From: Kiritimatiellia bacterium
Lineage (GTDB): Bacteria > Verrucomicrobiota > Kiritimatiellia > RFP12 > UBA1067
Reading direction: 5' to 3'
DNA length: 36,180 nt
Assembly (NCBI GenBank): GCA_017544725.1
Contig: JAFYDR010000170.1
Coordinates: forward strand, 1 to 36,180
Shown here: positions 1-36,180 of the stretch, one piece after another
Numbering within the stretch: position 1 is the stretch's first letter
Layout: each line of letters starts with the position of its first letter
The notes under the pieces: generated by a model
Seen by the model: the letters and a program-made list of their open reading frames with translations, nothing else
The model's database searches: none
What the model was told of the DNA's origin: nothing
Position numbers and translations under genes: made by a program

Positions 1-21
1 CCATGAACATTCCCATGCGCG

Positions 22-81
22 GCGCGGGCGAGTTAGCCCGCGCTCTAAAGACAAGTTGTTTTTGTAAGTTGTTTCTGTTTC
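22..81 (+). repeat. dispersed palindromic repeat, copy A
   Basis: The first part is a perfect hairpin: stem GCGCGGGC, six-base loop GAGTTA, stem GCCCGCGC. The following roughly 40 bases (AAGACAAGTTGTTT... type) recur nearly unchanged at 4640-4682, again after a hairpin with the same loop. The short phrase AGATGCGCCC lies about 40-50 bases further on in both places, so the repeated block may reach about 100 bp. It resembles a REP-type or other small non-autonomous element. Confidence 0.7.
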
Positions 82-351
82 AAACGAGAACTGAACTGGT
101 GGCGGAAAACGTAGATGCGCCCTGTTGTGCGAACCAGTTCTGAATTATGAGTTCGGAGCTAACATCGACATTTCATCACGTAACGCCGCTGAGGTTCGCG
201 TGAGACCGAGACTGCGTTCGATTCCTATCGACCGCTATCGAATCTCACGAGACATACGACGCGCGGCAAGCTTACCCAGCCTAACCAGCTTAATACGCAA
301 GCGGCTCTGCCGCCCTCTCGTCACTCGTCATTCTTCATTCGTCATTTTTCA

Positions 352-370
352 TTGCCGCCATTGGCGGCAA
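352..370. other. hairpin behind the membrane-protein gene
   Basis: A perfect 8-bp inverted repeat (TTGCCGCC / GGCGGCAA with a 3-base loop) lies 10 bases past the stop codon of the minus-strand membrane protein. It has no T-run after it on either strand, so it is not a classical intrinsic terminator. On the minus strand it continues into TGAAAAATGA; the same GGCGGCA-TGAAAAATGA pairing recurs near base 9275, so the hairpin belongs to a repeat family. Confidence 0.5.
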
Positions 371-380
371 CTCATCCGCT

Positions 381-1259
381 TCACTCGGTCAAGCGCAGAG
401 CGTAGTTCATCACAACGGCATTGTAGATGAATGCGAGGATTCCCCAAAAGAGGAAGAGGAGGACACATCCGGTTGTTGCAAACGTGATGTTCGTTAGGAG
501 AAAAATGAGGATTAAATCTACCAGCGTATAACCGCCCAGTGTCAAGGCGTTGACGGTGTTCGACCGTTTCGCAACCAGCCGACGAATCCACGGCAACGTC
601 ACGATCGGCAGCAACAGAATCGTCATGAGGCAGATGAGCCGATGCGTGGATTTTCCTATTTCCGATTTTTCGGTGGATGCCGAAGTCGGCACCGCATCGA
701 TCGTATTTTCCACGAATTCGCCTTCGCAGATCGTAGTTCCGAACGGAACCTGCAACAGCATCCATTTCCCTTTTAGAGCCGCGCCTTCACCGATCGACTC
801 GAAGCGTTCCACCTTACCCCACAACACACTATCCGTACCGGGACCCGCATATTTCACCGCCGCGCTTGCTGAGGCACAGGAGGCTTCGCGCATCCTCAGC
901 AACGACCGCACTTTTTCGCCGAATCGTCTGTCCGCCAGCGTCAACACACCGGTCTCATCTATGACCGCCCGAAATGCATCGGTCACACAGTCGGTCGGAT
1001 CGTTGGCGAAATGAACCAACCGCACGCTCTGCAACTGACCTCGCTCCGATCGGATTTTGACGATTGCATTCTCCGCCATCCGGTGCGCCATCTGCTTTCG
1101 TTGCTCATCTGTCTGCGGTTTCTCCGGTCCCAGCCGCCACCACAGAAAACATCCGATTCCGGACAACAGAACAATCAGGCAGACGCGAAGTCCGAATATT
1201 AGGGAAGCGTGTCGAGAAAGCGCACGGTCCGTTTCGCGATGAGAACGGAAAAGACTCAT
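381..1259 (-). CDS. membrane protein of unknown function, third gene of kinase operon
   Basis: A 292-residue protein I do not recognise. One hydrophobic segment lies near residues 20-42 (LIFGLRVCLIVLLSGIGC), followed by a soluble stretch of about 150 residues, and then three hydrophobic segments close to the C terminus (about 205-285). It would sit in the inner membrane with the middle domain on one side. Its ATG overlaps the stop of the upstream AAA ATPase gene by four bases (ATGA), so it is translationally coupled and is the last gene of the kinase-ATPase-membrane protein operon. By context it may be a target or partner of the kinase or the ATPase; that is inference only. No catalytic motif is visible. 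Confidence 0.75.
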   Translation of the reverse strand: MSLFRSHRETDRALSRHASLIFGLRVCLIVLLSGIGCFLWWRLGPEKPQTDEQRKQMAHRMAENAIVKIRSERGQLQSVRLVHFANDPTDCVTDAFRAVIDETGVLTLADRRFGEKVRSLLRMREASCASASAAVKYAGPGTDSVLWGKVERFESIGEGAALKGKWMLLQVPFGTTICEGEFVENTIDAVPTSASTEKSEIGKSTHRLICLMTILLLPIVTLPWIRRLVAKRSNTVNALTLGGYTLVDLILIFLLTNITFATTGCVLLFLFWGILAFIYNAVVMNYALRLTE

Positions 1260-2668
1260 TTGAACCCTCCGCCCGAAGCGAATTCTCGATTCCGACGCAC
1301 AAGGTCAGCCGCCGTCTGCGAGATCGGCGGGGTTTCCCGGCAAGCATCCTCCAGATCCTGCCAAGTAATCGGTTCGACCGCCTGCCACGCCGTGGTATCT
1401 GCGTCTTTGTCCAACACACCGCGCCGGGCAACCCAACGACGAGCCGCCTTCATTTTCGCCTTGTGGCACACGCCACCCTTGGCGCACAGGTCAGCCCCGC
1501 TGTACCCATCCGTCTCTTCCACCAACTTCTCCAGATTCACATCGGGGGCCAACGGCGTATCCGCTAGGGAGAGTTCCAGCAACTTCTGGCGATCTGCCCG
1601 TTCCGGCAATCCCACATAGACAGCCTCACTCAAACGCCCGCTTCTTGTGATTGCGGGATCGAGTGTCCACGGCAGATTCGTTGCCATCAGGACAAAAAAC
1701 TGTGAATCTTTCGACGAGGCGAATCCGTCCAATTCCACGAGGAACTGTTCCACCAAACAAACCTTTTGGTCATCCCTCCGCGAGAGGATCGCATTGCACT
1801 CGTCCAGAAAGATGACGCATTTCCCGTACGAGCGGGCGGCGCGGAAAAGCTCCGCCACATTCTTTTCGCTCTCCCCCACATATTTGCTCTTCAGATTGTC
1901 GCATTTCACATCCAGGAAAGGCATCCCCATCTCGTTCGCGACCGCCTTCGCAAACAATGTCTTGCCTGTTCCCGGAGGCCCGTACAACAATAACCCCGTT
2001 CCGGGCGCGGCACGCAACGTCTGGTAAATATCGGGATGATTAACAGGATTGACCAGTGCGTCCAGCACAACAGCCTTTGCGGATTCCAATCCGATCACAT
2101 CCGCCAGTCTCACCTCGTCGGGTTTCGTTGCCACCCATTTGGACGCAGATGGATCCTCACTGACCTCGACCTTGACAGCGGATATGGCAGCAGCCTGTCG
2201 CGACTGGGGTTTTGCGGCGGGCGCAGCCTCGGTCTTTCCCTCCGCGATTTCCGTAGCCAGTTGTTCCGTCATCGTCTCCAACGAAACGGGCGTATAGGTA
2301 ACATCCACCGCATCCGGCAGTGACACGGAAGAAAACTTCGACAGCAACTCGGACGATTCCGCCAGCGAGGCGTCCGTATCCAAACAGTCCAATTGACGCG
2401 AAACCTCCTCCAGCTGTGCCAGACGCGCGTTCAGTTTGGCGAGCGTCGCGTCATTCGCCTGCACAGCCGCGAGTTGGCGTTGCAAATCCGCCTCGCGCTT
2501 TTCGCGAAGGGCGGCACGAGCAGATTCCCACGCCGCGTCACGCGCCTTGCGCAAGTCATCACACTTCATCCGCGTATCTTCGACCGCGTTCATCACCTCG
2601 CGTATTGCACGCCGCCTCCGACGACGGTTCTCGCGCTTTCTTTCAGCTGCCGACATGAAAAGTCCCAT
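1256..2668 (-). CDS. AAA ATPase, VPS4/katanin-like, with N-terminal coiled coil
   Basis: 470 residues. The N-terminal part (about 8-115) is rich in Arg, Glu and Ala and is predicted coiled coil. The C-terminal half is a single AAA module: Walker A GPPGTGKT at 230-237, Walker B VIFLDE at 285-290, a sensor-1 ATN and a VPS4-like GYSGADL helix. Such proteins are hexameric unfoldases or remodelers; the substrate is unknown. The start is set by a strong GGGAGGTGG ribosome site 5 bases ahead. The gene lies about 90 bases downstream of the Ser/Thr kinase gene and overlaps the membrane-protein gene by four bases, so the ATPase may be regulated by phosphorylation or act on the membrane partner (inference). 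The ATPase call is firm, the role is not. Confidence 0.88.
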   Translation of the reverse strand: MGLFMSAAERKRENRRRRRRAIREVMNAVEDTRMKCDDLRKARDAAWESARAALREKREADLQRQLAAVQANDATLAKLNARLAQLEEVSRQLDCLDTDASLAESSELLSKFSSVSLPDAVDVTYTPVSLETMTEQLATEIAEGKTEAAPAAKPQSRQAAAISAVKVEVSEDPSASKWVATKPDEVRLADVIGLESAKAVVLDALVNPVNHPDIYQTLRAAPGTGLLLYGPPGTGKTLFAKAVANEMGMPFLDVKCDNLKSKYVGESEKNVAELFRAARSYGKCVIFLDECNAILSRRDDQKVCLVEQFLVELDGFASSKDSQFFVLMATNLPWTLDPAITRSGRLSEAVYVGLPERADRQKLLELSLADTPLAPDVNLEKLVEETDGYSGADLCAKGGVCHKAKMKAARRWVARRGVLDKDADTTAWQAVEPITWQDLEDACRETPPISQTAADLVRRNREFASGGGFK

Positions 2669-2760
2669 TACCCACCTCCCGAAAACAATCCAAAAAAATT
2701 TCCCTTCGGTCTGTTCCGCCTATTCCCGAATGCCCACGCTTCACTCACCTGACTCAATGA

Positions 2761-4227
2761 TCAGAGAATGTGCTTCGTGATCAGATAGACGAATACGAGA
2801 GAAGCAATCGCGGACACCAGAATCGCCTTCTCCCGAAACGTTGCCCCTCTGGCCACACGGCGCGAATCCATCCACGCGAACCACTTTTTGCAAGAGTTCG
2901 AAAGATAGAGAAAGGCGCCACCAAAGATGAAAAGGAATACACTAGCGAGAGCCCGAGCGCTCTTCATCCCGAACTTCAGCCCCTCTGCCAAATTAAAGAA
3001 GAAGACGGAGAGAAGCAAACTGGGAGAGGCAACCAGCCACGCCTCCGTCATGTCATCCACATCACCGTCCTCTCTACTCACCACCAAAGCCGCCACGATT
3101 CCTGCAAGCAGAAGCGCCCAGGCAAACACGTTACTGACAATCCTCAATCCGGAGACCAGCATCGGCATGGGTACAAAATCTTCCCCTTCTGAGGAAGGAG
3201 GATTACCGCCCCGACGGAGAGAGAAAATCTTGCGAAAAATCGAGACGATATCGCGTCCTCCGCCGAATGCTCCCACTTTAGCAGTGAGATCGTGCAAAGG
3301 GTCCACTTTAGGATGAGTATCCGCCTTCTCTTGCGCCGCAACTCGAGAGGTGCTTCCCTCTTCCCGTTTCTGCGAATCGCCTGCTGCACCCTTTTGTTTC
3401 GCACCGTTCAACACTGCGGCGCAGGTCGAGGGACGATCTCCCGGCGTCTTCGAAAGCCCCGCCATCACGGATGCCGCGATTCCAATTCCGGAAGGCAATG
3501 GTTGCGGAGTTTCGTTGAGGATTTGGTATTCGACCTGTCCCCGGGAGAACGGAGGTTCTCCCTTCAGACATTCGTACGCCATTGCGGCGAAACTGTAGAT
3601 GTCCTGCGGAGCCGCCGGGCTGCCGCCCTTCAATTGTTCCGGCGACATATAAAGTAGCGTACCGCTGGAAGACTTGCCTGTCATCCGTGTCATGGTTTCT
3701 TGAATTTCGCGCGCGATGCCGAAATCCAGCACATACGGCGTTCCGTCCTCTCCCAGCATCACGTTCGCGGGCTTTACATCACGGTGTGCCACCCCCTTGC
3801 CATGCGCGTAGTCCAGTGCGTCGGCAACAGGCTTTAGAATGCGAACCGTCTCCTCTTCCGAGAGTGTCCCCTTCTCAGCCAGATAGTCATCAAGCGTCCG
3901 TCCTTGCACATAGTCCATCACCAAAAACGGATTCCCCTCGTTCTCCTCGAAAGCTCGGAGAGCGACAATGTTCGAATGCACAAGCTTCAGAGAGACCAAC
4001 GCTTCCGACTTCAACTGGGCGTAGGCGCGCTTGTTTGCGATCAGAATGGAAGGCAACATTTTGAGCGCAACACGCCGATTGTCCAGCTGTTGATCCTCCG
4101 CCAGCCACACCGATCCCATGCCACCCTGACCAAGCTGCCGCACAATACGATACCGCCCCGCGAGAACCGTTCCCGTGTTCCCGCCGTCTATCGTCTGCCT
4201 TGTCTCTTCCAGTTCCCAATCATCCAT
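2761..4227 (-). CDS. membrane Hanks-type Ser/Thr protein kinase
   Basis: 488 residues. The kinase domain spans about 25-285: glycine loop LGQGGMGSV (32-40), catalytic lysine in VALKML (K56), HRDVKPANV (D150), DFG (168-170) and the activation-segment end GTLLYMSPEQ. All key residues are present, so it should be active. A low-complexity linker of about 70 residues leads to several transmembrane segments in the last 130 residues (one at about 365-385, others near 400-425, 430-445 and 470-487), anchoring the kinase with its catalytic part in the cytoplasm. The ATG is chosen because an AAAGG site lies ahead and a good promoter lies between it and a more upstream ATG at 4305. It is the first gene of the operon with the AAA ATPase and the small membrane protein. 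Confidence 0.9.
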   Translation of the reverse strand: MDDWELEETRQTIDGGNTGTVLAGRYRIVRQLGQGGMGSVWLAEDQQLDNRRVALKMLPSILIANKRAYAQLKSEALVSLKLVHSNIVALRAFEENEGNPFLVMDYVQGRTLDDYLAEKGTLSEEETVRILKPVADALDYAHGKGVAHRDVKPANVMLGEDGTPYVLDFGIAREIQETMTRMTGKSSSGTLLYMSPEQLKGGSPAAPQDIYSFAAMAYECLKGEPPFSRGQVEYQILNETPQPLPSGIGIAASVMAGLSKTPGDRPSTCAAVLNGAKQKGAAGDSQKREEGSTSRVAAQEKADTHPKVDPLHDLTAKVGAFGGGRDIVSIFRKIFSLRRGGNPPSSEGEDFVPMPMLVSGLRIVSNVFAWALLLAGIVAALVVSREDGDVDDMTEAWLVASPSLLLSVFFFNLAEGLKFGMKSARALASVFLFIFGGAFLYLSNSCKKWFAWMDSRRVARGATFREKAILVSAIASLVFVYLITKHIL

Positions 4228-4278
4228 TGCGATGTACCTTTCCGAATCCCGGTTTGCGTCACGCGCATACACGTACGT

Positions 4279-4307
4279 AGTATAACACCCACGATTTACC
4301 GGCACAA
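4279..4307 (-). promoter_or_regulatory. probable sigma-70 promoter of the kinase operon
   Basis: Read on the minus strand, TTGTGC and TATACT are separated by 17 bases, about 50 bases ahead of the kinase ATG. The -10 matches five of six consensus bases and the -35 keeps TTG. Its position excludes the longer upstream kinase start. Confidence 0.5.
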
Positions 4308-5041
4308 GACGAAAGTTCGAAATGTGCCTGTTTTTGTTGAGCTTTTAGCTTTTGGCTATCTGCTTCTAGGAGTCTAGAGAAGCAATTTCAAAACCTCAGA
4401 CCCCACGAAATGGTTTTTCAAGAAATTCGCGATTTTCAGTGCATTCTGCAGTCGAAAAATCAGGACGCTTAGGCGTATCCGTATAACCCCATCTCATGCG
4501 CACGAGAGGATTTTGGAAACAACCAGAACAACTTGAAGACAACATTTGAAAGAGGTCGCGGACCAACCAGTCCGCGCATGGCTTCTTCTTTGCCTGTAAC
4601 TTGCAGCTATGGAGAACCGTGTACTACGCGGACGAGTTAGCCCGCGCTCGAAAGACAAGTTGTTTTGTAAGTTGTTTCTGTTGTTTTCATTTTCAAAAGG
4701 CGATGGTGAATTACGCAGATGCGCCCGCCCATTTTTCGGGGTGAAATTGCCGATTGTTGGTGGCAATCGGGAGTGGCTTGACCGTTCGTTCACCGTCACC
4801 GCAAAAACAACCCGATGTTTCGGCGTCACTCAAGGCAATTGCCCTCCCGAATATGTCTCACGCCAAGTTCGTACGCGAAGTTCTGCTTTTAGAATTACGG
4901 ACACAGCGGACTATGCGTGGGACAAACAAGCATGTTTTTACTATTGACTCTCACTGAATACACGGAATGCACTCGCGAGTTTCCTGAAAACCATTCCGTG
5001 AGTTCCGTATATTCCGTAGTTTGGAAATTACCTCGAAAATA
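4308..5041. other. intergenic region with hairpin repeats, no gene seen
   Basis: This stretch lies between the divergent backs of the kinase operon and the acyl-CoA dehydrogenase terminator. I see no ORF with a ribosome site. It contains hairpin repeats around 4557-4682, a phrase ATATGTCTCACGCCAAGTTC at about 4853 that partly recurs at about 7340 (ATATATCTCACGCAAAGTTC), and short repeats ACGGAAT / CCGTGAGTTCCGTAT near 4970-5020. These look like accumulated non-coding repeat families. Confidence 0.55.
4557..4682 (+). repeat. dispersed palindromic repeat, copy B (two hairpins)
   Basis: The first hairpin (4557-4576) has the perfect stem CGCGGAC / GTCCGCG with loop CAACCA. The second (4628-4645) has the loop GAGTTA and a six-pair stem with one mismatch. 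From the second hairpin onward the sequence matches copy A at 22-81 nearly base for base. The paired hairpins resemble the organisation of REP/BIME elements. Confidence 0.65.
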
Positions 5042-5071
5042 AAACGGGACGGCGAATTCGCCGTCCCGTTT
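5042..5071 (-). terminator. intrinsic terminator of the acyl-CoA dehydrogenase gene
   Basis: A 30-base perfect palindrome: arm AAACGGGACGGCG, centre AATT, complementary arm. Read on the minus strand it lies about 20 bases past the stop codon and is followed by TTTTATTTT, the expected U-rich tail. A stem this long and uninterrupted makes the call strong. Confidence 0.88.
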
Positions 5072-5093
5072 CCGAATGAATCGGAACTCCGAT

Positions 5094-7172
5094 TTACGCC
5101 TGGGGATAATCCAGTGCTTCCGGAATCATGATGGTCGTCAGGTCGTGCGCAACACGGTCTTTCGCCAGACGGAAGCCCGCGAGAGCCGCGTTCGCCTGCG
5201 CGACAATCTTCGCGAACGGCGCAACCGCATCCTCGTCTGTCGCGGCGTGATACCCGTAAACCAGCTCGTTGCAAATACGCAACGTCTCACCGGCGGCGCG
5301 ACCGATCTGCACATGGGCGAGATCAGTGAAGGTGTTGACATACCCTTCCGCTTCCGGACCGATCACCGGATGTTCTGCACCCTTGGCGGCGAGTTCGCGG
5401 ACATCCTGAACAAAGCAGTGAACCGCGCAGAGCCACGCAAGGGAATCGGCCAAGGCGAAAACGACGCCGTGACGCTGTCCGTTGCCGAGCAACTTGCCTT
5501 CGTCGTCCTTCGTCTTCTTCGTGTACTCGTACGTCCACTGCCAAGCCTCGAACGCGGCGGCGAGTGCCGCATATCCGTTTCCGGGCTGCTCCGCATCCAA
5601 GCGACGCAGCTCGACAATCCAGAGACGCACTTGCTCCTGGAAGACGGGCGACGCCATGCAGACGCTGATCTGGCGGCGTTGCACCACTTCGGGTCCCTCG
5701 TAGGTCGCCTCAAGCTGAGCATCCACCCACTTGTTGAAGAGGAATCCCGGACAGTCCTCGGTAATGCCGTAACCGCCCATCATGCTGACGGCCTCGCGCA
5801 TCATCGTTGCGCCCCAGCCAGTATCCCACAACTTGCAAGCGGGGCAGAGAATGTTGTTGACCGCACCGTACCGAACGTACTGCACGAGTGTGTCGTTCTG
5901 CAGCTCGTCGATGCGTGCCTGATTCCGTTCGCCCTTCGGCGCCTGCAACAGCTGAAGCAGCTCGATGGCATCCGATTGCGGCTGACGCAACGCCTTGAGC
6001 ATCGCACGCCCAGATCCCGCGCCCTGCGCGTTCAGAATTTCCTTCGCCTTCTCATCGATCGGCATCGCCTCGTCGTAAGAGCGCGCAATAGCGAAACCGA
6101 GAGAGGCTGCCGCCTCGCCCGTCGCCCACACATCGGCCAAACGCTGTACCGCGTCTTCCTTCATCTGAATACCCTGGTCGTAACGAGGAGACCCCGCGTC
6201 AACCCCAGCCGCACCACGGAAACGTCCGCGCTGGTAACGGATCACCGGCTCGATGGCGGAAAGAAGCTTCGCCGCAGTCATCACGCCAACCGTCACGCGG
6301 GTACGGGCAAACACAGCCTCGATAATCTCGCTGTGCGTCAGGTTCGGCACGATCACGCCGTCCTTGATGGTGTAGCCGCCGATGATACGGCTGGCGGGAA
6401 CCGTCAACGAGAGAATCGGATCATGCGTGTTGGAGAGCTGGTGCACCTGCTTCAACGTAGGCGAGCCACGATCATACAGACCGGGATCGGTCGCTTCCAA
6501 AATCACCATGCAGGAGGTCTTGATCCGGGGATCCCCAGTATCGACCGCAGCCGTCACGAAGTCGGCAACCGCCATGTTCGTGATGAAACGACCGCGCTTC
6601 TCGACCTTGAGCATCGGCTCCTGACCTTCTTCCCACTTCTCGACGCTGATGCGTCCGCACATCACGCCCGTCTCCACGCCCACGTAGGGAAGCGGCTCGG
6701 TCAATGCGAAAGAACCGCGCCAGACCTTGCGGTCTTCGCCCGGCTGTGCCGGGGCGCAAAGCCTCATGTAACGCTCACGCTGTTCTGGTGTCCCCTTCTC
6801 AACGATCGGTCCAAGCGCGAGATTGTTGACCAGACTGGTCGTCGCCGCACCACCGTCCACCCATGCCAGCTCGAACGCAAGCAGGGCAAGTGCGAAATTC
6901 CGCGGACCGTCAATGATGCCGCCGTATTCCATGTCCAGTCCCGCCGCAGTAATACCGGAATCATCGAACGCCTGATACATCGCGTTCTTCGCATCCGTCC
7001 ATTCGTGCGTGTTCCGTTGTCCGTCCGCGACCAGTTTCGCGACCAGCCCACGCGCGACCGACCGCGCGCCCTGTACCGCCATCTGGATATCAAAGCGATC
7101 CGAATAACGCCACATGATCTGACGCACCTCGTCGCCGGGAAGCATTTTCATCGTCTGTCTGGAATTATCCAT
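5094..7172 (-). CDS. acyl-CoA dehydrogenase family protein, long form
   Basis: 692 residues, much longer than the usual ~380-residue short-chain enzymes. The family signature is visible: an N-terminal/middle region with ALAFELAWVDGGAATT-like helix and SFALTEPLPYVG (flavin/substrate strand), then the C-terminal helical part with MMGGYGITEDCPGF (about 462-475) and ATYEGPEVVQRR (about 488-499), which holds the catalytic-base-type YEG motif. About 170 more residues follow as a C-terminal helical extension. It should oxidise an acyl-CoA using FAD and pass electrons to ETF; the substrate cannot be read from sequence. The start was chosen at MDNSRQT because an AAAGGTG site lies 8 bases ahead; the upstream in-frame extension looks non-coding. 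It stands alone, with no other beta-oxidation gene or ETF beside it. Confidence 0.88.
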   Translation of the reverse strand: MDNSRQTMKMLPGDEVRQIMWRYSDRFDIQMAVQGARSVARGLVAKLVADGQRNTHEWTDAKNAMYQAFDDSGITAAGLDMEYGGIIDGPRNFALALLAFELAWVDGGAATTSLVNNLALGPIVEKGTPEQRERYMRLCAPAQPGEDRKVWRGSFALTEPLPYVGVETGVMCGRISVEKWEEGQEPMLKVEKRGRFITNMAVADFVTAAVDTGDPRIKTSCMVILEATDPGLYDRGSPTLKQVHQLSNTHDPILSLTVPASRIIGGYTIKDGVIVPNLTHSEIIEAVFARTRVTVGVMTAAKLLSAIEPVIRYQRGRFRGAAGVDAGSPRYDQGIQMKEDAVQRLADVWATGEAAASLGFAIARSYDEAMPIDEKAKEILNAQGAGSGRAMLKALRQPQSDAIELLQLLQAPKGERNQARIDELQNDTLVQYVRYGAVNNILCPACKLWDTGWGATMMREAVSMMGGYGITEDCPGFLFNKWVDAQLEATYEGPEVVQRRQISVCMASPVFQEQVRLWIVELRRLDAEQPGNGYAALAAAFEAWQWTYEYTKKTKDDEGKLLGNGQRHGVVFALADSLAWLCAVHCFVQDVRELAAKGAEHPVIGPEAEGYVNTFTDLAHVQIGRAAGETLRICNELVYGYHAATDEDAVAPFAKIVAQANAALAGFRLAKDRVAHDLTTIMIPEALDYPQA

Positions 7173-7208
7173 CTCAAAACACCTTTCATTCAAGCTGTAA
7201 GTGCAAGC

Positions 7209-7214
7209 AGTATA
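7209..7214 (-). promoter_or_regulatory. possible -10 box of the acyl-CoA dehydrogenase gene
   Basis: TATACT on the minus strand lies 37 bases ahead of the chosen ATG. The matching -35 region (TTTCTT) is poor, so this is tentative. Confidence 0.35.
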
Positions 7215-7411
7215 GCAGAAATCGAGAACAGAAGAAAGACGAAGATGAAAAAATTTACCATCCACGCGGAATAGAAATTGTGGGAATGTTGACACCAGGA
7301 AATTTCCAAATACAGATGGAGGTAGTTACCCCCCAAAATATATCTCACGCAAAGTTCTCAGCACATGTCACTGCATGATGCGATGCCCACCCGCTTCGTG
7401 CCAGTTCTGTC
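7215..7411. other. divergent intergenic region, no gene seen
   Basis: About 200 bases between the minus-strand dehydrogenase promoter area and the plus-strand promoter of the Tat-exported protein. I see only an AT-rich stretch, the recurrent phrase ATATCTCACGCAAAGTTC (partner near 4853) and no ORF with a ribosome site. Confidence 0.5.
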
Positions 7412-7441
7412 TTGCCACACAGGATTAGAATCGGTTACAAT
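7412..7441 (+). promoter_or_regulatory. probable sigma-70 promoter of the Tat-exported protein
   Basis: TTGCCA and TACAAT, each five of six consensus bases, are 18 bases apart. The -10 box ends 44 bases ahead of the chosen start codon. Confidence 0.55.
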
Positions 7442-7485
7442 GACTTTGTCTGGTTTACGTCAGATTAGAATGAAGGATGAACAAG

Positions 7486-8352
7486 ATGAATTGGTCGAGA
7501 CGTGATTTTTTAGGTAGCGCGGGGTTGTTCGCGGCAACAACGGCAATCGGTCAATCGGTTGCGACGAAAACGTCGGAAACGGCATTTCCGTCACCTCTAA
7601 TCGTAGGAACTTTTGATCCCAAAGGAGGTCACATTCAAGGTGCCTGCGTCTCTGACGATGCGATCTACCTCTCGCAGATGACTTGTATTTACAAGTTTGA
7701 CTGGACGGGAAATCTTTTGAAACGGCTTCCGGTGATTTCCCACACGGGCGACCTTTGCTTCTACAAGGGAGAAATCTATACCTCCGTCTCCGTCTATCAT
7801 AACGCGAGAAAATGCAAGGGACTGATCCAGGTCTTCGATGCGGATTTGAACTTCGTGCGGGAAAAGGAGTTGGAACGTGGAACCGACGGCGTGACCATAC
7901 TGAACGGTGTCCTCTATCTGGGGATGGGATCGGTGGGACAGGTCGGCAGCAAGCCGCACCGCGAAAATCTAGTCGGTAGATTTCGTCCGGAGACACTGGA
8001 AGAAATCGACCGCAAACCGATCGACTGCGGAATGGAAACATGCTTTGGTGCGCAGAACATCACGACGGACGGAAAAGACCTGTATTTCTCCTTCTATCCG
8101 GCGAAGCGCGGCGATCCGCCACTGGCGATCTTCCACGCCGACCTCACATTCGATCGGATGATCTCTGTGAAGCAGTCGCCGAACAACGGTTTCGACCTTC
8201 TGCCAAAGCGTCTCGCTGCCGGACATCCCCGTTTCCTGCGTGTGCAGACCTTGATGAAGTACGGGGAGAACTCGTTACCTCACGCACGAATCGATTTCAT
8301 CGAGCGAGTCGGTGACAAAATGCGACTGTTGACACCGGAGAACACGAAATAA
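7486..8352 (+). CDS. Tat-exported protein of unknown function, possible beta-propeller
   Basis: 288 residues. The N terminus is a clear twin-arginine signal, SRRDFLGSAG followed by a hydrophobic Ala-rich stretch, so the protein is exported folded. After that the pattern of short strands with polar turns (GDLCFYKGEIYTSVSVY, DGVTILNGVLYLGMG, GKDLYFSFYP) suggests a small beta-propeller-like fold. No cofactor or catalytic motif is seen. The ATG at 7486 is preferred because GAAGGA lies 8 bases ahead; another in-frame ATG lies three codons upstream. It is 39 bases ahead of the HAD lipoprotein gene and probably co-transcribed, which would put both products outside the cytoplasm. Function unknown. 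Confidence 0.78.
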   Translation: MNWSRRDFLGSAGLFAATTAIGQSVATKTSETAFPSPLIVGTFDPKGGHIQGACVSDDAIYLSQMTCIYKFDWTGNLLKRLPVISHTGDLCFYKGEIYTSVSVYHNARKCKGLIQVFDADLNFVREKELERGTDGVTILNGVLYLGMGSVGQVGSKPHRENLVGRFRPETLEEIDRKPIDCGMETCFGAQNITTDGKDLYFSFYPAKRGDPPLAIFHADLTFDRMISVKQSPNNGFDLLPKRLAAGHPRFLRVQTLMKYGENSLPHARIDFIERVGDKMRLLTPENTK

Positions 8353-8391
8353 TTCGGAATCGTACGTTCATCGAACGAAAGGAGTTTCACC

Positions 8392-9267
8392 ATGCGTATT
8401 TGGTTTCGGGCATTCTTAATTTTGGGACTAGCTTGGCTTGTGGGTTGCACCACCACGCCATCAGCGCAACAACTCGCCGATTGGGCTACCGGCAAGACGC
8501 GGATTGATCCGTCAACTTTCGCCGTGCGCGGACCGGAACTTCGTCGGCAAAAGAAGTTGATCTGCTTTGATCTGGACGGAACGCTCACCCAGCACCGTTC
8601 CCCACTCGCGCCAGAGAACCGTGCCGTGCTGGATCGACTCGGACAGCGATATGAACTGGTCATGTGCGGCGGCGGCAACTGTACGCGCATCTTCAAGCAG
8701 ATGCAGAACTACCCGATCCGAATCCTCGGCAACTACGGAATGGAAGAGAGCGAAGTCCGCGACGGACAATTCCGTATCGTCCGAAATGTCGCCGTGCCGA
8801 TCGATCGTGATGACTTCCTGCGTAAAACGAACGCGCTGCGCCAAAAGTACGGTTACACCAACTACTGGGGCGATGCGCTCACCTTCCACCCCAGCGGCAT
8901 GGTCACGTTTGGATTGCTCGGCACGAAAGCCCCGCTTGAAAAAATGCTGGCGTTCGATCCGGACAAGGCAAAGCGCCGTGCAATGCTTGCCGACATGACG
9001 AAGACCTTCCCCGAATGCGCGGTCTTCATCGGCGGGACAACCTCATTCGATATCACGCCGAAGCAGTATGACAAATACCATGCGGTCATGCGCTACGCAA
9101 AGGAACACGGTTTCTCAAAAGAACAAGTCCTCTTCGTAGGCGATGACCTGACGGACGGTGGCAACGACAGCCACATCCGCCTGTACGGTATGGACTACAT
9201 TCAAGTTTTTGACTACCAAAAACTGCCCGATCTACTCCGCTTCCTCTGGGAAGACGAGAAGAAGTAG
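8392..9267 (+). CDS. HAD-superfamily phosphatase with lipoprotein signal
   Basis: 291 residues. The first 19 residues form a lipoprotein signal: charged start, hydrophobic core, then lipobox LVGC with the acylated Cys at 19. The rest is a HAD hydrolase of the Cof/eukaryotic phosphomannomutase-like type: motif I DLDGTLT (nucleophile D60, acid D62), a GNYGMEE segment typical of the PMM-like cap region, and motif IV VGDDLTDGGND near 245-255. It should hydrolyse a phosphorylated sugar or similar compound. HAD enzymes of this type are normally cytoplasmic, so a membrane-anchored extracytoplasmic form is unusual. Start supported by AAAGGAG 7 bases ahead. Probably in one operon with the Tat-exported protein upstream. 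Substrate not assignable. Confidence 0.83.
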   Translation: MRIWFRAFLILGLAWLVGCTTTPSAQQLADWATGKTRIDPSTFAVRGPELRRQKKLICFDLDGTLTQHRSPLAPENRAVLDRLGQRYELVMCGGGNCTRIFKQMQNYPIRILGNYGMEESEVRDGQFRIVRNVAVPIDRDDFLRKTNALRQKYGYTNYWGDALTFHPSGMVTFGLLGTKAPLEKMLAFDPDKAKRRAMLADMTKTFPECAVFIGGTTSFDITPKQYDKYHAVMRYAKEHGFSKEQVLFVGDDLTDGGNDSHIRLYGMDYIQVFDYQKLPDLLRFLWEDEKK

Positions 9268-9389
9268 TGACGAGGCGGCAGTGAAAAATGAAGAATGAAA
9301 GAGGGATGTGCATGTCGTTTGTCGCGTGTCAGAAGTGTCGAAAAAAGGCGTCGGCGGTAGTTCTGTTCGCGGGCTTAACCATGCCCGCG
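9268..9389. repeat. short dispersed repeats and REP-like hairpin
   Basis: Just past the HAD gene, GGCGGCAGTGAAAAATGA then GAATGAA matches, inverted, the sequence at 318-370. At 9368-9389 a perfect hairpin follows (CGCGGGC, 8-base loop TTAACCAT, GCCCGCG), similar in stem and AACC loop to the hairpins at 22 and 4557. The interval holds no gene. Confidence 0.55.
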
Positions 9390-9439
9390 CATTCCGTCCC
9401 TTGCCTAAAAGCGAGCGGCTGAAAGATGCCGTCCCGCAT

Positions 9440-10657
9440 TCAGCCGCCGTGTTGGTTGCGGTAGTCGCGCATGGACAGACCGAAGGCGCGGCGGAAGAGG
9501 TTCTTGAGCGTGTTCGCGTTCGACCAACCGCAATCGACGGAGATCGTCTCGATGGTGTCGCATGTCGTCAACAGACGATGTTTCACCTCCTCCAGTCGAA
9601 CACGCGTGATCGCCTCGTAGATACTCTCGTGCTGGAGTTCGCGGAAACGAAGTTCCGCCAACGAACGCGACACCTTGAGATAGGCAATCACGTCCGGTAC
9701 GCCGATCTTGCGCGTGGCGTTACGGTCGATGAAGGCCAACGCCTTCTGCACGAGCTTTCCCGCGTGTGACATCGGAAAGGTTGTCTCGCGATGCACGATG
9801 GTCTTGATCCCGACCAGTCGCGTCACCGATTTAGCAGCCCCCCGACTCCCCATCATGCTCTCCAGCAACTCGGAGGCAAGACGTCCCTCCTCCTTGAAGT
9901 CCGGCTGGACGGAGGATAATTTCGGACGGGAGTTCTCACAAAGGATCGGGTCATTGTTTACACCGAGCAAGCCGACTTCCGAGGGAACCTTGACGCCAGC
10001 TTCGTTGCAGGCGTCGAGAATCTCATAGGCGCGATCATCGCAAGCCGCGAGAATTCCACAGGGTTTCGGGAGAGATTCCAGCCAACGGATTAGACTCGCC
10101 TGATCGTCAATTCCCGCACGGTAATGCGTAATGTCGAACATCCGCACGGCAAAGCCCGCTTTCTCCAGCGCATCGCGGAACGCATACCCGCGCTCTCGGC
10201 TCCAGTCGTCGTCGGTACGGTATCCGGCATAACCATAGCTTTTGTAAACGCCCTGCGAGAGAAACGTGTCCGCCGCGTGACGTCCCACTTCGCGCGCGTC
10301 GCTCTTCACCGTCGCGACGCCTCGCCCACGTTTCGCCAATCGTCCTGGCGGCACGTTCAATAGCACGACAGGCAAACCGGTCTTGGCGATTTCAGCCAAA
10401 GCCTCTTCCGCACCCGGAATCCCCACAAGAAAACCGTCCGCACCTTTGGCGATTTCCTCGCGGACTGTCTTCGCCGTGAACTCATGGCGTGTCCGGTAGA
10501 TAGAGAGCATCCAACGATGACCTTCGTTCAGATAACTGAAGATGCCGTTTAACTTATCCTGCCCCGCGATACCGGCCATGCGGAGTCCCACCACAACATG
10601 ACGCGCCGGTGAGATCGGTACGCTTGCGACTGTCCGTTTTCTTCCCATGCGCTCCAT
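9440..10657 (-). CDS. XylR-type transcription regulator (LacI-like sensor plus AraC HTH)
   Basis: 405 residues. Residues about 20-285 form a periplasmic-binding-protein-like sensor of the LacI/GalR type (VVVGLRMAGIAGQDKLNG; GYAGYRTDDDWSRERGYAF; VPSEVGLLGVNNDPILCE). Residues about 300-400 are an AraC-type double helix-turn-helix (VSRSLAELRFRELQ; ETISVDCGWSNANTLKNLF; FRRAFGLSMRDYR). This architecture is known from XylR-like sugar-responsive activators. The ligand is probably a sugar; which one cannot be told. It is divergent from the LamG protein gene, so that gene is the natural regulatory target (inference). An in-frame start three codons further in, with GGAG close ahead, is also possible. 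Confidence 0.85.
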   Translation of the reverse strand: MERMGRKRTVASVPISPARHVVVGLRMAGIAGQDKLNGIFSYLNEGHRWMLSIYRTRHEFTAKTVREEIAKGADGFLVGIPGAEEALAEIAKTGLPVVLLNVPPGRLAKRGRGVATVKSDAREVGRHAADTFLSQGVYKSYGYAGYRTDDDWSRERGYAFRDALEKAGFAVRMFDITHYRAGIDDQASLIRWLESLPKPCGILAACDDRAYEILDACNEAGVKVPSEVGLLGVNNDPILCENSRPKLSSVQPDFKEEGRLASELLESMMGSRGAAKSVTRLVGIKTIVHRETTFPMSHAGKLVQKALAFIDRNATRKIGVPDVIAYLKVSRSLAELRFRELQHESIYEAITRVRLEEVKHRLLTTCDTIETISVDCGWSNANTLKNLFRRAFGLSMRDYRNQHGG

Positions 10658-10826
10658 TTTACCCACATTCTCCCGTTGATGCAATTTCAAAACCATGGAA
10701 TTGTTGAAATCGTGATATTTTTTTGTGGAAATGTGACTTTCAGGGAAAAAGGAAATGTGGTAAGATAGAACTGTGTGTTGATTTAGAATTTCCGATGAAC
10801 CAGTACCGGAAAAGGAGAGATGTGCA
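10658..10826. promoter_or_regulatory. divergent promoter region between regulator and LamG gene
   Basis: 169 bases of AT-rich DNA, with a run of eight T near 10720-10730. A -10-like TAAGAT lies at 10761-10766, but with only a weak -35 (TTTCAG) at 17 bases. A strong AAAAGGAGAG ribosome site precedes the LamG ATG. The XylR-type regulator would be expected to bind here; I cannot point to a specific operator. Confidence 0.4.
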
Positions 10827-13800
10827 ATGAAGAACGCCAGAACCGATAGATGCTCCCCCTCGCATAGTCGTCGTATCGTACTTGCAGCCGCGCTTTGTGC
10901 GCTCGGTGTGATGTTCGTATCGCCAGCATTCGGCGCGGATTACTATTGGACGGGCGGAGCGAGCAACTGCCTTTGGTCCACCCTTGAAAACTGGGCTGAC
11001 GAAAACGGGAATCTAAAGGCATACGCACCGAGCAACAATGTCGCCTACGGTTATTCCATCACGCTCGACGGGGCAAGTTCGGGATTGATCCTCACGGCAG
11101 ACGTCAGTGTTGCCTCCAAGAATTTCGGCTTCAACTACTTCGCCACCAATACCAAGAAGGAACTGCACGAGATGACCATCGTCACGACCAACGGCTGCAA
11201 GTTCCGTTTCCATAACGACAAGGTCGATCTCGTGACTCGCTATAACTCCAAGTTGACATTGAATGTCGATTTTTCCAGCGACAGTGCAACCCAGAGCATC
11301 ACGAAGTACTACGACGGGCATCTGATCTGGGACTTGATAAAAGCGAACACGGCATGGCGAACCTTGAATCTCCAAGGCGGCACATGCGAGATTGCCGAAG
11401 GAAGTGTCGCACCCAAACTCCTTGTTCTCCACAACATGACGACCGCCGACGTCACCAAACCGGCTTCATTCGTGAACCATGTAGATGGGACAACCGTCGC
11501 CGCATTATGCCTCAGCTATCCGAACAACGCGCCGAATGCGCTCGCATGCGACTACCTGAAAGGCGTCACGCTGAATGTCGGTGCCTGGAAGGCAAGCACC
11601 TCGACGAACGAGATGCAACAGGCGATCTTCGCGGACGGCGGAACACTCGCGCTCCAGTGCGAGCGGGAAGCCACGTTCAGAGGACTTCCGCTCGGCGGGA
11701 CCCTCGCGGTCGATCGCGCCAACGCCCGTATTCTGAGACCCGTCACTGCGATCCGCTGGCTCTTCGACGATGCCTCTGACCCGATGCGCGACGATGTGGG
11801 TGCCGGCTGGCGTCTGCTTGCGCCGAACGGCGTTCCCTCCGTCGTAACCGACGCAACGCGCGGCAATGTCCTCCAGTTTGACGGCGTGACATATTTCAAG
11901 GGCCCGGATGTCAACGACGGTTTCGCCGAGTTCTCCCCGTACCCGGATAAAACCTCAACAGCCTACTCTCCCTACACTTTCGCCGCTTGGATCAAGCCGG
12001 ACGCTGACTGTAACGCGATCGCAAAACTGATCTTCTGGGGAACAGCCGTATCCGGTCAAACGTCGGCAATGGCACTGCGCCTCAACACAGCGCAACCAGG
12101 GCGTTCGCTGATGTTCACACCGTGGGCGAAGAACCGTTGGATCGTGACGCCCAACCCGGTGAACGACGGCAACTGGCACCACATCGCCGTCACGCACAAC
12201 GGCTTCGGGAAGTTCGCATTCTATTACGACGGCACACCCGCGCAATTCGCCACGGACGCCACGACTGCGACACCCAGCGACGAGTTCAGCATCACGGCTT
12301 CGACTTACACGTTGACCAACCAGAACTTCTACATCGCGCGTGTTTTCAATGGATGGGAAACGGGTGGCGGCACCCCTTACAAAGGACGGATGGACGACCT
12401 ACTGCTTGCGGCCTACGAACTGGATGCGGAACATATCGCATCCCTTTACACGCAAGGACTGGCGGCTACATTGCCCGTCTCCTCCGTGACAGCCAAATCC
12501 TCCGGCACGGTGACCTTCGAGAAACAGCAAGCGTCCGTCGCGCAACTTTCGGGTACGGCACTCGCGGGTGGTATAGAGACGACAACGGAAGGTGTGACTC
12601 TGCGCGTCGGCACGGAGGCAGGCGAGGCAAACACCACCTTCAAAGGCATGATTCGTAACGGCGGCAGCTCGCTCGTAAAGGAAGGCTCGGGCTATGCGCT
12701 TGAACTGTCGGGCAAGACAACCGGCGTCACGAACCTTGCGGTTGAGGCGGGAACGCTCACGCTGCGTCGTCCGCTCGCGCGGCGCGGTCTCGTCTGTTGG
12801 TATCCGTTTGATGATGCCACGGCTCCCGGAACCGACGCCGGTCCGGCGGGATTCACAGTCACTAAGGTAGGCAATAACGAGTTGACGACGGTTGACAACG
12901 GCTCGTCCGGTCCAGCGCTCCATTTCCCGGGCAATGCGTATCTCTCATCGGAGACGGCGTTCCGCCCTGTTTCCTTCCCGCGCGGCAACGGCTCGTTCAC
13001 GATCTCCGTATGGGTCCGTCCAACGGCGGCAGCCTGTTCCGCAAAGGCACCGATCTGTTGCTGGGGATACGGTGCGACGAAGCAATTCTCTGTGCTTCGT
13101 CTCCACACGACGAGCCAAATCGCCTTCGCCAACTGGGGTGAAGACCTGACAGTGACAACGCCGAACCTGTCAGACGGCAACTGGCATCACATCGTCGCGG
13201 TTTACGACAGTGAGAACGCCCACAAGGTCGTCTATTACGACGGTGCCAAAGCGGGCGAAAAGAACGGCGTAGCCGTACTGGATGTCTCGGCGCAAATCCC
13301 CTTCCAGATCGGACATCGGACCGACAGCGGGAACGCGAATGTATTCTACTCCGGCGACATCGACGAGGTAATGCTCTTTGACTATGCTTGGGACGCGAAC
13401 GAGGCGGCAGACGAGTACGCGCACAAGGCGCAGTTGCCTGTCGATCCCGCCACTCTCCTGCCGGAACCGATCGCCCACTGGACGTTCGATGACGACACCG
13501 CTCCAGGTTCGGACAGCTCTACGAATCATCTCGACCTCACGATGGAAGGAACCGTCTCGCTGGAGTCCGGCGATTTCATCTGCGGCAAGGCCGCACGCTT
13601 CTCATCGACTAGCGGATATTTCAAATTCGACGAGTTCCCTGAACAGATTCCATCCGGGAACAACGCATACACGGTCATCGCAAGAATCCGCCCCGATACG
13701 ACGCAACCGAATTACCTCCCGGCGATTGTAATGTGGGGCGATACCGAGCACTGGGATTGGGGAAAACTGTTCAAGATGGGTATGAACAGAAGTTGCAGCG

Positions 13801-14651
13801 GTATCCGCGCTACTGTCAGCGGTTGCGTCTTCGGTGCCGACAGCAATACCTCTACCCTAAAATATCTTCCGGGTGCGTACACGACAGAGATGGGTACAGA
13901 CCGTACCCGCTGGACGACTTTCGCAATCACCTACTCGCCAAAGGAAAACTCAAGCTCCAAAATCACGCGATTCTACGTTGATGGCGAACTCGCTTGGGAA
14001 AAACTCAATGGAACTGTAGACATCACACCGATGGAATTCTCCATCGGCTCGAACTACGGCGGAACAACCCACTTCTACGGTCTGATCGATGATATCGCCA
14101 TCTACAACTGCTCGATGTCGGAGGGACAGATTCGACTGATCGCCGAACGCTTCGCCACCTCGTGCGGCGAGAGCGAAGTCACTTCCCCCAAGGTACTGGC
14201 AACCGCACCTGCGGTCACGGTTGCGAACGACGCAACACTGAACGTGGCGTCCATCGAGTCCGCCGAATCCCTTTCTGGCGCAGGTACGGTAAACCTCCCG
14301 CCGCTCGCCTCGCTCACCGTCGCAAAGGTCGCGAACTGGTCGGGAACGATCCAAGGCAAAGGAACGCTCGGTATCGCGGACGGTGCGACGCTTGACTTAG
14401 GTGACGGGACATCCCCTGCCCTCACGGCTGAAGGTGCGGTTTCCCTCGGCACGAACGTGCGCGTAGAGACAACAGCGGGAGGCGGTGTGTACACACTTCT
14501 CCAAGCCGCCTCCTTTACGGGAACCGAAAATCTCACAGGATGGATTGCCGCAACGCCGACCGGAACGCGCACAGCCAAATTCGTCACGTCCGATGACGGT
14601 ACCGCTATCCTGATGACTCTTTCCATCGGCACCATCATCACCATCCGATAG
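10827..14651 (+). CDS. large secreted LamG-domain protein with passenger-type repeats
   Basis: 1274 residues with a Sec signal (basic start, hydrophobic IVLAAALCALGVMF, likely cleavage after SPAFGA). After it comes the opening ADYYWTGG...LWSTLENW, a start often seen in autotransporter-like passengers. Three concanavalin/LamG-type modules follow at about 307-545, 652-865 and 881-1107; the first two have the typical DGNWHHI strand and YYDG, and the third a diverged RTRWTTFAITYS. Between and after them are passenger-repeat-like stretches (SSLVKEGSGYALELSGK; VEAGTLTL). No beta-barrel is seen at the C terminus, nor a recognisable PEP-CTERM or LPXTG signal. It is probably extracellular or cell-surface and may bind glycans. 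Expression is probably under the divergent XylR-type regulator. Confidence 0.85.
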   Translation: MKNARTDRCSPSHSRRIVLAAALCALGVMFVSPAFGADYYWTGGASNCLWSTLENWADENGNLKAYAPSNNVAYGYSITLDGASSGLILTADVSVASKNFGFNYFATNTKKELHEMTIVTTNGCKFRFHNDKVDLVTRYNSKLTLNVDFSSDSATQSITKYYDGHLIWDLIKANTAWRTLNLQGGTCEIAEGSVAPKLLVLHNMTTADVTKPASFVNHVDGTTVAALCLSYPNNAPNALACDYLKGVTLNVGAWKASTSTNEMQQAIFADGGTLALQCEREATFRGLPLGGTLAVDRANARILRPVTAIRWLFDDASDPMRDDVGAGWRLLAPNGVPSVVTDATRGNVLQFDGVTYFKGPDVNDGFAEFSPYPDKTSTAYSPYTFAAWIKPDADCNAIAKLIFWGTAVSGQTSAMALRLNTAQPGRSLMFTPWAKNRWIVTPNPVNDGNWHHIAVTHNGFGKFAFYYDGTPAQFATDATTATPSDEFSITASTYTLTNQNFYIARVFNGWETGGGTPYKGRMDDLLLAAYELDAEHIASLYTQGLAATLPVSSVTAKSSGTVTFEKQQASVAQLSGTALAGGIETTTEGVTLRVGTEAGEANTTFKGMIRNGGSSLVKEGSGYALELSGKTTGVTNLAVEAGTLTLRRPLARRGLVCWYPFDDATAPGTDAGPAGFTVTKVGNNELTTVDNGSSGPALHFPGNAYLSSETAFRPVSFPRGNGSFTISVWVRPTAAACSAKAPICCWGYGATKQFSVLRLHTTSQIAFANWGEDLTVTTPNLSDGNWHHIVAVYDSENAHKVVYYDGAKAGEKNGVAVLDVSAQIPFQIGHRTDSGNANVFYSGDIDEVMLFDYAWDANEAADEYAHKAQLPVDPATLLPEPIAHWTFDDDTAPGSDSSTNHLDLTMEGTVSLESGDFICGKAARFSSTSGYFKFDEFPEQIPSGNNAYTVIARIRPDTTQPNYLPAIVMWGDTEHWDWGKLFKMGMNRSCSGIRATVSGCVFGADSNTSTLKYLPGAYTTEMGTDRTRWTTFAITYSPKENSSSKITRFYVDGELAWEKLNGTVDITPMEFSIGSNYGGTTHFYGLIDDIAIYNCSMSEGQIRLIAERFATSCGESEVTSPKVLATAPAVTVANDATLNVASIESAESLSGAGTVNLPPLASLTVAKVANWSGTIQGKGTLGIADGATLDLGDGTSPALTAEGAVSLGTNVRVETTAGGGVYTLLQAASFTGTENLTGWIAATPTGTRTAKFVTSDDGTAILMTLSIGTIITIR

Positions 14652-14668
14652 CCCCCGTCACTTTCACA

Positions 14669-14926
14669 GTGCCACCGAGCTTGCCCGGTGGTCTCCCCAC
14701 CCGCGCCACGCACGGGATACTCGCCCCCTTGCTGTCGTACGCTTGCTGTCCTCTTGGCTCTCCCCGCCCTCGCCACACGGGAATGCCCCCTCCCATGGTG
14801 CCACCGAGCTTGCCCGGCGGTCTCCTCGTCCTCGCCGCGCACGGAATACTCGCCCCCTTGCTGTCGTACGCTTGCTGTCCTTTTAGCTCTCCCCGCCTCG
14901 CCACACGTGGGAATGCTACTCCCGGC
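14669..14926 (+). repeat. tandem direct repeat, two units of about 129 bp
   Basis: Two copies start at 14669 and 14798 with the same opening (GTGCCACCGAGCTTGCCCGG) and share long identical tracts such as CCCCCTTGCTGTCGTACGCTT; differences are scattered and small. Each unit opens with a hairpin (stem CCACCG / CGGTGG, one mismatch in unit 2). The region lies directly behind the LamG gene stop. Open frames across it in both directions arise from the repeat itself and are not counted as genes. Confidence 0.85.
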
Positions 14927-15111
14927 CCGATTGCCCCCATCGTCTCCATTGTCTCCATCGTCCCCGCTTCTCAGCTAGCAGCTTCTCCGCCTGCCACTAC
15001 TTCGCACAGCGAAGTCAAGTGAAAGAGTCATAACAGAGGGTTCTAGGTTTATTGTTGAAACCATGAGATTTTTTTACGGAATCTAGACTACCGCCTCACG
15101 CCCAAATCCTG
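14927..15111. other. intergenic region, no gene seen
   Basis: It starts with short CTCCATCGTCTCCATTG-type repeats, then a small hairpin at 14999-15015 (ACTTCGC / GCGAAGT, 3-base loop) without a T-run, then an AT-rich stretch leading to the next promoter. Confidence 0.5.
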
Positions 15112-15134
15112 TATAATACTTCCCATAAGGAGGG
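15112..15134 (+). promoter_or_regulatory. -10 box TATAAT and strong Shine-Dalgarno
   Basis: A consensus TATAAT ends 26 bases before the ATG of the TIM-barrel-like gene, and AAGGAGGG lies 9-10 bases before that ATG. No good -35 is present at 16-18 bases. The leader would be very short, with the transcript starting almost at the ribosome site. Confidence 0.5.
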
Positions 15135-15143
15135 ATTTCGAAA

Positions 15144-16178
15144 ATGATCAAACAGACTGGCATCAGCTACTACGGACTGAACTATGTGGAACACGCGGAA
15201 GCGGATTTCAAGGAAATGCGGGAACATGGCGTGACGCAGGTAATTCTCGCCGTCACGGAGTTCGACTTCGACTTCTGGCGTCCCAACGTTCCGAAGATTG
15301 TGGAGAAGGCGCACGAGCTGGGACTTCGTGTCCTTATCGATCCGTGGGGGAACGGCAAATATTTCGGCGGCGAGCAAGTCTCGAAATTCCTGCAGGACAA
15401 CGTAGAGAACCGCCAAGTCTCGGCCCTGACCGGAGAAAAGCTTCCCTACGCCTGTTTCAACACAAACAGTTACCGCGACTACTTCAAAAACTTCTGCACG
15501 ACATTGGCGCGCGAGGCGAAGCCGGACGGATTCTTCTGGGATGAACCACACTATGCATTCCCAAAAGGAATCGCGTCCATCACCGGTGGTGTGGCAGATG
15601 ACTGGACTTGCTTCTGCCCCGTCTGCCGCAAGCGTTTCGAAGAGTATTACGGGTATCCGATGCCGAGGTATATGACGAATGACGTGAAGCAGTTCCGTTG
15701 GCGCGAAGCGCTGGTCGTTCTCGCCGACACCTCGAAGGCACTGAAAGAAATCGATCCGAAACTGGAAATCACCTGCTGTGTCCACGCCACGCAGAACGGA
15801 TACTACGTCTCCGAATACCGCGGTTACGACAACTGGGATATGGTCGGCGCATGCCCGTACTTCGATGTGTTCTCAACGACGATCATCAACTGGGCGTTGC
15901 CGGAGGACTTCTACCGCGAAATTACACGGCGTACGGTCGCCATTGCCAAGAAGTACGGCAAGGTCTCCGAACGCTGGCTCATGGGCTACTACAAGCAGCC
16001 AAAGGACTGGTCACAGATCGCAAAGTGGGTCGATATCGCCGTCGAAGAGGGAGTGGACCGTCTCTCCGCATGGACGTATCGCGGCGGCTACGGCACGGTC
16101 GTCGGCGCCCCCGACGCGCTCAAGCTGTGGGACACCATCGGCGAAAACTACCGGCGAGTGTGCGTACGCAACTCGTAG
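15144..16178 (+). CDS. TIM-barrel glycosidase-like protein of unknown specificity
   Basis: 344 residues, no signal peptide. The repeating strand-helix pattern is that of a (beta/alpha)8 barrel like those of glycoside hydrolases: GISYYGLNYVEH at the start, VTQVILAVTEFDFDFW, LGLRVLIDPWGNGKYFGG, DGFFWDEPHYAFPKG, DPKLEITCCVHATQ, VDRLSAWTYRGGYGTV. The FWDEPH strand end is where a catalytic acid could sit. A CPVC pair (CFCPVCRKRF, about 156-166) suggests a small zinc- or disulfide-bearing loop, as seen in some proteins of this group. I cannot name the family with certainty. The strong ribosome site fixes the start. It is followed by a secreted DUF1287 protein 44 bases on. Confidence 0.72.
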   Translation: MIKQTGISYYGLNYVEHAEADFKEMREHGVTQVILAVTEFDFDFWRPNVPKIVEKAHELGLRVLIDPWGNGKYFGGEQVSKFLQDNVENRQVSALTGEKLPYACFNTNSYRDYFKNFCTTLAREAKPDGFFWDEPHYAFPKGIASITGGVADDWTCFCPVCRKRFEEYYGYPMPRYMTNDVKQFRWREALVVLADTSKALKEIDPKLEITCCVHATQNGYYVSEYRGYDNWDMVGACPYFDVFSTTIINWALPEDFYREITRRTVAIAKKYGKVSERWLMGYYKQPKDWSQIAKWVDIAVEEGVDRLSAWTYRGGYGTVVGAPDALKLWDTIGENYRRVCVRNS

Positions 16179-16222
16179 TTCCATGCGAAAACGCGCGCTT
16201 GAGAAGCACCGAAACAAATACG

Positions 16223-16813
16223 ATGAGTCGAAAGATGAAGAAAGTGATGGTGGCGCTTTTCGTCATTGCGGTGACGTTTGGAGTTTTCGCTGGTACGAAT
16301 AACGTCGATATTGTAAACGCAGCACGCAAACAGATTGGCGTCACCACGCAATACGCACCCGCCTACCGACGCATCGGCTATCCAAACGGAGACTTTACAC
16401 GCAGCGAAGGCGTGTGCGTGGATGTGGTGATCAGGGCGTTACGGGACGCGAGGAAGATTGACCTTCAGAAACTCATTCACGAAGACATGAAGGCCAATTT
16501 TAAATCGTATCCGCAGAACTGGGGCCTAAAGAAGACGGATACGAACATTGATCATCGCCGCGTCCCCAACCAGCAGTGCTACTTCAAACGGCGAGGATGG
16601 ATGCTCAAGGCGACAACAAACGTGGCAGATTACCAGCCCGGCGATTTCGTCACATGTACAGTCGCCGGACGACTCCCGCACATCATGATCGTGAGCGACA
16701 AGAACTCCGCGAAAGGCACCCCACGCGTGATCCACAACATCGGCAGCGGCACCATGGAAAGCGATGACCTCTTTTCCTATCCCCTCACCGGACATTACCG
16801 AATCAAGAAATGA
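16223..16813 (+). CDS. secreted DUF1287 family protein
   Basis: 196 residues with a Sec signal (MKKVMVALFVIAVTFGVFAG). The mature part matches the DUF1287 family closely: IGYPNGDF, GVCVDVVIRALR, IDLQKLIHEDMKANF, TNIDHRRVPNQ, YQPGDFVTC, PHIMIVSD, and HNIGSG followed by GHYR near the end. The family has an NlpC/P60-like (papain-type) look with a conserved Cys in GVC and a His in LPHIMIV; a cell-envelope role is plausible but unproven. An alternative ATG lies four codons in. It may be co-transcribed with the TIM-barrel gene. Confidence 0.85.
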   Translation: MSRKMKKVMVALFVIAVTFGVFAGTNNVDIVNAARKQIGVTTQYAPAYRRIGYPNGDFTRSEGVCVDVVIRALRDARKIDLQKLIHEDMKANFKSYPQNWGLKKTDTNIDHRRVPNQQCYFKRRGWMLKATTNVADYQPGDFVTCTVAGRLPHIMIVSDKNSAKGTPRVIHNIGSGTMESDDLFSYPLTGHYRIKK

Positions 16814-16904
16814 TATTCGCATCGAATTTGTCGCAACGACGTCACCCCGTCATCGCTTTCGACCGCAATCGAATGACAAACAACACACGGTTCATTCGCC
16901 ACTG

Positions 16905-16980
16905 TCATTTTCCTTTCTTCATTTTTCTCTCTTCATTTTTCATTGTTATTTCTTCATTCTTCATTTTTCATTCTTCCTTG
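16905..16980 (-). repeat. degenerate short repeats of the TGAAAAATGAAGAATGA type
   Basis: Several head-to-tail variants of TTCATTTTTC and TTCATTCTTC lie here; on the minus strand they read TGAAAAATGAAGAATGA. The same word occurs at 318-350 (same orientation) and at 9278-9298 (opposite orientation). Each copy sits in an intergenic gap behind a gene. It marks the boundary between the chromosomal genes and the CRISPR island. Confidence 0.6.
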
Positions 16981-17009
16981 TTGTTTCCCGTTTGAGGATA
17001 GGGTATAAT
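16981..17009 (+). promoter_or_regulatory. probable promoter of the CRISPR-island operon
   Basis: TTGTTT and a consensus TATAAT are exactly 17 bases apart, 212 bases ahead of the first island gene. It is the only good promoter I see ahead of the whole plus-strand run of genes. Confidence 0.5.
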
Positions 17010-17220
17010 TCTCCTTAATGAAAATGAGGAAAGGATTACAGATAATTGACTACATGTGTACAATCCCCTATCCCGCGGCTTGTCCTTCAGTGTGTCAACC
17101 GCGAAGAAGGATTCTTTATCGAACAACAGCTAGTGCGAACATCAAACGAACTACTGAGCGAGATGATATGGATGTTCGCAAATCAAAAGTTTGATTGAAA
17201 TTGTGGAGGAACATGAGCGA
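17010..17220 (+). other. long 5' leader of the island, no clear gene
   Basis: About 200 bases lie between the promoter and the first gene. A 58-codon frame starts at 17018, almost at the predicted transcript start, but it has no ribosome site and no recognisable sequence, so it is not called. The leader ends with GGAGGA, which serves the ATG at 17221. Confidence 0.4.
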
Positions 17221-18720
17221 ATGAAGATTACGACATCAAAATTAAGTACGCTTCTTGCCATCGGTGAGAACATGAATATCGAGTTCAAGCGAGCGGGTGA
17301 TGGACCGAAGAGTGACACATTCGAGTCTGTATGTGCGTTTCTGAATACTGCAGGAGGCGACATACTGCTTGGCATCACAGATAACGGAGAGGTATTGGGA
17401 CTTCCGCCGAAGTCGATAGAGGCGATGATTCGCAACTTCGGCAATGTGATGAACGATCCGAATCTTTTTGATCCGGTCTTCACTCTTTATCCTGAAAAAA
17501 TTGTATATAAGGGAAAACACCTCATCTACGTACATGTTCCCGAAAGTGCAGAGGTGCATCGCTTCAAGGGAAAATGCTATACACGCGTACACGAACAGGA
17601 TGTACTTGTACGCGGTACAGAACCGATTGCGCAAATGTTCATCCGGAAACAACGCATCTTCACGGAACAGAAGGTTTTCCCGTTCGTCACAAAGAAAGAC
17701 TTGAGACTAGACTTGATTCCAACACTCAAAAACATGGTCAGTGTAGAGAATCCGTGGGCAAAGATGTCGAACGACCAAATACTGAAGAGTGCGCGTTTGC
17801 TTGGCACAGACGCAGTGACGGGAAAACGCGGTTTCAAGGCTGCAGCGATACTCCTGCTCGGCTCGGATGATGTGATTGGTGACTTGTTCCCCGCCTACAA
17901 GACCGATGCCATTCTTCAGCGTGTGAATGTTGATCGCTATGACGACCGTGACATCGTACAGACGAACCTTATTGAGAGCTATGATCGGCTTCTCGCGTTC
18001 GGCATGAAACACCTCATGGACACGTTTTATCTTGAGGATGGACGTCGTATTTCTCTACGTGGCAAGATACTGCGCGAAATGCTTGTCAACGTGCTTGTAC
18101 ACCGCGAATTTACAAGTGCGCGTCCAGCGCGGTTCATTATCCGTCACAACGAGATGTTCACCGACAATGCGAATAAGGCGTACCATTATGGATTGATCAC
18201 ACCACAGAATCTTGAACCGGAACCGAAAAACCCAATCATCGCAAACTTTTTCCATCAAATTCGTCTTGCTGACGAACTCGGTTCTGGCGTCCGAAATCTT
18301 TACAAATATGTGCAAATCTATTCTGGCGCGCTCCCGACTTTCGATGAAGGCGACATCTTCCGCCTAACCGTGCCGTTAAACGAGGAACATTCGCCTGAAA
18401 ATGTTGGATCAGAAGCAAATGAAAGTGGAAATGCTCAAAAGAGAACTACCCCCAAAAACCATGTGGAAAGTGTGGAGAAAACTAGGGAGAAAACTAGGGA
18501 GAAAACTAGGGAGAAAACTAGGGAGAAAGATACAAACGGTACTAGGGAGAAAATCATCCAATTTCTGTCTGAAAATCCAACCGCGACACAGGACAACATA
18601 GCGGTATCGACAGGGCTTTCTGTAAAGGGTGTAGAATGGAATCTCAAAGTTCTGAAAGAATCGGGGCGAATCCGTCGCGTTGGTCCCGACAAAGGCGGGC
18701 ATTGGGAGGTCATCGCATGA
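17221..18720 (+). CDS. AlbA_2 (Schlafen-like) domain regulator with C-terminal winged helix
   Basis: 499 residues. N-terminal AlbA_2 domain with the family words EFK (21-23) and AFLNTAGGDILLGITDNGEVLG (39-60). A GHKL-ATPase-like middle region is often present in this family; here it has LREMLVNVLVHREF and IRLADELGSGVRNLYKY. The C-terminal ~70 residues (TREKIIQFLSENPTATQDNIAVSTGLSVKGVEWNLKVL) form a winged-helix DNA-binding domain. It is joined by a Lys/Arg/Glu repeat linker coded by a 12-bp tandem repeat. Such proteins are mostly predicted transcription regulators, some linked to defence loci. As the promoter-proximal gene of the CRISPR island it may control the operon (inference). ATG chosen for the GGAGGA 10 bases ahead. 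Confidence 0.85.
   Translation: MKITTSKLSTLLAIGENMNIEFKRAGDGPKSDTFESVCAFLNTAGGDILLGITDNGEVLGLPPKSIEAMIRNFGNVMNDPNLFDPVFTLYPEKIVYKGKHLIYVHVPESAEVHRFKGKCYTRVHEQDVLVRGTEPIAQMFIRKQRIFTEQKVFPFVTKKDLRLDLIPTLKNMVSVENPWAKMSNDQILKSARLLGTDAVTGKRGFKAAAILLLGSDDVIGDLFPAYKTDAILQRVNVDRYDDRDIVQTNLIESYDRLLAFGMKHLMDTFYLEDGRRISLRGKILREMLVNVLVHREFTSARPARFIIRHNEMFTDNANKAYHYGLITPQNLEPEPKNPIIANFFHQIRLADELGSGVRNLYKYVQIYSGALPTFDEGDIFRLTVPLNEEHSPENVGSEANESGNAQKRTTPKNHVESVEKTREKTREKTREKTREKDTNGTREKIIQFLSENPTATQDNIAVSTGLSVKGVEWNLKVLKESGRIRRVGPDKGGHWEVIA
18475..18522 (+). repeat. in-frame 12-bp tandem repeat (four units)
   Basis: The unit GAGAAAACTAGG is repeated four times without error, giving repeated E-K-T-R; a fifth partial unit follows, and another copy of the word lies at 18541. 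The repeat encodes the charged linker ahead of the winged helix. Being a multiple of three, slippage changes linker length without a frameshift. Confidence 0.9.
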
Positions 18721-18768
18721 ACGAGGTGAAGCGCGTTTTGGTCTAATCGCACAGGAAAAGAGGAAAAG

Positions 18769-19299
18769 ATGATGGAAAGAATCAAAAGCAAAGAGGAACT
18801 GATTAAAAACTTGGCGGAAGAACTCGATATGTCGAATACCGAGAGTTGGCCTTTCGTGGATTTGACGGATCAAACGGTCGGGATGCGTTTTGATTCATCC
18901 ATTGGCGATCCGTCGCTTGATGAGGATCTCGATGGACACGAACTGGTCGATATCGAGCCGATAAGCTCGCGAGAAGGCTACGAGATGATGGAGGATTTTG
19001 CCCGCACGCGGAACGACGACGAATGTGACAAAATCTTCCGAGCCATTTCGGGACACAAGCCGTTTCGTTCCTTCCGCGTATGTGTCGAAACGCTTGGTAT
19101 TCTCAATGACTGGTACACGTTTAAAAATGCGGCGATGCTGAAAAAGGCGGAAGAAATTCTGTCGGACTACGACCTCGACTTCATCGACGGAAAGATCGTC
19201 TGCAATAATCCAAAGAACGTGCTTACCTTCATCTACGAACGACCGAATTTCGAAGATGAGGAGGATGAGGATAACGAGGATAATGATGAAGAAGAATAA
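18769..19299 (+). CDS. UPF0158-like acidic protein
   Basis: 176 residues, very acidic, ending in a Glu/Asp run. The stretch HKPFRSFRVCVETLGILNDW then YTFKNAAMLKKAEEIL resembles the core of the UPF0158 family, whose function is unknown. An RNA/DNA-mimic or adaptor role would fit the acidic tail, but that is speculation. It overlaps the following CARF gene by 14 bases and so belongs to the operon. GAGGA lies just ahead of a double ATG; either Met could be used. Its place ahead of the CRISPR genes may be accidental. Confidence 0.6.
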   Translation: MMERIKSKEELIKNLAEELDMSNTESWPFVDLTDQTVGMRFDSSIGDPSLDEDLDGHELVDIEPISSREGYEMMEDFARTRNDDECDKIFRAISGHKPFRSFRVCVETLGILNDWYTFKNAAMLKKAEEILSDYDLDFIDGKIVCNNPKNVLTFIYERPNFEDEEDEDNEDNDEEE

Positions 19300-20458
19300 T
19301 CCAATCACCCCGTCGCCAAACCGCACCATCCTGATCGCAGGTATGGGCACATCTCCAGCAGTTTTACCCGAAACGGTGTGGGCACTCGCGCACCAGGAAC
19401 AGCCCGTCGTGCCAGACGAGGTAGTGGTGATTACGACGAAGTCTGGTAAGGAGGCCTTGTACAAGGCGATCATGTCCGAAACGCCCAGCGTATGGGAACG
19501 TCTCAAGGCGACGTTACGGAAGGAGAAGTTCGCAATCGACGGCAAGCTCGTATTCGGCGAAACCTCCATCCGTGTCATGCCCAATGAGAGCGGAAATGAG
19601 ATAGTTGATCTGCGTACGGGGGCAGACAACCTTCGTGCAGCAGACTTCATGCTCGGCGAACTACGGAAATACACGGAATCACCCGATACAACAATCCTCT
19701 GCTCGATCGCAGGTGGACGCAAGACAATGAGCGCGTTGCTCTTCTCGTGTATGACGCTTCTCGGTCGCGAGCAGGACAAGGTGTATCATGTGTTAATTCC
19801 GCCGGAATACGAATGCGGTATGGAACCGCCGTTCTACTTCCCGCAGAAAGGCGTAACGCACCGGTTACTCTCCCGTGGCAATCCGACGAGTGATAAGGTT
19901 TCTTCCGCGAAAGTTGCAATCGAGTTGTTTGAAGTACCATTCGTGCGGATGCGCGGTTGGTATCAGGAAAAGTTCAAAGCCATGCCTCCCAGTTATCAAA
20001 CGCTTATTGCCAAAGTCCAAACCGTCGCACCTCCAGCCGTAACCTACCCCGAAATCGAGATTGACGCATGGAACGGATGGGCGAAAATCAATGGTAATGT
20101 CGTGCCCATGAGCAAGACCTGTTTTGCGGCGTTACTCCTACTGGCGAACGGTTGCCCTGTGAAAGAGCTTCATGCGAAATTACTTGCGTTACATTCCGTA
20201 CAGGGTGTGGCAGATTGCGACTGGCTTGCGACCTTTCAGGAAGGCGAACGATTCAATGAACACAGCCTTGTCGATGCGGTTTACAAAACGATGTCAGAAT
20301 TGCGGAAGAAACTTCAGAATGCTGGTTTTGTAAATGCAGACGCGCTTGTTCCCAAAAGAGGGTGTCCGTTGATATTTCCACATTCTAACATCAAATGGCA
20401 TCACCGTGAAAAACTTGCGGATATCTGTGGATATCTTTTTTCTTCTATTACGAGTTAA
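19286..20458 (+). CDS. NE0113-type CARF protein with C-terminal winged-helix-like domain
   Basis: 390 residues. The N-terminal 190 residues match the NE0113 (TIGR02584) CRISPR-associated CARF family: GMGTSPAVLPETVWAL (19-34), DEVVVITTKSGKEA, SIAGGRKTMSALLFSC (140-155), then DKVYHVLIPPEY and FYFPQKG. CARF domains bind cyclic oligoadenylates made by Cas10; members of this family are annotated as Csm6-type or ring nucleases. No HEPN motif is seen. The C-terminal part (about 250-390) has helices such as KTCFAALLLLANG and VYKTMSELRKKLQNAG followed by PKRGCPL, a winged-helix look. So it may be a messenger-controlled regulator, a ring nuclease, or both. It overlaps the upstream gene and lies 21 bases before the next. 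Confidence 0.83.
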   Translation: MKKNNPITPSPNRTILIAGMGTSPAVLPETVWALAHQEQPVVPDEVVVITTKSGKEALYKAIMSETPSVWERLKATLRKEKFAIDGKLVFGETSIRVMPNESGNEIVDLRTGADNLRAADFMLGELRKYTESPDTTILCSIAGGRKTMSALLFSCMTLLGREQDKVYHVLIPPEYECGMEPPFYFPQKGVTHRLLSRGNPTSDKVSSAKVAIELFEVPFVRMRGWYQEKFKAMPPSYQTLIAKVQTVAPPAVTYPEIEIDAWNGWAKINGNVVPMSKTCFAALLLLANGCPVKELHAKLLALHSVQGVADCDWLATFQEGERFNEHSLVDAVYKTMSELRKKLQNAGFVNADALVPKRGCPLIFPHSNIKWHHREKLADICGYLFSSITS

Positions 20459-20479
20459 GATTTGAGATACTTAACGTTA

Positions 20480-20890
20480 ATGAAAACACGTGAAGACAGA
20501 AAGAAAGTCCTTATCGGAAACTCGTTCCCGTTCAGCCTGATTCGGTGTAAACGGCTGATTGTAGAGAGCGAATCGATTCGTGTGCTACAGGAGACCCTTA
20601 CTGGGGCAGAGGTGGTATCCTTTTGGGGGCACACGAACACGCGTGCGGCGGCGGAAGCTGTGCTGGGTGTATCGCTTGCTCCGCACACGGAACGTCCCGC
20701 TGTCACGCTCTCGCCCACAAACCTCCCGATGCTGGACGGTGATGTGTTCGACACGTGTTGGTTACTTTCGCCAGACTATCCTGAGGGATTCCGTCCGGCA
20801 ATCGGCGTGGAGGTCGGTCCCGAGCAGATCGAGGGCTGGCATGTTCTGAAGCTTACATGGCAACAAGAAAGGAATGATGATGGAAACTGA
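20480..20890 (+). CDS. small protein, candidate DUF1874/Crn2-like ring nuclease
   Basis: 136 residues. Its outline fits DUF1874 (AcrIII-1/Crn2) ring nucleases: a first strand with VLIGNSFPFSLI (10-21), then SFWGHTNTRAAAEAVLGVSL (47-66) where the Gly-His would be the catalytic His of the family's SIGH motif, an R-P-A-V-T-L strand, and a C-terminal GPEQIEGWHVLKLTW. Crn2 enzymes cleave cyclic tetra-adenylate and switch off type III signalling. It overlaps the start of cmr2 by 11 bases, so its level is tied to the cyclase. The family match is by eye and distant; it may be another small Csx protein. The TTG six codons upstream is less likely than the ATG. Confidence 0.55.
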   Translation: MKTREDRKKVLIGNSFPFSLIRCKRLIVESESIRVLQETLTGAEVVSFWGHTNTRAAAEAVLGVSLAPHTERPAVTLSPTNLPMLDGDVFDTCWLLSPDYPEGFRPAIGVEVGPEQIEGWHVLKLTWQQERNDDGN

Positions 20891-22289
20891 AGGAAAAGAA
20901 CTTCTCCTGTTCCAGTTAGGGCCGGTACAGGAGTTTATTGCGCAAGCCGCTACGGTCGATGACTTGTGGGCAGGATCGTACTTGTTATCCAAACTCGTAT
21001 GGGTAGGATTGCAAAAGATTCCAGACAAGGAAGGCAATGTCGTATTCCCCGACTTGTCAACCGATACCGTGCGCAAGGCGTTGGAGGTTGAAAAGATACC
21101 TACAATCCCTAATCGTTTTCTCGCGTGGGTACCCGCTGGGCAGGGCAAGGATCTTGCGGATGCGATCAAAAAGGCCGTCAAGGTCAAGCTGGAGGAATAT
21201 GTTGGGAAACTTAAACTCGGCGATCTAGGGGAGAAAGCCGCGAGGAAGCAGGTTGACCAGTTTCTACAGATGACATGGGCGGTTCTTCCTATAGATGAAG
21301 TTTCCGGCAATATGGGTGATGACTATAAAGCCATCGGTCGCAAACTCGCGATGCGTCGTAATGTACGTGAGTTCGCTCCTTGGGAAGAATCCCTCGAACT
21401 TGGGCGTAAAGACTTTCTTTCCGGTAAGGAGACCGCCATCCGTGACGGACGCAGCGCGATGAACCTCATAAAGCAGATACTGCCTAATGTTGAGAATCGT
21501 ACGTGTGAAGATCTGGAAGAAAAGTACAAGTATATCGCCGTCATTGCCATGGATGGAGACCGTATGGGCGAGAATCTGTCATCTTTCGAGAACGAAGAGG
21601 AACATCGTGCTTTCAGCGCGGCACTTGCTCAGTTCGCGGGCGAGGTCGAGCCGATTGTGAAAGAGTTTCACGGCGTACTGATCTACGACGGTGGCGATGA
21701 TGTCCTCGCTGTAGTCCCTGCCCAACAGGCGATTGACTGCACCGACAAACTCCAGCAAAAGTTTGGCGAGAGGGTAAAGGGGAAAAGCGATAAGTCGTTG
21801 ACGGCGTCCGCCGGAATCGCCGTGGGACACAGAGATGTACCGTTGCAGGACTTAGTCCATAAAGCCCATACCGCCGAATCGCGTGCAAAGAGCGACTACC
21901 ACCGCAACGCGCTTGCAGTGAGTGTGTTCAAACGTTCTGGTGAAATTCTGGAGTGGGGCTGTAAGTGGGGATCTAAAGCCCTTTACATTTACAGGCAACT
22001 TCGTGATTCGCTGGACGAGAATCTTTCGGGGCGTTTCCCCTACAAGCTGGCGGAACTTTTACAACCATACGGAGACATTACCAAAGACATGAAGGACGTC
22101 GTTCTGAGCGAATTTGAACACGCATGGGAGCGTTCTACGCAGAAGGCCATGTCTGCTGATCTCGCCGATGCGGTCAGTAAATATCTGGGTGATGTGTTTG
22201 GCGAAAGTGGTAAGCCGAAGGACTTCCTCGATCTGTTCTTGTGCGAAACATTCATTGATCGTCCGCGTGAAGGAGAAGACAATGACTGA
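20880..22289 (+). CDS. cmr2: Cmr2/Cas10, type III-B cyclase subunit without HD domain
   Basis: 469 residues. N-terminal Cmr2 signature LGPVQEFIAQAATVDDLWAG then SYLLSKL. Two Palm motifs are clear: AMDGDRMG (about 224-231) in the first and YDGGDDVLAV (269-278) in the second; the intact GGDD implies cyclic oligonucleotide synthesis from ATP upon target RNA binding. There is no N-terminal HD nuclease, so it should not cut DNA by that route, and the protein is short for the family. It forms the head of the Cmr complex with Cmr3-6 and Cmr1. AAAGGA lies 6 bases before the third of three consecutive Met codons, which I take as start. It overlaps cmr3 by 8 bases. Confidence 0.95.
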   Translation: METEGKELLLFQLGPVQEFIAQAATVDDLWAGSYLLSKLVWVGLQKIPDKEGNVVFPDLSTDTVRKALEVEKIPTIPNRFLAWVPAGQGKDLADAIKKAVKVKLEEYVGKLKLGDLGEKAARKQVDQFLQMTWAVLPIDEVSGNMGDDYKAIGRKLAMRRNVREFAPWEESLELGRKDFLSGKETAIRDGRSAMNLIKQILPNVENRTCEDLEEKYKYIAVIAMDGDRMGENLSSFENEEEHRAFSAALAQFAGEVEPIVKEFHGVLIYDGGDDVLAVVPAQQAIDCTDKLQQKFGERVKGKSDKSLTASAGIAVGHRDVPLQDLVHKAHTAESRAKSDYHRNALAVSVFKRSGEILEWGCKWGSKALYIYRQLRDSLDENLSGRFPYKLAELLQPYGDITKDMKDVVLSEFEHAWERSTQKAMSADLADAVSKYLGDVFGESGKPKDFLDLFLCETFIDRPREGEDND

Positions 22290-23508
22290 ACGAAAATATG
22301 AACTGAAGCCGCGCGACGTGCTGTTCTTCCGTGACGCCCGTCCGATGGATGCTGACAAGGCAATGAAAGATGTGCGGAACATTGGGCATGGGGCGATTTG
22401 GCCACGTCCAGACCATCTCTTCAAGGGTGTGATACATGCGCTTCTGAAGGAAACGCCAGATGTAACTTTCGGCGATTTCCCTTCGTTGAAGGTCGTGGGA
22501 CCGTACCCTGTCAAGGACGGCACTCTGTATTTGCCTCGTCCGCTCGACTGGGATATGCTGATCGAGCTTTGTACCGGCACCGACCTTCCAGAACCGCTCG
22601 AATACGGTTTTATCGATCATATTGACGGAAAGAAAAAGTATCCAGCTTGGATAACGGTCGATGACTATGCCAAATATCTTCGTGGAGAAGACAGAGGACA
22701 TTACGACACAGAGGAGACCGAGGTCGATGACAATGGCAAGAAGATTGCCCGAAAGGTCGTCAAATTCCCGTACTCGGATGGTGAGCTTTTTGGTGTTGAG
22801 CCGCGAATCGGCACAACACTTGATTCTGTTACGGGTGCCTCAAAACGCATCAATGGGAAACACGCCTCCGGTCAGTACCAGGGAGAATATCTTCGGCTCA
22901 AGAAAAACGTATCCATGTGGTGTGCCGTTGATACAGGAAAGATTGGAATGAAAGCGGATGCTCAAGACGCGCCGGAAGTGCCGCGTTCGTTCGTTATGGG
23001 CGGACAAAACGGCATTGTGACGCATTGTGAAACGGATATCGATCTTGCCGCCAGATTCCCACGTCCGAAGGTTGAAACGGACGGAGAGATATTCGTTCGT
23101 TGGACGTTGATCGCGCCAGCCCTTTTCCAGCAGACAGGCTGGCTTCCAGGGTGGTGCAGGGATAGCCGTAAGGATATCAATGAGGAGGAACGTAAAATGT
23201 CACTTGGGAAAGTGATGTTCCCCGACTGCGAGGGATGCAGCCTTGTCGGAGCCTGTACCGGCAAACCGATCTACTTCTCTGGCTGGGACATGGCCATCGG
23301 TATCAAACCGACCATGTTTGCGGTGCCGCAAGGTTCCGTCTATCTTTTCCGTTGTGAGAATAAGGCGAGTGCTGAGGCACTCATCAACAAGCTTCACTTG
23401 CAACGCAAATCCGATCTCGGACCACAGGGGTTCGGAATCGGACTCTGTTCCATCGTCAAACCGGATACACGCCTGCCCGCAGAGGGTCAGGATCACGAGA
23501 ACCAATGA
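22282..23508 (+). CDS. cmr3: Cmr3 (Cas5 group) of the type III-B complex
   Basis: 408 residues. The N terminus has the Cmr3 signature PRDVLFFRDARPMDAD, the RAMP-fold strand that grips the crRNA 5' handle; further on, PRPDHLFKGVIHALL (near 37-51) and a C-terminal PQGFGIGLCSIVK glycine-rich loop are typical of RAMP proteins. Known role: binds the 8-nt crRNA tag and joins Cmr2 to the backbone. The ATG follows AAGGAG by 7 bases and overlaps the cmr2 stop by 8. The frame stays open upstream inside cmr2, but this start fits best. Confidence 0.92.
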   Translation: MTERKYELKPRDVLFFRDARPMDADKAMKDVRNIGHGAIWPRPDHLFKGVIHALLKETPDVTFGDFPSLKVVGPYPVKDGTLYLPRPLDWDMLIELCTGTDLPEPLEYGFIDHIDGKKKYPAWITVDDYAKYLRGEDRGHYDTEETEVDDNGKKIARKVVKFPYSDGELFGVEPRIGTTLDSVTGASKRINGKHASGQYQGEYLRLKKNVSMWCAVDTGKIGMKADAQDAPEVPRSFVMGGQNGIVTHCETDIDLAARFPRPKVETDGEIFVRWTLIAPALFQQTGWLPGWCRDSRKDINEEERKMSLGKVMFPDCEGCSLVGACTGKPIYFSGWDMAIGIKPTMFAVPQGSVYLFRCENKASAEALINKLHLQRKSDLGPQGFGIGLCSIVKPDTRLPAEGQDHENQ

Positions 23509-23537
23509 ATGAACTTCACTAAGAAAGGAAACAAACC

Positions 23538-24401
23538 ATGAACACGAAACTGCTCACCATCTTCACACGCACCCCGCTACATGTGGGTTGCGGATCATCC
23601 GTAGGTGCGGTCGATCAGCCGGTCGCGCGCGAGCGCCACACGCGTTTCCCGATCATTCCCGGCAGCGCCATCAAGGGCGTGCTGGCGGATCTGTGGGAGG
23701 ACGAAAAGGAAGAGAAAACGAACAAGAAAGGGGAGAAGGTTCTTGTCCGCTGTAAAGATGCTCGCATCTATTTCGGTAGTGACGACATGGATGATGCAGA
23801 ATCTGGTAAAATTGCCTTCGGTGAGGCAAGGCTTCTGGCGTTTCCTGTGCGTTCCGCGAAGGGCTGCTTTGCATTCATTACCTCGCCACTGAGCCTTGAG
23901 CGCTACAAACGTGATGCAGGACTTGGTGATGATTTTAAGATTCCAGAACTTAAAGATGGTCAGACATGCCTTGCCGGCAGCGAGGTGACCTTCACCGACC
24001 GCAAGGCGGTCGTGCTTGAGGAGTATCGTTTCGAGAAAACCGGAGATTTTCCTGCCGATTGGGCAGAGAAACTGTGTGCGCTTGCGGACGACGCCGTGTT
24101 GAACGGTGGCAAGGACCGTTTCGTCCTTGTTCATGATGAGGACATGTCGTTCTTCGCAGAAAACGCCTGTCAGATCTCGCAGCACGTCTCGATTGATTCT
24201 AAAACTGGCGCGGCCGCCGAGGGTAAGCTTTTCAACCAGGAGGAGGTGCCGTCCGAAACCTTGTTTTACGCGCCGTTGACCGAACTCAGCGCCAAAGTTA
24301 ACTATAAGCCTTTTATGGACAGAATTGGAACTTCTCCACTTGTACAGTTCGGTGGCAAGGGAACCTCCGGTATCGGATATTGCTCGGTGAAACTCGTTTG
24401 A
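23538..24401 (+). CDS. cmr4: Cmr4 (Cas7 group), backbone and RNA-cleaving subunit
   Basis: 287 residues. The N terminus carries the Cmr4 block TPLHVGCGSSVGAVDQPVAR; D26 occupies the place of the catalytic Asp known from Pyrococcus Cmr4, so target RNA cleavage every six nucleotides is expected. FPIIPGSAIKGVLADL follows (the RAMP glycine loop), and GKIAFGEARLLAFPVRS and EEYRFEK are also family-typical. The last residues GGKGTSGIGYCSVKL form the usual C-terminal Gly-rich loop. AAAGGAA ahead of the ATG gives a good ribosome site. It lies 29 bases after cmr3 and 20 bases before cmr5. Confidence 0.95.
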   Translation: MNTKLLTIFTRTPLHVGCGSSVGAVDQPVARERHTRFPIIPGSAIKGVLADLWEDEKEEKTNKKGEKVLVRCKDARIYFGSDDMDDAESGKIAFGEARLLAFPVRSAKGCFAFITSPLSLERYKRDAGLGDDFKIPELKDGQTCLAGSEVTFTDRKAVVLEEYRFEKTGDFPADWAEKLCALADDAVLNGGKDRFVLVHDEDMSFFAENACQISQHVSIDSKTGAAAEGKLFNQEEVPSETLFYAPLTELSAKVNYKPFMDRIGTSPLVQFGGKGTSGIGYCSVKLV

Positions 24402-24421
24402 AAATGAAAGGAACTATGACT

Positions 24422-24823
24422 ATGCAGAACCTCAATCAGATACGTGCGCGCCATGTACTTGAGTTTGCTAACTTTTGCAAGGTCAAAGGTAAAAATGGTG
24501 GCGAAGTAATCAAGGACATACCACCCGTTATTATGAATAACGGCATTATGGCAGCTTTGGCGTACTCGTTGGAAGAGAAGGTGAAGAAAGATAATAAGAC
24601 TGGAAGGGTTAGTGTCGAGTACCATCCGTGGCGTACGGTTTTTGATGCGATAGCCATCCATCTTTCCTCTGACGAGATAGGAATGATTCCTCGTGAGAAG
24701 AATTCTGCGGAGCTGCTGCTTGATTACCTTGCTGATGACGCATCAAGTACGATGCTTCGCGATATTACCGCCGAGGCCGGAGAATGGCTCAACTTCGCTC
24801 GCCGTCTTGTGAGAAAGGAATAG
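24422..24823 (+). CDS. cmr5: Cmr5 (Cas11 group), small subunit
   Basis: 133 residues, all-helical by pattern, as usual for Cmr5. Start MQNLNQIRARHVLEFANF and VIMNNGIMAALAYSLEEK agree with the family pattern (Q-x-R-A-x-x-A...; N-G-L-x-x-x-L-A-Y). HPWRTVFDAIAIHLSS and a C-terminal EAGEWLNFARRLVRKE follow. It stacks along the filament and stabilises the target strand. Of several near Met codons this one has AAAGGA at the best distance (9 bases). Three bases separate it from cmr6. Confidence 0.88.
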   Translation: MQNLNQIRARHVLEFANFCKVKGKNGGEVIKDIPPVIMNNGIMAALAYSLEEKVKKDNKTGRVSVEYHPWRTVFDAIAIHLSSDEIGMIPREKNSAELLLDYLADDASSTMLRDITAEAGEWLNFARRLVRKE

Positions 24824-24826
24824 CCA

Positions 24827-26254
24827 ATGCCAACATCAGTAAAACCTCCGATTGCGCCAGATGTTGCGGAAGTGATCGGCGATTGCGCAGAGAATGTGGA
24901 GAATCGGTCGCTTCTATTGGACAAGTTCATACTGCACAAGTCATGGCCGTCGGTTAGTTCGACGCACCAACGGATGCGGATGGACGATGCCTCGCGATGG
25001 AGTTTCATACGTATGACACAGAACGGGGAAAGATTCCTTGAGCATGAAAAAAAGGTTCATGAAAGTAAACGAGATCGCGCCAAAGACGATGGTAATCGTG
25101 ACAAAGTTGAAGAACATCAAGCTTGTGTAGACATCCTGCAATGTTTAAGTAAATGCGCTTGTCGTAAACTACCGGGGAACCTTGCGGCCCAAAAGCTTGA
25201 ACAGAATCGTAAGTTCGCACAAGCGCTGTCGAAGCGTCCTGGAGAAACTGCCGTGGTGTATGGTGAGCTCCAGGGACGTCTGATCGTAAATCTGTCGGAC
25301 AGCCTCATTCAGAACGCAGGCATCTGTCTCGATAGGAATACGGGCCTGCCATATATTCCTGGATCGGCTGTAAAGGGTGTAGCCCGTCATGCTGCTCTCT
25401 CGCATCTGCGGGATGGAGGATGGACGATTGGTGAGTTTATGCACGTCTTTGGTAGCTCTGAGGCAGACTTTCGTGATAAAGGCGAGCTGAGCGGATTTGT
25501 CACTTCGGTGCCTGAGAAAGAGCGCACATTGAAAGGCGGTGTGGATTTCCTTTCAGCGCAGCCGATTACCGAACCTACTATCGTTGTGGACATTTCCAAT
25601 GTGCATTATCCGAAATACTACCAATCGGGCGATGTTCACGACTTGGCAAATGAAAACCCCAAGCCGAATACCTTCCCTGTTGTGGAGAAAGGAGTGAGGT
25701 ACGCTTTCTGCATCGTCGAAAACGGGAAAACCGTTGACGGGAAGCTGTTCGAGAAGGCTAAATCAGTCCTGATAGAGGCGATAACTGTATCCGGTGTCGG
25801 GGCAAAGACTGGTGCTGGCTACGGCTGGTTCAAGGATGTGACGGAAATCATGGAGGCAGAAGTCAAGCGGGAAGCGGAAGCAGCTGAAGCTCAACGTGCA
25901 GAGGCTGAAGCCAAGGCAAAAAGGGAAGCAGAACTTGTTGCAATTGAAGCCGAAGCCAGGCGTAGAGCAGAGTTGTCTCCGTTTGAGCGTATACTGGAAA
26001 GCTGGAACAATCAGCCCAATCTCAAGGCGATTGTTAAAGGAAGGTATATTGCCCAATTCGTCTCATGTTCGGATGACGAAAAAAAGGGGATTGTCGAGGT
26101 ATTACGGATGCCCGACGGTATCGGGGCGAGAGTCTGGGCTGTTCTCAAAGGAACCTCGCCAGAAGATTCCAAGAAGAAATTTTGGAATCGAACGGTGGAA
26201 CAGGCAATTCGCGCTTATTGCAGGAACACGCTTAAACTAGGGAAGATGCCATGA
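24827..26254 (+). CDS. cmr6: Cmr6 (Cas7 group) with long C-terminal extension
   Basis: 475 residues, clearly longer than the usual ~250-340. The RAMP core spans about 140-340: GLPYIPGSAVKGVARHAALS (173-192), GVDFLSAQPI, VDISNVHYPKYYQ and the Gly-rich loop GVGAKTGAGYGWF (323-335). It caps the Cmr backbone at the crRNA 3' side. Residues 340-385 are an Ala/Glu/Arg/Lys-rich coiled coil. The last ~90 residues (SPFERILESWNNQP; FWNRTVEQAIRAYCRNTLKL) form a helical domain that is not part of standard Cmr6. The N-terminal 130 residues are also mostly helical with a charged segment. Its stop overlaps the cmr1 ATG by four bases. Confidence 0.92.
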   Translation: MPTSVKPPIAPDVAEVIGDCAENVENRSLLLDKFILHKSWPSVSSTHQRMRMDDASRWSFIRMTQNGERFLEHEKKVHESKRDRAKDDGNRDKVEEHQACVDILQCLSKCACRKLPGNLAAQKLEQNRKFAQALSKRPGETAVVYGELQGRLIVNLSDSLIQNAGICLDRNTGLPYIPGSAVKGVARHAALSHLRDGGWTIGEFMHVFGSSEADFRDKGELSGFVTSVPEKERTLKGGVDFLSAQPITEPTIVVDISNVHYPKYYQSGDVHDLANENPKPNTFPVVEKGVRYAFCIVENGKTVDGKLFEKAKSVLIEAITVSGVGAKTGAGYGWFKDVTEIMEAEVKREAEAAEAQRAEAEAKAKREAELVAIEAEARRRAELSPFERILESWNNQPNLKAIVKGRYIAQFVSCSDDEKKGIVEVLRMPDGIGARVWAVLKGTSPEDSKKKFWNRTVEQAIRAYCRNTLKLGKMP

Positions 26255-27144
26255 ACAGGACGATTGACCTTGAATTCATTACCCCGCTCTTTTCTCATGG
26301 TGCGACGGATCAGCCGGAGATTCGTCCCGCATCGATACGAGGGCAGCTACACGCATGGTTCCGCATCGTGGGCGGAGACATAGAGGCGGAACGCCGTGTG
26401 TTCGGAGGTATCAAGCAGAGGACGGCCGATCTCCACAGAATGCCAAGCCGCGAAGAGACGTGGGCGAGTAGGATTGTTGTGCGCGTCTCTGATGTCAAAG
26501 GAACAAAGAGGTCGTTTCCAACCTTACCGCACAAGCGGAAGGATATGTCCGCTCCGCGCATGGCATTTGACATCGGCACGAAGTGCCGTATTGTAATCAT
26601 GGATCGGCTAAGCGGTTTGGCAAAGAAAAACGAAGAACTTTTCAACCGTGCCGTCAACGCCTGGTTACTTATGGGAACACTTGGATACCGCGCAACGCGT
26701 GCGGCTGGCAGCTTCGTCTGGAATGATGATTCATTCCCCATGCCGACTGCCCCGCTTGCTTATCAGGATACTTGCCGTAACCTGCTTCACGAATCAAAAG
26801 CGAAGGCCAAGGTTGCCGTTCTCAACCATGAGTATAACTCTGCCGAGGACGCTCGGTGTGATATTTCCGATTCCCTTGGTGGCAGGGGTGATCGTTTTGG
26901 GCAAAGCGATCTTGCAAGGCTTCACGACCCACTCGGTTTCATCAATGGTCGAGGAGATAGGAAACGCAAGACATCCCCTCTGAAGTACCGGATCGTTCGC
27001 GTTGAAAACAAGTACCGGATCGTTGCTTTCTGGGATGGTCGCTCGGAAGTAACGAACAATTCGGACAACGATCTCTACAACATTGTTGATTTACTTGCAA
27101 AACGGAAACCAAAAATAGGAGAGCAACTTAAGAACGCCTTTTAG
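26251..27144 (+). CDS. cmr1: Cmr1 (Cas7 group)
   Basis: 297 residues. The N terminus is typical Cmr1: LEFITPLFSHGATDQPEIRP, then RGQLHAWFRIVGG and RRVFGG. A central helix LLMGTLGYRATRAAGSF matches the family's LGGIGRRSRRGFGS-like segment, with the Arg-rich loop partly changed. Cmr1 caps the end of the complex near the crRNA 3' end beside Cmr6. The four-base overlap with cmr6 shows translational coupling. It is the last complex subunit; 14 bases separate it from a transposase-like gene. Confidence 0.92.
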   Translation: MNRTIDLEFITPLFSHGATDQPEIRPASIRGQLHAWFRIVGGDIEAERRVFGGIKQRTADLHRMPSREETWASRIVVRVSDVKGTKRSFPTLPHKRKDMSAPRMAFDIGTKCRIVIMDRLSGLAKKNEELFNRAVNAWLLMGTLGYRATRAAGSFVWNDDSFPMPTAPLAYQDTCRNLLHESKAKAKVAVLNHEYNSAEDARCDISDSLGGRGDRFGQSDLARLHDPLGFINGRGDRKRKTSPLKYRIVRVENKYRIVAFWDGRSEVTNNSDNDLYNIVDLLAKRKPKIGEQLKNAF

Positions 27145-27158
27145 GGACTGTTCACCCT

Positions 27159-28184
27159 ATGTCCACCCCCCTGCGCAATCCAAACATCGATTATGGCGAC
27201 GGATGGTTTTTCGTCACCATACAGGTCTCGTTGAACAAGAGCGTGTTCGGCGCGATCGTAGGGGAGGAGTGCGTTTTGAATGAGTTGGGCGCGGCAGTAC
27301 ACGATGCCTGGATTGCGCATCCCGCACACAATCCGGGGTTGTACATCGATACGTTTGTCGTGATGCCCAACCATTTTCATGCGATTGTGCGCGTGACGGG
27401 TGGAAATGGGATAAATTTGCTTTCTCGTGTGGTTGGTAGTTTCAAAAGCTATACGAGTACACTGTACCGTAAGCTTAAGGAGACGAGAAAATGCGTGGAC
27501 ATCGGCACAAAATTGTGGCAAGAGAGTTACTACGATAATCTTATTTCAAGCCATGAAGAGTTATTGAACATCCGCAACTACATTCAAAATAACCCCCGCA
27601 ATTGGAATCGCGACCGTTTCGGTCCCGTCACGACCTACTGCGTCGGTAATTCCGAACTACTGAACCGCCAGTTGGTGGCATTCGTAGCCAGCGAGGGCAG
27701 AGCACTGGATGGAGGACAGTGCCCTCACCCGGATGGAGGACAGTGCCTCCATCCCCACGAGATTAAACAGTGGATGTTGCCCACCAGCCCCGCTACCCAC
27801 AGTCTCGTGACCACCGGGGCACCGCACCCTCCCTTCTACAGTCTCGTGGTCACGGGGGTACTGCCCCCCGTGATTTCGACATTTACCAGCGCACAAGAGC
27901 GCGAAATCTTTCGTAAATGCCTACGTAAGGAACGGGCATTCGTGTGGGTGTGTCCCGGAGGCATTCCCAATCCTTTACCACCGCGTATTGTGGCGGCTTG
28001 CGAGGCCGGGTGGGGATTTGTGTGTTCGCCGGTACCATCGGGTACCGGTGTCAATAAGCAACGCGCCATCTGGTGCAATCAGTACGTCATTCGACACGCC
28101 GCGAGCGTGTGGGCAGGGCATATCTGTCCGAGCGGTAGCCTGGAGACGATCTTAACGGAACTGAAAGGGAAAGAATCAATATGA
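27159..28184 (+). CDS. REP-associated tyrosine transposase (RAYT) with extra C-terminal domain
   Basis: 341 residues. Residues 1-170 are a Y1 transposase of the RAYT type: the HUH motif sits in MPNHFHAIV (H72, H74), and NIRNYIQNNP (Y141) carries the nucleophile. All catalytic residues are present. Residues about 175-240 are a low-complexity linker encoded by hairpin DNA. Residues about 245-335 form a further alpha/beta domain (EIFRKCLRKERAFVWVCPGG; AIWCNQYVIRHAASVWAGHI) that I do not recognise with certainty; it has a Rossmann/SLOG-like look. Its stop overlaps the next CARF gene by four bases, so it is embedded in the operon rather than merely inserted. It may mobilise hairpin repeats like those found elsewhere in the window (inference). 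Confidence 0.88.
   Translation: MSTPLRNPNIDYGDGWFFVTIQVSLNKSVFGAIVGEECVLNELGAAVHDAWIAHPAHNPGLYIDTFVVMPNHFHAIVRVTGGNGINLLSRVVGSFKSYTSTLYRKLKETRKCVDIGTKLWQESYYDNLISSHEELLNIRNYIQNNPRNWNRDRFGPVTTYCVGNSELLNRQLVAFVASEGRALDGGQCPHPDGGQCLHPHEIKQWMLPTSPATHSLVTTGAPHPPFYSLVVTGVLPPVISTFTSAQEREIFRKCLRKERAFVWVCPGGIPNPLPPRIVAACEAGWGFVCSPVPSGTGVNKQRAIWCNQYVIRHAASVWAGHICPSGSLETILTELKGKESI
27693..27872 (+). repeat. cluster of REP-like hairpins inside the transposase gene
   Basis: Three stem-loops lie in the linker-coding part. The first (27693-27726) pairs GAGG...GCACTG with CAGTGC...CCTC. The second (27731-27754) is perfect, GGATGGAGG / CCTCCATCC, with loop ACAGTG. The third (27851-27872) is perfect, CACGGGGG / CCCCCGTG. 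The words GGATGGAGGACAGTGCC and CAGTCTCGTG each occur twice. They look like REP units that entered, or were born in, the RAYT coding sequence while keeping the frame. Confidence 0.75.
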
Positions 28185-29434
28185 AACGTTTCATTTCTTT
28201 TCTTGGAACAGGCAACTACCAGCTATGCCGATATCGGCATGGGTGCGAGACTAGTCCAGAAGTCACATACGTTCAGACAGCGACCTGCTTCTTCACGCGC
28301 TGCGACCACGCGATGGTGTTTTGTACAGTCGGTGCCAAGTCAAGGCATGCGAATGGGCTTGTCGCCGAGTTTAAACAACATGGTCTGCCCGATGCGGAAA
28401 TTGTCGATATCCCAGACGGCGCTTCGGAAGAGCAATTGTGGACAATCTTTAGGATTGTCCGCGATGCCGTGGCTGAAGACGACGAGATTGTCTTCGATGT
28501 CACACATTCCTTCCGTTCGTTGCCCGTTGTTATGACGGTTCTGTTGCGTTACCTCGCAGTTGCAAAGGGGGTTACCCTCGGTGCCTGTCTTTACGGGGCA
28601 TGGGAGGCTAGAGGTGGAGACGATGCACCCATTGCCCCCATTTTCGACCTTACGCCATTCTTCGCCCTCGACGACTGGACACACGCAATACGAGGTTTTG
28701 AACTTTTCGGCGACGCATCGGAACTAAAGAATCTTTCTGTTCTACGCCTCGGCCCCCTTTGCCGGAACGACGATGCCGCCCGTTCGCTCAATAGTACCAT
28801 CAAGCAGATGGCGTTATTCGCCGACAACGTGCGTCTCGCCAATCTTGGGACTGACTCAGAAGGCGAGGGGATTTGCTCATTGGCTCTCAAAAACATCGCT
28901 TCACATCTCGCGAAGAAAGAGATAGTCGAAGGTATCCCTGAACTATCTCCGATTCTGAACCGGGTAGAGAGGTGTTTTTCGGAATACGGTGACAACGATA
29001 TCAGTAACGGTTTCCGCGGTGCCCGGTGGGCTGCAGCCCATGGTCTGATACCTCAAGCCTATACGTTGCTTCAAGAGACGACGGTCTCCTTTGTCTGTGA
29101 ACGCTTCAAGGACATGGTTCCTGAAACTCGAACCGGAATCAAAGTTAGAGAGTTCGTCTCCGATGTTCTTGCCAATGCAGCCAAGAATGGCTGTGATTGG
29201 ACTCGCTGGACCCCTCAAGAAGAAATCGAATCTGCCAGAAACTTTGCTGAAAGGCTGGGAAAGGACCTCTTGCCAGCTTTCGCGCGTCTTGTCCGACGCC
29301 GCAACGCTCTCAATCACGCTGGTACAAACGTACAGGAGCCGGTTTCTTCGACTTCGCCCGATTACAAGGCAGAAGGCTTCTGTGACCTTGCAGATGCTAT
29401 TGAACACGCGCTTATGGAATTGAATAGCCAATGA
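28181..29434 (+). CDS. CARF-HEPN ribonuclease, Csx1/TM1812-like
   Basis: 417 residues. N-terminal CARF domain: FLGTGNYQLCRY (7-18) and the DxTH motif DVTHSFRSLP (106-115), typical of the TM1812/DxTHG group of CRISPR-associated proteins. The C-terminal part is helical and carries RRRNALNH (R374-x4-H379), the HEPN RNase motif. By family, binding of cyclic oligoadenylate to the CARF dimer activates non-specific RNA cleavage and slows infected cells. It follows the RAYT gene with a four-base overlap and overlaps the next CARF gene by four, so three genes are coupled in a row. All motifs needed for activity are visible; the exact messenger (cA4 or cA6) is not. Confidence 0.9.
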   Translation: MKRFISFLGTGNYQLCRYRHGCETSPEVTYVQTATCFFTRCDHAMVFCTVGAKSRHANGLVAEFKQHGLPDAEIVDIPDGASEEQLWTIFRIVRDAVAEDDEIVFDVTHSFRSLPVVMTVLLRYLAVAKGVTLGACLYGAWEARGGDDAPIAPIFDLTPFFALDDWTHAIRGFELFGDASELKNLSVLRLGPLCRNDDAARSLNSTIKQMALFADNVRLANLGTDSEGEGICSLALKNIASHLAKKEIVEGIPELSPILNRVERCFSEYGDNDISNGFRGARWAAAHGLIPQAYTLLQETTVSFVCERFKDMVPETRTGIKVREFVSDVLANAAKNGCDWTRWTPQEEIESARNFAERLGKDLLPAFARLVRRRNALNHAGTNVQEPVSSTSPDYKAEGFCDLADAIEHALMELNSQ

Positions 29435-30981
29435 ACACTACCTATATCTGTACCCTAGGCACCTCAATCGCGAACAGACTTCCCAACCAGTTGCTCCGTG
29501 ACCGTCAGGAGAAAAACCTCCCATGGAACGCCGATGACTCCGAATTTGAGAAGGCGTTGTGTGAACGCATACGTGCCATCTCGAAACAGGGAGATGAGCG
29601 TGAAACTTGTTGTGCAGAGACAGCAATCCTATCGAAGATGAAACTTGACGAACAGGACAAGGTTCTTCTTCTTGCCACGGATACATGTCTTGGACGAATG
29701 TGTGGTGATGCAGTTCAGTCAGTTCTTACGCGATGCCACGGACTTGATGTGGATGACGTGTCTGTCATTCGTATAGAGGGGCTACAAGTTGCGGATGCGA
29801 ACCGTCTTCGCAATTTGGGTCTCAAGAATCTGCTGTCCACTGTCGAGAAGTGTGTAAGAGAAGGGCACGAGTCGGGATGCGATGTCTGCCTCTGTCCAAA
29901 CGGCGGTTACAAAGGGGTTGTTCCGTTTCTCACGCTTGCCGGCATGATTCTCCACTGCAAGGTCGTGTATTCATTCGAATTCGCAGGTTCCGTTATAGTG
30001 CTTCCCCCTCTTCCGTTCGCTTTGGATGAACAGGCCTATCTTCGCGCTCGCGATGCTTTGAGCTGTCTGTACGATAGAATTGAGATGCCGACGGAGCAGT
30101 TCCTTTCCATGGTTGCGGATCTACAGCCTGAGGAACGAGACCGATTCCTTGGGTTTACCGAGCCAGGAACCAAGTCTGGGTTCGTCACGTTCTCTCCTCT
30201 CGTCGGTATCGCAACTACGGGGGCGGAGGTTCGGACGGCTCCGCTATCAGACCAGGCAGAGAAAGACTTGGAGAAGTTGGCGCAGAGCGGTGGAGCTGCC
30301 GCCTGTCGCAGATTGGTACTTCAGTCTCAAGATCCCCTCTATCGCGCCGCGCATTCCGAATCGAAAAATTTGACTGACTTGGTAGCGATCCAACGTCCCC
30401 GTACAGCTGAACGCGTCTTCGGATACGTTCATGATGGACGTTTCCTAGTCTGCCGCATTTTTGCCAGTCACAACGACTATATCCGATACATGGACAAACA
30501 ACAGCCACGCCGAAAGGACTTTCCACCGGAGATTTTCCACGACGTGAATTTCGAGGACGGATCTGTTGATGAAGCTGATGAAATTCCTATTGAGGAATGG
30601 GGCGATTTGAAGCGAGAGCGGGACGAATTGCGAAAGAAATGTGAAGCCGCAAATGAGGAGATTACTGTTGTCCGCCAGCAATACAATGAGGCAAAGCGCA
30701 TTGGAATAGATGCCGAGAAGAAGGCGACAGATTTCAAACAACTTTGGACAAAAGCGAACAACGAATTGCAATGGCTTCGGCAGAAAGCCGACAATCTTGC
30801 GACCGCACTTGTAAAAACCGAGAAGAAGGAAAGCGCACTCCGCAGTCAGCTGGAATCGACCCATCGTATGGTCGAGGAAAAGAAACGTGAAGTGGCAGAT
30901 CTGAATGAGCGTCTCCGCGAATATCAGAATCGTGGCTTTTTCCGGCGGCTCGCTGATGTTTTTAGGATGAAGAAGGCATGA
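29431..30981 (+). CDS. CARF protein with RelE-like and coiled-coil regions (Cami1-like)
   Basis: 516 residues. Residues 1-200 are a CARF domain of the APE2256 type (YICTLGTSIANRL; VLLLATDTCLGRMCGDAV; PNGGYKGVVPFLTLAG). Residues about 300-355 resemble a RelE-fold toxin: LYRAAHSESKNLTDLVAIQR, then AERVFGYVHDGRFLVCRIFA and the terminal NDYIRYM strand. Residues 390-500 are a long coiled coil, and the tail FFRRLADVFRMKK is basic. A CARF-RelE protein, Cami1, is a known type III effector that cuts mRNA at the ribosome upon messenger binding. The RelE part is short and read by eye, so this assignment is provisional; the CARF call is firm. The long coiled coil looks unlike what I expect for Cami1 and may bind a partner. 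Confidence 0.72.
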   Translation: MNTTYICTLGTSIANRLPNQLLRDRQEKNLPWNADDSEFEKALCERIRAISKQGDERETCCAETAILSKMKLDEQDKVLLLATDTCLGRMCGDAVQSVLTRCHGLDVDDVSVIRIEGLQVADANRLRNLGLKNLLSTVEKCVREGHESGCDVCLCPNGGYKGVVPFLTLAGMILHCKVVYSFEFAGSVIVLPPLPFALDEQAYLRARDALSCLYDRIEMPTEQFLSMVADLQPEERDRFLGFTEPGTKSGFVTFSPLVGIATTGAEVRTAPLSDQAEKDLEKLAQSGGAAACRRLVLQSQDPLYRAAHSESKNLTDLVAIQRPRTAERVFGYVHDGRFLVCRIFASHNDYIRYMDKQQPRRKDFPPEIFHDVNFEDGSVDEADEIPIEEWGDLKRERDELRKKCEAANEEITVVRQQYNEAKRIGIDAEKKATDFKQLWTKANNELQWLRQKADNLATALVKTEKKESALRSQLESTHRMVEEKKREVADLNERLREYQNRGFFRRLADVFRMKKA

Positions 30982-31011
30982 TTGTGAATTCCAAAAACAA
31001 GGAACAGTAAC

Positions 31012-32028
31012 ATGAACGAAGTGTATGACATCAACACCAAAGACCTCGACACCGTGGCGGACATTCTCGCGCTAATTGCCGACACGCACCGCGTCGCGAT
31101 TTCTGCGCACACCTACCCGGACGGCGATGCAGTAGGTTCCTGTATCGCTATGGCAGGATTTCTCCGTGCCGTAAGGAAGGATGTGACCATCGTTCTGCCG
31201 AAAGAAGATGTCGGTCCCGTACGTGTGTTGGATGGTTTCGAGGGCATCGTTGACCCCGATGCATTCGATTTCTCCGTGCCGCCCGACCTCTTCGTGTGCC
31301 TTGACTGCGCCGATCCCTCGCGAATCTGCGACGCGCGCATCCGCGAATGGGTCGGGAAGATCCCCACCTTGAACATCGACCATCATGGCCGGGAACTCTT
31401 CGGAACCAAAAACTTTGTGGTCAAGGACGCATCAAGCACCGGAGAACTCGTTTACGATATCGCCCGTGCAGCAGGGTGGACAATCGACCGCCCGATTGCC
31501 GAAGCTCTTTGGTGTGCCATCCTCACCGACACGTGCCGATTCACAACGCCTTCTACGAGACCTTCAACGCTCCGCACCGCCGCCGCGCTCGCCGAGAAAG
31601 GCGTCCGTATCGCTTGGCTTGCCGAGCAAATCTACCAGCGCGAATCCTTCAACGCATTCGATCTTCGCCGTCGTGCCATAAACTCCCTCGAGTGCTGGTT
31701 CGACGGACGCGTGGTAACCATTGCCCTATCAACCGGCGACTTCGCGGAAACAGGATGCAAGAAGCAGGACGGCGAGACATTCCCTGAAATTCCTAACTCC
31801 CTTGAAGGTGTTCAGCTTGCGGTCTTCTTTTACCCGTTCCCCATCTCCGATTCGGGGCACACACGGATAAGTGCCCGTTCACACGCGGATTCACCCATTA
31901 CAGCCAAGATGCTCGCCGCGCACTTTGGCGGAGGTGGTCACGAACACTCCGCAGCCGCCACGCCAGCCCTGTCGATTGCGGAAACCAAACGGGCTGTTCA
32001 GGACTGGCTCGCGACTGTCTTCAATTAA
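31012..32028 (+). CDS. DHH/DHHA1 phosphoesterase, NrnA-like
   Basis: 338 residues, full length for NrnA-type enzymes. DHH domain motifs: SAHTYPDGDAVGS (31-43), CLDCADP (97-102), NIDHHGREL (121-129) and LTDTCRF (171-177), the metal-binding set for two Mn ions. DHHA1 domain near the end with HFGGGGHEHSAAA (304-316). Family members hydrolyse short oligonucleotides, pAp, or pApA made from c-di-AMP. In some type III-B loci a DHH enzyme (NrnN) degrades the SAM-AMP messenger. The gene lies 30 bases after the CARF-RelE gene and 28 before the Csx3-fusion, so in this operon it may clear messenger or its linear products (inference). A housekeeping nanoRNase role remains possible. Confidence 0.9.
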   Translation: MNEVYDINTKDLDTVADILALIADTHRVAISAHTYPDGDAVGSCIAMAGFLRAVRKDVTIVLPKEDVGPVRVLDGFEGIVDPDAFDFSVPPDLFVCLDCADPSRICDARIREWVGKIPTLNIDHHGRELFGTKNFVVKDASSTGELVYDIARAAGWTIDRPIAEALWCAILTDTCRFTTPSTRPSTLRTAAALAEKGVRIAWLAEQIYQRESFNAFDLRRRAINSLECWFDGRVVTIALSTGDFAETGCKKQDGETFPEIPNSLEGVQLAVFFYPFPISDSGHTRISARSHADSPITAKMLAAHFGGGGHEHSAAATPALSIAETKRAVQDWLATVFN

Positions 32029-32056
32029 GCAAAACTTCTTGAGAAAAGGAAATCCC

Positions 32057-34837
32057 ATGAGCGAAAACATGACTTCAACGACTGACACACCTGTACCGCC
32101 AGAGTTTCTTTCGGTTTCAAGCCGACCAGATGGCTCTCTCGTGATCGAATTCCGCACGAAGAAGATTGGTCCGTCAGGTTCCGACGGTACGGAACAATCT
32201 GATCGAATCAACATTCTTCCAGGACATTACGAAAGATTTCGTGAATGGATCGCCCACATCGACCTCGCGGGGCGTACGGTTGTCGCCACTGGTCGCGGTC
32301 CAGTTGAGGGTTACTTCGCCATCGGCTATTACGCCACGCTCTTCAGAGCGGACAGAATTGTTTTTGAGGGTGCCAACCACACACCGCGCATCGAAATGCC
32401 GTCCCCCAACGCACAGCCTTCCGATAAGTCCTGGCTCCGCATTGAGAGCCAAAACGGAACCGTTACCGTCACATGTGAGAAGCCATCCTCCACCAATGGT
32501 AAGTGGAGCGAAGATGAAATCGGGTGTTCGGCTCCGGCTCTTCTGCCACACACGGCACTCTCCGTCACCTTTACCGGTTCAGGTGCCACCCACATGTATT
32601 TGCTCTTGGGCATTTCCGCAGCACGCGCAGGACTCGCAGATGTCCGCGTCACAAAACCAGCCATTCCGTATGCAATTCGTTTCACGCCTGAGCAAGCTGG
32701 CGAGACCATCGCCATCGCCAGCGGGAAAACCGGTGTGGTTGTCGGAATCATTGGAGACCCAAACAGCGGTAAATCTGTCTTTTCTCGCGCTTTTTCCATG
32801 TCTCTACGCGAGTCGATGCCCGTTTGGTTCCAGTCATGGATCTACGATTGCGACCTCGCCAGCCCCACACCAGATTGGTATTGTACCGCACTAATCAATG
32901 CCAAGTCTGATGCGGCCATAGAGAAGGAGTATAAGGCTCTTCGCGACTCTCAAAAAGTGAAATGGAACAGTGACATGGAAAGGCGTTGCGCCAACGACCT
33001 CGGTATTCTCCGCACCAATCTTGATCTTGTCATTGCCGACCTACCGGGCGGCAGGCACCCCAAAGAAGGGGAACCCTATTTTGAGCCCAAGCGTATCTCG
33101 GGTGAATCGCGGGCCAACATGTTCCGTCAATGCGATGCCTTCATTCTCATCTGCCGCAAAGATAGGCACGATGTGATTCTTAAGGGCTGGATTGACGCCC
33201 TTGCAAAATACGGTCTTCAAGACCGCATTTGGGCCATTCTCGATTCTTCTGAACCCAATTCTGAATTTTCCGTTTCGCCTCTCGTCCCAAATGAAGCTGG
33301 CATCTTCTGCGGTGATATCCGTGGCCTTGACCGTGGGCATCCCGCAGGCGAAACAGGTCAGAAACTCGTCGAGGCAGTCCGTCCACTCGTTCGTTCCCTC
33401 ACCGCCATCCCCGTTGTGAATGCCGCGCGTGCGGCCACGGCTACAGCCTTCCTGACCAGCGACAAGGGTACGCGTTACGGGGCGGCTGTCCGTTCCGCTT
33501 CCACCGGGCGCATATTTGCCGCCGGTCAATATTCTTCCTTCAACCACTCGACCAACATCCACGCCGAGATGAATGTCCTCGCTCAGGCGGCAACCGCCGG
33601 AGAACCGGATGTTGACATTCTCGCCATTACCTCGACCTCTTCTGCCGAAGCATCGCCTTGCGGTGTCTGCCGTCAGGTCATCCTCGAACACGCAACACGA
33701 ACCGGACGCGACTTCGACATCGCGCTCACGGCTCCTGGTGCCCACCCTACCATCGTTTCCGTTTCCAAGCTTCTCCCGCATGCTTGGCGGATGCCCGGCG
33801 GCAATGCTGCCGCCGACATACGCGACTTCCCCGACGTGGAATCCATCTTCAATGAATCTGGATCTCCGCGCATCGGTTCAGAGTTCATTGTCCCACATGT
33901 CCATCCAAGCACCCCGTACTGTATGGCACTTGTCTGGGATGACGCTTTTACCCACGACACGGCTCTTCTCAAGTTTAAATACGAACAGACCTCTGACGAC
34001 CGCTGGATCAAGCTCCCGCACGCCTTCACGGAATCTGCCGCGTACCTCCGCTACCTCACCGACAAGCGACGCGGTAGCCGCACCTTTCATGGGCTCGCCA
34101 CGCTCAAGCTCCCTATTCGCAGACAAAAGGATGGAACCGCCCAAATTCTTTTCAAGAATCCGATCCCGCTCTCCGGTGAGATGCTTCGGCTCTGTGCAGA
34201 GGTCATTTTTGCGCCAGCCGGTATAGATGCCGCGACTTGCGTCTTCGTCACTGGCTCGCGTATGACCGGTTTCGCCACCGCTGATTCCGATTGGGACCTC
34301 TGCGTCGTCGCTACGCCGAAGCAGATTGAGGCCCTCCGCGCCCGCATCGCCGCCCTCGCCGCCGAGGGACGCGTGACCTTCCCAGATAAGTCCCGCAGCT
34401 GGAAACTCATCAAGGACACTTTCCCTGGGGCAACTCAGGACGGAGGTGCTCGTATCCATGCCGAACGCCGTTATGCCGAATCTTTCCGACTCGACGACAT
34501 TCCAATCTCCTTTCTCTTCGTACACCCTAACTCTGGCAACCGTGATTTCGCCTTCCCCTGCCCTTTCACTACCATAGGACGTACCGTAATTTCCGGTCGT
34601 GTCATCGATGCTTCGTACGCACCATACAAACGCTCCGAGAGCATCATTGAGACACCAAACCATAGCCGTATCCGCCTTCTCTGCTATCACAAGATTGCGA
34701 ATTTGCTGAAGGAAGGGGATAACATCTCAGCCACCGGAGTGCTCTGCCACCACGCTCCCGACAGTATCATGAGCGAGTGCCAGAAGACGCTCGTTCTCTC
34801 TGCACCTGCGCTCGATAAGCTTGTATGGTTACCATGA
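32057..34837 (+). CDS. Csx3-like / P-loop NTPase / deaminase / nucleotidyltransferase fusion
   Basis: 926 residues. Residues ~25-110 resemble Csx3: a strand then GRTVVATGRGPVEGYFAIG (72-90), where GRGP matches the Csx3 loop. Residues ~125-210 look like a second diverged copy (TGSGATHMYLLLGISAARAG). Residues ~225-455 are a P-loop NTPase of the kind fused to Csx3: Walker A GDPNSGKS (233-240), DLPGG (328-332), RQCDAFILICRKD. Residues ~455-580 carry the cytidine-deaminase zinc site: HAE (502-504) and PCGVC (534-538). Residues ~705-860 are a nucleotidyltransferase: GS (733-734) with SDWDL (D745, D747). The His and Asp used by the studied Csx3 for ring cleavage are not evident, so the Csx3 part may only sense. 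The ATG follows AAAAGGA; the open frame extends upstream into the DHH gene. Csx3-ATPase fusions are known; I know of none with these two added enzymes. Confidence 0.78.
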   Translation: MSENMTSTTDTPVPPEFLSVSSRPDGSLVIEFRTKKIGPSGSDGTEQSDRINILPGHYERFREWIAHIDLAGRTVVATGRGPVEGYFAIGYYATLFRADRIVFEGANHTPRIEMPSPNAQPSDKSWLRIESQNGTVTVTCEKPSSTNGKWSEDEIGCSAPALLPHTALSVTFTGSGATHMYLLLGISAARAGLADVRVTKPAIPYAIRFTPEQAGETIAIASGKTGVVVGIIGDPNSGKSVFSRAFSMSLRESMPVWFQSWIYDCDLASPTPDWYCTALINAKSDAAIEKEYKALRDSQKVKWNSDMERRCANDLGILRTNLDLVIADLPGGRHPKEGEPYFEPKRISGESRANMFRQCDAFILICRKDRHDVILKGWIDALAKYGLQDRIWAILDSSEPNSEFSVSPLVPNEAGIFCGDIRGLDRGHPAGETGQKLVEAVRPLVRSLTAIPVVNAARAATATAFLTSDKGTRYGAAVRSASTGRIFAAGQYSSFNHSTNIHAEMNVLAQAATAGEPDVDILAITSTSSAEASPCGVCRQVILEHATRTGRDFDIALTAPGAHPTIVSVSKLLPHAWRMPGGNAAADIRDFPDVESIFNESGSPRIGSEFIVPHVHPSTPYCMALVWDDAFTHDTALLKFKYEQTSDDRWIKLPHAFTESAAYLRYLTDKRRGSRTFHGLATLKLPIRRQKDGTAQILFKNPIPLSGEMLRLCAEVIFAPAGIDAATCVFVTGSRMTGFATADSDWDLCVVATPKQIEALRARIAALAAEGRVTFPDKSRSWKLIKDTFPGATQDGGARIHAERRYAESFRLDDIPISFLFVHPNSGNRDFAFPCPFTTIGRTVISGRVIDASYAPYKRSESIIETPNHSRIRLLCYHKIANLLKEGDNISATGVLCHHAPDSIMSECQKTLVLSAPALDKLVWLP

Positions 34838-34893
34838 CGCCGTGCGTCACACTCCGACTTCCAGTGATTCAATCATTCAAAAAGGAGACCAAA

Positions 34894-35559
34894 ATGACCG
34901 ACACAACAGGAAACAACACAGAACGCCAGTATTCGCCCAATACCATCTATATCGAGGGGCTTGAACTTGCCGGCAAGTCCACTATTTGCCGTCTGCTCCG
35001 CGATTATCTCAAGGCAGAATACCGGCACTGCTCTTTCCTTTCCGACAATCCCATTTACAATTGCGCCAGTGCCCTGCATGTAGCGCAGAAAGTAAAGAGC
35101 GATACGCTAGGCGGCATCTTCCTAGGCTCCGTCATGCGCGACCTGGAACGCTACACGCCGCCAGACCACTTCGTTGTCCAGGACTCAACGTCAGTTCTCC
35201 GTTCCATTGCCTACCACTCCGTCATCGGTGACCCTGGCCTTGCCGACGCTTTCAGCAAACTTCTTCCCCGTTGTCCGCATTTCGGCGCGTCGTTCGTTCT
35301 ATGGTCAAGCAATGAAGTCCGCCTCAAGCGTCTCAAAGGCCGCATATCTCGCCACCACGACCTACCCAAGGATTTACTTGTTCGCGACGAGCCCGACAAG
35401 TTCGCACGCATGCAGGACATCATGATCGAGACGGCGAAGGAGTTCTTTGACGCGGAAGTCGTCGACACGTCCAACATGGAGCAAGAAGGTGAAAAGGAGC
35501 GGCTTGTCGAATACCTAGCATCGAAGCTTCGTCAGGCAGCCAGTCAGCCGAATGTATGA
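34894..35559 (+). CDS. dTMP kinase-like P-loop nucleotide kinase
   Basis: 221 residues. The N-terminal IYIEGLELAGKSTICRLL (18-35) is the P-loop of the thymidylate/deoxynucleoside kinase group. The usual DR(Y/H) base-site motif is changed to QDS in VVQDSTSVLRSIAY, so substrate use may differ from ordinary Tmk. A C-terminal LKRLKGRISRHHDLPKDLL fits the lid region. It probably phosphorylates a (deoxy)nucleotide. AAAGGAG precedes the ATG. It lies 56 bases after the Csx3-fusion and overlaps the next gene by four, which links it to this putative nucleotide module. Chromosomal tmk genes usually lie elsewhere, so this is likely a dedicated copy (inference). Confidence 0.75.
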   Translation: MTDTTGNNTERQYSPNTIYIEGLELAGKSTICRLLRDYLKAEYRHCSFLSDNPIYNCASALHVAQKVKSDTLGGIFLGSVMRDLERYTPPDHFVVQDSTSVLRSIAYHSVIGDPGLADAFSKLLPRCPHFGASFVLWSSNEVRLKRLKGRISRHHDLPKDLLVRDEPDKFARMQDIMIETAKEFFDAEVVDTSNMEQEGEKERLVEYLASKLRQAASQPNV

Positions 35560-36180
35560 AGGACCGCTTACAGCATAATACGCCTGGCAACGGGATGCTC
35601 GTTCTTCTCCGGCACGGAGAAAGCACGCTCAACGCGGAAGGGCGGTTTTCCGGCTGGGCGGATTGTCCGCTTACTCGGAAAGGCGTACGGCAGGCACACG
35701 AAGCCGGGCGCATTCTTCGCAATGCAGGCGTCGCCTTCGACGCCTGTTTCACGTCGGTTCTCTCGCGGACGAAGGACACTGCGGCAATCGTCCTCGGCGA
35801 AATGGGCCTTGCGGACATTCCCGTCACGGCTGCATGGCAACTGAACGAACGTCATTACGGTACGCTTGAAGGTAGGTTGAGGACCGAAGCGGTCGAGCGA
35901 TACGGTGCCGCCCAAGTCGAGGCCTGGCGTAATGTGCCTAACGCAACGCCGCCTCCGATTGACGACGATGACGTACGCCACCCGCGTCTTCAGCCGCTCT
36001 ATCGGGGCATCGCCCAGGAGAGTCTTCCGTCGTCAGAATGTCTGATGGAAACCTTTCGGCGCGTAATCGGTTTGTTTGATGGCGAGATTCGGCCTCAGGT
36101 GGAATCAGGCAAGCGTGTTCTCGTCGTCACGCATGGCAATCCCATTCGCGCCATTGTTGCACACTTGAATGCTCTTCGGA
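35556..36180 (+). CDS. histidine phosphatase / phosphoglycerate mutase family, cut by window end
   Basis: About 208 residues are visible; the frame is open to the window edge. It has the dPGM/histidine-phosphatase set: LLRHGEST (17-24, catalytic His), GWADCPLTRKGVRQA, ERHYGTLEG (the acid/base Glu and the mutase-type loop), and VTHGNPIRAIV near the end (second His). These fit a 2,3-bisphosphoglycerate-dependent mutase (GpmA type), although VTHG and a poor match in the middle could mean a phosphatase instead. Its ATG overlaps the kinase-like gene's stop by four bases, so it is coupled to the CRISPR operon rather than to glycolysis genes. A role in dephosphorylating nucleotides or messenger products is speculative. 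Confidence 0.82.
   Translation, partial: MKDRLQHNTPGNGMLVLLRHGESTLNAEGRFSGWADCPLTRKGVRQAHEAGRILRNAGVAFDACFTSVLSRTKDTAAIVLGEMGLADIPVTAAWQLNERHYGTLEGRLRTEAVERYGAAQVEAWRNVPNATPPPIDDDDVRHPRLQPLYRGIAQESLPSSECLMETFRRVIGLFDGEIRPQVESGKRVLVVTHGNPIRAIVAHLNALR

Follow-up and report, generated by a model that had tools for sequence, protein, structure and literature searches.

The window, by which we mean the whole 36,180-nucleotide stretch of DNA that was analysed, carries a type III-B CRISPR operon together with several ancillary genes, and behind these lies a gene for a 926-residue multidomain protein that is the subject of this report (Table 1). The Cas10/Cmr2 protein of the operon is short (471 aa) and retains its GGDD motif. 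A gene for a REP-associated tyrosine transposase (Y1_Tnp; 27159-28184) is located between Cmr1 and Csx1, inside the effector operon.

Table 1. Features of the type III-B locus and of the fused protein, in positions of the window.
Feature	Position	Strand	Remarks
CARF5 protein	19256..20458	+	upstream of Cas10
Cas10/Cmr2	20874..22289	+	GGDD cyclase motif at residues 273-276
Cmr3, Cmr4, Cmr5, Cmr6, Cmr1	22114..27144	+	type III-B operon
Csx1 (CARF-HEPN) RNase	28181..29434	+	
CARF7 protein (CARF_RelE-like)	29431..30981	+	
DHH-DHHA1 phosphodiesterase (NrnA-like)	31012..32028	+	DGDA, DHH, GGGGH intact
Fused protein, 926 aa	32057..34837	+	2 x Csx3-like, SIMIBI-type P-loop NTPase, cytidine deaminase, nucleotidyltransferase, OB fold
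Csx3-like domain 1, residues about 60-115	32234..32401	+	GRGP binding loop retained
Csx3-like domain 2, residues about 160-215	32534..32701	+	repeat of domain 1; D69/R71/His equivalents absent
P-loop NTPase, residues 225-450	32729..33406	+	Walker A, DCDxASPTPxWY, DLPGG motifs
Cytidine-deaminase domain, residues about 452-590	33410..33826	+	HAE, PCGVC; QYSSFNH replaces CDA ribose motif
Pol-beta-type nucleotidyltransferase domain, residues about 720-850	34214..34606	+	GSR..G.....SDWD
Probable OB fold, residues about 855-924	34619..34828	+	seen in homologues, undetected in window copy itself
(d)NMP-kinase-like P-loop protein	34894..35559	+	conserved partner of deaminase-nucleotidyltransferase
Phosphoglycerate-mutase-like histidine phosphatase	35556..36179	+	cut by contig end

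The gene for the fused protein is a single uninterrupted frame that runs from the ATG at 32057 to the stop at 34837, and a Shine-Dalgarno-like AAAGGA is found immediately 5' of the ATG. All motifs named in an earlier note on this DNA were present in this one chain at the places given there: GRGP at residue 79 and the similar segment GSGATH at 174, the Walker A motif GDPNSGKS at 233-240, the deaminase motifs HAE (502-504) and PCGVC (534-538), and the nucleotidyltransferase motif GSRMTGFATADSDWD at 733-747. The position behind a type III-B operon, which the note had also described, was borne out as well, with a Cas10 in that operon that carries GGDD, and we add a probable OB fold at the C terminus, which the note had missed. 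In family searches the fused protein matched the Pfam deaminase family (E 2e-7), the NCBIfam tetrameric cytidine deaminase (E 3e-13) and, over its P-loop part, PADLOC Csx3-AAA (E 5e-5); the nucleotidyltransferase match was weak. A chimeric assembly was ruled out as the source of the fusion because the same fusion is present in Treponema.

Relatives of the N-terminal half of about 430 residues, which lack the deaminase, were found in Verrucomicrobiota (including Lentisphaeria), Planctomycetota and Spirochaetota. In an alignment of 20 proteins of this Csx3-NTPase family, GDPxxGKS, DxD, DxPGGxH and further P-loop features were invariant. The PADLOC Csx3-AAA model (PDLC01045) was matched by all 20 members (best 5e-17), the Csx3-only PADLOC model (CARF) by 13 of the 20 (best 3e-8), and Pfam Cas_csx3 by 8 of the 20 (best 2e-5). 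Taken alone, the window copy hits Csx3 models solely over its NTPase part, and its Csx3 assignment rests on these homologues. When compared as family profiles, the two Csx3-like segments aligned with each other as mutual repeats (hhalign probability 98%, E 1.5e-14). In one-to-one comparisons each repeat also aligned with the standalone Csx3 proteins of two Planctomycetota genomes (E 2e-5 / 4e-5, probability 79% / 70%), and these references in turn match the solved Csx3 of A. fulgidus. One standalone Csx3 that served as a reference (L056, 1417-1749, from a Planctomycetota genome) is encoded directly after a CARF-type protein (2-1426).

Csx3 proper is a ring nuclease. Cleavage of cA4 by the A. 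fulgidus protein requires both H60 and D69, and its residues H57, H80 and R71 are invariant (PMC7371418). The ring-nuclease histidines are missing at the aligned positions of both repeats throughout the family, and the D69/R71 region in domain 2 of the window protein reads KPAIP. The glycine-rich binding loop of the SGRGPxW type is retained in domain 1. With the catalytic residues lost and the binding loop kept, cleavage of a messenger appears unlikely, and the Csx3-like domains are likely to be a non-cleaving messenger receptor rather than an off-switch.

The structure of the N-terminal half was predicted with a pLDDT of 86. Its P-loop fold was nearest to HypB, FleN, Get3 and MinD, and at the marginal Foldseek E-values obtained (about 1e-3, none below 1e-3) the domain appears closest to the SIMIBI class rather than to AAA+. 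Because the top 50 Foldseek matches for this model were almost all P-loop proteins, the search neither confirms nor denies a Csx3 fold, and the Csx3 identity is carried by the sequence profiles and not by the structure search. The link to CRISPR signalling that was drawn in the earlier note is thus upheld by the model matches in the family, with Foldseek silent on the Csx3 fold that the note had expected. P-loops related to that of the Csx3-linked NTPase were also seen near residues 410-580 of archaeal and Patescibacteria proteins of about 650 aa (L026, L029, L030, L031 and L032, of which L029 is truncated).

The C-terminal half was analysed in an alignment of six full-length deaminase-nucleotidyltransferase sequences from separate genomes. 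The zinc and catalytic residues of the deaminase were invariant across the six, the domain could be aligned from end to end with the cytidine deaminase of B. subtilis (profile E 4e-18), and its model resembled cytidine deaminase (CDA) structures with a TM to target of 0.75-0.80. It thus has the H/C-A-E and PCxxC zinc and catalytic motifs within a CDA fold. The ribose-contact motif NxE of CDAs is absent: QYS, aligned to NIE of 1ux1, is invariant in the six sequences. Since NxE is replaced by QxS, the substrate may be neither cytidine nor a common nucleotide. The nucleotidyltransferase motif GSRxxGxxxxxSDxD was nearly invariant, with S, R, G, SD and D identical in 6/6, and weak profile matches were obtained to MNT antitoxins, the ANT(3'') adenylyltransferase and gld-2-type enzymes. 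For the third catalytic carboxylate, no conserved D or E was found on the following strands in the six sequences; some nucleotidyltransferases carry this residue elsewhere. As the fold prediction of the C-terminal half was modest (pLDDT 62.8 from six sequences), we used only its deaminase part. The minus strand of L052 encodes, away from cas genes, a single-domain deaminase of 164 aa (6983-7477) that belongs to this unusual subfamily. It is about 51% identical, has the motifs QYSSFNH...TNIHAE...PCGICRQ, and shows only that the domain exists alone. A further match in genome G939 (L053) was dropped, as it is an apparent ordinary deaminase broken by a stop.

A second full-length fusion of 890 aa was found in Treponema (L008). 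In three Gemmatales genomes (L012, L046 and L047) the deaminase-nucleotidyltransferase has a gene of its own, immediately ahead of that for the Csx3-NTPase; in L046 this pair occupies 8966-10357 and 10391-11647. In the Lentisphaerae genome G397, one contig (L017) ends in the Csx3-NTPase gene and the start of a Gfo/Idh gene, and another (L045) opens with the end of a Gfo/Idh-type gene, followed by genes for a TPP enzyme, the kinase and the deaminase-nucleotidyltransferase, from which we infer that the two contigs are neighbours and form one cluster. A gene for an HD_4 protein resembling SpoT hydrolases follows the deaminase-nucleotidyltransferase in this cluster (L045, 652-1200, minus strand). 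In a tree of the N-terminal half, the window protein grouped with the unfused L007 and L009 and not with Treponema, and monophyly of the two fused N-terminal halves was rejected (AU p = 4e-5). Accordingly, either the halves have been joined on more than one occasion or domains have been exchanged, and this in turn favours a functional link between them. A supposed relic of the fusion at the protein end of L016 was discarded, with only about 15 residues alike.

The deaminase-nucleotidyltransferase is rare. It was present in 1/388 sampled genomes of the window's phylum, in 1/200 genomes of the Treponema family and in 3/102 of the Gemmatales order, and a full-length copy was found in 1/392 genomes of a Planctomycetota draw. 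Searches of phages, plasmids and viral contigs gave no relatives of the fused protein or of its deaminase-nucleotidyltransferase half, and so lend no support to an origin in phages or plasmids.

In five of the six genomes that carry the deaminase-nucleotidyltransferase, its gene lies in or near a type III-B or III-D locus, the sixth case being the Treponema fusion on a short contig. L046 is a III-B locus, and L047, L012 and L017 are III-D-like by their Cas7, Cas5 and Cas10 matches; cmr or III-D genes surround the Csx3-NTPase at L007, L010, L012, L017, L046 and L047. Cas10 is likewise present in five of the six genomes, with GGDD as cyclase motif in the window, L046, L047 and G388 and AGDD in G397, and was not found in the Treponema genome assembly. 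Homologues mainly away from CRISPR loci, which the earlier note had named as grounds for giving up the link, are thus not what we observed. The architecture that it had proposed to look for beside other cmr loci does recur, in the form of adjacent parts, at the III-B locus L046 and at the III-D-like loci L012 and L047.

The gene following the fusion encodes a nucleotide-kinase-like protein. Its listed open reading frame begins at 34825, and an ATG preceded by AAGGAG is found at 34894. This gene lies beside or within the module at all three loci that extend far enough (window, L046 and G397) and in 0/14 genomes with the Csx3-NTPase alone (Fisher p 0.018). The earlier proposal of a new kind of type III effector holds as to the type III context; the protein is part of a small gene module that includes this kinase-like enzyme, and not a lone effector. 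A histidine phosphatase as a second conserved partner was weakened as a candidate. The window copy resembles phosphoglycerate mutase, and in Treponema the gene after the fusion (L008, 2850-4934) encodes a ribazole-phosphatase-like histidine phosphatase joined to an ATP-grasp domain of the PPDK / PEP-synthase type. Upstream of the fusion, the DHH-DHHA1 protein is 51% identical to the product of the gene that precedes two Csx3-NTPase genes in L011, where these form a tandem of double-Csx3-NTPase genes (753-3706). Phosphodiesterases of the DHH-DHHA1 class can clear cyclic oligoadenylates (PMC7854544).

In our judgement the chances are evenly balanced that the fused protein acts as an ancillary effector of type III CRISPR, in which a receptor-NTPase and a deaminase-nucleotidyltransferase carry out messenger-gated nucleotide modification. 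In this scheme the two Csx3-derived domains would sense a cyclic oligoadenylate that Cas10 produces, with cA4 as the likeliest ligand because the domains descend from Csx3. Binding of the ligand would change the state of the attached SIMIBI-type NTPase, and this change would release or activate the deaminase-nucleotidyltransferase-OB half. Together with the kinase partner, this half would modify a cytosine-type nucleotide; judged from the sequence, the chemistry is most likely messenger-gated deamination and/or nucleotidyl transfer. The modified product would spoil the nucleotide pool during infection, and the upstream DHH-DHHA1 phosphodiesterase would help to end the signal. No sign of a harmful output was seen in the sequence.

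The genes found around the split forms suggest a different use of the same switch, which we regard as distinctly less probable, yet as the strongest of the alternatives. Here the deaminase-nucleotidyltransferase, the kinase, the TPP enzyme and the Gfo/Idh oxidoreductase would build a modified nucleotide or a nucleotide-linked compound that blocks replication of the phage, with the Csx3-NTPase as the messenger-controlled switch. L046 holds genes for the deaminase-nucleotidyltransferase, the Csx3-NTPase, a Gfo/Idh oxidoreductase, an IorA-like TPP enzyme and the kinase in a row, the same set is spread over the two G397 contigs together with the HD gene, and L012 ends in the start of the same Gfo gene. 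TPP and Gfo proteins are metabolic enzymes without an obvious role in simple nucleotide depletion. However, no close TPP homologue was found in the 75%-complete assembly of the window genome, the window contig ends at 36180 after the kinase and the phosphoglycerate-mutase-like gene, and the enzymes reveal no product.

The OB fold raises the possibility, in our view an improbable one, that the module acts on RNA or DNA, with the OB domain binding the nucleic acid, the deaminase editing its cytosine and the nucleotidyltransferase tailing it. Three of the six members match Pfam tRNA_anti-codon, a nucleic-acid-binding family, over this domain (best 3e-4), there is a weak match to RPA32, RNA-tailing enzymes are among the weak nucleotidyltransferase matches, and the yeast C-to-U editase CDD1 is among the CDA structures nearest to the deaminase. 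By profile and fold, however, this domain belongs with the tetrameric nucleoside deaminases (CDA type) and not with the AID/APOBEC or tRNA-editing type, and small molecules are suggested by the neighbouring kinase, TPP and Gfo genes. A housekeeping protein of nucleotide salvage or signal clearance, whose place in CRISPR loci is accidental or serves to moderate the response, would fit the ring-nuclease activity of Csx3 proper (PMC7371418) and the class of the upstream DHH-DHHA1 protein (PMC7854544), but is very improbable given the loss of the ring-nuclease residues in both repeats, a separate 133-aa cytidine-deaminase-like protein in the window genome (L002) that could serve salvage, and the recurrence of the module across distant lineages, at III-B as well as III-D loci.

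Returning to messenger-gated nucleotide modification, the deaminase-nucleotidyltransferase module provides the NTPase of Csx3-ATPase fusions with a partner of recognisable chemistry, in both fused and split forms. It therefore becomes testable whether messenger binding by a non-cleaving Csx3 drives a nucleotide-modifying enzyme. If so, a CDA-type deaminase and a nucleotidyltransferase would extend the set of known type III CRISPR outputs, and Csx3 could act as a receptor; involvement of the TPP and oxidoreductase partners would place a biosynthetic pathway under CRISPR control. On present evidence from sequences, the module points to an undescribed route by which type III CRISPR may alter the nucleotide chemistry of the infected cell.

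In the literature searched, Csx3 with a cytidine deaminase, a nucleotidyltransferase, a nucleotide kinase or a TPP enzyme was undescribed in type III systems, and no CRISPR-controlled biosynthetic effector of such a kind was found. One of the closest known systems is Crn3 (Csx3) fused to an AAA-ATPase, which has been recorded as of unknown function (PMC12409355). Both proteins have a Csx3-like segment followed by a P-loop domain that matches PADLOC Csx3-AAA, and both occur in type III loci, whereas the protein described here has two Csx3-like repeats without the ring-nuclease histidines, a P-loop domain whose fold comes nearest to SIMIBI NTPases, and a deaminase-nucleotidyltransferase-OB half that is added or encoded alongside. 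The type III CRISPR protein Cad1, in which an adenosine deaminase fused to CARF turns ATP into ITP (PMC11645235), likewise combines a sensor with a nucleotide deaminase. Here, in contrast, the sensor is derived from Csx3 and not from CARF, the deaminase has the zinc CDA fold and is not an adenosine deaminase (family and fold searches gave no match to a CARF or adenosine-deaminase domain in the fused protein), and nucleotidyltransferase and OB domains, an NTPase and a kinase partner are present in addition. Tetrameric cytidine deaminases such as that of B. subtilis (PDB 1jtk/1ux1) share the fold and the zinc and catalytic residues, but in the fused protein NxE has become QxS and the domain sits inside a larger protein. 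The GS...DxD motif and the weak profile matches are shared with minimal nucleotidyltransferases of the MNT type, from which the domain differs by having no conserved third carboxylate, by its fusion to a deaminase and an OB fold, and in that no HEPN toxin partner was seen. Finally, in phage defence by dCTP deaminases, deamination of cytosine nucleotides possibly starves phage replication, and the same may hold for the module described here; the sensor and the deaminase context of those systems are different, and they operate without CRISPR control.
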